NCBI RefSeq assembly: GCF_000003815.2
Contig: NC_049982.1
Coordinates: 10,129,947 to 10,193,946, forward strand
Direction: 5' to 3'
Source: Branchiostoma floridae
Lineage: Eukaryota; Chordata; Leptocardii; Amphioxiformes; Branchiostomatidae
Length of the DNA stretch: 64,000 nucleotides
The stretch's first letter is position 1, and every line of letters begins with the position of its first letter. A program made the translations under genes and the position numbers. Below, in pieces: positions 1 to 64,000 of the stretch. The notes below the pieces were generated by a model. It was not told the DNA's origin and ran no database searches. It was given only the letters and a program-made list of their open reading frames with translations.

Positions 1-2543
1 AGGATTACGTTTCCCTAACAGCTCCGCGGCGCGCTATCAAATGTAGTCACCCGGGGGATGGACGCACACACGTCGCTGAAACTGTCGTGCTGGAGATTCA
101 ACATATGGAGCAGGGAACTTTCGTACCTCATGCTGCGGATAGAGCTTCTACGTCGGCACTTGAAACATCTATGACGTGACGATTTTCAAAGGTAAGACTT
201 CAGAAAAAGTTGACATGTGCGTAACAATGACATGCGTCTGATTATACGCGAATATAGAAAAACATTTGAGTCAAAAGTTGAAATATTATAGTCACCACCT
301 CTACATCATAATGTACATAAGGATCACTTGGCTAATGTGACCAAATAAATGGGTTTTGGAAGTCCCTAAGGTAGGTAATTTTTTTCATACAAAATCAAAT
401 TTTAAATTTAATTATTTATATACCAACATTGCAGGCATACACATGAATATGTTAGCCTGAATGACTTTGATAGTTACTAATTCAAGAACAACACATATAC
501 AAGATACAACAATAACATGACAGGTACCCATTAACACAGGCATTGTAGCTACCTGTCCATATAGATCAGATTTTATCGGTCCAGTGTGTGGTCTTCTAGG
601 GCATTTTTAACTGTATTCTGTACAACAAGTCGTCACCATGGCTGAATCGTTCATTTGTGAAGATATAGGCTTCAGGAACATCACTGAACGAGATGCCGTG
701 GTGAGGCTGTATGAGAATTATGTTTAGACAGGGATGTTGACACTGCAATACAAATACGACCACAACGCCACTTGTTGTATGATCATAGTTTCATTGACAT
801 TGCACTTGAATGTTGTACATTATGTGACTATGCTTTGAACCAGAAAACCAGAAAGGCACTTCAAAATTTGCCACTATGTGTGGTAAGTGTACAGTACACT
901 TGGTATGAAGCTTGACTACACAGTGAAATATGAACGAGCTATTATGTGTTTATCTTATCAGCTAACGGTGCTTTTATCATAGATTGGAACAAAGATGACA
1001 TTTTCTGTTAACTCAGATATGTATGAAACATGTTCTTTGTAATCAGTGCAAAAAGTTGTGTACGTAGCCGACAGAATGTCAATATGATCGGATATGGCAA
1101 TGCTTTTGAAACATAAGTTATCGGTACTGTATAAAACTTGTTACGACTATCAGCAGTAGATCTAGAAATATAAGATTACACTTGGCACCAATCTTTAGGC
1201 TACCAACACTTCTGAACATGTGGCTAACACCCATGGAGAATTATGTGACATATAATTTCCTGCCATGTTTACTTTCACAACAAAGGTTATACCCCCTGTT
1301 ACCTGATAGCGTGGGAGAATAACACACCAAGTCTAGGTGTGTTCTACAGAAATATTTTGCGGAATTATCCATCATCTACAAGTATATTTAGAAATTTATT
1401 CTATTTCATTAATTTCAAATGCTATCAAAACATATCATATGGAATATTTTGGCCACTGCTATTTGTCCAAGAAGAACTTGGCTAACGTCAATTATCACAA
1501 ACAACATGGTCTGTAAAAGGAACCCACGGATTAGATGCCGTGTTAGTAGAACAAAATAATGAAATAGAAGGTTCCCCTTTCCGTTGTTAACCATACGGTC
1601 GTGGAAGAATGCGAACAATTGCAAGAAGGTGACACCAAGTACTTCGTCGTGTCAGCGTATCATTGATTTTTGTTGCTTTTCAAATCAAGGACATTTGTCG
1701 TGAATAAATTGTTTACAGAGCACACGAAACCCGAACCCATGGGGACAAGGGCCTACATCACTCATCTTAGCACCAGAGCAAAATATTTTCAAGGTTTGGA
1801 CAAAACAAATTATCAGAGAGTGGTGCTGGGCATGGAGCTGTCCTTCTAAGTGGTGCCTGAGCTTTCAAGTGCCCCGGTTTACATTGACTGTTAGTATTGA
1901 CAAAAACGTGAATAGTCCTGGTACAAACGCATGACGTTCTAAATGATACGTTATCTGCACTCTCTTTTTATTAGATATTATACCAGACGTTCTTGTAAAT
2001 CATTTCCTTACACAACTACAGAAGAACGCCTGTACAAAAGCACATATTACGATACACGTGTTCCATTATAAAAGCTGACAATATCGGCATTTTAACTGTA
2101 TCTTGTTGACTTGGTATGAACTTCTGCTTTTTCTTATAATCAAGGTGTGAAAATGACTGCTAAGATTTTTCATATGGTCTCAAGCTAGAGATATCGGAGA
2201 GTACTCTTAGTATGCAGAACAATGTTTGACATTTGCATGCAGATATGTACGCCGGGTAAGCCCAAACAAACTGGATAAGTCACGTACACTTGTTGCACGT
2301 ACATGGAATTTGAAGGTTTTGTTATGCCAGAATGGTGGCTAGTCCTCGTCAGTTATTATGTACCTCTCTCAAGCGCCATGTCAAGAGACTTACGTCCAAT
2401 TTCGGCCTCTTATATTTACAGGATGGATGACCCCATGTGACCGCTGCCTTGTGATTGGACAGTTCATGCCCTGTGAACGCATCCTAAAGTAGCGAACATA
2501 ACGTGTACTGCTGCGCTCATCCACGCGCAAAACAGCCACCAAG
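1..2543. other. Upstream region with little recognisable content
   Basis: Apart from the possible small exon at 638-882, I find no convincing coding exon, RNA gene or repeat here. A 69-codon reading frame on the minus strand (1415-1624) is hydrophobic but matches nothing I know and has no supporting splice sites. The last few hundred bases before 2544 should hold the promoter and 5' UTR of the KY-type gene. An inverted CCAAT-like box lies near 2454-2459, but I cannot place a start site. Confidence 0.4.
638..882 (+). CDS. Possible small coding exon, frame broken once
   Basis: An ATG in a strong Kozak context (gtcaccATGG) opens a 29-codon frame from 638 that stops at 725-727. The -1 frame becomes open at 715 and runs without a stop to 882, where a good donor (gtaagt at 883) follows. 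Joined by one -1 shift near 719-723, the two parts would give about 82 residues of ordinary composition, including the stretch RPQRHLLYDHSFIDIALECC. I recognise no family. It could be a real first exon with a sequencing error, a programmed frameshift, a decayed exon or chance. The closeness of the frame switch, the Kozak start and the donor are the only evidence. Confidence 0.25.
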
Positions 2544-5500
2544 ATGGGTTGCGGTGGATCCACCGCTGCGGCTCCCCATGGTACAACGATTGGTACTCAG
2601 ACAGACAGAAGTTTCGTTGCTCGACAAAAAGACAAGGAAGCCATTGAAGCCTCCAGCGGGAATGCCAAGACTCCTCGCCGCCAACTACGCCCTCTAGGCC
2701 GCGGGCCTGACCTTAACGCCATCGAGGCCGACGCGAGAAAAACTCTACAGCCCGCAAACGTCTTGCCTTCTATCAAACATGCTGGAGTTAATGATGGGAC
2801 GACTCAGAGGAATACAGTGCTGCCTCTGTATCACCCACCGCTACCTCAGATATCCAGCGAACGCAAAGCTGGCGGGTCAAGTCAAGAGGTATCTGTATTT
2901 TTTCTTCTTTTTAACGTGTAGTTCTACGTCCGGTAGCCAATGACATAAGTAGTCACCCGTTGTGTAACGTTAAATGTTATGTTGTTCTGCTCTAATTAGT
3001 CCAAAATGGCTACTTGAACTGCATTATTTTTATCCATGATCTGTCCTGCCTAGGGTATTTTCTAAAAACTTTTAACAACTTAGGTTATCGACTTTAAATA
3101 ATGTATTTCCACTTCTTTCACCACTTATTTTCAACGTCTCAAACATACTTTAGATGTCTCCGGCATGATGTTGAATACATTTGTTTCCAGTATCAATATT
3201 TTTCTTGCGTTCTCCAGTGATGTGTGTCGGTGGCAAATATATTTTGCCATCAGCGTTTGGCATTGTTTATAGTAAGGAAAGTGTGTGACAGCTGTTTCTG
3301 AAACGTGGTCTTTTGTTTATATCCGTCTCGAATAGTCAACAAGAACCTTTTTGCCAGGTATGTAGAAACACGAACAGCCGACGAACAAAAGAGGAAACGT
3401 GTAAAGCCAAACTGATATGACTTACATTGACACTATTCATATTGGCCATGGTACAACCCCTTCCCACACGACGGCGATCGCTGAGTGACCGTACAGCGAC
3501 CAAAATTGGATCCGACAATGATCGGAAGACAACACAACATCCAAATGTAAAAGAAATTAGCCTCCTTGGCAGACTTCTGGAGTGGCAGAATTTATTTTTT
3601 TGGAGCGCTGATTCACGATTCTCAACACAGTTCTCTTAGCCAGGAGAGGGAGCCTGTCGGATTCTGTGTGCGGTTAAATTTCGCTCTCCGGCACAGATCT
3701 AGAGAACCTTTATGTTGAAAATCGCGAATCAGAGCTCCCAAAAATAAAAACCGTCACTCAAGAAGCCTGCCGGAAGGAGACAAAAAAAGAACGTCCTTTA
3801 TCGGTGAGATCTATTCTGGCATATCAAGGTAATACTATATAAAGATAGTCTGTTCTTAACGTTTCTGTTGCCTGCTTATTACGTTATAGGCAACGGCGAC
3901 AGGGAGTCAGGGTAAACCCGTCGTCGCGAACGGCACAGAGACTCTCATCGTCATCCCAGACGAAACCTTCGACTCCAGCGATGACGACCTGAGCTCTATG
4001 GACGAGGCGGACGGGTATGGCTACAGTAACGGTGCAGAAAAGGTGGGAATCACCAGTATCGTAGGCACACAGTCAGGGAACCACCATGGTGAAACAGGGG
4101 GACAAAATGGAAAGAACAGTACCGACGTTAGCCCGACAAAAATGTTCTCACTGGGTGCCAAGGACACTGTTATAACCAGCGATGAGCTGATACGGGATTC
4201 AAAGGTCAACAATACCGAGACAGTAACCAACAGTACCGTCTCAGGAACAAATGACGCAACGGTGGTGGCTGCAAAGGCTGAGGAATCTCAGACAACACAG
4301 AATGCTGCCCAGCAGGTGAACGCACCAAGTGGAAATGGTCCGGTACCTGACAGAAGTGACAATGCCGATAACAATCCGCCGGAGAAAAACGCATCTGCTC
4401 AAGAGAACAACAACAATTCCTCGCCTACAGGACCAGTGGAACTTCTTCTACAAAACGGGGATACTCTGAAAAAGATCCATGTAGGGGATAACTTCAGCGT
4501 GGCAGTTAACATTGTAGTACAGGCCGTGGACCCTACAAGCGTTTTACAAAATGACCAAGCTGGGGCAGAACAAAATGGGGTTGTTGGTATAAACAGCGTC
4601 TCTTTAGCGAAAAATGTTGTGAAGGTTGTAAACAGCGTCCAGCCTGCGGCCACGGCAAGCGCACACGATGAGCAAAATGTACCGGTGCCAGGGAAGAACC
4701 TCTCGGAATTGACGGGTAATTCAGAATGCTCAGAAACCGTCGTCTCTAATGAAATCACAAATAATACAACAGACGAAAATGTGAACTTGAACAAAAACAA
4801 TGCCATAGATGCAAAAAGTCTTCCCGAAGTTATCGTGACTGATCATGAAGACAGTGAGGGACAAACGCAGAGAGCTGTTACAGATCAGATACTTGATAAT
4901 GCAACGGGTAAACAAAGAAAAATGATTCAACTGCTCTGCGGCTTTGACTTGAAGAAAAAGCTAGAGGAACGGAGAGAAATTCGAAAACACACGGATGAAC
5001 TTCAAAATAATGCAGAGGGGCGCTCAAGCAACGGGGATGTAAAGGAGCAGAATCTGTCCAACGAAACGATTGAGGGGAAAATACCAGACCCAAACGTTCC
5101 ACAAAGGAAAAGAGCAGCGGTGCTGGGCAAAGAGCAGATCTCACTGTTCAAGCACATAGAAGTACATGCCGTGTACCACGCACTTGAGGTAAGATAAACT
5201 TTGATCTATTCATACAGATCCTGTCAAGCATCTCTCTGTAATAATTGACCTTTGACCCCATACAGTGGTTAGGTAGGCTTTTAACAATAAGTGTTGGTGA
5301 CATGTTATACAACGATGTCACGATCTGTTGAGTCATCTCATGTCCCGCTACTATAGATCACTATTGCATGATGAGGGGGAACACTGTGTCATGACCCTGC
5401 ATTGGCGGTATCCAATTATTGTCCATGACAGAATAGAATGTCCTTTAGACGTCTTGTCATACGTGTATTTTAGCACTCACCGGTGATAGAAAGTGTAAAA

Positions 5501-8500
5501 TTTGGTTTACATGAAATAAGAATCGTGAATTTGCCTTTCCACAGCCCCCGAAAGCAGCTGACACCTTCGCATCACACGTGAAGGTCCTCCTCTCCGACGA
5601 CCTCTCCGACCTGGAGAAAGTGCGCATGCTCTTCCACTGGGTCACTGCGCAGAATCTACAGGATATGACGTTCGGCGATGACGTAGTTGAAGACTCCCCC
5701 CTCGGTAACCTCAAGGCCATCAAGGAGGGTAAAGGCACCTGCGCCAAGCTGTTTGAACAGCTCTGCTGGTATGTATTGTAACACTGTATTGACAAAACAA
5801 GCAAATGTTCCATTACAGATATCTACTTTAACTTATCAAATAAGGCTTGATGCAATCAACATCACGACAGTTTGTATCATAGTGATGGCGATCTATGACT
5901 TCAAGGAATTGCGTCGTCAGAAATGGTTATACATGCGAATGCAAAGTTGTTGTTATGTAAAAAAATTAATCATCATGTTCAAAGTATTCGAGCTTTTGAT
6001 TGTTTGTGTGTTTTAGAATGTGGTAAATGTACATGTAGTTAACTCAAACTCATACATAACTTCACTAGATGATACATTGAAAGTAATTACTGATGGATAT
6101 TCTAAGCACACTTTCCTTATCTCCCAGTGCTGCGGGTCTGAAGTGCCATGTGATCAAAGGGTACAAGAAGGGTGAGGACTGCCTGCCGGACCATGATTTC
6201 CACGCCCACCGTAAGCAGCACCGCGGGACGTGGAACGCCGTGATGGTGGACGGGGAGTGGCGGCTGGTGGACTGTCACTGGGCGGCGCGAGGAGTCAGGG
6301 CCATAGGTACGTGATTTGTCCGTATTTCGCATTGCTGGTATGTCACTCTGTGGTTATATTTTCTATAGCGTTTATGTGTGTTTGTGTGTATGTATATTAG
6401 AATACTGCAAATGAGGACATAATTTGCATAATTATTGAGAAAATTGTGTAATATCATTGTTATTCATAACTATAACACATGTAATTTATGATAAGTGGAA
6501 CCTAAAGAGACACCAATATGCAAATGTAGAACTGATTTGCATAATCCATGATAAATGATGCGAATTTTGTTCTTGTGTACGTTAGTCAATGATGAACATC
6601 ACCATGCATAAATCATGTCAATGTAATGTGTAAAATTTACAAGAGCTCTGAATATTTCATGGTGGTATGAGGTTTTCGAACTCAAGTTTTGTTTGAGAAC
6701 GAATACCCGTAATCAATACTTCCATGTTCCGTATCTGGTACATATGTGGAGACATAATCCATAACATCATCCAACGTTTTGTTTTCCTGTCTTAGAAGAG
6801 AATGGCGAGGCAATAGAGAACGTCAATGACGTCTACAAGTACGAAGAATTCTACTTCCTCACCGACCCCGAGGACCTGATTGACACCCACTTCCCGGACT
6901 GTCCCGAGTGGCAGCTCCTAGAAAAGTACCTGACGATCACCCAGTTCCAGTCGCGTGTCAGACGCTGGCCCATGTTTCACCGCCTCGGACTTGAACTAAA
7001 GAGCCATCGTGCGGTTGTGGTCATCCCTGCAGGGGACTTTGTGGAGCTGAGCGTTGGATTCTCCAAGGAAAAACGCAAGGAGTTTAGAATTGTCTATCAG
7101 CTGAAGACAAAGGAGGGAGGAACTGAAGTAGATGGCATCAGTCTGAACCGGTATGTGATACAAGAGACATGCGACAGCAATGAAAACTTTCTCATTGATG
7201 TACCAAAATCGGGCGCTTACNNNNNNNNNNNNNNNNNNNNNNNNNNNNNNNNNNNNNNNNNNNNNNNNNNNNNNNNNNNNNNNNNNNNNNNNNNNNNNNN
7301 NNNNNNNNNNNNNNNNNNNNGACGGGTGACGATGGTCCGAAAGTGTGTCAGTACATGATCGTTTCCGACACACAGAAGGACAACGCCGTACCTTTTCCAG
7401 AAAACTCAGGGACATGGGGTCCTGGCAAAGTACTGGCTACCAGCGGGATTTTCCCCGTGTCACACGCACGCGCAGTCGTTAGGTCCCAAGGTCAAGTTGT
7501 ACTGACCTTTCAAACCAACCGCCATCTTGAATTCAGACACAGACTGTACACTGCAGAGTTCGACGAAAAAGGACTAGAAAACTTCGTCGCACACTCTGTC
7601 ACAAAGCATAGAATTTCGTTTTATGTAAGAACTCCAGCAATAGGAAAGTACGGTCTTATCATATTTGCAAAAGACCCCAATGATGGCACTTTGAAACTTG
7701 TATATTCATATGTCATTGTGTGTGAGAAGGAACCAAATGGCATCAAATCATTCCCTGTCGTCCAAGATGCCCAATTCGGCACAAGGCAACCCTACTTCTC
7801 CGATTTGGGGCTTATCGAAAATGAAAACGCGTCCTACTTCTTGACGTCTGACAATGGCGAGGTTGAGGTACAGCTCGAAAACCCTCATCAGAAGCAGATT
7901 ATGTACTCGCTGACTCTAGAAACCAAGAATGGCATTGAGAAATTCAACCAGTACACTCTGGCGCAGGCATTAGGTGACAAAACCGTTCTTTTGCTACATC
8001 TACCTCAGGTAGGCGAATACGCCTTGCAGTTATTTGCAAAAGACACTCAGGGACGACAACGAAACGTTGTGAACTACTGCATCAGCTGTGATGCGGCAAA
8101 GGAAGACTGCAAACCTTTCCCTCGTCATAACAACAGTTGGGGTCCCGTATACTCCACTTTCTCTGACCTTGGCTTGGCATTGGACGTTCCACAACGCCCT
8201 TACGTCATCAGCAGGTCGGGCAAATACAACGTAAGTCTCGCCATGACGCAGCCGCTACTACTACGTCACCATTTATTCCACTGTGCGGGTGAAACCAGAG
8301 AGAACATGGACGACTTCGCCTTTTGCGAAACGATACGCCACAAGGCAACCGTAACGACTTGTTTTCCAAAAGCGGGAGACTACTGTCTGGAGATCTACGG
8401 CACGACATTTCCGCCTTCTCATGATGACCTTCCCCTCGTAGCAACATTCTTCATGAGATGCTTGCATCCCTTGGAGACCGGCTGCAGGACGTTTCCCCAA

Positions 8501-8782
8501 ATCATTGGGCGGATGTGGGGACCCGGATGTTGCCTGTACGAGCCATTGGCGGGTGTCTTGTCACGTGACAAGGAGGTGACTTTTAGAGTCGATGTCCCGG
8601 ATGCAGATGACGTAGTTTTGAAGAGTCCCGACTCCGTGACAGACATGAGCAAAGACCAGTCGGGAACGTGGACGGGCAGCTACGTACCTAGGGAATCGGA
8701 CACTTCCCTTTTGCTCCTGGGAAAATTTGACAAGAACGTAAACAGATATGTGGGGTTACTAGAGTTCAAATTTGACAGCTAA
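2544..8782 (+). CDS. Kyphoscoliosis peptidase (KY/hillarin)-like transglutaminase-fold protein
   Basis: Five coding exons: 2544-2888, 3890-5188, 5545-5768, 6128-6306 and 6796-8782; all junctions are GT/AG and in phase. The protein is about 1,320 residues, roughly twice the length of vertebrate KY. It starts MGCGGS, a good N-myristoylation signal with an adjacent palmitoylatable Cys. Residues 1-500 are polar, low-complexity and acidic in places (SSDDDLSSMDEAD). The transglutaminase-like core spans about 530-690: Cys614 in GKGTCAKLFEQLC is the expected nucleophile and Asp671 in WRLVDCHW the expected acid. The His appears in HRGTWNAV (His654), two residues upstream of its usual place before Trp. 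After the core come four or five beta-rich modules with FP...WGP signatures, the KY C-terminal architecture. Known KY proteins act at the muscle Z-disc and cytoskeleton and may bind partners rather than hydrolyse them. An assembly gap interrupts exon 5. Family assignment is strong; activity is uncertain. Confidence 0.9.
3561..3780. repeat. Fold-back (MITE-like) element in KY-like intron 1
   Basis: The left arm (from cctccttggcagacttctgg at 3561) matches the reverse complement of the right arm (ending gcctgccggaaggag near 3779) with scattered mismatches over about 90 nt. Matches include the pair gctgattcacgattctcaa (left) and ttgaaaatcgcgaatcagagc (right). The loop is about 40 nt. No coding capacity is seen. 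This is typical of a non-autonomous DNA element; I could not define target duplications. Confidence 0.65.
3890..5188 (+). CDS. Exon 2 of the KY-like gene: long disordered segment
   Basis: This single 1,299-nt exon (433 codons, phase 0-0) encodes residues 116-548, rich in Asn, Thr, Ser, Gln and Glu. Its only order is near the end: a charged, probably helical piece (FDLKKKLEERREIRKHTDEL) and the helix leading into the transglutaminase core (ISLFKHIEVHAVYHALE). Because it is phase 0-0, skipping it would keep the frame and join the lipidated N terminus to the core. Long reverse-strand frames here, for example 4399-4806, are shadows of its biased codon use. Confidence 0.8.
7221..7320. other. Assembly gap (100 N) inside KY-like exon 5
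   Basis: Exactly 100 N, a placeholder length. The frame left of the gap (ending VPKSGAY) and right of it (TGDDGPKVCQYMIV) do not agree over 100 nt, so the size is not real. Comparison with the two following modules of the same protein (GKYGLIIFAKDPNDG and GEYALQLFAKDTQG) suggests only about nine residues, around 27 nt, are missing. Confidence 0.95.
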
Positions 8783-9475
8783 AAACATGACCTCAGGTGG
8801 ACAGGATAGCTGATGTACCATAATAACACTGCCTTGAACTGTTACAACAATACAGTATATTGGTGTTTCCGACGACTATCACCAATGACTATTACATTTT
8901 CTGAATCTATGTTTTTCTTTTGTACAGCAATAAAAGACGTTCACAATCATAACGCCACATTTGTCAGTTTTAACTCTTTAAAATGTATCTGGAAGAAATA
9001 CTGGACACTTACTACTTACAATAGCTTCAGTTAGATCGATAGTATATTGTAGCTATTTAACATAACGGAAAATGTCATGCCTCGGTACACGCTAGTAATA
9101 GTAGGCAACTTTTCAAGATAATGAAGCTATTATACATGTGGCTGTTACAGCTCATTAATTTCTCAAATGACAACATTTATATTTACAGTAGTTACGGCAA
9201 CAATAGGTTTCTTGTACTTACAAAATCTTCTTAGCATTAGGACTACGTTGACAGGCACAGGCAAAGTTCTATCGATTCCAGTTTCCAAGTAATGACGCCA
9301 GAGTTTACAGTGATTATACTATCTTATGATACAGATTGAAACGTTGCTTAACGCCCAAGAGAAAAAATAACTGGCTTAAATCTAATGACATGGCGCCGGC
9401 GTTTTAAAAGTTTTGAAAAGTTAGACTAGACCTAGCCAGAATAGGCATATATACATAAGCTTTTCTACTGCTTTT
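8783..9475. other. Convergent intergenic spacer (3' UTRs)
   Basis: Holds the 3' UTR and poly(A) signal of the plus-strand KY-like gene and, from the other side, the 3' UTR of the minus-strand GTPase gene. I see no exon or repeat. A 73-codon frame at 8813-9034 lies in AT-rich UTR and has no support. Confidence 0.5.
8929..8934 (+). terminator. Polyadenylation signal of the KY-like gene
   Basis: AATAAA lies about 147 nt after the stop codon of the KY-like gene, in AT-rich 3' sequence. Its position fits a short 3' UTR. Confidence 0.6.
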
Positions 9476-12400
9476 CTAACTGTTATATATTTTCGTCAGA
9501 ACTCTGCTGAACACTTGCTTGGCCATTTGGGACGAGCTGCGCCTGCGCGTTCTGTTCTCCATCATTTTGCGCCTGCGCACTTCCCGACACAGTTCTTCAA
9601 TAGCTTCCGAGATGACGCCATCACCTAGCAACGCAGAACCTTCAAAATATCCACAGGACAACTCTTGTGCTAGTTTTTCTCCCTCGTCCGTGGAAATACA
9701 TCTCTCGTGCTTTAGGTCCATTTTGTTGGCCAGTATGACCGCGGTGACGTTGCGAGGTTTCTTGGCTTCGTCCAGAAACTCTTTCATCCTGCCGACGTCA
9801 TGGAAGCTCTGCTTGTCAGTCACGCTGTAGACCAATAGGAAGCCGTCACCCCATCTCACGTGACCCTCCCACTGTCGGCGATTATCCTGAAGGTATATTG
9901 GAAAATTTAGGAATTCTAAGGACAACACAATAACAAGTAATTTCTACGCTGGACTGCCACGCCCCTGCTATCTTTCGTACTCCTACCAAGAACAGTTTAA
10001 AAGACGATATAATCTTCCCCGAAGTTTCCAATCACATGAAATACTTGCTACAGGCATCCTAACAGAAAAGTTGAAATTCTCACCCCATACAGCTGGCCTG
10101 CCGTGTCCAAGATCTCCATGGAGACGACGTCATCGTCAACCAGCGTTTGGTGCTTGTATGAAAATTCTGAAAAGGAAAAAAAATGGATTAAAAAGTATTA
10201 CAACATAAGAAAATAGAGAGACAAATTAAAAAGCTTGAATATGCGTTTCTTAGTGGTATTCTGTAAACGATACTATTCAAAGACATTCACTTGTACTGAA
10301 AGATTGCTGAGTGAGTGCAAAACGAAGCAAGATCGCTAGATGTCGCCAGCCTCCAGCTTCAGTTTATACTGAAATGTACAATGTACTAGTATACACGTAC
10401 AGATGTGCAGGGGCGGCATGGTCAAAAGGCACTTATCAATGGATCTGTATTCTCTGACAGTTCTTGTATACATGTACCGTCCACACAACGTTAACACTGG
10501 GTGGTCGGTCGGAGAATTAGCCTCGTTTATATTACACGCGTGCGCAGAGTTACAACACCCTTGTAGACCCGTCAGCTGGTAACGAACCCAAATCCCTGAC
10601 GTGTCCCACAGTTCAGCCGGTAAAGCCTTAAAACAAACATTAAACTGGGTGGTGGGCGTTCGTGGGTTTATAATAGGTGAAGTTATACCGTGGAGAATTG
10701 GCCGTCTGCCGAACAAGAAGCTATTTTTACTTCAAAGTTGACTCCACTGCCCCTGGTTCAGCGTGGGCTAACGAAGCATATGCCCCCTCACCTACATGTA
10801 GATCTTTAGATTGATATAACTTTGAAGGCATATCAAAAGCAAGTCTGCAACGTCAGCGGAGTAGTGACGTGATATTCCAGCTCTGGTATGATTAGAATCG
10901 AGACTAGGAAATGCAGAAGTGATATGGCTTAGCGTTTGCAATGTAACGTTAGTTTTACTGTCATTTGAGTCATGGCTTCTCAGCCAGCGTACCGGTCAAG
11001 GTCAAAATGTCAAGTCTCAATGTTTGTTTTGTACTTGACGAGGGAGGCAATATCCTGTCACATATCAAACATAGGGGTCATATATATGCCACTGGTGAGC
11101 ACGCCATGTACTTGAAGATAGGTAATTATCTTAGTTTATGATGCCAATGTCACCTTGAAGGTGGGAGGGGGCGTTAACTTACCCAGAGTGGGGTCATACT
11201 CCCAGATGAACCTCCGTGTTAGATAGCGCACCACCAGGGCTGGGCATGGAAGGAAAAAAGTTACTGAAACACATGCAGTATACAATACACATGGGCAAGC
11301 AATGACGATAAGAAATCGGGTAATAATAATTTCGTTGCCCACGAAGTTAAACTGAAACATACTAGATCATTCTAGTCCAGATGAAAGTTTGCCAGCATCT
11401 AGATAGATACATTGTAGGTTCTCTGAGCACCCAGATCGCACGGAGCACAGTCAGTCTCAGATTTGTTTTTCCCTTCAAAAACAGCTAGCCTAGTGACCAG
11501 ATGCCCCCTTTCCCCATATCCTCCGTGCACTGACAGACACATCGAGCGATTTACAGTGTTTCCCATTGTGAGGCACACATGTCTGTCCAGCCGTCCAGAT
11601 GTTCGGTGCTGAGATAAACAATGTCCTGTAGACACGGCCTGTCCTGTTTGACCGGCAGAATCTCCGCAAACGTGGCGGGTGTAACGTTTCCCTGTGATAA
11701 CAGTGGTAAATCTACCGGGGCTGGTCTTTACGTCATAGGTGAAAACGACGGATAGTTTAAGTCCTGCTGTAGAGAACGGATGTAACTTGTCCTTTCGTGC
11801 CTCTTTGATGTTGCCGCTAAGGAAGGCATTGCAGATTTTTACAAAGCCCCCAGGCATATTTTAATAGACAGGGTACACCTATTTACAAAATCTATGGAAT
11901 AAATTTTAAACCTTTCAGTCGTTTCGCCTAAAAAGAGCGAGAACAAACTTCGCCGCCTTTGAAATATTACGCCATCCTCGAATCCACTAAATTGAGATAT
12001 TTTCTTTCATAAAAAGGTTACTCACAGGTTATCTGATAAACGTTTACCATATATGTATATTCCCAGTAATCTTGAATTAGAGCAAAATTAGAAGCAGCCC
12101 TGGAATGTGTTTTACGACGTGAGGCATATCTGTTATCTCGTCTCACCACACCATGACATCACACGCGTGGTGTTCCAACTTCTAACTACAGGATACTGAC
12201 CTTAAATTTGACGTCGTAGATGTCGACCATGACCAAATATGGTGATAAAGAAGCATTTTTGAAGATCCTTTAAGGACTAAAAAAGCACCATAACCGTGAC
12301 TGAAAAGCGTAAAAGTAAAGTGGTCTTGAGTGTTCTAAACTGGCCTGATAGTGCATGAGCCTGTCCAGATTATACATCATGTCATGCGTCAATGTGTATG

Positions 12401-12591
12401 TATTATGCTATGTATGTATTAAAGTGCTGCACAGCATGAACGCCTGAGTCTAACGCCTGTTACTAAACCAAGTAAACAATAAGAACAACAAAATTTGTCC
12501 CACCTGATTTACCGACGCCCATCCTTCCCATGACCACCAGCTTCACATCCGGGGTTTTAGCGCCAGATGCCGAGCGCTGATGATTGTTCAT
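9476..12591 (-). CDS. RERG-like small GTPase, paralogue A
   Basis: Four coding exons on the minus strand (12504-12591, 11183-11239, 10084-10166, 9476-9886) give 212 residues. G-box motifs: G1 GRMGVGKS (22-29), effector region WEYDPTLE, G3 DTAGQ (69-73), G4 NKMD (130-133), G5 SAL (160-162). The effector piece [11 protein letters not shown], the stretch [10 protein letters not shown], and the tail [10 protein letters not shown] with RRRSSS are hallmarks of RERG rather than RASL11 or RASL12. No C-terminal CAAX box is present, as in RERG, so it is probably soluble. The residue equivalent to Ras Gly12 is Met, and switch II is longer than in Ras or RERG. RERG binds GTP and limits growth in vertebrates; the role here is inferred. 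A tandem paralogue lies upstream. Confidence 0.9.
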
Positions 12592-15500
12592 AATTCACGG
12601 GTTGGGAAGAAGACGACAAAATGTTCCAAATGTCTCCAAGATGCTGTCTTTTAGTCCTCGGAAGCAAACTGAAGGTTATTTGATATTACTCCATTGTCTT
12701 GGAATGCTGGCGAAGACCTCTATTGTTGAAAGTGGTTGTCATCCGTGACAGCTGATACATCACCTGTATAGAATGGAACAATATTTACGTTATTGGAGAG
12801 CATTTTTCATATTCTTGGTACCACTTCAAAATAAATGCTATGTTTGGAATTCGACCCTTCTTGAGCAACTCCTTAGATCTTTCCGATCACGAGATCAATG
12901 TATATTGATGAATTTGAAAGGACCCGGGCCCCTTCAAGTAATAGTAATTTAAATTGATAATCTTGCAATATTCTCCTCTTACTAAAATGCCCTTGCTATG
13001 AAGGATCTTTGTATCCATGTACTATAGAGGGAAATATCAATTGGTTTGTGTGTCAAGCTCCAAGTCGCAGGAAATGTTGTCTCTAACGTTATAACAGACC
13101 CCTTTGGCTGCTAGAAATAAAGCAGAACTCGCTAGAGTATTTATTAGCAACCTTTTGTGCAGAAATATTTGTTTCAATAACCGACAAGCCCTCTAATAGA
13201 ATATTCTCCCTATTTTAGCCAAATTCTACAATTTGTTTAAGCCTGCCAAGAGGTCTGGATGGCGACTTCCTCTGTTTGGAGAGTTAGCTTTTCCCACTGC
13301 AGTCTTCCATGGAAAATTTCTGTGACCCATTCCCCACTTTTCGTTCAGGCTAGATTTACAAGACGGTCTATTGAATGATGCTGTTGACACAAGAAACTCT
13401 TTTGTCAACAACCTCATGTCTGCGAGTAAAAATACAAGTTGAACTTGAAGATTCCTCCGTGTGTGGGTTCTGAAACCTAACCGAGAGCGGGCAGTCAAGC
13501 CTTTGAAATCACCCGTGAAATGTGCCAAAAATATCACCGTGAGTTCGAGAAGTGACATTAATAACATATACTTCCTTCTGTTCAGTAACATAAAGAATCC
13601 CTGCCTGTGTGCAAGTGTGAGATATGGATCAGGTACATCATCTTTAAGTTAGACAAAGCTGAACGATCCGTACATTGGACATCTAATATAGACTATGCCT
13701 CTCTCTGTAAGACCACAGACAAAGACAAATAGTGTAGTTGGGACTTAGCGGGGAAGACTATAAATGTGACTGAAGGGGTGGAATGGGGGAGGAGGTACTC
13801 TTGCCACGTGTGTAAATCTCCAACCCTAAGGGTAAGGTGTAACTGATAACAAAAGTGATAAATCTTACTTGTACCTAACTCAGAAACCCACCATAAAATT
13901 AAAAAACATTTTCTAGAAATCCGAAGGCCCTATAACTCTTTTGTATCTTCGTAGTAGCGTATAAATCCCACAAGAAAACAATCGTTCTTCCCCACGCTTT
14001 CTTAGATCTCGTGGCCTCTAAACGTTGTTTAGTCATCAGGTTGGCACAAATCGGACTGTTCATAAATGACAAAACTATGCGACAGATTCTGCAGAGAGAA
14101 CTCAAATTTGTTTTCAGAAACTCAGAAAGACAACAAGCACAGAGGAACGGTTCGATCAGTAGAAGCATCTAGGGCACTCATGTGTGCACATCAGAGAACC
14201 TGGCTTCCGGCTGAAGCCTTCTGAAGCGGCACGGGTAAGGCACCACTGCGCGGGCAATGCCCCAGAGCTAACAACGACAGAACTATTCAGGGCACAGGTG
14301 TACAGCCAGACTAACTTACCGCACTCTTTCTTGGAACTTGGGATTGCTTCAATCACCAAGCAGAAGTACACAGCGCCATTCACTAGAAGACAGGTACGGC
14401 TGGTAAGGTTTGGAGTGGAGTACTGCACACTGGGGAGTGCTGTGAGCAGCAGGGCGGGCCGGGGCAGAAACACAGCCCTGTACAAACAGTGCTATACGAC
14501 CCCGGCGCTTGACAGTGGCGTGTTAAGAGGATGCTATCTGACCCACTGTGGACACTTCACAATTTCTCGCCTGTCGTTAAACTTTTAGGGGTTTTTCGTG
14601 CTTTAATGCAGGGACGGTACGTTGTGTTATACCGTGGTCCACATTTCTCTCAAGTTGCTAACTGAACAGGAAAAGTATGTCAATGGATATCGTTATGAGG
14701 AATAGAAGGTAGGTTAGACAGCCGTGTAAAATACAGTTGACTTTCACAAACGTAAGCAACACTTTGTACCAGTTACAACACGAAATGAGAAACAAAACAA
14801 TAGAAGAAATATGTTGCTACATTGGTAGATGATCACAGACTCCAGAAATAACGGCGTTCAATGTTCACTGGCATTTCTATGGGTACCTCATGTTCTGTTT
14901 CTAAGGGAACTAACTATACTGGCTATAAATCACTACATGAGGATGCCTTTGCTGGTAATGATACAGGTGAAGCGCGCTCCGATAGTTACCGAGTAGGGAT
15001 ATACATTGGGGCCATAACTATGCTGTTATTAATGTGTATACATTATCGTTCTTTAAATTAAAAAATACAATTATGACCTAGTAACTGAATCACATATTTG
15101 TTACCGCCACCTGTACCCTGCAGTTTCAAGTTCTAGTGCTCTGAATCTGTTTATCAGATTGCTATAATTGTAAGATCTTAACGTGGTTAGAATCTCTCCC
15201 CGATGTTCATGCCAAATATTTCATCTTCGCGACTACCGAGTATAATAATGGAACTCTGCTTTCACGATTCTCATGCTCTGCAGACTTTTCTAGCTTAAGA
15301 AAACACGACCTAGATATAGCCATGTTGTCCTACGCTATTGGTGTCAATATCATAAAGATTGATAATCATAGTTCGTGTAGGATACGGTGGAATGTGACGA
15401 CTGGTTTACGGACAGCTTTCTGGGGGGTCTGGGCGAGTATGATTAATGGATGACTGTCTACTGGTCAGAAAAGAGTAGAGTAGCTATAGAGTAGAGTTCT

Positions 15501-18500
15501 CCGAGAAAGGACATGGGGTAGAAAGTGAAGGTTCCTTGGAAAAACGATCTAAAATTGTCGTCATTCATTGCCATTGTTACAAATCCGGTTCCAGTAAAGG
15601 TGGAAACCCGGTCGTTAGAAATTGGACGCAATCTGGAAGCTACAGATACTACAAAACGCTCACTGTGCTGTGACTTTTGGAAATGGATACATTCATCAGG
15701 GGCTATATACTTTGTAGAATGAAATCGCACTAGACGTAGAGCTGCCGTGGATATAAGTAATGATGGTTTGCTTACAATTTACTTTCAAAGAAACAGAACA
15801 CAATGAAATATGTTTCAAATCACAGAAACTTTGAACCCTAAAAGTTACGAGAAAACATGATTAACTCAGAAAAATGTCAAGGCGTAAACAGGAAATTCTA
15901 ATATTAAAAAATTACAGACAGACATCCGTCTCTCTCTTTCCCTTTTCTCATAGCCCTATGCCAGCCCTCCCCTGTTTTGTTATGTCATTCCGTTAGCATT
16001 TCATTACAGTGGTGTCAACTATCTTATAGCCTATAAAAGACTAGCACTTGTGCCTGTACTTCAGATTTAGAGCACGCTCACGTTGACTGTCATTTCCCGA
16101 TGGAAAACACTTCAAACTATATATAGTTCTTCATGGATATCGCACCCTTCTTAATGAGCATTAGCGTAGTAATATAAAACAAAGCATCAATCAATTAAAC
16201 TGAAGATCAAGAAAGGGAGAGATAGGCGGCAACAGAAAGGTCATTTCTGCATGACATTGACAGGCAATTTGGTAGGTTTTAAATTGGGTTGACTTATTTT
16301 TCCAATAATGCCGAGACGAGCTATCACAGATCGACAACAGACGAGCCTACCTTATCACGCAAATATCAGCTCTCTAACAGTTTCACACCGCCCCGCTACT
16401 TTCATGACCACGACCTCTGATGGGCGTAACGAAAACAGAGTCTGCATTTACACGCACATAAAACATGTCAACTCAGGCTCGATGCAAATAAACTAACTGC
16501 CCGGTTGAAGGGGGTTGTGTCAACACTGACAAATTAATTACCTACCAAACAAAACGTGAATCAGTTAACGTAGGGCAGGTCTACAGCCATATATATATGA
16601 TCGGCGCCCCAAACGAAATGTGCATGCTCTTCGAATTCAATCTATGACGCCGGGATTCCTTCCATAAATCTTGCCTTAAAAAAATCCATGTATGTTAACG
16701 TTCCTGAATCTGTTGGCATAAGTTTTCTTCCTTTCTATACATCGACTGACGTTTAAGCCTTCACATCAGCTTTCTTACAATCTTTTTTTTCATTTCCATA
16801 CTTTTATGAGAACGAGAGACAAAATTAGTAATGGTTTACCATTTGGTTGAAGTGATGTAGTGGGTGCATGGACCCGTTCTGAGGCGACGATGTATACGAT
16901 ATGGGCTGGAGTACCGCTATCCGACCAATCTACTACTTTACCTAAGCTTCCTGATGACACCACTTGACATCTTTGTTAAGCCGAAAGTCGGTAACCGGTT
17001 TCAGGTTTTTCTAGCACAAAGGCAGGCATTTACCTAGATCCATCTCTGTGTTTGTTTGACTTCAGTAGAAGATAAAAAGACTTCGCAGGGATTCGGGTTG
17101 ATCTGTTATGTTCGGGTCAGGTGGACTTTGCTCTTCACACTAGCTCTCTGTAGATGAACACGTAGAGCCCAATAACTCATACGGAGCTGCATGGGTGGCA
17201 TGGTGGGGCTAGGCTCTGTTTTAGGACAGACACAGAGGCCGCACCTGCACATGCGTTTGTGTATAGTTAAGTGTCCGATGAAATAGTGAGACAACTAGTA
17301 ATCGTCTAAATCGCCCCTTTACGTCAAAAGACAAGTTAGTATTGGTTTCGACTGTCTCAAAATCCGACCCAAAGTGTAAGTGTTCTTTACAGTATTCTGA
17401 TAAAATGTTCGCAAACTCGTTCCTTTGTTACTTCTTCCCAAGACACGAACGGAAGTCTGTGTAAACCAAAACCCACAACATAGACAAGCGAATTTGCGAG
17501 GAAACGACTCTTCAAGGACCGGAACGGCCAAGACATACAATACATTCTGCCTGCTCGTCTTGTCCTAGAAACGGCACCACTTCTTTCTAACAGTACATGA
17601 AGGCAAGAGTTTTACATATGTTTGTCACAAATAGCAAAGATATTATCTCCTTTTTTTTTCATCATAACATTATATTTGTAGAGGTGAAAGTTGCAACACA
17701 GGTAACATTGCTCACCTTAAAGCACCTGTTGTTTGCCAACGCTCTGATGCCGTCTCTTCTTATTCAGAAATTCACGAGCTCAGAGCAAGGAGTTCTTTTC
17801 TCCAAGTAAACTGCCTTACGATATCATCCAAGAGTGAAGGGTGCGGATGTGTCGCGTGTATTTCTACCCACGCGTCATGACTTATACGACCTCAATCAGC
17901 CAATGGGAGGTCAGAGGTCAGTCCACAAGCCAATCGCCGGCACGCTTCCTCATTAGAGCCCATCTCTTACCTGCTTGTAGACGGGTGTCTCTCCTTTGTG
18001 CTCAGCTGCCTGCCCGTGTCAGCAGAAAGGTAACCTAATCACTCAGAACGGACGATGTATGTAAATATACAAACACCTGCTGCAGAAATGTACACAATTC
18101 CGAGCCTGAAATAGACAAACGGGTGTGTATTACATGATGGGTCGTAAGGGCGGAGGAAGAGATGTACCTGACAGAGAACACATGTTTTTATCTTGGCATT
18201 TTTGGCTTGTTTTAAAATTGGCTTGGTGCTAAAAATGACTGTTAGGAAGGACGGTTAGGCTCTGATATAGCGCGTTGTTTGTGTTAGACGTGGTTTGAGG
18301 TATCACAGGTTCCGTTCAGTTGATGTGTCGTTGGTGAGTATGTGACACTTGAAGAGGTGTATCCGCCAGGCCACTTGAGTTTCAAAGTAGACGTTCCGCA
18401 AGAAAACGATATAGAAAAAGGCAAGAATTGAATGGATAATCGACTGTAAGAATGAAATATAAGTTGATAGATCATAGAAACGTATGGCTGAAAGGGAAAC

Positions 18501-18596
18501 AATTCTGATCTTGCAACAAGTTTTTAATCAGAAACAATTTTGTTCGTCTCTGCCTAAGCTTGTGGTTTCTTATTGTACATATGTTAAGACCAAATT

Positions 18597-18906
18597 ATGC
18601 TATTTGAAAGGGAATGCTAAGCCAACCACGTGTCAAATCTCCAAGGAAAATAGATGTGTGGATTCTGTTTACACCTGCCTTATCTACAGGGCGTCATCAA
18701 TAAACAAATTAGTGTTGAGTCAATAAACAACATGGCGAACTTTTCCACCCCATGCTATTTGAAAGGGAATGCTAAGCCAACCACGTGTCAAATCTCCAAG
18801 GAAAATAGATGTGTGGATTCTGTTTACACCTGCCTTATCTACAGGGCGTCATCAATAAACAAATTAGTGTTGAGTCAATAAACAACATGGCGAACTTTTC
18901 CACCCC
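18597..18906. repeat. Exact 155-bp tandem duplication
   Basis: The block starting atgctatttgaaagggaatg at 18597 is repeated from 18752 with no difference that I can find over 155 bp, ending ttttccacccc in both copies. The two copies encode the same short frame in register, but this looks incidental. Identity means a very recent duplication, a polymorphic copy number or an assembly artefact. Confidence 0.9.
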
Positions 18907-20018
18907 ACGTCCATCCACATTTCAGCACCGTGCCCATCGTCCGTTACTTACAGAACACGTTACTGACTAGCCTTTCTGTGGGGCAGTCTGACCCATCAAT
19001 CTTGTTACATTAATCTGTCCGCACTGTTTACCATACCTAGGTTTTAATGCACTGACCGCTCGTTTGTCAAAAGGGAACGTTTGGTCAATGCAAGGTTATG
19101 ACTTAAATGGGGCATCCTTCGGACGACAAAAACACACATAACTTATTCATACATGTGTACTTATCATCAATGCTATTTTCGTTGAAAACTAAAGCTTTGT
19201 ATGTACTAGAAAGTTAATGATAATTGATACTTTTTCTATGTTAAACCGGTCATAGAAAAATGCACAAGTTGTCAAGTAAAGGCTAATGGCCGTACCGACA
19301 TATTTGCGGGGAAAACAAAAAAAGCAGATATCCGACATCCCAACAAAGGTATTGGTGCCAACGCTAGTGTGAGGTGACCACATATTACCCTGGTTTTACT
19401 ACGTCCTGTTTGTACCAGTGTTTATCACGCACCGCTTACGCACGGACATGTTGGCCCATAGTCTGTTTGACACAATGAGCTATCGACAGTTGTCCGGCTA
19501 CCTCCGATATGATACAGATTATAGACGAGTTTCCTCTATTAAAGCGCCTGAGCTTATCTTTAAGTTTCCTGTTGTCGTCGAAGGTTCTGACGGAGGTTAT
19601 CTTTAGTAGATAACTTGGAAAAACTCAGAGAAAGGTCACTCGGCCATCGACCCGGCCCTGTATTCACTCTTACAAATTGTGTTTTCAGAATAGAGTCCAA
19701 ACTATAGCCATAGCCATGATACACTTCTTTCTAGTTGTAGAAAACTAGCCTTGTGAAAGTGATTGTTCCACTGCAAACAACTTTCAAGCCTCTCGGTCAT
19801 TCGTAAACAAAAAAAAAGGAAAATTTCAAATATGTCATTTTAACGGGCTATGAGTACCAATAAAAATGTTCAAGCCTTTCTTTCATTGTTTGCTTGTCAT
19901 CGTGGCACCAAAAGAAAACAGAAGACTTGATTTACGTGCGACTTTTCGACCTTTTGAAGTCCACTTGAGCCTAGTAAGGTGACACAATAAAACAGCACTT
20001 GTCTCACGAATGTACAGA

Positions 20019-20024
20019 TTTATT
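20019..20024 (-). terminator. Possible polyadenylation signal of paralogue B
   Basis: AATAAA on the minus strand (tttatt on plus), about 410 nt beyond the stop codon of the second GTPase gene. Other variants may be used instead. Confidence 0.35.
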
Positions 20025-20430
20025 ATTCATCATGACGTGCACAACAGTGAGAGCCGGTAAACAAGTTTGTATCAAAGCTGGTGTGACCAAATGTTGTAGA
20101 CCATGTCGGGTCTTACATACTCCTTCAATACACTTATAATTGCAGTTAGGCCGTTAAAAACAGGATAAAGTTTTTTCTGTGAAATAAAGACAACGTCAAC
20201 ACATTGTACACATGTTGTATCTTTTTTACGAAAAGCACAATATGAACCATTTCACTGATAACAGTCATTTTAGATTATTACATAATTTTCCCTGCCTTTC
20301 TATCTAATCTTGAAAAGTTGCAGGTCATAAAAAATAACGCAAGACAATAACAAATTTAAAAGCTCCCTAGAATTTCTTTGGGATTCGGGGGGATATTGCA
20401 TTTGATATATGGATACTTCTGTATGTGTAT

Positions 20431-23400
20431 TTAGCTGTAAATTTTTGTCAGAACTCTGTTGAACACCTGCTTCACTTGCTGGGAGGAGCTCCGTCTGCGT
20501 TGTTTGCCTTCCATCATTTTGCGCCTGCGCACCTCTCTACACAGTTCCTCCAAAGCCTCGCTGATAACTCCGTCTCCTAGCAACGCGGAGCCCTCGTAAT
20601 ACGCACATGCCAAATCCTGGGCTAGCTTCTCTCCTTCCTCTGTAGAGACGATACGCTCTCGTTCTAAGTCCGTCTTGTTTGCCATCATCACCATGGAAAC
20701 GTTTCTGGGTTTCTTGATGTCATCCAAAAAGTTTTTCAGCTGAGCAATGTTCTCAAAACTCTCCCTGTCGTCCACGCTGTAGACCAATAGGAACCCGTCT
20801 CCCCATCTCACGTGACCCTCCCACTGATTTGTGCTATCCTGTAGAACAGAAGACAGAAGGAAATGTTTAACTGTCCCATCACCTTGTCTTGGTCTTGTGT
20901 CGTTGGTTGTCGTCACTCCAGGCTACTGTCTGAGACCAGTTACCTGAAGCGGTTAGAGAAAAAAAACTCCTCGGTTAGAGAGACAACAACAACAACAACA
21001 ACAACTATTGTATGCTTTCATTTGGAGGGCGGGGTCATTGTTCCTAATGTCCACTGGGACGCTAGAGGGCGCTGTCAGCTATGAAAAGCTATGAACAAGT
21101 GATGAACTTACTTCCCCAAGTTGCCCGGCTGTGTCCAATATCTCCATATTGATCACGTCGTCTTCTATGGTAATCTGATGGCGGTACGTGGACTCTGAAA
21201 TGGCAGAAATGGCATAACGTAAAGAACTGTCAGAAAACGTGAATTGAATCAAGAGATGAAGTTACTCATGAAATTGTCTTTTTATTTCATTTTATTTCTA
21301 CACAATAGATTTATTGCACTTTCTCTATATACTACGCCGTAAACGTTATAGCAGCAGAATCATCATAAGTTATAGCATAGTGCACGTTTTCTACATCCGA
21401 AGGGACGGACGTGAGGCGGACATTAATTTTAGCAGCGGGATCAAGATAAGTCACCAGACTGAAAATAAACAACGCCATGTCATCAAACAGGGTTTCTTCA
21501 TATGATGTTGTTATCTCCCGCACCTGTCCCGTTCCCATCCCTCCTCAGACCTGACGTCACCAGTAAAGCACTCATGACACGGAATTCACTATCCCAGCTG
21601 ACTAAGCACAGCCGTTAATTTCTACCGGGAGTCAAACTTTTATTTTGAAGAAAATAATTTTTACGTAACGTAGTTGTACTGCGTGCAGCTGTTGTTATCA
21701 CCTTAAACAAATCATTTTCGTTGGCAATAGGAATAACTAATTTCAAGTAGATCTGTTATGTAGATAGTGCTTTTCATTCACTCTCATTTATGTTTGTATA
21801 GTACGTAAATAAAAAGTCATCAGGAATAAGAAAGTGTCGGAAGTAACTTAGCCTGATTAAATCTCGCTTATAGCAGCCCGCCCAACATCCGCCAGTTACA
21901 GCCCTGGACAGCGGAGTTTGTTACACAGACTAGGAAGTAACTTTATAGAAAGGAGAAAGGTTAGACTTTATACGTCATCTTTTAACAAGCCCTAAGGAAT
22001 ACCAAGGGGCTTAAAAGACATTCCTTGAGCTTGACTTCTTATTAACATTCCAAAGGGACAAACTATCGGGATCAGAGTAATTACCGGGCTCGTTTAGAGG
22101 AGAAGTGGCTGGAGCATGTGGGGTGACCTTTGGTATGACTTCTATTAGGCAGACTCTGCTGCGTGTCAACACGTCACATACATGTCAACGGGATTTCTAC
22201 ACGTTTTGTACTGCTCTTCGTTGTGCGTGTAATAAATTAACGGATTGCAACCAAAGTTCATTGTCGTCCTTTAAAATATCAGATCCTCTCAGGCCCGAAG
22301 ACGATGTTCAAGTCTTAGAAACCGACTTTGCACTACTATCACTCATAATGGCATTCAAGTTTAGCTAACAGAAAAAAAGGAAAATTTCAAAACTGTTTAC
22401 ATTTACCTTGGACTAAAAGTGAGATTACTGAGGAATGAAGATGTAAATAATTTGGCGACATCTCGTTCCTCTCATCAATTAAGCATCTTCAAGACAGGAG
22501 CGAGTTTTTGCTTATACTTGCGTGATGGACGCTCTGAAGGTCAACGTTAAACATACCGTCCAAACGGGCACTTCCGATAAGACTGTGTTCCATTACTCCA
22601 CACGTGCTCGTGTCATCAACGTGCGAGCCGCTAGGATGAGGGGGAACAGATGTCTGCACTCTTACCTAATCTGGGATTTCCCGTGAAATTTGCAATTGGC
22701 AATGATTGGGAGGAATCAAAAAACGGAACGTTTTTGTCACGTTTTAGAAGAACTTGTGGAAGCAAAGGAATTCTCTCCTCTTTTTTTGGCATTGAATTGA
22801 TTTGAAAGTGCTCAATTTTTCCCTTGAACTAAACCTTTCCGATTGGATCTTACGGAATCTATTTTCTAAACTGCCTTCAACAAACGCCATTTAACTTGTG
22901 AACTCACTAAGTCCCTGGAATGCGTTAAGTAAAAGGTACTCATAGTGAATTCCAGATGAAAGATAATCTATGAAAGTGTGATTTTGACAGGACGTTGCGG
23001 CCAAGGTCCTTGTTACGACTAAAACTGACCTTCGAAGTATGCGTCATCAAGTTATAGAACCGATACTCCGTTAAAGGTCAAGGTTGAAAAGAACAAACGT
23101 TTTAAATCAATCTTTTAGAATCACCAAACATGAACATAACAAGTGGCATCTGAACGTACCTTATCAACAAGTATGTCACCTAACTAGAACGATTCAACCC
23201 TCTGTTTGTTGTTTAAAGTGAAAAGCTGATGGAGTAAAACTATTCCTATATCGCTATCTATGCAGTTAGTCGTCTCACCGCCGCTTGATGTCAGAGAAGT
23301 GACACAAACTCTGACTTGCCAGTCAAAATTTACGCCCAGTGTACGTTATTTTAAGGTCAGAGACAAACACGTGTCAGACAAATGTATACAAAACAAATCA

Positions 23401-26400
23401 CGTCGGATACCGATAACGTAACGTTGAAGGACAGTGAACTATGGTGCCCGCGCCTTTTGAAGCTAGGTAATTGACTGGTCATGAATTATCCACTTTAACT
23501 AGGGTCCACCACAAACTGCTAAGTAACTTGTCGGACCATCTTGCCTGTATAAAGTTGAACATAAGTTGTGAAAATCCAGTTGGTAGCGGTAAGTACCTCA
23601 AATTTTTCAAGAATCGGATTGCAGGTTAGAGCCTATTCTGCCATTTTGTCGCCGATTATCAGCCGGACAAGAGGCACTACGTGCGGAGTCGCACACACTT
23701 TCAGCAGGCTACAGTAAGGCCTTCACCCGGGGTCGCATCACGGGCGACTGACTCTTACCGGAGGTGTCCATCAACGACATGTAACGACATAAAATATCTT
23801 CCCTGTCCGATCGGCGGCAATGTCTCTTACACAACATTTCTTTCCATCTTCAGCTCTTCACTCCACCTCCAAAGTCATGCTCTTTTACAACTACATTTAT
23901 CCTGCACCCCCCCCCCCCCCCCCCATTGTAACCCCCGCGCTGTCTCAATCTTTTCGTTGTCGTCAGCAAGAGAAAAATTACGACAGCGGTTACAACGGAG
24001 GATGGGCCTCAGGCTAAACTAGATTAGTTGAAATTGCTGCATTTTCAATCCACTGGGCCAAAATGAAGCTTTTTTAGCGTTGGTAGATTCTTGCAGTTAG
24101 CAATGGGCAACTTGAACTTGTAATACTCCCTACCTCACACATCCCCCTCACTGTCAGACTTCTTCTCCAAGGCTCTCACCCTCCCTCATTTTATCCCTCC
24201 CACACCCTCATTCCCATTGCCTCCCTCCCACGTTCATTCCAACATTCATGATCAAGCTAGCACAGACGGTGTCCCAGAAAACGTGAAACTACACGCAACC
24301 TTGCCCCCTCCTCGCCTACTCTCCAAGCAGAGGTTATAGAAAGCCCGATGAAAAACGACTAAAAAAAACGTAAAACAATTTTTTTAGTCGTTTTCATCGG
24401 GCTTTCTATTTTGTATCGTATAATGTATTGTCAAAACCAAATTATTTTTAGGTTTGGCAATACAAGATACAATACAAAATAGAAAGCCCGATAAAAACGA
24501 ATATAAAGCGTAAAGAAAACAGCCGGAGCTTAACCTCTGCTCCCACCACGGTCGCCACAGAGTGTTGACAACTCAATGGGGCAGAAACCTACCAAGGGAG
24601 CCCCTCCTACATGCCCTTAATGCGTCCTGAGGCGCCAAAAACGGTATCACATTTCGATCTGAACCACTTTTACACATTGGTAAGGGAGTTGGAGCGACCA
24701 AGGTAATTATTATTGGTCAGGAAAGCGGAACGTGTTGACAGCAGGTGCAGGGGAAGGCCATTGTAATAAGGGCATTTGACGGAGTTAAAGTGAAACAGTT
24801 GGGTCCAACAAAAACGCATTGTCCACGGAAATGCACTGATTTAGGTGTTGTTGAATGGAGTGGGCGTGCCCTATACATGTACTTACGAAAAACAGTTCAA
24901 TTGGTCGGATCAAGAAAATAAACTGACTGCTTTACTGTATTGTATATTTTGAGTGCTCCTATATATAGCTACGTTCTTTGTTTTCGAAGATACGTTGAAT
25001 AAATGCTACTCAACAAATGCTTTATGAAAGCACGTTATCGACATAAGGGTTTTGTACTAATCTGACAAACCCCTTCATTTAGGTTTTGTTAGTTCTAACT
25101 GCTCTCAGCATATTAATCAAACAAAACTTACCTAATGTTGGATCGTATTCCCAGATAAACCGCTTCGTCAAATATCGGACGACAAGTGCTGTAAAAGACA
25201 AGACAAACAAAAGAAATTGACAGTCAGTTTTTTTCAAAGCAAGGGTGATAACTGCTAGGTAGTCTGATACAAAAAAAACGGCCACTGTTGCTGCATTTAG
25301 TTTTATCATAATATCCGAGTGATCCTTTACGGGTCGTGTTAACTTACCAAGCTGCAAATTAAAAGCAACTTCAAACAGGTAGCTAGAGGGAAAACAATTC
25401 AAAGCATTTCGTTATATCCCAACGACCAACCCACATACCAAAACAATCCATCCGAGCATTCTCCAGATACATTACCTACAGACATCTCTCGGACATCCAA
25501 ACGATTGTCACTACTAAACCTCCGTTTCACGGAGGTAAAAAGAACCTTCAACTAATTCTTCTTTGTGTTTTTATGTCAATAGAAGCACAAAGAGAGCAAC
25601 ACAAGAAAACTCCAAAATCCCAAGTGTTTTCTTTCGTCTATTAATCCCTTCCGGATTTACCATGGTTTGCAGAGGATATGGCTTCTGTAAGACCTCATCT
25701 TTGACCCTCTTTTTAAACATTGTGTCTGCGTTACGTTTGTTTGATATTCTTTCTTAAGCGTCTTAAAGTATACATTAAACCCAGCAGATTTACTGACTTA
25801 CAAGTAAACCGCGGCGCCAGACTTATAGCAAAATGCACTCCATGGCGAGTTAGGTCGTTATAAATCCTCACCCCATCCACAATGCACAAGGGCTCTATTT
25901 TAGTCGCTTCAAGTGACGTGCGTAAACGTTGCGATAACACAACCGTTGAAGCGAGTACAGTGTCAGTATAAATGTCACATACGCGAGTGTCCTCAACAAA
26001 AGTAGGATACACAAAACCCCCTGTTATCCTTATAAGTAGGCTAATCCCTGGATTTGCACGGACCGGATCAAGCAGAAGAGATCTTTAACAAGCCCGTCTT
26101 TACCTGGTCTATCCTAGCTGTTCAAGTGTTTACACTCCTATCGGACAAAGTGGTTCCTGTCAGTGTGTGTGTGCCTGTGGTGTGTGTCCGTCTGCGCCTC
26201 GGTAGGACGTCTTGTTGTACAGACAGTAGGGATTCACGGAGTCTTCCCTCTGCACTGATTTATGGGGACGATTTACGTTCATTCAAATCACCATGACAGG
26301 ATTTCGGACAACATAAAAGTGACCGGGTTCGAAGTTGGAAAGTCCAGACTCCGGGCATGATAGATCTGGACATCTAATAGCACATAGATAATGAAATGGC

Positions 26401-27055
26401 CCTTACAAAATGCATTAACTGCGTCTGCCCGCCTGGTTTACTCGAGGGGACGTTTTACTTTTAGATCCTTACAACTGACCTACTGGTGGTAGATTCACGG
26501 CCAACAGCAATAAACAGTCGCAGTGTTAGCAGTGTTGACACATCTTCGAACTTAGGACTAGTTTTCGGACAGGCTACTCTTCTGGTTAGTGTTTTTCCGT
26601 ATACTTGGAGGGTAGAAATGTGACAGTATTACTAATGTTGGTATTCGTATTTGGTAAATAAATAAAAGAACAGCTATACCGAGACAACATTTTCCTTGAC
26701 TGAATAAGCGCAGAATGGATGCTAAAATGTTGCTCTTTACTCAGCAAATAGTCAAATATAACAATTCGTGGTCTCTACTTCTAGAAATGATGTTGCTACT
26801 GGTCTAGAGCAATGAAGTTGATAATAACAATGTTCCTGTTGATCGTTGGCAACTTGCCCCAGAACAGTTTGTATATCGAGACATTTAATGGCGCTCAGTC
26901 ACATATAATCGACAGTTTGATGTCGTTATCCCGACCTCCAGGGCCCTACCTACACAAGCAGCGAAGATTTACTGACCTGATTTGCCCACTCCCATCTTCC
27001 CCGACACAACCAGCTTCGCTTCGGTAGCCTTGCAGTCCGAGCCTCGCCGGTTCAT
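20431..27055 (-). CDS. RERG-like small GTPase, paralogue B
   Basis: Four coding exons on the minus strand (26977-27055, 25132-25188, 21112-21194, 20431-20838) give 208 residues. G1 is GKMGVGKS (19-26), G3 DTAGQ (66-70), G4 NKTD, G5 SAL. The C-terminal [20 protein letters not shown] closely follows paralogue A and RERG, and no CAAX box is present. The middle exons are 57 and 83 nt, the same sizes and phases as in paralogue A, so the two genes arose by tandem duplication with structure kept. The first coding exon begins at an acceptor (ttttcag before 27070), so a non-coding 5' exon must lie further upstream. Introns are larger than in A; the 3.9-kb intron carries a fold-back element and a poly-C run. 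Met replaces the Ras Gly12 equivalent here too. Confidence 0.9.
20983..21005. repeat. (CAA)n microsatellite
   Basis: About eight perfect CAA units in the 273-nt intron between the last two coding exons of GTPase paralogue B. Confidence 0.8.
23907..23924. repeat. Poly-C run of 18
   Basis: Eighteen consecutive C bases in a C-rich stretch within the large intron of GTPase paralogue B. The length is likely variable and error-prone. Confidence 0.8.
24327..24541. mobile_element. Nested fold-back MITE, about 215 bp
   Basis: Terminal inverted repeats agcagaggtta (24327-24337) and taacctctgct (24531-24541) bound the element. Inside, the motif agaaagcccgat with its reverse complement occurs three times (near 24338, 24394 and 24480), so the DNA can form two alternative hairpins. 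The central hairpin pairs ctattttgtatcg with tacaatacaaaatag around a short loop. No coding capacity is seen. This fits a non-autonomous DNA transposon; no clear target duplication could be fixed. Confidence 0.7.
25189..26976. other. First coding intron of GTPase paralogue B
   Basis: 1.8 kb with no exon, RNA gene or repeat that I can support. Short open frames (for example 25731-26012 on the minus strand) have no family match. Confidence 0.4.
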
Positions 27056-27070
27056 CTTACTTTTAGACCC

Positions 27071-30000
27071 CTGAAAAACAGGAAAAGCATGAAGAACACC
27101 TTTCAACTATCAACAACATCAACATTTCGATGATGTAAACTTCCAAGTTCAGGCTAAGTTCATCTGCTTGTTTGCCACACCCCCTCTCCCCACTCGGGCC
27201 GTCCGCACGTCACCAGGTTTCAGGGGACTCCATTTAGAACAACAACATGTGGAAATGTCGCTGACAAATGCGCTAATCCATCGACATGAGATCGCCTTAG
27301 ATATCAGAACAGTGTCCCGGATAGATAGCAGCACAACAAGCCTTCAGAACAGAACGGGGAGGTAGTTGAGGGGACTCTGCTGAACAGAGGAGGGGAGGGT
27401 ACATAGGGAGGGGTGACGGTGGTTGTCCAAAGATCCTACCCCTTCTCCGTGCTGCTCTTCCTCTCGTCTCGCCTTCCCTGTGTTGTTCATCGGATGAGCG
27501 GGACTGAACGCCAAGGTCACAACTCCAGAACTTCAAACTTGACAGACAGCGCATCTAGCTAGAGATTAGACATCAGCGCCGAAACGTCGGTCCTGATCGT
27601 GTTCTCACGGAGGCTACGTTGTGCTAAGTACATGATCTATAGCCAGGGCTGCTTACAGAGTGTCACGTCGGTCGCCATGACAAGTGGCAGGCATCCAGCA
27701 CACATCCACACACACAGATGGTTCTACTTCTCCCGGCCTCTGATCTTACAATTGTACTTTCATGCCTTGTTGGACTGAAGAGTTATGGCAGAACGCAACA
27801 GAATGGAAGTACAGAAAGTGACCCAATAAAACTAAGGGAAAGGTTAGTCCTTCTTTAAGCTATTTTGTGGAGTGTTAAACGGCCATACGGGTCAACAGTC
27901 TCCCACAGTGTTTCTATACGATACAGAATAGAAACAAAATATATAGAGATTAAAAAAAAAGCTGCACTGGAAAAGGCTGTACTGTAGAGGAGGGTGTGAA
28001 TAGAAAGATAGATGGCGGTATGTTTTAGCTACCGAAGCATATGTTTCTGGCAAATAAGCGAAATATAAGTTCAAAAAGACCATAACAACTATTGGATCAT
28101 CCCCAGAAGAAGAAAATAGTCGTTAAAAATAAAACTCCCCTGGCCCAGTAAAATTGGTCGTTAACTAGATACCATGCTAACACGAACCAGACGTGAACTG
28201 TGATGGCCAAGGCCGGAGGACAACTGATGACCATATACCACCGGGTATGGTCCTACGTACGACATTCTCAGGATTCGATAATATATTACACACAAAATCA
28301 TCGTAAATTTTGAAAATGATGCATTCAGTAAAGGGCAGACTTTTTTGATGAGGTAATTCCCTGCAAAGTAAAACCGGTACAGTGTGTGGTGTTAGAGCGT
28401 AGCTCAGCAAACCACAGATGCAAATATAGTTCATGTGCACTTAATCATGCCGTCCGACTTATAAACACACAAAAATGTGACGTGATTAATTATGTACCCA
28501 TACAAATGTAGGTTTGAAAGAACTGCTAGGTCAGTCAGAGACCTAGCTACACTTCGGCCATTACATGGCCCTATAACAACAAACACTGCTCTATATTTAC
28601 TACACCGTGCATTGTAATCAGTTACAAAGAACAGCAGAAGATATCTTGTCCACGGTCAATTAGAGGGCATGGTGTACTACAAAGAATGGTTTGTATTGAG
28701 TACTGGTCTTGAATATGCGACAAAAATCTATAACTTATGGATTTACCTCAGGTTTATTTAACTTGACCCTGTTTTCTTTGGTGAATGGTCTCCTGCTGAT
28801 TTGAGAGTTTATCTGAGCTAAACCCGCTGGTCAAAACATGGGGCTGCAGACGACACATTGAATTCAGACAGAGCGGGAAGGCGGGGCCGCGGTTTTGACC
28901 CAACTCTCCGGCGCCCTCGACGTTAGAGGCCCGCCCACCAAATCAATTTCCGACTCCCTACATACTCCCTGACAGGATCAGCTGCCCTCTCTGCAGACGA
29001 TAAAAGCACCAAACCCTTGGAGGCAAATGCAACATTTGAATTGTTCGATAGAATAAACAATTCTAGAGGATTTTTCTGCAAAAACAGAAGACTACTTCAC
29101 CTTTGAAATCCGTCCTCAAACAACCGTCGATAATGCCTGTGACCTTTGGAAATGTTGCCGTCCTCTCGACTCCTCAAGGCTTGGCCTCCAGGCTTTATCA
29201 CCAGGGCACAAAGTCAGCACGTAGATATCCTTTGTATTTGGTGAACTCCCGAGTCCAAATTCAGCAGAAATACCGTTCCACCAGTTTGTCTTCAGGTATT
29301 AGCCACGGAGAGCTTCGAGTGCACACACTCTCCCTCCAAAAGAAAAGAGCCCAGTGCCCATCGTTCTGGGAATAAAACTCGAGTAGTTCCTGTATTGAAT
29401 GCGTGTGTTCCGCGCTCGTGTACTCACTCACTACTTGAACCTAGCGCCCTTTACAACGCCCTTTGTACGCTGGAAAATTTCACGCCAAATTGCAATCTTT
29501 TTTTTGAAGCCGCGGCAATAAAAGGCCTTCTGCCGGGCGGCTGCCTGCGTTTTACGGGTGAATAGGTATTCGACGTATCTTGATTGATATTCTGAGGACG
29601 TAGATGTGGTATAGTATAAATACGATCGAGGTTGCTGTAAGAGACCGACTATAATTACATAGACGTGGTACCTATTGCAGACTTGCTTTATACATGTAGG
29701 ACATGTGTCAGTACTGACTGGTCACGATCTGTGCGAAAGAAATAGTAGTAAGTGCGAAGGAATCATCAAAAGGAAATATCATAAGGCAAAATAACATTTC
29801 AATTGGCTAACGTTAAGCCCGGGTGAAGGCTTCGGAAAAAAGTACAGAGTGCAGTTCCTGAAAGAAACTAGCCGACATAGTGGATACACCTGAACTTGAC
29901 ATAAAGGAAGAATGAAACGTACATGAAAAGTACGTAAGTCCTGTTATCTTTCAGTCAAACCTAGCGTAAGGAACCCATGCCGTTGATAAATATTAACAAT

Positions 30001-30729
30001 AAAATATCCCTAGATATGACTGATATGCGAAGAAACGTCAATCAGATGGCCCTAGCCGTTCGGTGGTCTAAATACGTATTCCATATGTCAGGCGTGAGAT
30101 CCATGTTTTTGTTAGGAATTGACATAATAAACCATCATGTATGTTTTACCCACGGATGATTTGTTTCGGCGAACATCTGACTGTGACCAGATTTATGAAT
30201 AATGGAAGTGTTGATTGATAGATGCGTAAAATAAAGAAGCAGTATTAGGTTATTGGAATGTCTGAAGTTTTTAGTGACAAAAGTCCCGTCTTTAAATAAT
30301 TGATATAGGTGTGTAGTTTCGGCAGTCCAGGAAAAATTTATTCTTATTGGGATCCTTCAGGGTACAAACACGTGAACAGCACTTTAAAGCCAGCTATGCA
30401 AGGAACATTGGGTAAAATACAACTTAATATAGTCAGTAAGGAACTTTTGTTTTTTCACGAAACATTCATTTTAGGGTAATCCAATCCTCAGCAATGTACG
30501 CCCAGATGTATGTAGACCGCAGCAGGCTGAGGAGGCCGTGAACCTTGAACCTGCCTGGCCAGTGTTGATGCAAACTGATGGGTACAAGCTGCGCACTGTC
30601 ACGTCAGAGACGGGGCCAGACCTGGCCATTTGTAACAGATAAGGTGCTGACACCTCCAAGTGGTAATTCTTACACGCTCCGACAGGTGTAGGCAGCGGGG
30701 AGTCAATGTAAGGCTCTTCCAGACTTAGC
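27071..30729. other. Upstream region of GTPase paralogue B
   Basis: Should contain the non-coding first exon and promoter of paralogue B, because its coding exon starts at an acceptor. I cannot place that exon. A 90-codon frame at 29103-29375 has no recognisable homology. A GC-richer patch around 28880-28950 is the only compositional change noticed. Confidence 0.4.
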
Positions 30730-31085
30730 TTGCTGAAAAATGTTCTTAAAGCTAGTCCTTCGTTTTCGCACTCTCACCATGGAATTAACTTAATATCCAA
30801 TTGGCAAAATAGGGTGATGCGTATAATTTCCAAGAGGATTGGGTCACCTATAGAGCTACATTCTTTACCCGTATCGCAACTTTTTTTGAGGCAGCAAAGA
30901 GATCTGTACCCATTATAAATACTAACAATTGCCAATTAGCAAAACAGGATGATACATGTAATTTTTTAGAGGATTGGGCCAACTACATATATATAGAGAG
31001 AAAATTACATTTGTTTACCCGTTAATGTTTGGCAGCCTTTTTTCAGGCAAAAAAAAAGAGGTCTATACCCATTGAATATTAACAT
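30730..31085 (+). repeat. Decayed retroelement-like fragment, tandemly repeated
   Basis: A frame at 30730-30918 encodes NWQNRVMRIISKRIGSP followed by LPVSQLFLRQQRDLYPL, which resembles the conserved end of the reverse-transcriptase region of non-LTR retrotransposons (Q-N-R-x-M-R-I-I-S type). A second, diverged copy follows from about 30928: ccaattagcaaaacaggatga matches ccaattggcaaaatagggtga, and gaggtctatacccatt matches gagatctgtacccatt. The second copy is no longer open. The domain call rests on a short motif. Confidence 0.4.
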
Positions 31086-32007
31086 TAGGGAGGAGGAAGC
31101 AGACGATACCACACTCCCACCCTTCCAGCTGAGCACACCGCCTGCCAGTAGTACTTCGTTCAGGATCAGGAAATCCTCGATTCATTTGTTTAAAAAGGGC
31201 CAAATGATGACTTAAGAAAACAGATAAAAATACATGTCTGTCAGCCAAGTTCAAGCTCATGGCGTTAAGTTTCAAATTCCAAGGTAATCTAATTACCTCG
31301 TTAAAGTTATCTGGAGTATCCATCTCATAAACAGGCCGTTAACAACGACTATCGCCACATCTGAGTTCCACTCGGCTCTGTAGTCGCCATCGTTTGGCAG
31401 TTATTCAAAATGGCGATGAACAGACGACTGGCAGGAATTTCGATGAGATTACATTATCTGTAACGTTAGATAAGACGTGCTTTGCTTATTGCTGCAGAGG
31501 TCGCGGCACGTATTGTAGGTAAGGACAGACACCGTCAAGGCCATGCGTGTGACGGACAGGACCAGAGTGTGTGGTTTGTGTCCTGACCTGAGACTAATTT
31601 GGACGCCCAGAGAAATCGCCTTCCACTGCAGACCAATTTAGAATTCCCTTTTAGCGAAATCAATAAATTGACTACCGGGAGCGCGAGTGGGCGGATTCGC
31701 GTCCGTCTGTCCTTCATAGTGCGAGATGGAGTAAAATCACAATGGCTATAATACATAGCGCGAGAAAAGGAATGACTTCGAATCCAGATTGATATATTTT
31801 CAACTAATTAGGGACATCCATGTTTGTACATGTACGTAGGTGTACAGTGCGCATGCCTCAACGAAAGAAGACAAGTGTGCAGTAGCAATGTTACACCCTA
31901 CAGTGTGTTACACCCCATCCCACTAGAGTGGCGACTTTGCAGTGGCCGCCCCGTGACATTCTAACAGCGACGTTCTGACAGCGAATTCTGTCTCTTCTTC
32001 TTCTTCT

Positions 32008-32080
<73 letters not shown>

Positions 32081-35000
32081 TTAATTAGGTCACAGCGACG
32101 TCGCGTCGCGGTCTGCGTCTAGTGGAATGTGCCGCAAGTTCATCGACTCATCCTATTCTCCAGTGAGAGTTAACACATAATATCACTGTGTGACTAGAAT
32201 GCTGCTGAAACTCAACGCCTCTCACCGTTAAGTTAAACCCAAGTGCGGAATCCACAAATCCTCAGTAGACCGTAAAACTCATGGCGCCGCCAGGACGTAA
32301 TGGCAGACTGCCCCGCCCGTGATACCGGTACCGACCTCATGTCTGAATACATCTAGATATCTAGATTTACTCCTGAACCGGTTGAGACATCTTTGTCAAA
32401 CTCTATCAGCGAGTACGCACTTTCTTTTAAATTGTTACAACATTTGTACTTCCCTGTGGCGTCATGACATTGGGTTACTGTAGCTTACGTCACTCTCGAT
32501 ACTTTTTGATTGGTAGTACTGGTATCTAGATACAATGTAGTGCCAAGGTAGCACATGAAGAGAGCGCTCTAGATGGAGAAAAGAAACTCACTTCCAACTA
32601 TTAAGCACACTTTTTGGGATACCCCCAACTTTAAATGAGAAGGGAATGAATGAAATGAAATGAATGGAATGCTAACAAATCTTACCCCCCAAAACGAGGA
32701 AGAGTATGACAGCCTATATTTTGGAAGCGCAAAAATCCTTGGTTGCAGGATAAAGACTGGCGAAATAGTATGCATGAGTACATATCAGGAATGGTAAAAG
32801 ACGGCCACCTTTGTTGTTGGTGTATCCTTATAGCAAAGCTAGTAGTTAGTGAATACACCATCTCCTGTTTTGTACACACACGGCTAATAAAGCACGTGGG
32901 ATAAGGTCGTGTTGATGTGTTTGTCGTGTCGCACTTTCAAGGTTGGTCGCTAATCCATGAATGGACCAGATCCACAAACAGTACAGATATACACTGGAAT
33001 GGCACACTTTTTCAGACGTCATGTTTCACCCTCTTAAGTATGACATTTTCTGTATCAATAGCAATGACCAAATGTTACGTTGTTAGGGAGTCTTCACGCT
33101 TGTGTTGATGAGACTAATGAATGGAAGAAAAGGGGTTATGAAGGGCGTACAGAACCATTTCCTTGAGCGAGTCCATCGCTCTCAGACTTATTCCATCAAC
33201 AGATACAGTTACCTGGAACCGGTTAGGGTCTAGTCGGATCTGAGGAAAGGTCCGCAGTGTCAAGAGAGGTTAATGACCCGTGACGAAAGGCTGGAGATAT
33301 ATGGTTACCATACGTACATATATAGTCATGCTACATGCACTAACCTTTACCAGGGATAAGGTAATCCAACCAAAATATATTTCTAAAATTCGAGATAAAT
33401 CATGACTGTAATCCTGCGGATATCGTTTATAAACTATTAAGCCAGGAACAAATTAGAAAAGGAAATATCTAGAGCACCTGGGAAAGAAACAATATGGTAG
33501 CCTTAATCACTGTGGGAAAATCGCAGATTCTATCTTGTAATAGCTAAAATTTTGTAGCTCCTTTCTTTCAAAGATTTGTCTTCCTAATTTTATAAAAATC
33601 AATATCTTGAAGCTAGCTATAGATTTGTTCAATAGAAAATATAATTTGATTCTAGGCAGTGGATAGCCGAAAATGGCGTATTTTAGAAATGTTCGTATTT
33701 CACGAATTTTATCACCGGGAGCACCACCCGAGAGACGTCATTTGCCATGATTCCTATTCTTACTAAAAGCAATACTGCAATTGACATACCTTAGCTCCTA
33801 GATGTCGTCTAAAATGTGCCAACAAAAATATGGAGAACGTAGCCGCGCTGAGGTTTTTCTAAGCGTCGTACTTTACAATGTCTCGCCTCTCAATCCTACC
33901 AGGAATTGATTGTTCTTTTTTCTCCACCACCTACGTCATGATGGCGTCTGCAGACGACAGAATTGGTTACGGTCTCCTTGGTGATGACGTCAGAAGGAAA
34001 CACAGACCATTTGCCACCTGAGGCTATATTTGCAGAGAGCTCAGCTGGGCGCGTCAGGTAGATATTCCTTGCGTAGCGAAGCATTAAGCTTTCAATGCGA
34101 CGGCGTGTCTTTTTAAAGGTACCGGCTCTACGTTTTCAGACATTTAACCGAGAGTTTTTTATTCTCACTAAAATACATGGATGGTATTTTATAGCCTATT
34201 CCAACCCATGTCTTGCTAGGATTATTGCATAGTTAACCCCCGTAAGTTGGTAAAATTAGTTAATTAGATCAGCAAAACTTGACCTATTCTGTGCTGTGCT
34301 GCCCCAATCGATGCGGTTTGCTGCCAAACGCACTGGACTATCACATATATAAGGGCTCGGCAGGACAATGTTTTTTTAAGTGACGGCAAGGTTGTTAAGA
34401 GAATGCATCAAAGCAAGTGTACAATTTGTTTGAGTTATTTCTTAAGAAAATATCATCACTTCATTACAGGGAGGCACGTCACTAATGGATTTTCAAATAA
34501 AGTCTCAAAAAGTCTCTCAGTCTTCATTTCAACGTAATGTACTGTATTCGTTTTATATATTTTATCAGTTTTCATCTGATCTAAAGGGTATGTCAAGTGA
34601 CCTGAATGAAACGTCAACAACGGGTCACAATGCCCAGTCAGTTGGTATCAGCTCCCGTCTCGGTTGAAGTACGGCTAAATTGCCCCTGGTTATAGATGGA
34701 AATGGCTTCGTTCACACCTCTGAAGTCACCTCTGTTATACATACTTACAACTTGATCGACAACTTGTTGAATGATGTCTGTTTTCCTACTAAGGAAATGT
34801 GAACGACTAAACATAAGAAATACTTGCTCTAGAAGGTGAAGGTGGATTCAATTTCCAAAAACAGCAGCTTTCACTTAGCATGAACTGTCCAAACCGTCTG
34901 TCCGATTCCCCATTAGGCCACACACAGCAAAGTGATGTTTGCAATGTAGGGTTGACTAGTCTGACAAATAATTGTCCACTGTGTCAAAAACTGTCAAGGT

Positions 35001-38000
35001 CTGAGGAGAACCATGTTGAGAAAAGCTATGCACCACTGTGAAAATCTCGACCATAGAATGTCCTGTCCAAAAACACGAGACATCAAAACCGGGCGTCCTC
35101 ATGCAGTATCATGTAAAAAAAATCAGGGGCACATACTATATTTTGAAAACTTTTACTAACATACCATCATAAGAATCTCTTCACAGCTCTTTCTGATTCC
35201 TAGGCACACAAACACACAGCCAACACACTCCATCTTCTTTACATGCACACTCCTCCATAGAAAACTGCACGGCACGTGCACGCTGTTCGAAGACAGTACA
35301 CACTGTGTTAATACAGCAATGTTCAACCGACAAGCTTTACTCAACACTTTTCCAGGGGCGATTTTGTAATAGTAGCTTCATAATGAAGACATACACATCC
35401 AAATCAGCCACACTATTCACATTAATGGCGCTGTTGTAGGAATACAGACGTACCATAACCTCCACACCAATTTGCATCAGAATAATGTCATCTAAAACAG
35501 CAAAGCTCCGATATCAAAGGTAGGGAGATAGTACGGACATTTTATCAAGACGACAGAAGAATGGGCTAAAGCTATTCCCAACGATATCTCTATAGATATA
35601 CTTGTAGACGGAAACTACTATATGAAAGCTTCTTGCCAGCAGCAAACTAGTCGTGAGTACCAGTTTAATTTCTTAGATTCTTACGTGCAGATGGAATAAC
35701 CGATAGTAGGACGTTGTTTGGAAAAGAAACAGGCGAGACGTTATGTAATATTTGTATAATAGGTCCGCACTATGTGAGACCTTGTAACAACCGCCATAAC
35801 CAAATCACATCGTAGTCTTTGCATGAGGGAGATTTTGTGGCGGAAAAAAATCCACGGGATATACATACAGCTAGAATAATTAAGCTATGGAGCTATTGTA
35901 CGATAACGTAACGTTAATTAGATTACCTGCATTCTCGGAAATGCTACCACAAAGGCGCCTTGTGGGTTCTGCCCACCTGGTCCCGGAGACTACATGCACT
36001 CTTCACGACGATGTACCACGTACAGTTAGATCTACCGTCCACACAATGTCGGCGTAATCATCTGTGAACTCTCTGCCCCCACAAACCAAATAAACTTTTC
36101 TGGTTCCGGCCCGTCATTGTTACGCCAGAGATGTCAGACGGGTATGTGTGAAAATAAGCTAAGACATGGCTCAACCCTTACCGGGTTTACCTTACGAATT
36201 TTCACAGATAAACTGCGGTTAGGAGCGACACCATGTTATCTGGCGATTACACGGCCAATTGAGAGTTCTGCACTGATTTAAGGTTGTAATGTTTCGGGAC
36301 GTCTTTGAACGTGACCTACGCTTTAGTCCCCAGCGGCAAGGATATTTTGGCAATTTCCAATGACTTCCCCTTGCACGCGAACAGATATTCCATCGGGAAC
36401 GCTTCAGGCAAAATTCGGCACCCTTTCTAAGCTATGCTAACGCTCTATTCATCATAACATGCTCTATTGCAATGCACAGAAACACCATGCTTCTTTTGTA
36501 TTTTGATTTTAAGTCATAGTCTAAATGCGGCAAAACTCTATACCCATGCATGATCACAGACAACAAGTCATCTGTAAAATGACAACAAAATACCGCCGTG
36601 GTTACATCATATGAAAATGTTGGCTATTAGGACCTGTTTCCCATTTTGATTTACCCGCCGGCACCCGTCTTTATCCTCAAGGTTCTGATACCAGATCACG
36701 TATTTTACACGCTAGGATGTTTGGTTGAAGGCTTTACCGTTTACGGTGTTGTTGTAGACGACATTGTCTGCATAACTTTCCGAGAAAAACACAGAGACCG
36801 CAGAGAAACCAGTGGCTGTAGCCTTAGAATCATGTTGCCCCCTGGCGAAATTTAGGTCACCTGCACCGGCCTTGCGAACAGACCTTCTTTTTCTCTAATC
36901 AACCCTTTCTTATCGTACAGGCCATTTACAAGTCATTTGCGACCAACACATTCTTTGTGTGTTGTCAAATAGCCCAACTAATGGCTCAACTAGTGGTTTA
37001 GCTTGGCACATGATAGACGGATAGGGTTACCAACAATCGTGAATACCTTCAGCGCCTTGACCGCAATCAAGTTGTTGTGCACACAAGTTATCGTGTGATC
37101 GCGAAAATGGTCGTTGTAAAAGCATTCTCGTGTAAACTCGTACAGAGCAGTTTGAATTAGGAGATAAGAAGGAGTGACATTGTTTGCGAATGAAACGTGA
37201 GAAGATCGATCTGGGTTCTTATCACTGTGAGCTCTGTTGATTCGTTTGTATGTTGGCTTAAAGACACGAGACCTGGACGCCTGCCAGAAATACTGTTTAC
37301 TGATAGAAAACCTCCAGGAGCGCAGCACATCTTATGTCTTAACAAATACTTGGAAGCATATGAAAAAATAACGCGAAATCTTGGACAGCATATTTTTTTT
37401 CTTCTTGACCTATTAATGCAACAATGAAACACATGACTACAGCATAGACTTATGATGCTGCTGCTGATGGACGTATAGAAATATCTGACTTATGTATACG
37501 AATATCTGCCTAAGTCATAATACGAATGACCTAAATTACGGATTTTGTATAAAAGGACCACCGCAAGGTTTCCTCTGGCCGGACTTACCGATAGTTCGAA
37601 TCAATAGATAATCAAAACATAACCTTATCGTCGGAACTGGGCCAGGATTTAGACCACAAGTTGTGCCTCCAAAATAGCTGCATGTACGTGTCCATGTACG
37701 TGAACTATTGACATTCTAATGTACATGCGAAGGACATACAAGACAAACATAATACGCAGTGCCAGATAAACTCTCACCCAGTTACTATGGCGTGTGCCTC
37801 CCGTTTTCTGTGCTGTTTATTACGCACATAAAAAAGCTCATAATAGATGGATAGTGTTGTCAAATGAAATAATGTAACGTTATACCAAAGATTTCTATCC
37901 TGACCTATTGCAAGACACCATAAAAGAGCACACATTTATGAATGCGCTAATCATAATTCCAGCTTTTATGATTCGTGAACGTAAGAAGGCGCACTGTCAC

Positions 38001-40017
38001 GAACCTTTGACAACTTAGAGTGCCGGACAGTCTTCAAAGGTGACCCATACCATTTTAATATTACTTCAAAGCGGGTTATTTATTTTGTACTTATACTCAA
38101 TTACAGAGTTGTGCATAGAACGCCTGTTTAGCAGGTACTTCTTTGATGTTTTGTCAGTCGAGCTGACAAAAGACGACACGCTCCGCTTCACACCGGTGTC
38201 CGTTGGTCAGATATACTATTGTTGAACTGTCAGGCAACTTTGAAGGCGTGATGCTTACATCTTTCAGCAAATTTGAACAGCACGGCTATCTTCTGAGCTG
38301 TGCTAATTAATTTGCCATAGGATACGTTGGAAGTGAACCATGTTGATGTACACTGAATGTAGATCGATCGTGTTAACATCGATTTACAATCATCTCATTG
38401 TTTTGGGTTGTAGTAGGAAATATCACCCCTCCTTTAGGTATTTTATAGAGGCTACTTAAGCCATGTGTGACTTATAAAAACTAGATTGACATTAATAGTA
38501 GATCCGGGCTCAGCGAGTAACAACCTATACTGTAATTCTCATAGCAATATCATTATCATAATGATAAATTTCTAAAGATCTACCCATTACTAGTTAGCAA
38601 CGTTACTGAAAATACGTTCAGATATCATAAAACTATAGAAATGGGTAACATGTTACCCTGGGTTTTGTATTCGACCCTGGCATCAGTAGGACATCGCTAG
38701 CTATGGTTAATTTGGTTAGAAATATATATGTGCTGTTAAGAAGTGTTGAATTGTGGCCCATGAAATGTTGTGACTCTTTGTAGCAACTATACATACATAC
38801 ATATTGTGTTAGAAATTGTACTAAACATTTTTAATTACCTTCGTTCTTGTACTCTCAAAAGGGTCATCCATTGTTGATCTCCGATGTCCGACAAATTTTC
38901 ACTAGATGCACTGCTTGATATCCAGGTACGGGAGGTATGTCTGTGAACTCTACAAATCAAACGTGGCTCTGCAGAGTCAACGTTGCCGGATCCAGACGAT
39001 ATTCAGCCTCACACAGGTACGCAGAGGCATGAAAGCCGCTGCCCTAACCGCCGGATTCCAAAGTCTACATTACTCAGTGACCCGTTCAGCGTGATGCTTT
39101 TACATATGAACTCCAGACTAAATGACGATAAATTACTGCATTCACTTTGACACCTTGTCTGCCAACAATGCAAAGGTCTGCACTATGTAAATAAGAACTA
39201 TTTTTCTACCCTGATAAATATACAGCTATTACTCTTTCGGATTATTCCACTCCAGTTGCAAGGGGTAATTTATACAAGACATAACTTTAATCAGCCTCGG
39301 TACGTCACATAACGATCATATACACGGTATATACACGGTGTACATAATAGTTAAAGAGGACACTAAAAATGTTGTCTCTCTGATAATTAAGTTGTCTTAT
39401 TCAGTTTATATTCGCTAAACAAAAACTTTGGCTTGGTCCCTATATGTCATACAAGTGGACTGTGCCTTGTCCGACTTAATAGCCTGCCCTCCATCCGGGA
39501 CTCTGTATCAAGGGAAACGTGATTTCCTTACGTTTCAACAGGTGGGCAAACAAACATAGCTTTGTTGGGACCTGTGAGGGTGACAAAAGGTAGGACTTAA
39601 ATAGCGGAAGCCGGCCAGTGCAATAGATCTGGATTACGTTGACAGTCCGTAATGGTAAAACGGTGTCAGAGCGCCCTGGGTGTAACATTACCCCCGAGTT
39701 ACGGAGAGTCGGTCGGAGAATGGTGGGAAGGGGGCAGCTGACGAAGTGACCTTTGTTTCCCTGTCGGAAGGTCCTTTTCTAACAATAGCCATAGAAAGGA
39801 TCTTTTTATAACAACCTATTAATATCTTGTTTTGATAAGTCTCATTATGGCGACCTGACCAGATAATGGAGATCAGACTGATAAGGTGACATCCAGCAGG
39901 ACTCTATATGACAGCAGGATCTTTGGCCATACATTTGTACCAAATAATGTGCTGTAATTCTGTATCACGCTACCGTAGCTACCAAAGGATTACCGGACTT
40001 CAGTGGAGTGTATTTTA
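31086..40017. other. Gene-poor intergenic stretch
   Basis: About 9 kb with no supported exon or RNA gene. Open frames are all under about 115 codons, AT-rich and without splice context or homology I know. The one defined structure is the 68-bp palindrome at 32008-32075. Distal regulatory elements could be here, but I cannot see them from one sequence. Confidence 0.45.
32008..32075. repeat. 68-bp perfect palindrome (CT)n(AT)n(AG)n
   Basis: A CT repeat runs into an AT repeat and then an AG repeat. Every base from 32008 pairs with its partner down from 32075, giving a perfect inverted repeat centred between 32041 and 32042. Preceded by CTT repeats. Such DNA can extrude a cruciform and is unstable. 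Confidence 0.9.
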
Positions 40018-41083
40018 AGCCCCGGTCACAAGAATCGTACGACGTCCTTGCGATGGCATATTACGCCTATCGCACGATGATCACAGTGGATCGCAGCTAA
40101 ATCGTAAGCAAAATCAGCCATCGCAGAGCATCGCAGAGCATCGGATGATGTTCAAAATTTTTCCAGCGTCGCACGATTTTTCACTTGTGTCTCTTCTGTA
40201 TAGCCGTCTGACCGTTTTTGTGCTTCTTTAACCATCAAAATGTGGACATAGCTGTTGAATACCTTCCTATAATATTTTTAACTGTAAAAATAGATTAAAA
40301 AAGACCATGATAACAAGAGTATTACAAGCAAAAGTTCAAATCAAGCGTGAGTACTGGTATGGTTATCTCGGCCTGCTCTACGTGTCAGGCTCTTTCGAAT
40401 ATTGTATCATGATATGCTATCAACAAAAAGATGCCATCATACAAAAATCATATCATAAGCATTATATCATATATATTTCCGACTCATAGAGCCTGCCTTT
40501 ACGTTTGAGTTGTCCCCATGATTATTACGATTATGGTAAACTGACCCAAGACCGACGAGAGCTGAGATTTGATCTAATTATCAACTCACGTGCATGAAGC
40601 GATCAAACAATTGTCTGCATCACCTGTGCGGGGCGCGCTGTTCTCTGGTTGCGATTGTGGCAGTTGCGACTGATATATTTTCCCTTTTCGTCAATATCGA
40701 CAATATCAGGGAACACTGAAACCATCACAACATGCTAAAAATTCATAAATCTAAAACCTCATCAGTAGACAAAAATTGCCGTAATGAAGTCTGCTTTGGG
40801 GGCAAATAAAATCTTACGACGATAGCGAAATTTTGAACATGTTCAAAATCCATTTCAGTCCTATTTTCGTCATAGGAGGCTCCCCGATTTACTATGATTT
40901 ACCTGCGATTGACGCAAATACGCTCTAATGACCTCATCGTACGATGCACTACGATCCTTGTGACCACGGCTTCATATATTTAAACTATTGCTTCCGATTC
41001 TTCCCCGACTTACGACGTACTGCGCTTATGCCGCGCATAAAACCTCCATCGCAGTCAATCGTACGATTCTTGTGACCGGGGCT
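40018..41083. mobile_element. Non-autonomous DNA transposon, PIF/Harbinger-like, 1,066 bp
   Basis: The ends are near-perfect 25-bp inverted repeats: agccccggtcacaagaatcg onward at 40018, and its complement ending cttgtgaccggggct at 41083. Both sides are flanked by TTA (40015-40017 and 41084-41086), the 3-bp target duplication expected of PIF/Harbinger elements. A third, imperfect copy of the terminal motif (cgatccttgtgaccacggct) lies inside near 40951-40970, so the right end may have been duplicated or one element inserted near another. No transposase is encoded. It sits just beyond the likely 3' end of the large mucin-like gene. Confidence 0.8.
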
Positions 41084-41149
41084 TTAGCAAGGTATTTATT
41101 TCAAAGTACAGCAGATACTAATTTTGTTTGATGGTCTTGGTACACATTG

Positions 41150-41170
41150 TTATTTATTTATTTATTTATT
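41150..41170 (-). terminator. Cluster of polyadenylation signals of the mucin-like gene
   Basis: A TTTA repeat on the plus strand gives overlapping AATAAA signals on the minus strand about 830-850 nt beyond the stop codon at 41999-42001. This is the best candidate for transcript termination. Confidence 0.4.
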
Positions 41171-41998
41171 GGTTTGGCTGCAACGAACACACAGCCAGGG
41201 CTGCCCAACTATTGTTCATAAGAGAATGTTACGTTTGCTGTGATAAAGTTTTGATAAATCTTGATTACATTGTGAATATGTTTGTAATTTATTGTAAGTG
41301 ACACAGTGAGTATAGTATATAGAACACCATAGATATATAAAATACATGATTTGTAAGTCCCCTCTCTTTACATGTCTGCTTGTAAAATACCTAAAGTTCC
41401 TTCTTAATCAATTTCTTAATATACAATATACACATACATGTACATCATTTTGTGAAAATGCATATATAAGCCTTTAAAAATCTTATCATTCAAAAATAGT
41501 GTATGCTCACCATATCTTACATATATATTTTAGATTTCAAAATTACCTTACAATTACTTCCTGGCATTTGATATGTTTGGAGTTAGATATTATGTGAATT
41601 TCAAATTTTCTTTTCCTTTTGAACAAGTTGATATGCAGGTGCTGATATTTGATCGTTATGTCGTGACGATTTAATCGCTTGAACCCTCCTCTTTAATTAG
41701 TAGTATATATTCCTTAAAACGTAACGTATCCTTACTAATAGATAACACCACAAAGAAAGCAGCAGCTCTTATTCTAAAATTACTCGTAATGTAAACCAGC
41801 TATTATATAGTACTAGGATTAATCCTATTAAGGCACCAGCATTGTTATCTACGCCTAATAACGAAAAAAAATATTGTCATTAAACCAAACAATTGTTTGT
41901 TTCCGTATATATATATGGAATATATATATTAACTTAAGTCCATTCTAGTCAAACGACTATGGTCGGGTCCACTAGAAAGTCCATTGGGTGGTCATGGT

Positions 41999-42022
41999 CT
42001 ACAGGTAGGAATCGTCACCAGT
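41999..42022 (-). CDS. Terminal exon: PDZ-type C terminus
   Basis: After an acceptor (tatttcag) the last exon encodes TGDDSYL and stop, in phase with the previous exon (ending VNE). The C-terminal S-Y-L fits a class I PDZ-binding motif. If the last intron is retained instead, translation runs to a stop at 43269-43271 and gives a hydrophobic tail (about 28 residues). The spliced form is preferred because of its phase and clean signals. Confidence 0.6.
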   Translation of the reverse strand, partial: TGDDSYL

Positions 42023-45000
42023 CTGAAATAAGAAATAAATGCCGTGAAGGTTTCAGGAAAAGCATGGCACCGTTGTTAGCACCCTTGCTAAGCATCTAGA
42101 CTATGTAAGCATTAGCTACACGTACATAGACACCAGCATTTAGTCTACATTATAGTATTCTAATATCATTAGCATATTGATGAGGGTTGGATTACCATTA
42201 CATGATTGTATATAATGTCCTGCAAGGGAACAACCACCTTTGTTTTATGTGGAATTAACTTAATTTGCCCGCAGCGCCCGAAAGACCTTCAGTTATACTA
42301 CACAGCAACTGCAGTCTCTAGAATTGTGTACACAAATTGTAGCTTAGATTTAGGTGATGAAAGTTGTTAGCAGACAAGACAGCATTAGGTTTAAAAAAGT
42401 TATGATTCCAAAGATATGCCCTTGAGGTCAAGTGGTAGAGAAAGACCAACACCTTTGTTGAGTAGTAACTTGTCGCTGGCCCGTAAGGCGACTTTGCCCT
42501 AGGTATCTGGAACTGGAGGTAGCAAATGAAGGTGTTTTAATAGTTGAAAAGAAAAACACGCAATGTTAGTTAGGGTTTCCTCTGTCGTTGCAACGTTAGT
42601 ACAACTGTGGTTAATGTTTGTTTCATTAGTGTCGCTGATTTGACTGAAACTTTAGTAGTAGTAATAAGATGATTTGCTTTTTACCGTCAGTTTGGTATAG
42701 ATCAATGAATGTATTACTATGCTTATAATCCGACAAACAGTTGTTGTACTTCTTATCATATACTTTTTAAAAAAGTTTCTTGTGTGGCGCTACATTTTGG
42801 AGGATGTGAGGGTAGTGAATGTACGCAGTTCGCCTTAGCTCTGCCACTGTCAGTGGTCGCGTTGATCTTTCCATTAGTCCTCTTTGCAATATGTCACGTG
42901 AGCAAATTACTTTTTGAACCTTATGTGTGCTAGAAAATGTGGTGTCTTACACAGCACATATTCATTCAAATGTTCATCTCTTTCGTTGGAGAGACAAAAT
43001 AGTTTATTGGAATATGGTCAATGCAATACTTCATTTGATTAAGAAAAGACGTTCCATGGAAAGCGGCATGTGAAATATGAGGATATCAAAATATCAATTT
43101 AGAAACACTTTTAAGTTAATGCATCAAAAGTAGTCAATGCCTATGACTATGAGATCTAGAAACGGTTCAACTCAGACAAGACGGGCTACTTAACAGTATC
43201 GTGTTTATTATGTAAAACGTGGTACAGAGTTAGAAGTGAATGGCTGAGTCAAGCTGTCTGTCTGGATGTTACGATGACGTTAGAAAACACAATAGCAAAT
43301 GCCAGCAGAAGAATATGAAAGGAGACAGTCGATGGTATAATAGAGATGATTTTACCTCGTTAACTCGGACATTGTTAACCTTCTGACCGGTGAAGGTGGT
43401 TGTTGCTGGCTGCTGATATCGCCCAACCAGCGACTGGTACGGCTGCTCCTGCTGATGTATCGGATTGTGATAGATGATCGCTCCATCGTCAGGCTTACTC
43501 CGGGGAGCAGCGCCCACGTTGTCATAGATGACGTTGTTGTAATGGTGTCCAGATGGCTTGGTTTTGCCTGTTGATGTTCAAATCAAAATCAAACTGTAAC
43601 TTCAAAATATTCAAAATAATGAAATAAAAATCAGCATGCACTGTTAGCATAACTTTGACACACATTTTCCCATGCTAAGGATGCGGGTCAGTAGTGTTAG
43701 AAAGTAAACATACAGTAAAATATGTAATATGCAGCCAGGAAGGTTACAGCAAAATGTATTTGCTGACGCGACGAACATTAACAAGACGTTCAATGAAGTC
43801 ACCAGAAATTCATACACTATATATATGATGTTGTGTTAGTGTCACTGTATGTTTTGTAGATATCAAACATATAGATATAGATGTCTATTTGCTGTGATAT
43901 TAGTAAAGGTTAAACCTATATAACCCGCACCAGAAAAGTCGTACACAACAGTAGCACCATTCCCGGACTCGTGGACCGACGGCCTGTACTTGGCGGCGCT
44001 CGTGCTTCTCAGGCCACGTTCCAGCCCGGCCGGGGCGTAGTTCACGGGACGTCGGTTTGCGTACAACCTGCAGAAACCAAAGAGAATTCGTCATATTACA
44101 GACTTTCCACAACCAAGAAATTCAGTCATATCATTCTAATATTGCATCTTCCTTTGACAGTATAACATGTCATCGCCCCCTTTCCAAACAAAGCAACTTG
44201 ACTGTAACATATTCGAAAACATTCAAAGTCTAAGTTACTCTTTCTCTAGCTATAATTTCTAGCTATCATAGCGAGGAACAGGACAGATGCTAGTGAAAGA
44301 AAGGTACCGGTGATAATTTTATTGTAGTGTATTGTCACTGACAATTCACGAAGGTGAACCTACTGCTTAGGGCTTTATAAGTACATATACAGATAATCAG
44401 ATGTATATTAATCTTACGTGTTATCCGAGAGCGGCTGGCTCTTGCTCTTCATGCAGGTCTTCACGGAGACAAGGACGAGGATGAGGAGAAGGAGAAAGCC
44501 GGCGACGGCCCCAACTGCCGCGTACACAACATTACCTGTGCCTGGTAGGAACAGGTTCGCCATGGTTCATGCGAAGTCATGACGATATGCATCTTAAACT
44601 ATTTCAATTGAGTATGAGCATCGTGAACATACTATTTATGGTATTCATCGACCAAATGCTTAAGTTAGTGCTATCACTTATCTTGGCGCACCATGTGTCT
44701 TGTCATCATGCTAACATCGGAAAATAGATGTATAAATATTGCCATGCATTGGCATACTACAACTGTCTTATTTTCTTTAGGTCGTCAGATGAAACGAGTG
44801 TCTTAATGAAAATACCATCTTATTCAAAATAAGTTTAGCCTAGTTGAAGTGAAATCAAAAGCTTCGAGTAGTTTTCTCGTCTTACTTTTACTCTCGCATC
44901 TATCGCCACTGTAGGTCGTAATGAAACTTGATGTACACCTGAAACACAAGCAAAACCATGTTATGTGAAGGCCATCATCATTAATATTTCATATTCCTGT

Positions 45001-48000
45001 CAACAATATTCATCTCCCTATGTACTCTTTATGCCAAAATAAGAGTAGGTCGCCCAAACCTTCCATTAAAGAAGCTGATTGAGACTAAAACATGTGGGAA
45101 GCACCTGATCTAACCGAAATAGTATAGGAGGTATACAGGAGGGTGAGCTTTGTAAATTATTCAACCCTTCAATAATAATGATAATGATTTTATTTTCCAA
45201 ATGTGACATTAATTAAGGCATATTATTACCAATGTCACCCAGTGTCCTCCAAACACATCTGGATTATTGAGATCTATAGCTCATTTCAAAATCGACTATA
45301 TAAAGTACTGGTTGCAAATTAAGCGTACTGGCAAGAGAGTGTTCCACTGTTTGAGTCCATGCACGTTCCACCGTTCAGGCAGTAATTCGGGTTGGGACTG
45401 CAGAACGCCAGGCACCTCCCTGCGTAGCTGACGCAGTTGACTTCCGCGGCGCAGTTACAGTTGGTGATCGGCACTGCAGTAGTGTCTGAAAATGTGTAGA
45501 TGTTTTTTTTTTAGTATTTCTGTATATAAATACATTCCTGACCCTTCCATTTGTTATTTTCGTTATCCAGCAGCTTTATTTTTATGAGCAAGTCCTGTAG
45601 TAGACAGGAACGTACAACTTTTTTTGCAATTAAACTATTAGTAATCTAGTGACTTATGCTTGCTTCGATAGATTTTCGAACTTTCATAACGGAACTTGTG
45701 ATTAAGACTACACTACATTTTGTTCAAATAAATTAGTAGAAAAGAACAATGATTACTTGGAGGCGCGTAGGCAACCTGACTAGCGGCCAGATCCCCCAGC
45801 TTCCCCCCGTTGTTGTCGATGTACCGCTTGAGAAGCGCCACGGCCTCCACAGGGTCAGGGACCGCTTGGTTGTTCTTGAAGACCGTGTCCAAACTGGCAA
45901 CGACGCTCCCAGATCTTAAATAAGAACAAAATGTTTACCTAAATCACGTTGAAAGAATGTGAAAGACTGAATGTGGGTTTAGTGTGATAAGTTGATGTTT
46001 GTAATAAGTATCAAGATTACCTGAATTCTCCAGTTATACCTTTCTGTACCACAATACGTTGAAGAAAAAGCCACTTAACAATTTCAATCATTGAGTCACA
46101 GTATTTCTAAATTATATATACAGGTAGTAGATTTTGCTTTTGGACACTTTCCAACTCTTTAAAAATACTTACCGGAAGCCTTTGACTACCACACGCTGGA
46201 AGTTCGGATTGTTCTGGTACGCTTTTGACACCTTAAGGGAATAAAAACAAATTGGTCAATTTACATGATAAACAATACATCAATATTATAACTATGTCTT
46301 ATAAGCTGCCAATTTGAAATATACACCATGCGAATGTGATGTAATCTAAACATCAACAAAACGTATTCCCAGCTGCAGTAAGGTTCACAGTACTATTTTG
46401 CTTTGCTTAATCGGATAGGGAAATGTATGTGAAAATCACCAGCGTCGTTATTAGCAGGTTGACAGTCGTCTATGAAGGTCAGGCATCCAGGTAATAAGAC
46501 ACACCAAATATCAAACGGTTTTGGCATAAACAGTAGACAAAGGAGAACTGTGAACGTTCCGGATATTAACATGAATACACCTACCTCAGTTCTGACTTTG
46601 CTGGCCAGCTCTTGGAACACAGGGTGTGTCCTATTGTTCAGCTCCTGGGTGAAGTTCCGCTCCAGTGTGACCTCCGTTGGAATAGACACTTCGGCAACTA
46701 CAACGGATGAAGCTTTATGTTAAAGCATGTCTATTATCCAGTCATCTGCCGTTGCATGTCTGCTCTCTTTGAAAAAGGAACTTAAGCAAAATGTGTACGA
46801 CTGAAAGCTGTCAGAAGAAAGCCTAGTATTGTGATTTGCTGTCATTCTAAAATTTGACTTAGGTACCACGTAGGTTCAATGTAGTCACTGTCAGTTGTAA
46901 GCGTATAAATACCAGCATATAAATTTCCAGTTTATAGATTAAGAGAAAAATCTATATATTGAGATAGATAGATAGATAGATAGATAGATATAGATATAGG
47001 ACTAGATATAGATATAGATAGATAGATTAGATAGATATACATAGATAGATAAATATAGATAGATACCCGTTGGAGATGGTGTTGTCTGCGCTGGAGCTGT
47101 TGTTGCTGCTCTAGCAGTGCCATCAGTTCGAGACGCTGTTTCTGAAATTACAATGTGGATCAAATTAGATGGTTTGTTCATTATGATAGTTTCGTTCACC
47201 TTAAAGCCAAAAACTTTCTGGATTATTCACAGCTAGTGCAAATGACTCTGTTGGTGCCTCAATTGAGATGTCCTGGAGAGAACAGCTACGTTGACCACTA
47301 GAATAAACACTGTGGTGAGTACAGATACTATAGGACCTAGAAGGAAAAGTGAAATAGTATCACATGCAGATATGATAACTACTTGTGGGATCCTTCGGCC
47401 ATACCATGCAGACACGTTTGCAATGGAATAGCGTAGAATGCTTGTGTGCTGAGCTAGTACTATAAATGGTGAACTAAGATGATGAAGCGGGGAATAAGCC
47501 ATGCGGATTAATGTGCAAATGCGTTGGGTTGTCATAGAGGATGTAGAAAAATGAATGAAAACACAGGAAAACAAAATGGTTCTCCCTAATGACCTGACGT
47601 TGCTTGTGTTGTCGGGTTTGACTGACTAACAGTCGTTGGCTTTGATGTTTGGGCTGCTGTACTGCTCTGAACGGGAGTAGTTACAGTTTGCCGTCTCGTC
47701 GAAGATGCATCGGATTGTACTGTTGATCCAAGCAATGGTATGTTGTGTCATTCAAGAAATTCAAAAGCATCGGATTGCAATGATGAATGTTGGGTACTAA
47801 ACTGGGATGTGTATGGGTAATGAGCTACAAATGAGCTACAAATGAAAAAAGAAGACCAAAAGGACATTTTCTCCTAAAGACCTGGTGTTTGTTGTGTTGT
47901 TGGTTGTGATGGAGTCATAGTTGAGGGTTTAGATGTTGATGCAGTTATACGGGTCGGATTTTGAGTTGTAAGAGTTTGCTGGTCCGTCGAAGATGCAACA

Positions 48001-51000
48001 GATTGTACTGTTGATCCAAGCAAAGGTATGTTGTGTGATTAAAAAAATACAAACATTGGATAGAAATGATGCAGGTTGGGTTCTGAAATGGAATATGCAA
48101 GAGTAATAAATTTTTAAAAAAGGGGAAAAGGGAAACCCAAACAAAGAGTTCCAAAGACCTGGGGTTCGTTGTGTTGTTGGTTGTGATGGAGTCATAGTTG
48201 AGGGTTTAGATGTTGATGCAGTTATACGGGTCGGATTTTGAGTTGTAACAGTTTGCTGTTCCGTCGAAGATGCAGCAGATTGTACTGTTGATCCAAGCAA
48301 AGGCATGTTGTGTGATTAAAAAAAAACTTCCAAACATTGGATAGAAATTATGCATGTTGGGGTCTGAACTGGAGTATGCAAGAGAAATTAGTTAAAAATC
48401 TAAAAAAAGGGGGAAAGGGAAGCCCAGAGAAAGAGTTCCGAAGACCTGAAGTTTGTTGAGTTGTTGATTTTGATGGAGCCATAGTCGGGGTTTTAGTTGT
48501 TGATGCAGTTACGCGGGTCGGAGTTGGAGTTTTTACAGTTTGCTGTTCCGTCGAAGGTGCAGCAGATTGTACTGTTGATCCAAGCAAAAGCAAAAAAAAC
48601 ATTGGATTGCAATGATAGAGTTTGGGTATTGAACTTCAATACACATGAGTAAAAAGTCAAAAATAAAAACAACAAAAAATATAAAAAGGAAACTTAAAAA
48701 GAGTGTTTTGAAGACCTGGAGTTTGCTGTGTTGTTGATTGTGACGGAACCATGGATGTTGGTGCAGTTATACGGGTCGCGGTCGGAGTTTTTACAGTTTG
48801 CTGTTCCGTCGAAGGTACGGAAGATTGTACTGCTGATCAAAGTAATAGCATGTTGCGTTATTTAAAAAAATCAAAAGCATTGGATTACAATAAATTTCAA
48901 TATGCATGAGTAATAAGTCAAAAATAAAAGCAATGAAAAAATTAATAAAAAGGAAACTCAAAAAGAGTGTTTTGAAGACCTGGAGTTTGCTGTGCTGTTG
49001 ATTGTGACGGAACCATGGATGTTGGTGCAGTTATACGGGTCGGGGTCGGAGTTTTTACAGTTTGCTGTTCCGTCGAAGGTACGGAAGATTGTACTGCTGA
49101 TCAAAGTAATAGCATATTGTGTCATTCAAAAGCTCAAAAGGATTGTAATGATAACGTTTGTGTACTTAACTCGAAATAAATAAGACTAATAAGTTGAAAA
49201 TGAAAATTTTTAAAGCAACGTTCATAGAAACCCTAAGAAAATGTTCTCATAAAGACCTGGTGTTAGTGTTGTCGGTTTTGACGGAGTCATAGACGAGGGA
49301 TTAGATGTTGATGCAGCTGTGCCGACCGGAGTTGGAGTTTTTACAGTTTGTTGTTGAGTTGAGGATGCAGAAGCCTGTACTGTTGTTCCTGGTAGTGGTA
49401 GTGATATGTTGTGCCGTTAGAACATAATGATAAAGCAAAATAACCAAGGTGTCAATAAATGGTTTATCATTGTGAATAAGCAGTTGTTTTAGTCATATCA
49501 TTAACATTGATATTATTAAGCTTCCAGATTATGTAATGAAATGGATGATGTTAAAATTATAGTAGTTATATAATCATGTTAATAAGCATGCATTCTTGCA
49601 CCTGTAGCCGGCGTAGTAGAGAGTTTAGTCGGAGTCGCAGTCGGCACTTTAGAAGTTACTGCAGGTGTTCCGGACCGTGTAGTAGTTAGTACAGACGGTG
49701 GCCCGGTAGATGATGCAGAAGGTTGCACTGTTGAGTCACACAAGTATTATATTTACAAGTAAAAACATTTACACAAGTATGCCTCTTCATTCTCTTTACA
49801 AGAAGAAAATGATGAAAAAAGGATTGGTTTATGGTAAAACGGTAACCATTACCTTATGCACAAAATTAATACAACGTAGCATAAAACGATCTGATACCCT
49901 CGCCAGATGATATTAACCTTTATGAGTAAAGCATCATCGGAAGTTTCCTTTGACTGTGCAAATAAAGTCCTCATTTGCATAAACTTTCTTAGTTTATCAT
50001 CTTCTCTATCCAAATACCAGACATTGTTGAAAGTATTACTTATCTTAGCAAAGAATGCTATTGTAGCGTCTTCTCATAGATTATGTACACGTGACCCTGG
50101 TTTCCATGCTTCGGGTTTAATAATGTTCACCTTTACTTAGCGTCGTAACGATCTATGAATACATTCTTTAGTTATTCATGTCCAACATTCCCACCACCCT
50201 TACCCACCTACCAGATGTCATCACGACCCATGAAAGGCTTCTCACGACCCATGAAAAGTTGAGGTATGCTTTTCACAGACAGACAGACAAACAGACAGAC
50301 ACACAAACAAACAGACCTGGTGTTGGAGAGGTTTGTGGCGGTGTTGGCTGGGACACTGTTGGTCTCGACACAGTAGCTGTTGGTCTCGATGTTGATGCTG
50401 TTGGTCTCGATGTTGATGCTGTTGGTCTCGATGCTGTTGCTGTTGGTCTCGATGCCGCTGTTGTTGGTCTTGATGTTGTTGATGTTGGTGGTGTTGTTGT
50501 AGCTGGCTCGCACACCGCACCGTCTCCGACGTATCCTGTTCCACACGTGCAGGTGAAGGAACCAACGGTGTTGGTGCAGTTTGCTGACGCGTGGCAGTTA
50601 TGGCCGGCATCACACTCATCTACGTCTGTAGAGAACAGACATATACATTCCTGTTATTCAATTTAATATTAACAAAATGCATGCATTTGGTAGAATGCAT
50701 TTGGTACACTTGTTGCTGTGAAAAAAGTTAAAGAACTAACAGAACTAAGCAAAAATGATTTTACAATATGCAGTAGTTACAATGACTAGTGTAGCATTTT
50801 CATGGAGTAATTCGTAATTCGTACCCAGGCAGGTATCAGCATCTCCTGCAACAAATCCTGGGCTGCACACGCATTGGTACGACCCCACGCTGTTCTCACA
50901 GGTCCTGTTCGACGGACAGATGTCGTCATCCTCGCATTCGTTTGCGTCCACCTCGCACTGAGCACCCTTCCACCCGGCGGGACACACACAGCCCACCGTC

Positions 51001-54000
51001 ACGTTACATTCACCACGGTTGCAGCCGCAGATTTCAGCACAGTTTACACCGTATCGTCCTTCTGCGCACACTGTATGGGAAAGGCGATGAAATGATTATT
51101 ATATAGCGTGATAAACTGCAGAATAAGACGTAGCCCATGCTTACAACTATAGCAACAATGCTCAGTAAAAAATTATCAAACAACCAGTATGCTGTACTGA
51201 CTTGTACAAGTCCTTAGGTCATCTTGAAGCTGGTATCCGATGTCACAAGAGCAGGTATGACCGCCGTCTGTGTTTTGGCAGTTCTTCTTCTGACTGCATC
51301 TGTTCAGATCTTCGTTTCCAGGAGCACATTCGTCGACATCTATTGCATCGTAAAGATGAAACAAAACTTCTTTAGACACAAATCTAGACTTCTTTCACAG
51401 ACAACACCATTGATAGCTAGATGTAGGTATGACTCTTCAGCAATTGTACATTAGAAAAATCGATATCACACAGAGACAACGGTCTAGAAGAAGATAAAGG
51501 GTATTTAATAAGGACATGGTTAGAACGATGATGCGATTGTTGTCACACTGTGAAAACTTAATTTTATTTTTTCCTTACCTTCACAGGTGATGTTGTCTGC
51601 GGCGAGTTTGTATCCAGAAGGACAGAAGCAAACTGCCACGCCATTCTCAGTTCGACAGTTCTCACAGAGAGATACTGCGCAGACATTCCTTGCTGCTTGG
51701 TCTGAGAAGAACATGTAAAATCCGAAACTTTCACTGGCGTATTGTATGGCTGGACGCAGTAAGAAATGATCCTTAGCACTCTAACACTAGAAAGGGAAAA
51801 TGATCATTTGTAAGGAAATAAATGGAAGTCATTCGGGTGACAACACAAGAGATCGAACCTTGATAACATGTGACATTATTGGTAGCATTCAGGAAGAATC
51901 CATCATAGCAGTCACACTTAAATCCTCCTTCTGTGTTGTTACAGAGCTGCGTGCATCCACTAACACCATCGGCGCATTCGTCAATATCTGTGGAAAACAT
52001 TACGCATATGTTCTCATTGCGAGATGAATCTATGTGAAATCATTTTCAAATGATAAAGCAATCTTTTATGATAGAGAATTAATATAAGGGTAAGCAATAT
52101 TTTCTAAATGTCCTCGAGAGAAACTTTCAGTATGTGGCTAATATCAAACTTTTGAAAACGAAAAAAATTACTCTGCTTAGCATATTATATTCAAATGTAC
52201 CTGTGCAATTCCGCTTGTTCTCGGTGAGTCTGTATCCGGAAGGACATTCACAGCTGTAGCTCCTCAGCTCGTTCCTGCACACGGCCTTGGGTCCACACTT
52301 ATGCGTGCCGTTCGTACATTCGTCTATGTCTGAATAAAAGAAGATAGAGTTTTATGACTTCCATAGAGTATTGTCGTATTGATTCTTAACGATGGCACTA
52401 TTGGTTCATTTAGACAAATTTTAGATTAGAGAAGGTTGAGAGAGATGAGATGAGATGATGACTTTATTGAAAATTCGCAGTGGGACTACTGAATTGTGTT
52501 CAATTTACATTCAAAACACACAATAAAAAGAGTCGAATATTACACATTCCTAGGAATAAATACTATATACATATATACATAGTTTAAACTTGACGATTGT
52601 CTGATATCAGGGGAGTATTACTAATGCTGGAATTATGGACCGGATGCATTGAGCAGGTTGCTCATATACGGGATCGGTGAGTTGCTATATCGATTTGTCC
52701 TAGACTTATGACCGTTCAGTTTGTGGCTATTTCTAGTGGCTCGTCCCGAGGTTGCAAGTACAGATAAGAAAAACTATTTCACAAGCATACTCCCTTACCA
52801 CGACATTTGGCACCATCACCCTCCATGCCTTCTGGGCATGCGCTGCAGGTGTAGCCAACTCCAGGAGCCGGAACATCGGTGCAGTTCACCCCCATGTAGC
52901 AAGGGTCGTCTTCACAGCCGTCAATGTCAACCTCGCAGAACGTGCCTGCAGTAGAGATTATGACTATCTAATTAATCAATTGTTACAAACTCAATATTTT
53001 CATGATATCTAAAAAGATGCCGTCAATGAAACTGATACGTAATTTCTGTACATTATGAATTAAAGATTGAAACAATACCTTCAAGTCCAGGACCGCACAG
53101 GCAGGCGACGACCCGGAGTAAGGAGTCGATGTTCTGGTCGTCCGCCAAGTTGTCGAAGTCACACGTTCCGTTGTTCTCACACTTGCAAAGATTGACCGTT
53201 GGTCTCAGGATAGATGTCCCTCCTTTGCCGTCACTTGCCGTGAAGCTAGTGTAAATTTCGCAATGGTAAACCATTCAGAAACATCATAGAATTCATAACT
53301 GGAAGTATTGACAATAATAAAGGTCCCAAGGAGGCACCTGAGGCCGTAGCGGCAGTGGTGTCTAGGGCAAGACATTGGAAGGAGGAGCCCTTCCCTCTCC
53401 TTTTACTTCTCTAACCGAAGTTAGACATCCATTTTACATCATTAGTAAGAAAAATTGTGTAAAGTACTTTCCAAAGGAAAAGGCGTCTGGTCACGAATAA
53501 TCAAAGCCGTGACCTTTTGACCTCGTGTCATTCGCGTCCATTCAAAGTGATAAAAACTATTGACAAATGACTTTTCAACAATGTGCATTTGTACACGTAC
53601 ATGGCAGAAATCGGCACTAAATTTGTAAACTTCATATTAGCTAAGCAAACAATGCCTGCTTCCTGACCTCATGTTTAAGCTGCTGATTTGAGACGACGGT
53701 GTCCAGGAGAAAGTGGCTGTTGCGTTATCGAACACAGCGTTGCCAGGGATATTTTGTGCGCTGAACCTGACGGTGTCGTTGTTGATGTCTGTGGCGGTCA
53801 GGCCGAAGCTGACTTCTCTTCCAGTAGTGGCGTTGACGACGGTTGGGCCGAAGATTTTGGGAGGGAAGTTTGCTGGGAAAAATGGTATGAAACTTATGTC
53901 AAAATAAAGGATCCAACTGTTAAGAAAAAAAAACAACATAATTTCCTATACTTAATTTTCAGTCCTTGATAAAATGCAGATGTCACCCATTAGGAATGTT

Positions 54001-57000
54001 TAAAAATTATTACCAATTAGTGACGTATCTTGGACGAATCTTTCCCCTGTATTGGCAGTTGCTGCCCCTGTCATAAGATCACCCGTTGCAGCAGTGTCGA
54101 ACAGACATTCCTTGTTGCCTCTACACAATTCTTCAGCCTGTTGTCTCAGTTCCTCCGTGGCAAATTGTACCTCCAGGAGCGGCACAAAGTCTGGGTCCGG
54201 GTTAGCAAAGTCCCTCCAGCTCTGACTTCCATAGTTAAAGATAGAAGTCTGACTCGGTAACGTCCCTGTAGATATAGAAACATTGATTTTGAAAACATGA
54301 TGTCTGTACGATTCCTACCGCAACTGTTGGTCTCTAGAATTGTCCATATCCCCCTATCAAGTTGATAAGACGTGTACATGAACACGTTTTTTGATCATGA
54401 GAAGGGTAATGAACAGCCCAGAGTAGATTCATTTAATTGAATTGACATGATTGATACTTCGGAACGTACACAGTTGTCCGAAGGAATAGTAAATGTCTGA
54501 GTCGGAGGCGTTGATTGAAATGGAGGTTCCGTCTGGTCGAGTGAAGTCATCAGTGACGTCAACATTCCACAGTCCCATAAGTCCCTTAGTGTTGCCCTTG
54601 AACCTTGGAGGCGCCATCACGGTGATGGTCATTATCCCAACGTCTACTGCAACTTCAGCGGCGATTCCTATCAAAGACAAGTCTAAGGTTAAATTTCACT
54701 TTCATCACATTACATTCCGTCCTTCACATAAAAGCAAATACATCAATATTGTTTGTGCATTTTTCACCAGCTTCAACAATAATTACCTGAGGAGAACGAT
54801 GTAACAACGGAACCATTCGCTCCCTTGGACACCGTGACGCTGTTGAAGTCTTGACCGTCGCCTACCTCAAAATTCGTAAAATTGCTAAACAGATCACCAT
54901 CCACGTAAACGTCTATTCCTGCAAATCAAGACGGGTATTTGGTTAGCAATACGAAGCGCGCATACCATATTTACTTTAAGTAGAGGCAAAAGTGCCCATA
55001 TGTAAAAGTTGACAAGTTTTCTGTCAACGATCAGGGTGCTGTCGGGAATTTTAGAATGATAACTGTTTTCTAATGACGAATTACTAAACAATGCATTGTC
55101 AAATGAACTAGTCATCGCTTAGCTGTTCAAAAGCACTAAAGAATACTTAGAACTGAGATTTTAAATGTCGTAAACAAGATGGACATAAACAGGAACACAA
55201 TCTTTCACTATCAACACTTGGCAGAAAATCACCTGATGCATCGTCTTTGAGATTCATTTGAACTGTCGACGATTCGCCCTGCTTGGCTACAAAGGCACTG
55301 AAAATAGTCGCCTTTGTCGCCGTGCCATTCACGTCCACCGCTTTTCTAGTTCGGCCCTGCACCACTAACATGGCGTCTGGGACACCGAGCACCAGGTACT
55401 CCCCCAGTCCGTTGAATGTGTAGCTCTTTCCGTCCAGGGTTGTCAGGTGAGGGTCTCCCAATCCAATGGCTTTGGGAAGAGGTGACAAATCATTCCTCAT
55501 TTCAATACAATTATATCAATGTTAAGATTGAAACAATTGGATTTATTTCTCTGAACAAGCGTCAAAGTTGAAATATCATGGTCTTTGATTTTGAATTTAA
55601 GTATCTGACTATAAACTATAAAATACAGAACATTTAATTAGTTCTTTACATGTGTGCTTTTACTTTGTTTCAAAAGCATATCTTCATAATCATGTCTAAT
55701 TTCTTCTTCGGCCTATTGAAAACACATGTGAAAATTAATACTACTGTTGCCACTTGCTGATTAAAACAAAACATTAAATTTGCATGGTTTTCTGAAAAAT
55801 GGCCTCTAAAACGTAACATTTAAACTATGACGTACCCCATCTCGGCGGGTCGTATCGTTCGCAGGTGTCGGACGGGCGGTAGCGGTAGTACAGGTCACAG
55901 TTCCGGGACAGGAAGCAGCAGTAGGACCTGGGGAGGACGTCCTGGGCCCGGTACTGTTCGGGGTCTACTCTAGGGTCGAACAGACTCAGGGACCCTCCTC
56001 CGGGAAAGCCGAGCAGAAGGGCGCCTGAATCTTCTGGGTCGTCCTCTATGTCGCTGTAACAGCATCTCTATAATAGAGGAAGAAGAATACAGTACTCAGG
56101 GAACCTACATGTAACTTCAATGAATACATCACTAATACCCCCTTTTCACTAACACGGCGCTCTCTCTACGACATAGAATTTGACAGAACGCTCAACGAAT
56201 TGTATAGAAAGGAAACGAATTTTTTAATACTTTGTGCGTTTTGCTGCTATTTTACTTTTACATGCTATATGATATACCCCGTATGAAATCAAAGGTTACA
56301 CCTATCCTATTTAGGTCGCAGTGAGAGCGCATCGTAATCGTCGTCTAGTGGAAAGGGAGCCTGAGGGAACCTACATGATATGGAACTTACATCAACTATA
56401 CGACGTAGCTAGTTGTATCTACTACTTGTAGTTCTTCTGCATTTCTAGCATCTTAACATTGATCTGCACGTAATTTCAATGAGATCTGATTGAGGCGAAA
56501 TACAATTTAAAGATTATCTCGCATACCTGGCCTATTCCTAGTGGTGATGTCCAGCGAAGTTCAACACACATGTCGTCCCAGTATGTTCGGAACCGTCTAT
56601 CCCGTGTGGCCTGTGTCCACGAGCACGGACACGGCTGGCTGTCCAATGTGTAGTTCACCAACAGGGCTTCGTCCTGGAGACTTGCCCACCCAAGACACAG
56701 CTGGTCGTAGTTCACGTCTCCTTCTGCCGATACGTCCAGCCGGAAGAACCACTTGCCGCGGATACCTTCAGGAATAGATAAACACGGTAACCATTGATGT
56801 AATGTAGTCAAAATGATAAGCAGCTGTAATAGAGAGATAGAGGTTTGGCTTTTGTTCTGCCATACAGAATAACTGAATGCACATACCGGTGTTCCCATCG
56901 AAGTCGTTGATATTGAAGATCTCTGGAATCCCAGAATACTTGGAGTCAAAGAAGTTGACACTGTCAGCTGCCGTGTAGCCGCTACGCGCGTCCCGCCATG

Positions 57001-60000
57001 TCTGCTGCCAGTTCATCGCGCCATAGTTGAAGATGGCGAACGACTTCACTCCGTCAGTGGCAAGAACGAGCTGATGCGTTACAGTCTGCAAATAAACAAC
57101 AAACATGTAAACGTGTACCAGAATCATAGCGCCGAGTTGAACGACTTGGCTGAATCAAATAAAATCAAAATGAATGACTTTTCAGAGCTCTCTTTTATTT
57201 GATAAAGAGATTTTTAACATTCGACCGCTCACCTCATGAGGGTTGCTAGTGCTCGGGTATGCCGTCATGTTGGCCCAAGTTATAACGGCGATCCAGGACG
57301 GGTCAAAGTCGCCACCTGTCAGACCACCGTATGCTGTGACGTCACTAACCACGCGCGTCACCACGTTAGCTGCAAGGATGGCGACGTTATTGCCTCTTCC
57401 GCCTCCGTTGTTGGCAGGCAGCCGCACAACCTTGCCCTTGTACTCTTGGTAGAACACGTTGGATTGGCCGTAGCGCTCCCTCAGGTCATGGTCCGCCCAG
57501 AACGGAGCAATCACAGGCGTGCTGCCTCCGGTACGGAAAGGCACAGGTATGTAGCTGCAGTAGCGTCTTCCAAAGCTGATCAGCCCATTGGTACAAATCT
57601 GAAACGTTTAGTAATACATGTTGACTACTGTGGTAGACAACAACATCTAAAGCCATTGTGTTTAATATTGCATGTTTTGTACTACGTAATATGGTTAATA
57701 CTCGTACCTTTGCTTTAAGTATGCTACAAATAAAACAGATATTGCCTATACATCAGTCCAAAAAACTCTATACAAGATGTCACCTACTGATACAGCATGC
57801 AGAATCACATCATGATAACTTACATATGAACTGGCATGTCTGGTGTCGAAGAAGGGAAAAGCTGTTGGGATGTTGATTCTGTCAGACGTNNNNNNNNNNN
57901 NNNNNNNNNNNNNNNNNNNNNNNNNNNNNNNNNNNNNNNNNNNNNNNNNNNNNNNNNNNNNNNNNNNNNNNNNNNNNNNNNNNNNNNNNGCGATTGGATC
58001 TTCGCACAATTACACAACCGTGTCTCCTTGTCCCGGGCCATATGGATACAAATCTACACCTAGAGAACAGAAAACATTAAGTTAAATGGATAAATTAGAA
58101 ATGATTTTACAATTTCTTTTCATTTTTCTTATACGGTAAACGCATCAGTATAATGTGTAATGAAATGATAAAAGTCCCAAATAGCCTAATACCCAGTTTA
58201 TCTAAAAACATTAACTTGTACGTACGGCTAAATCACTTATCATATATATCGTAGCATTTTTTTCTTCTGAATTCCTTTGTAGTTAGTCATATTAATAAGT
58301 TTCCCTCCAAAGTAATGTCTTTTATTTTGACAAACTTTATAAAACATAATTATAAATCGTCTCACTCATAGCGGCCTCGCAGTCTGCACGGTCCTGTCCA
58401 GGCGGGGTTTGTGTGTCAGGGATCTCTGTCCCATCAGCGATGACACACCAGCAGTACCCGGTACTGGGATGGCACTGTAGGTTCTCGTAACTACCGTCGT
58501 CTTGGCATTGCGGTAAATACACTCCGACAGCAAGAGAACCATCCTGTTCTACCAGGACACTCTGGATATGTTCGTGGCATCTTCCGACAATGCCTAATGT
58601 AATTAAGCAAAATACAGGCGAACAAGTCAATACGATGTATTGGCAGAAATTGAATAGTACATGCATGATAATTTCCCCGGATATTTTTTTTACTAAAAGC
58701 ACTTACTAAACAAAAATGAACCTACGTATTTCACAGCTGTATCCAGTAAAGCCGTCTTGGCAGGTGCAACGATAGCCAACCATCCCGAACTCTCCATCTA
58801 GCTCCTCACAGTCTCCGTTCTCTCCGCACGGGTTTCCGTCGCATGGTCTAGTTGTGTTATCTATTGTGATCGAGATGTAAAAAATATATATTATTATTTT
58901 TTAATTTCGTTTTGCAGCAGCCATATACGACTCCTGGTTTATCATAACATTTCGATTTTGAGTTTTGACGAATAAAGAGCAAATGCTGCATATGCCGTTT
59001 TGGTATAAGTGATGTGTTGGCATAAGTGATAAGTGGTTGCTTGTGCGGGTACTTATCTCTACGAAAGCGTTGATAATGTGCATACCTGGAGGTACACCGA
59101 CGACTTGGCTCACAGTCAAGCTACCAAGACGTCCTCGTTTATCGCTGATGTACTGTTGGAGAGTTTCTATCGCAGCCTCAGCCGATTCTGGGGCCTGGCC
59201 AGTGTTCTCAAACTCCATGTCAACAGTGGCAACTACGCTCCCCGGGCTTAAGTGCGAGGAAAAAATCACCGTTAGTACATGTGTGTACATATATTAGTTA
59301 ATGATTTGTTTGTTAAAACGAGTAATTTTGATTTCAACTGATTTGAAGGCAATAGCACCAACTTCATACTTACCGAAAGTTTCTCACAGTTGCCCGACTA
59401 GAGCTGTAAATGCCTCTAAAAGCTTTGGGTATCTGTAAATAAAAGATATTATTGCACGATCAATACAGCATTTTCACCCCAAATCTCAGGAAATATTACG
59501 ATAACAGAAATGAAAGAAATCCCATTCATAGATATGTGCATCACCTCTCGTTCCAAAGTCGCTGCAAGCATCCGGTACTGTTGAGTATTCCTGTCGTTAA
59601 GGTCCGCAGTGAAGACTTCATCGGGCAAAGTTAAGGCGGCAGAGACCTTGACTGAAAACATCAATAACAATCGGGTAAGTTCATTTTTGTTGTCTTTCAA
59701 ATTACACACAGTTCAACTTTATCCAGAAGTACTGTAAATGCAGAAATGTTCGCGGTGGATTAATGTTCGCGTCTTTCGCGGCGGCCACTTTACCGCGAAT
59801 TTAAAACCACCGCGAACATTTTTTCATGGTAGTATTATAAGAGACTACAGTGCATGGTGTTACCGCGAAATTAAAACCACCTCGAAAAGTCCTTTTTCCC
59901 GCTACCGCGAAATTAAATCCCCGCGAACTTAAATGCATTTACAGTATTTGGTATGAGTTGGCTAGTGATTGAACTCACTACATAGAGCAAGCACAGTTAC

Positions 60001-63000
60001 TATTCGGAAATTTATAAAGGGCTCCTCCGGAGTTCTTGCTACTTGATGATGAATACGGCATTACCCTTATTTACATTTTCGCACAGACATTGACATTCAA
60101 ATGAGGTAAACTGGATACTATTTCTATGGATCCAGGGTCAAGCAATTTCCATGTTTTACACAAAAGGAGTTCTCATATACAAAACGTCCAGTCACATACC
60201 TGGATAGGGTGAAGTGCATCTACCCTGGGGAGCAAAATCGTTACATTCAAATGGCCACATCTCTCCGCTATGCGTAAGAATCTGTTCACAGCTTTCTCTC
60301 ACATCATTACAGAAGTCTCGGCATGGAGGTATCTGCACAAAACAGGAAGGAAAATGACAAACTTGTGATGCAGTACGTCCCGTAATAGGTACATTATAAT
60401 TACCTTTGGCAAATTTTACCGATTTTGTATAGAGAGTATTCAAAACAAACACAGATGAGTATCCGTGACCAGACACAATGCAATCATCAATGATCATGCC
60501 AAAACCACCAATGAATAATGTGTTGTCAGTATACAGATTTACCTGCATTGAGCCGACGCAGTTTGGCACCAGCGCAGAGCAGACGGCAAATTGAACATCA
60601 AGATGACAGCCACTGTTCATCAGAGCGGTGATTGTGTTGACGCTGTCCTGGTCGGTAAGGAAAGCTTGCTGGGAAACATGGCCCAGCAGGTTGGGGAACG
60701 TGGTGGTGTTGTATGGCACAGCATTTCTGCACATGCCGATTTCAATTGGCTCACATTGAGCTGAAAATACAGGGTAAAGGGTGTGCGATAAATTAAGAAA
60801 CTAAACATATCAATACGAGTCGATGTATTAGAAGCATCAGTACTATAAGTATGCTGTGAAAGTCTGAAACTAAAACTGTAAACAGACACCAACACGAACA
60901 ATTTATCAAATGCCTAGCTGAAAGCAGCAAACAACCTGTAAAACGACTAATTGTTTTTGTACAAAAGATAGATTTACAAGTACATGTTGATATAATCTTC
61001 ATATTCTTGATACCAGCTAGACATACTTTTCTGTCAAAACCATCAACTACACATGACTCATCATAAATTATTGCGTAATCAACAGTTTAGTCAAAGTTAC
61101 CTGGCGACGGTGTCGTGCATTCTCCTTGGAATTCAAACGGGAATATTTCACATTCAAAAGGCCACTCCTGATCAGCCATCGCCAGCATCGGTTGGCAGGA
61201 TGCTCTGATTTCATTACAAAAACCTCTACAGTGTGGCAGCTAAGATAGTAACATGAAAAAATGCATAATTATTGTGATTCTTTGCAACGATTAGAAAGTA
61301 CCATAAAACGGGAAAATTGCATAAAATGACGGATCTCGAAAAGAAACTTAGGATGCTCAAAAATAACGTTCCTACACAAAGGATAAAAACTAACCTGTTT
61401 TGAGTTCACGCAGTTTGGAACCAGTGCAGAACACACAGCAAACCTTATGTCAGGATGACAGTTACTGTTCATCAAAAGGTTAACGGTATTGACACTGTCT
61501 GGATCACTTAAGAAGGCCTGTTGAGAACTGTGGCCCAGTAGATTTGGGAACAGTGTTGCAGTGTACGGCACAACGCCTTGGCAAACGTCTATCATGATCG
61601 GTTCGCACTTGGCTGCAAAATTGAGAGAACAATATCATTGATCATGAGAGAAACAGTCTCGTAATTAAAAGGAGATATAAATCAATAGAGCTGAAATGTA
61701 CAACATTTCTTAAGCTTTAGCATGTATTTATACCTTTAATCTTTATACAGTAGTTATCGCGTAATTAGCTTTCATGCTGTAGTCACCATGTTTACTCTAT
61801 CATTCTTTATCAAATCAAAGTACACATACCTTTTTCTTCGCGGCATGGGCCATCAGACAGGGTCACATTGTCAATACTAACATCGCCATCACCATCTACA
61901 AATGCCTGAATTGACACCTGAACAGAACAAAATTCATTATTCAATATTAGACAATAATCAATTCATAGTTCTCTTTAAGAATTACCGTAGAGTAGCAACT
62001 CAACATTGGATGCAACTAAGTTAGTAAATCAAAAGGTTTACAAGAAAATCACCTGGACTGAGTCTAGACCCGTCCTGATGCTGATGCTCGCGGTGGTCCA
62101 GTTGTTGCTCACAGACCTGGAGGTTGTCGTGTTCCAGGCGTTCCAGGACACGCCATTTGGCCCCATCAGTTTGACAAGGACCCTGCTGTCACCTCCTGTC
62201 AGCTTGTACTGGAACTTCATGCACTTGTCATCTGTATAGATCCTTGGGCTGACGAGCAGTTGCGACGATGAAGCACTGGAAGCTACATGCTTTCCTAAAA
62301 AGACATGCAGGGATGATGATGTATAGTGTGACCCATATTTTTGTCGTACATATTTTACATAGTCAAATTGGAAATTTTCTATGAAGATATCGTCTTAAGA
62401 ATAAAAACACAAAGTAGGACCAATGAAATAGTGCAGAAAGGTATATCACTTATACTTGGTTCCTGTGCGGTTCGTTGTGACATACAAGGCTCACCTTGTC
62501 CTGGAGAGCTGGCTACTTGCATCCATGGCTGATTTGCACTTCCAGACGCAACTTGGTTCCAGTTGCAGAAGTCGTAGTCGAATGTACAGTTGACTCCTAA
62601 AACATATCGTGTTAGTGTTTAAACCGGTGCCTTAATATACATTAAACATGATGGAGCTCATGTTGAGCCATACTATGCAGGCCTACATATGGTGAATATT
62701 TGTTGATTTGGGGGACGTTTGCTGTTAAATATAATTGAAACAGTAATATATGACACGGTAACATTATCCCCAGTAACTGCTAACCTTTAAAAAGTATGCA
62801 GGTGTCATTGTGGACAGAGTCAGGGAACGTTGCGTAGCACCATTCTTTGGTTAATGGGACTTGCAAAGCGTCGACTTCGTCTGAACACTCCTGCCGCACT
62901 TCTTCACACACGGCGCGACAAACTGGTTTGCCTCGGACCCCATCCTCGATACACTCCGGAACCACCTGCAGGTAATGAGTATTTGAGGATTGTATAACCT

Positions 63001-63954
63001 TTCTCCTAGTTAAAGCCGTGACTCTCCAAACAACCTTTAAGGCAGAAATGTATTTATGCAAAGACAAGAAAAATTAGCTGATACAAAGAACAAAACATTG
63101 ACAGTTCAGCGCACACGAAAACAAACACTAAAACAATCAGAGCGTCGATGATATACCGGTACATACCAAGTGGCAGTAGAATAAGTTGCTATCAGGATGG
63201 CAATTTGTATCGGCAAAACTGACAGCTAGCTGGTGGACGTCTGATTGTTCGATCACTGTCACGTTCTCCTGGCCGTAGTAGTTGGGGAAGAATGCGCTGG
63301 TGTAGTTGATCACACCCTGGCAGTACCCGAAGTCCATAGGCATACAGTTGTCTAGAAAATGATAATTAGTTATACTTTTGCAAATGTACAAGGAAAAGCA
63401 ACACATTGCACCAAGCAAGGTTTTTATTTCTTTGTGTTGTATACACAGAACATCTAAACGCACTACCTTTGTACTGAAGAGAACGAAAAGCAATCATGAT
63501 TCAACCATGAGTGTTATATAATTGGTACTTACATGTTCCACAGGCTTCTTCACTTTCATCATCATTGTAAGGGCAGACTGGTATTCCGTCACAGAATTGC
63601 CATGGGCCAACGCATTGCCCTGAACCATAGCATTTATAATGTCCTTCGGGACAGCCCTCTAAATGTAGATTTAGGATATGAAATAAAAAAGCGGCGTATT
63701 ATTATGTGATAACGAAGTGTTTAGCATGTGCTAAGAGGGAAACTAATTTGTATTTTCATAATCTCATTACCAATAAGCAGATGGCAACGACGTCTTAAGA
63801 CAAAAGTATAACTTTACCTCCTTCTGGTACAGAACAGTATGGTTGATCATTAGATAAGCTTTGGCAGCCATTGGGGTCCCAGGTGAGGCCGAGGGCGTTC
63901 GCTCTTGCTGCGCACGCAGCAGTGACGCTCTCACAGAACGAACGGCATGGAAGT
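41999..63954 (-). CDS. Giant MUC4-like membrane mucin/receptor with Frizzled, MAM and SEA modules (5' end outside window)
   Basis: Fifty-two coding exons read in consistent phase from 63954 down to a stop at 41999-42001, about 2,700 residues; the signal peptide lies beyond the right edge. N to C: Frizzled CRD (partial), LDLa, Frizzled CRD, MAM, two Frizzled CRDs, SEA, EGF, thyroglobulin type-1, NIDO, AMOP, VWD, Ig-like, EGF-type modules, Ser/Thr/Pro mucin region, SEA, EGF, membrane helix, cytoplasmic tail. NIDO-AMOP-VWD-EGF-TM is the hallmark of MUC4 and related proteins. The added front modules suggest Wnt-type or lipid ligand binding (Frizzled CRD) and adhesion (MAM). Both SEA domains have a GSVVA cleavage-type site, so the mature protein is probably a non-covalent heterodimer. 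One gap and one in-frame stop lie in the NIDO exon. Most exon borders are phase 1, which favours module shuffling. Confidence 0.88.
42023..43355. other. Last intron of the mucin-like gene
   Basis: 1.3 kb between the cytoplasmic-tail exon and the small terminal exon. A 74-codon plus-strand frame at 42709-42933 has a hydrophobic stretch but no other support. Nothing else is recognised. Confidence 0.45.
43356..44541 (-). CDS. Transmembrane helix and cytoplasmic tail exons
   Basis: Exons 44418-44541, 43925-44067 and 43356-43567. The first encodes a single hydrophobic helix ([20 protein letters not shown]) followed by basic residues (KTCMKSKS), a type I stop-transfer signal. The tail has several tyrosines in signalling contexts: VIYDNV and IIYHNP (both pY-x-N, the Grb2 SH2 type), VVYDFSG, and PYQSL (a YxxPhi sorting motif). 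This suggests that the mucin signals or is endocytosed. The donor at 43923-43924 (gttata) is weak but keeps phase. Confidence 0.8.
44886..45485 (-). CDS. Juxtamembrane EGF-like module
   Basis: Exons 45329-45485 and 44886-44938. Cysteines follow the pattern NCNC...[15 protein letters not shown]...CQC, ending with YSGDRCES just before the membrane helix. An EGF between SEA and TM is the usual layout of membrane mucins such as MUC4, MUC3 and MUC12, where it can engage ErbB-type receptors; whether this one does is unknown. Confidence 0.8.
45757..46697 (-). CDS. SEA domain 2 (membrane-proximal)
   Basis: Three exons, 46585-46697, 46173-46231 and 45757-45914. The domain opens [15 protein letters not shown] and contains [13 protein letters not shown], the strand-turn-strand where SEA domains self-cleave between Gly and Ser. 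The 59-nt middle exon has the same size and phase as in the first SEA domain of this gene, so the two SEA domains share an exon plan. Close position to the membrane fits shedding of the long mucin part. Confidence 0.85.
46961..47064. repeat. GATA microsatellite touching a splice donor
   Basis: Imperfect (GATA)n/(TATAGA)n array. On the coding (minus) strand it starts directly after the donor of exon 47067-47141, reading gtatctatctat. Length changes here could affect splicing. Confidence 0.85.
47067..47141 (-). CDS. Short Ser/Thr/Pro linker exon
   Basis: 75 nt, phase 1-1, encoding an Ala/Thr/Pro-rich piece ([14 protein letters not shown]) between the mucin cassettes and the second SEA domain. 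It is probably a diverged end member of the cassette family. Confidence 0.7.
47594..49727 (-). CDS. Eight tandem mucin cassette exons
   Basis: Exons at 49602-49727, 49257-49379, 48980-49093, 48716-48829, 48446-48571, 48159-48284, 47882-48007 and 47594-47719. Lengths are 126, 123, 114, 114 or 126 nt, all multiples of three and all phase 1-1. Each encodes about 40 residues of the form [20 protein letters not shown]...S/T/P-rich...QQTPG, a dense O-glycosylation substrate without cysteines. Flanking introns are also similar, with a unit length of about 240-345 bp, so whole exon-intron units were duplicated. Any number of cassettes can be skipped without changing frame. Confidence 0.85.
50317..50625 (-). 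CDS. EGF module with minisatellite-coded mucin tail
   Basis: One 309-nt exon. It begins with a calcium-binding EGF ([17 protein letters not shown]...) and continues into a Ser-Arg-Pro-Thr-Ala repeat ([13 protein letters not shown]) coded by units of about 15-24 bp between 50353 and 50478. The repeat ends at a donor that abuts a CAGA-type microsatellite (50276-50316). This exon marks the switch from the EGF run to the mucin region. Confidence 0.85.
50353..50478. repeat. Coding minisatellite (SRPTA units)
   Basis: Near-identical units of the type gttggtctcgatgttgatgct in tandem, read on the minus strand as AGCATCAACATCGAGACCAAC. The number of units is likely to vary between individuals. Confidence 0.85.
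50825..52945 (-). CDS. Run of EGF-like modules
   Basis: Exons 52799-52945, 52201-52329, 51859-51987, 51579-51701, 51202-51339 and 50825-51070, all multiples of three and phase 1-1. Several begin with the calcium-binding signature DIDEC or DVDEC (52201, 51859, 51202); the last holds one laminin-type ([13 protein letters not shown]) and one NECEDDDIC module. With the modules before and after, this makes a stiff stalk that lifts the N-terminal domains above the mucin region. Confidence 0.85.
52330..52798. other. Intron between EGF exons
   Basis: 469 nt. It holds a short gagatgagatgatgactttattga stretch that looks repeat-like, but I cannot assign it to a family. Confidence 0.4.
53079..53872 (-). 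CDS. Ig-like (putative-Ig type) module and short EGF
   Basis: Exons 53668-53872 and 53079-53245. The sequence [20 protein letters not shown] and [12 protein letters not shown]...FSWTPSS resembles the Ig/cadherin-like fold found after VWD in MUC4-type and related proteins. It runs into [10 protein letters not shown] and a cysteine-rich part ([14 protein letters not shown]) that is an EGF-like start. Confidence 0.75.
53246..53667. other. Intron within the Ig-like/EGF block
   Basis: A 422-nt intron. I see nothing in it beyond its splice signals. Confidence 0.5.
54014..55469 (-). CDS. VWD domain and following conserved block
   Basis: Exons 55233-55469, 54787-54918, 54470-54667 and 54014-54265. 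The VWD begins [24 protein letters not shown] is also the motif at which several mucins are cleaved. The middle part has [15 protein letters not shown], the conserved VWD signature, and the last exon carries [13 protein letters not shown] and [11 protein letters not shown], typical of MUC4/SUSD2-type proteins. Junction phases 1,1,1,1 all agree. Confidence 0.88.
55836..56765 (-). CDS. AMOP domain
   Basis: Exons 56527-56765 and 55836-56067. Key pattern: [20 protein letters not shown], then [14 protein letters not shown], then RCCYSD...[16 protein letters not shown] and CERYDPPRW. Paired cysteines and the PCPC-like motif are diagnostic of AMOP, found in MUC4, SUSD2 and ISM proteins, always extracellular. 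It links NIDO to VWD here as in MUC4. Confidence 0.88.
56887..58059 (-). CDS. NIDO domain, interrupted by gap and in-frame stop
   Basis: Exons 57824-58059 (containing the 100-N gap), 57233-57598 and 56887-57085. The domain starts [16 protein letters not shown] and continues [40 protein letters not shown] and [15 protein letters not shown], all NIDO hallmarks. Following phase from the preceding exon, TAA at 58010-58012 falls in frame directly after GDTVV; reading resumes in the same frame as LCEDPI. With everything downstream intact, a base error near the gap edge is more likely than a real truncation. Confidence 0.75.
57890..57989. other. Assembly gap (100 N) inside NIDO exon
   Basis: Exactly 100 N, an arbitrary length. 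NIDO domains usually have about 20-25 residues between the GD and FPFF motifs, and most of these are already visible, so the true missing piece may be only a few codons. Confidence 0.95.
58366..58593 (-). CDS. Thyroglobulin type-1 domain
   Basis: One 228-nt exon, phase 1-1. The motifs [17 protein letters not shown] and GYCWCV define the domain (QC and CWCV signatures); it ends [10 protein letters not shown]. Some type-1 domains inhibit cysteine proteases; no test of that is possible here. It is not part of the standard MUC4 layout. Confidence 0.9.
58726..58860 (-). CDS. EGF-like module before thyroglobulin type-1
   Basis: 135 nt. Encodes [18 protein letters not shown]...[17 protein letters not shown] chose the upstream acceptor (caatag before 58860) because only this one keeps the phase of the preceding SEA exon; the nearer one (aactag) would shift the frame. 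Confidence 0.85.
59086..59651 (-). CDS. SEA domain 1
   Basis: Exons 59545-59651, 59374-59432 and 59086-59246. Begins [14 protein letters not shown] and contains [13 protein letters not shown], a cleavage-type GSVVA site. The middle exon is 59 nt, the same as in SEA 2. A second, internal cleavage site could separate the Frizzled/MAM front from the rest of the protein. Confidence 0.85.
59730..59946. mobile_element. Short MITE with TACTGTAAATGC terminal repeats
   Basis: About 217 bp in the intron before SEA 1. The ends tactgtaaatgc (59730) and gcatttacagta (to 59946) are exact inverted repeats. Inside are several CGCGAA blocks in both orientations (for example ttcgcggtgg and ccaccgcgaa), giving internal hairpins. 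No coding capacity. Typical of a high-copy non-autonomous DNA element. Confidence 0.75.
60200..60760 (-). CDS. Frizzled-type cysteine-rich domain 4
   Basis: Exons 60543-60760 and 60200-60332. Encodes [35 protein letters not shown], then [15 protein letters not shown] and WPFECNDF, the ten-cysteine Frizzled fold. The 210-nt intron between them is a multiple of three and has no stop in frame, so a retained-intron product would also be translatable. It is very similar to CRD 3, a likely local duplicate. Confidence 0.88.
61101..61612 (-). CDS. Frizzled-type cysteine-rich domain 3
   Basis: Exons 61395-61612 and 61101-61239. Encodes [64 protein letters not shown] and [10 protein letters not shown]. 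The first exon is 218 nt, exactly as in CRD 4, with the same phases and intron site. Confidence 0.88.
61830..62596 (-). CDS. MAM domain
   Basis: Exons 62495-62596, 62053-62294 and 61830-61917. Starts [14 protein letters not shown], continues [19 protein letters not shown], and ends [18 protein letters not shown]...GPC, the standard MAM pattern of adhesive ectodomains. It lies between the second and third Frizzled domains. Confidence 0.88.
62785..63351 (-). CDS. Frizzled-type cysteine-rich domain 2
   Basis: Exons 63167-63351 and 62785-62965. Encodes [34 protein letters not shown], then [25 protein letters not shown]. It is more diverged from CRD 3 and 4 than they are from each other, but the intron lies at the equivalent site. 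Confidence 0.82.
63533..63658 (-). CDS. LDL-receptor class A module
   Basis: One 126-nt exon, phase 1-1. Encodes [31 protein letters not shown] and DDESEEACG. Six cysteines and the acidic calcium-site end are present, although the usual D-C pair in the centre is V-C. Confidence 0.82.
63818..63954 (-). CDS. Frizzled-type cysteine-rich domain 1 (C-terminal half)
   Basis: Most upstream exon in the window, encoding [20 protein letters not shown], then [17 protein letters not shown]. This is the second half of a Frizzled domain; its first half and the signal peptide must lie beyond position 64000. Confidence 0.75.
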
Positions 63955-64000
63955 CTATGTAAAACATACATAAACAGGATAATTTGCACTTTGTCGTTCT

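Follow-up and report, generated by a model that had tools for sequence, protein, structure and literature searches.

A candidate amphioxus membrane mucin with Frizzled-type domains ahead of a MUC4-type core

Introduction

A window of 64,000 nucleotides from Branchiostoma floridae, by which we mean the whole stretch of DNA that was analysed, holds Frizzled CRDs, the domains with which Wnt receptors hold their ligand, close to the core domains of a MUC4-type mucin, and the question is whether these are parts of one gene, and what such a protein might do. A sequence-only reading had proposed a single gene at 53079..63954. That extent turned out to be too short, since the gene continues to a stop codon at 41999, where the check proposed along with that reading also begins, and the argument for its unity had to be rebuilt on other ground.

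Extent and structure of the gene

On the minus strand, to which the coordinates of all coding features refer, we rebuilt 51 exons between 63954 and the stop codon at 41999. The 5' end of the mucin gene lies beyond the edge of the window, and the N-terminus is outside the visible sequence. An assembly gap of 100 Ns at 57890..57989 divides the model into a first part of 16 exons and 819 residues (63954-58366) and a second of 35 exons and 1827 residues plus the stop (57889-41999); a small exon at 58059, treated below, is extra to this count. All exons but one are preceded by AG (50 of 51), the exception being the one that begins at the gap, and again 50 of 51 precede GT, the exception here terminating at the stop codon. 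The median intron is 207 bases long (n=50, with the gap stretch counted as one), and 35 of the 50 introns are in phase 1, among them all those at module boundaries. Within each part, on either side of the gap, the reading phases are consistent, which is no independent test because the chain search required it.

The first gene model came from a search for exon chains that scored splice sites together with codon usage, and was then corrected by hand from the sequence. On the target strand the exon chain scored 694. The other strand of this stretch gave 36.9, the two strands of a control stretch nearby gave 30.1 and -0.7, and none of 10 approximate dinucleotide shuffles exceeded 3.8. Domain cores from the mucin gene itself served to train the codon model, which biases these scores toward the target, yet the margin is large. 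Sequence inspection led us to discard the 16-nt exons 57839-57824 and 57723-57708 of the automatic chain, the former being partly retained within exon 57889-57824, as well as exons 50457-50212 and 47448-47405. The exon at 54667 and the Pro/Thr/Ser exons had been missed and were added; the shortened 5' ends 63619 and 62231 were set to 63658 and 62294, the shortened 3' ends 54083, 50547 and 45416 to 54014, 50317 and 45329, and the extended start 51749 to 51701, which is one among several possible. Scans for tRNAs and for Rfam families (the latter at the gathering threshold) found none in the window.

The predicted protein begins with half a Frizzled CRD, a degenerate LDLa, a Frizzled CRD, a MAM domain, two further Frizzled CRDs, SEA, EGF, thyroglobulin type-1 (TY-1) and NIDO. 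It continues with AMOP, VWD with a GDPH motif, C8-3_MUC4, an Ig-like domain, EGFs and eight Pro/Thr/Ser exons, and ends with a second SEA, an EGF, a transmembrane helix and a tail that terminates in DSYL. In the Pfam search that had been suggested together with the sequence-only reading, Fz, MAM, TY-1, SEA, NIDO, VWD, C8-3_MUC4 and the EGFs all scored above the cut-off. The domains named in that reading were thereby recovered as far as at least four Fz, MAM, TY-1, NIDO and VWD are concerned, while LDLa and AMOP fell below the Pfam cut-offs.

The Frizzled-type head

Pfam Fz matches the head in four stretches (7.9e-61), in agreement with the claim of at least four Frizzled CRDs, but only three of these are whole. 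CRD1 (63818..63954) is cut by the window edge, and its second half, matching Pfam Fz positions 74-109, reaches E 4.5e-4 and 21.2 bits against a cut-off of 32.1 when scanned alone. It is followed at 63533..63658 by the LDLa-like module, which has six cysteines and, also scanned alone, a Pfam Ldl_recept_a match of E 0.013 and 16.1 bits against a cut-off of 24.1; the module looks degenerate, with the acidic cluster judged by eye. CRD2 (62785..63351; Pfam Fz 7.5e-18) and CRD3 (61101..61612; Pfam Fz) each consist of two exons with an internal phase-0 intron, and between them lies the MAM domain, in three exons (61830..62596; Pfam MAM 1.3e-12). After CRD4 (60200..60760; Pfam Fz) come the first SEA domain, SEA1, in three exons with GSVVA at 59228-59242 (59086..59651; Pfam SEA 1.2e-10), an EGF-like module (58726..58860; Pfam EGF 1.4e-4 and EGF_Teneurin 1.3e-5, both above the cut-off) and TY-1 (58366..58593; Pfam Thyroglobulin_1 1.6e-18).

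CRD2, CRD3 and CRD4 have ten cysteines each, and CRD3 and CRD4 are 62% identical. Both keep the motif PNLLGH, where CRD2 has PNYYGQ instead. The nearest relatives in the PDB are FZD8 for CRD2 (1e-9), FZD7 for CRD3 (4.9e-16) and FZD4 for CRD4 (3e-19). The best PDB scores of CRD3 and CRD4 belong to FZD4, FZD7 and FZD2, with Smoothened far weaker (2.7e-5), and FZD7, FZD4 and, less strongly, sFRP3 align with them over nearly the whole CRD. Unlike Frizzleds and sFRPs, the protein has neither a seven-transmembrane nor a netrin-like domain by Pfam, and it carries several CRDs in one chain. CRD3 and CRD4 thus look like the CRDs of Wnt receptors, and from PNLLGH together with the similarity to FZD7 and FZD4 we infer that they could bind Wnt.

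The same single gene could also encode an exon-shuffled epithelial mucin that binds matrix or microbes, with CRDs that are structural or adhesive and have no Wnt role, and we give this nearly an even chance. The phase-1 introns at the module boundaries are the signature of shuffled modules, and CRD2 has lost PNLLGH. According to the passages of PMC6747125 that deal with mosaic proteins, the Wnt role of their Fz-type CRDs is largely unknown or incompletely proven, as for MFRP and corin. The additions on sea anemone MUC4-like proteins, as far as they are described in the sections used of PMC9080433, are CUB, ZP and FN3. Against a purely structural role speak the ten cysteines and PNLLGH retained in CRD3 and CRD4, which are closest to the Wnt-binding FZD CRDs, and the mosaic CRDs that do act on Wnt. 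The same passages of PMC6747125 name ROR1/2 as exceptions and give some Wnt evidence for CPZ, COL18A1 and MuSK, CPZ acting with Wnt4 and the COL18A1 CRD against Wnt3a. Weighing both sides, we regard the binding of acylated ligands by these CRDs as possible, though rather doubtful.

The MUC4-type core, the mucin region and the membrane end

The NIDO domain past the gap (56887..57889) covers profile positions 2-185 of 186 with an E-value of 6.4e-31, the match extending about 10 residues into the following exon. Two exons at 55836..56765 form the AMOP-like region, which is cysteine-rich and located between NIDO and VWD. Its Pfam AMOP match (E 2.7e-4, 21.5 bits against a cut-off of 25, profile 3-41 of 143) is below the cut-off, and we accept it as a putative AMOP from its position and from a cysteine pattern judged by eye. 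VWD follows in three exons with GDPH at 55447-55458 (54470..55469; Pfam VWD 1.9e-10), and then the MUC4-type C8-3 domain (54014..54265; Pfam C8-3_MUC4 1.3e-13). The earlier claim of a full MUC4 core is borne out for NIDO, VWD with GDPH, C8-3_MUC4, the EGFs and the membrane helix, with AMOP remaining sub-threshold. In NCBIfam, the stretch from AMOP to EGF matched no family, and a PDB query from NIDO to the first EGF matched 8 sequences with E up to 1, in VWD and the stretch just before it.

An Ig-like domain (Pfam He_PIG 6.9e-8, scanned alone) and the start of the EGF block occupy 53079..53872. The rest of the block, with EGF_CA and cEGF modules (Pfam EGF_CA 2.7e-33 in 5 stretches), runs into a Pro/Thr/Ser stretch of 21-nt repeats at 50317..52945. 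Eight Pro/Thr/Ser exons, each bounded by phase-1 introns on both sides, follow at 47067..49388, seven of which form a tandem array that includes the introns. Together with the 21-nt-repeat stretch they give 386 residues, 58% of them Pro, Thr or Ser, placed after the EGFs and between these and the membrane, and with a region of this kind in the predicted chain the label of mucin is a real one.

The second SEA domain, SEA2 (45757..46697; Pfam SEA 1.8e-8), is membrane-proximal and has the cleavage-type motif GSVVA at 45896-45910. It is followed by an EGF (44886..45485; Pfam EGF 8.3e-5, above the cut-off) and by the exon of the membrane helix (44418..44535). The helix itself, at 44462-44533, has a 19-residue mean hydropathy of 2.89 and is the sole strong one, the next values being 1.69 in the second part (in VWD) and 1.28 in the first. 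The exons of the cytoplasmic tail (41999..44067) encode four YxN motifs, a number that was reached or exceeded in 3 of 2000 shuffled tails; YNNV, YDNV and YHNP fit the Grb2-type pYxN pattern. The last exon (42022-41999) encodes DSYL and the stop. DSYL agrees with the class I PDZ pattern, which the parts consulted of PMC9578598 describe for the C-terminus of the MUC3 cluster, and being so short it could be a chance occurrence.

SEA1 and SEA2 are 37% identical (E 4e-23), share a three-exon structure with phases 1-0, 0-2 and 2-1, and are each followed by an EGF, and the SEA-EGF unit therefore looks duplicated. Against the PDB, SEA1 had no significant relative, only 3 weak matches with a best E of 0.14, and MUC1 was not among them. 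Both domains have GSVVA, which differs from the exact GSVVV. In the excerpts used of PMC6954182 and PMC9578598 it is GSVVV (or GSIVA) that is said to give self-cleavage in the SEA domains of ADGRF1 and ADGRF5, and the cleaved halves to remain together until pulled. Such a duplication would be expected if, in the history of the gene, a MUC4-like gene had been joined either by a protein with a Frizzled head or by a copy of its own terminal part.

One gene or two

That the reading phase is continuous from the first Frizzled exon to the membrane helix had been taken as proof of one gene. The phase is continuous inside each part and broken by the 100 Ns, which that reading does not mention and which interrupt the gene just before the Pfam NIDO match, where the two halves meet. 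Even without the gap it would be weak evidence, because unrelated modules with phase-1 borders also join in phase; with phase 1 at all module boundaries, we rejected it as proof. The conclusion of one gene stands instead on an exon that follows TY-1 and precedes the gap.

This exon (58013..58059, 15 residues), behind a phase-1 intron of 306 bases, carries at 58051 a 10-residue motif, LxPxGPGQGD, which we take to be the beginning of nidogen NIDO regions, and which is our basis for calling the exon a NIDO lead-in. The acceptor before 58059 has the top score among the acceptors in 58365-57990. A loose form of the motif is present once when all six frames of the window are read, and 200 shuffled windows gave 3 occurrences. 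Past the gap, the protein continues with a stretch of 14 residues and the Pfam NIDO match. With a lead-in before the gap and Pfam NIDO after it, the gap most likely falls within a single NIDO region and not between two genes.

Two neighbouring genes joined by a scaffold gap, one for a secreted Fz-MAM-Fz-SEA-EGF-TY-1 protein and the other for a separate MUC4-like mucin, are the alternative, and some details do fit them. Apart from the gap itself, and from the ease with which phases agree when 35 of 50 introns are in phase 1, the donor of the TY-1 exon is weak (-0.1); unspliced, the exon hits a stop after 9 residues (58337-58339), with an AATAAA at 58326. Short of splicing or an error at the end of the contig, the lead-in exon, in turn, reads in frame into a TAA at 58010-58012; its best donors are weak (-1.8 after 58008 and -2.5 after 58014), and only the second of them precedes the TAA. 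The single AATAAA carries little weight, because there are 15 on the minus strand in 23 kb. No signal-peptide exon was recognised, although 59100-57600 has three ATGs with a hydrophobic stretch, of which the one at 58211 falls within the intron that separates TY-1 from the lead-in. That SEA1 and SEA2 are duplicates also speaks against two genes. The lead-in weighs most: it is placed on the same contig as TY-1, its acceptor is the best-scoring of its interval, its phase matches and its motif occurs nowhere else in the window. We consider two genes very unlikely.

The end of the TY-1 exon also allows for one gene with two products, the membrane mucin and, by intronic polyadenylation after TY-1, a short Frizzled head that would be secreted. 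With the read-through stop and the AATAAA directly after the exon, and a weak donor that has A and not G before GT, a short transcript ending there is conceivable; AATAAA is common on this strand, as noted, and we find two products improbable. All 51 exons very probably belong to one gene, and the following discussion is built on this reading.

A possible function

The explanation that we would put forward for the whole is a giant type I, self-cleaving membrane mucin whose Frizzled head holds acylated ligands, and taken as a whole we rate it at somewhat under an even chance. That the protein is a self-cleaving, tethered mucin is the firmer part, and probable from the motifs that the sequence carries. 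From the membrane outward, the helix, which has a signalling-type tail on its inner side, would be followed by EGF, SEA2, a Pro/Thr/Ser stalk that is expected to be O-glycosylated, the EGFs and the VWD-AMOP-NIDO core. Beyond the core would stand TY-1, EGF and SEA1, and outermost a head in which four or more Frizzled CRDs are combined with MAM and the LDLa-like module. SEA1, SEA2 and GDPH, the last a putative cleavage site of MUC4 in the portion used of PMC8660890, may cut themselves during folding, with the fragments staying attached. The chain would then have up to three built-in breaks and consist of a head, a core, a stalk and a membrane stub. Since such joints would be cut yet attached, force or ligand could free the head by parting SEA1, or the complete ectodomain by parting SEA2.

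The least certain step is that CRD3 and CRD4 would hold Wnt-type acylated ligands, which could be concentrated or soaked up at an epithelial surface, and a shed head might then act like a multivalent secreted Frizzled-related protein. On the inside, a PDZ protein could place the tail via DSYL, and SH2 adaptors could be recruited via YDNV, YNNV and YHNP. We also hypothesize, as an unlikely version, a mechanically releasable Wnt trap in which the multi-Frizzled head holds Wnt-type ligands and is shed, alone or with the whole ectodomain, when force opens either of the two self-cleaved SEA joints.

Relation to known proteins

With MUC4 the protein has in common NIDO, a weak AMOP, VWD with GDPH, C8-3_MUC4, the EGFs and a transmembrane helix, all in identical order. 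It differs by the addition of four Fz, an LDLa-like module, MAM, two SEA and TY-1, and by a long cytoplasmic tail, which is short in MUC4. The Pro/Thr/Ser region also has another place, since it comes after the EGFs here, whereas the portion used of PMC8660890 assigns the tandem repeats of MUC4 to its N-terminal subunit, together with NIDO and AMOP, and there are two SEA domains, whereas the sections used of PMC9080433 treat MUC4 as a transmembrane mucin without SEA. The same sections describe MUC4-like proteins from sea anemones, among them Actinia tenebrosa, that share the NIDO-AMOP-VWD core and have further domains added at the N-terminus, some of them also a SEA at the C-terminal end as in the amphioxus protein. 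To add domains to a MUC4 core is therefore a known habit, and what differs is their kind, the word Frizzled being absent from the main text of PMC9080433.

The membrane end, with Pro/Thr/Ser, SEA, EGF, helix and a PDZ-type terminus, is built like that of SEA-type mucins belonging to the MUC3 cluster and not like that of MUC4, a likeness that the sequence-only reading does not bring out. MUC3, MUC12 and MUC17 have an EGF beside SEA, and we know of no NIDO, AMOP or VWD core and no Frizzled CRDs in them. Corin and MFRP are membrane proteins whose outer part combines LDLa with Fz CRDs, and neither has, to our knowledge, a MUC4 core. Corin has two Fz-type CRDs in a membrane protein but is a serine protease, as stated in the passages used of PMC6747125.

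In the full-text literature, mostly open papers, we found no report of Fz, MAM and TY-1 on a MUC4 core. Among the best 20 of 23 papers that name three or more of NIDO, AMOP, Frizzled and VWD, PMC7853314 was the only one with all four and also the only one with Frizzled; in the portion consulted, two coral proteins stand under 'Frizzled domain', and NIDO and AMOP appear in legends and are not placed in one protein. Viral contigs scanned with CRD3-CRD4 gave no match, and prokaryote genomes scanned with NIDO-AMOP-VWD gave 13 pattern matches, none of them a relative; these two scans say nothing about novelty among animals. The automated annotation of animal proteins may well hold the combination of Fz and MUC4 already. 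It is an unusual combination, yet assembled from familiar parts.

Conclusions

If the protein is made as we read it, it links the mucin coat of an epithelium with the capture of Wnt-type signals, two subjects that are mostly treated separately. The MUC4 class and the SEA/PDZ class of membrane mucin, found on different proteins in humans, would also be joined in a single chain. With a MUC4 core and a Pro/Thr/Ser-SEA-EGF-TM-PDZ end together in one gene, both classes could have come from one ancestor, or met in one, and the gene thus bears on the origin of membrane mucins.

Neighbouring genes and repeats

The forward strand of the window carries a KY-like gene (5554-8704), which contains a second 100-N gap (7221-7320) and matches the Pfam family Ig-like_KY at 6795-7187 (1.5e-10) and, in two stretches, at 7718-8704 (9.1e-42). 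Its exons at 5554-5769 and 6129-6302 were judged transglutaminase-like by eye only, and a Pfam search of the two gave no match. On the same strand, an open stretch of 323 residues (3920-4888) has a high coding score, 87.9; the codon model behind this score was fitted to the mucin gene, the minus-strand gene in which a Frizzled head is very probably joined to a MUC4-type core. Asn, Ser, Thr and acidic residues appear by eye to be abundant in it, and a Pfam search found no family.

Two exons of Ras-family small GTPases lie on the minus strand, at 9677-9874 (Pfam Ras, 5.9e-12) and 20446-20922 (1.1e-19); they look alike by eye and are perhaps paralogues. A perfect tandem duplication at 18597-18907 (unit of 155 bases, 2.0 copies, 100% match) is either an assembly artefact or a very recent event.

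The mucin gene

Seven Pro/Thr/Ser stalk exons of the mucin gene form a tandem array (47594-49388, minus strand) in which the introns have been copied along with the exons, and the unit spacing is 258-288 nt for most. Since two adjacent units are 92% identical, the copy number of the array may be variable. Directly 3' of the exon of the thyroglobulin type-1 module, a stop codon and an AATAAA are found (58326-58366, minus strand), and intronic polyadenylation after this exon could possibly yield a secreted Frizzled head.
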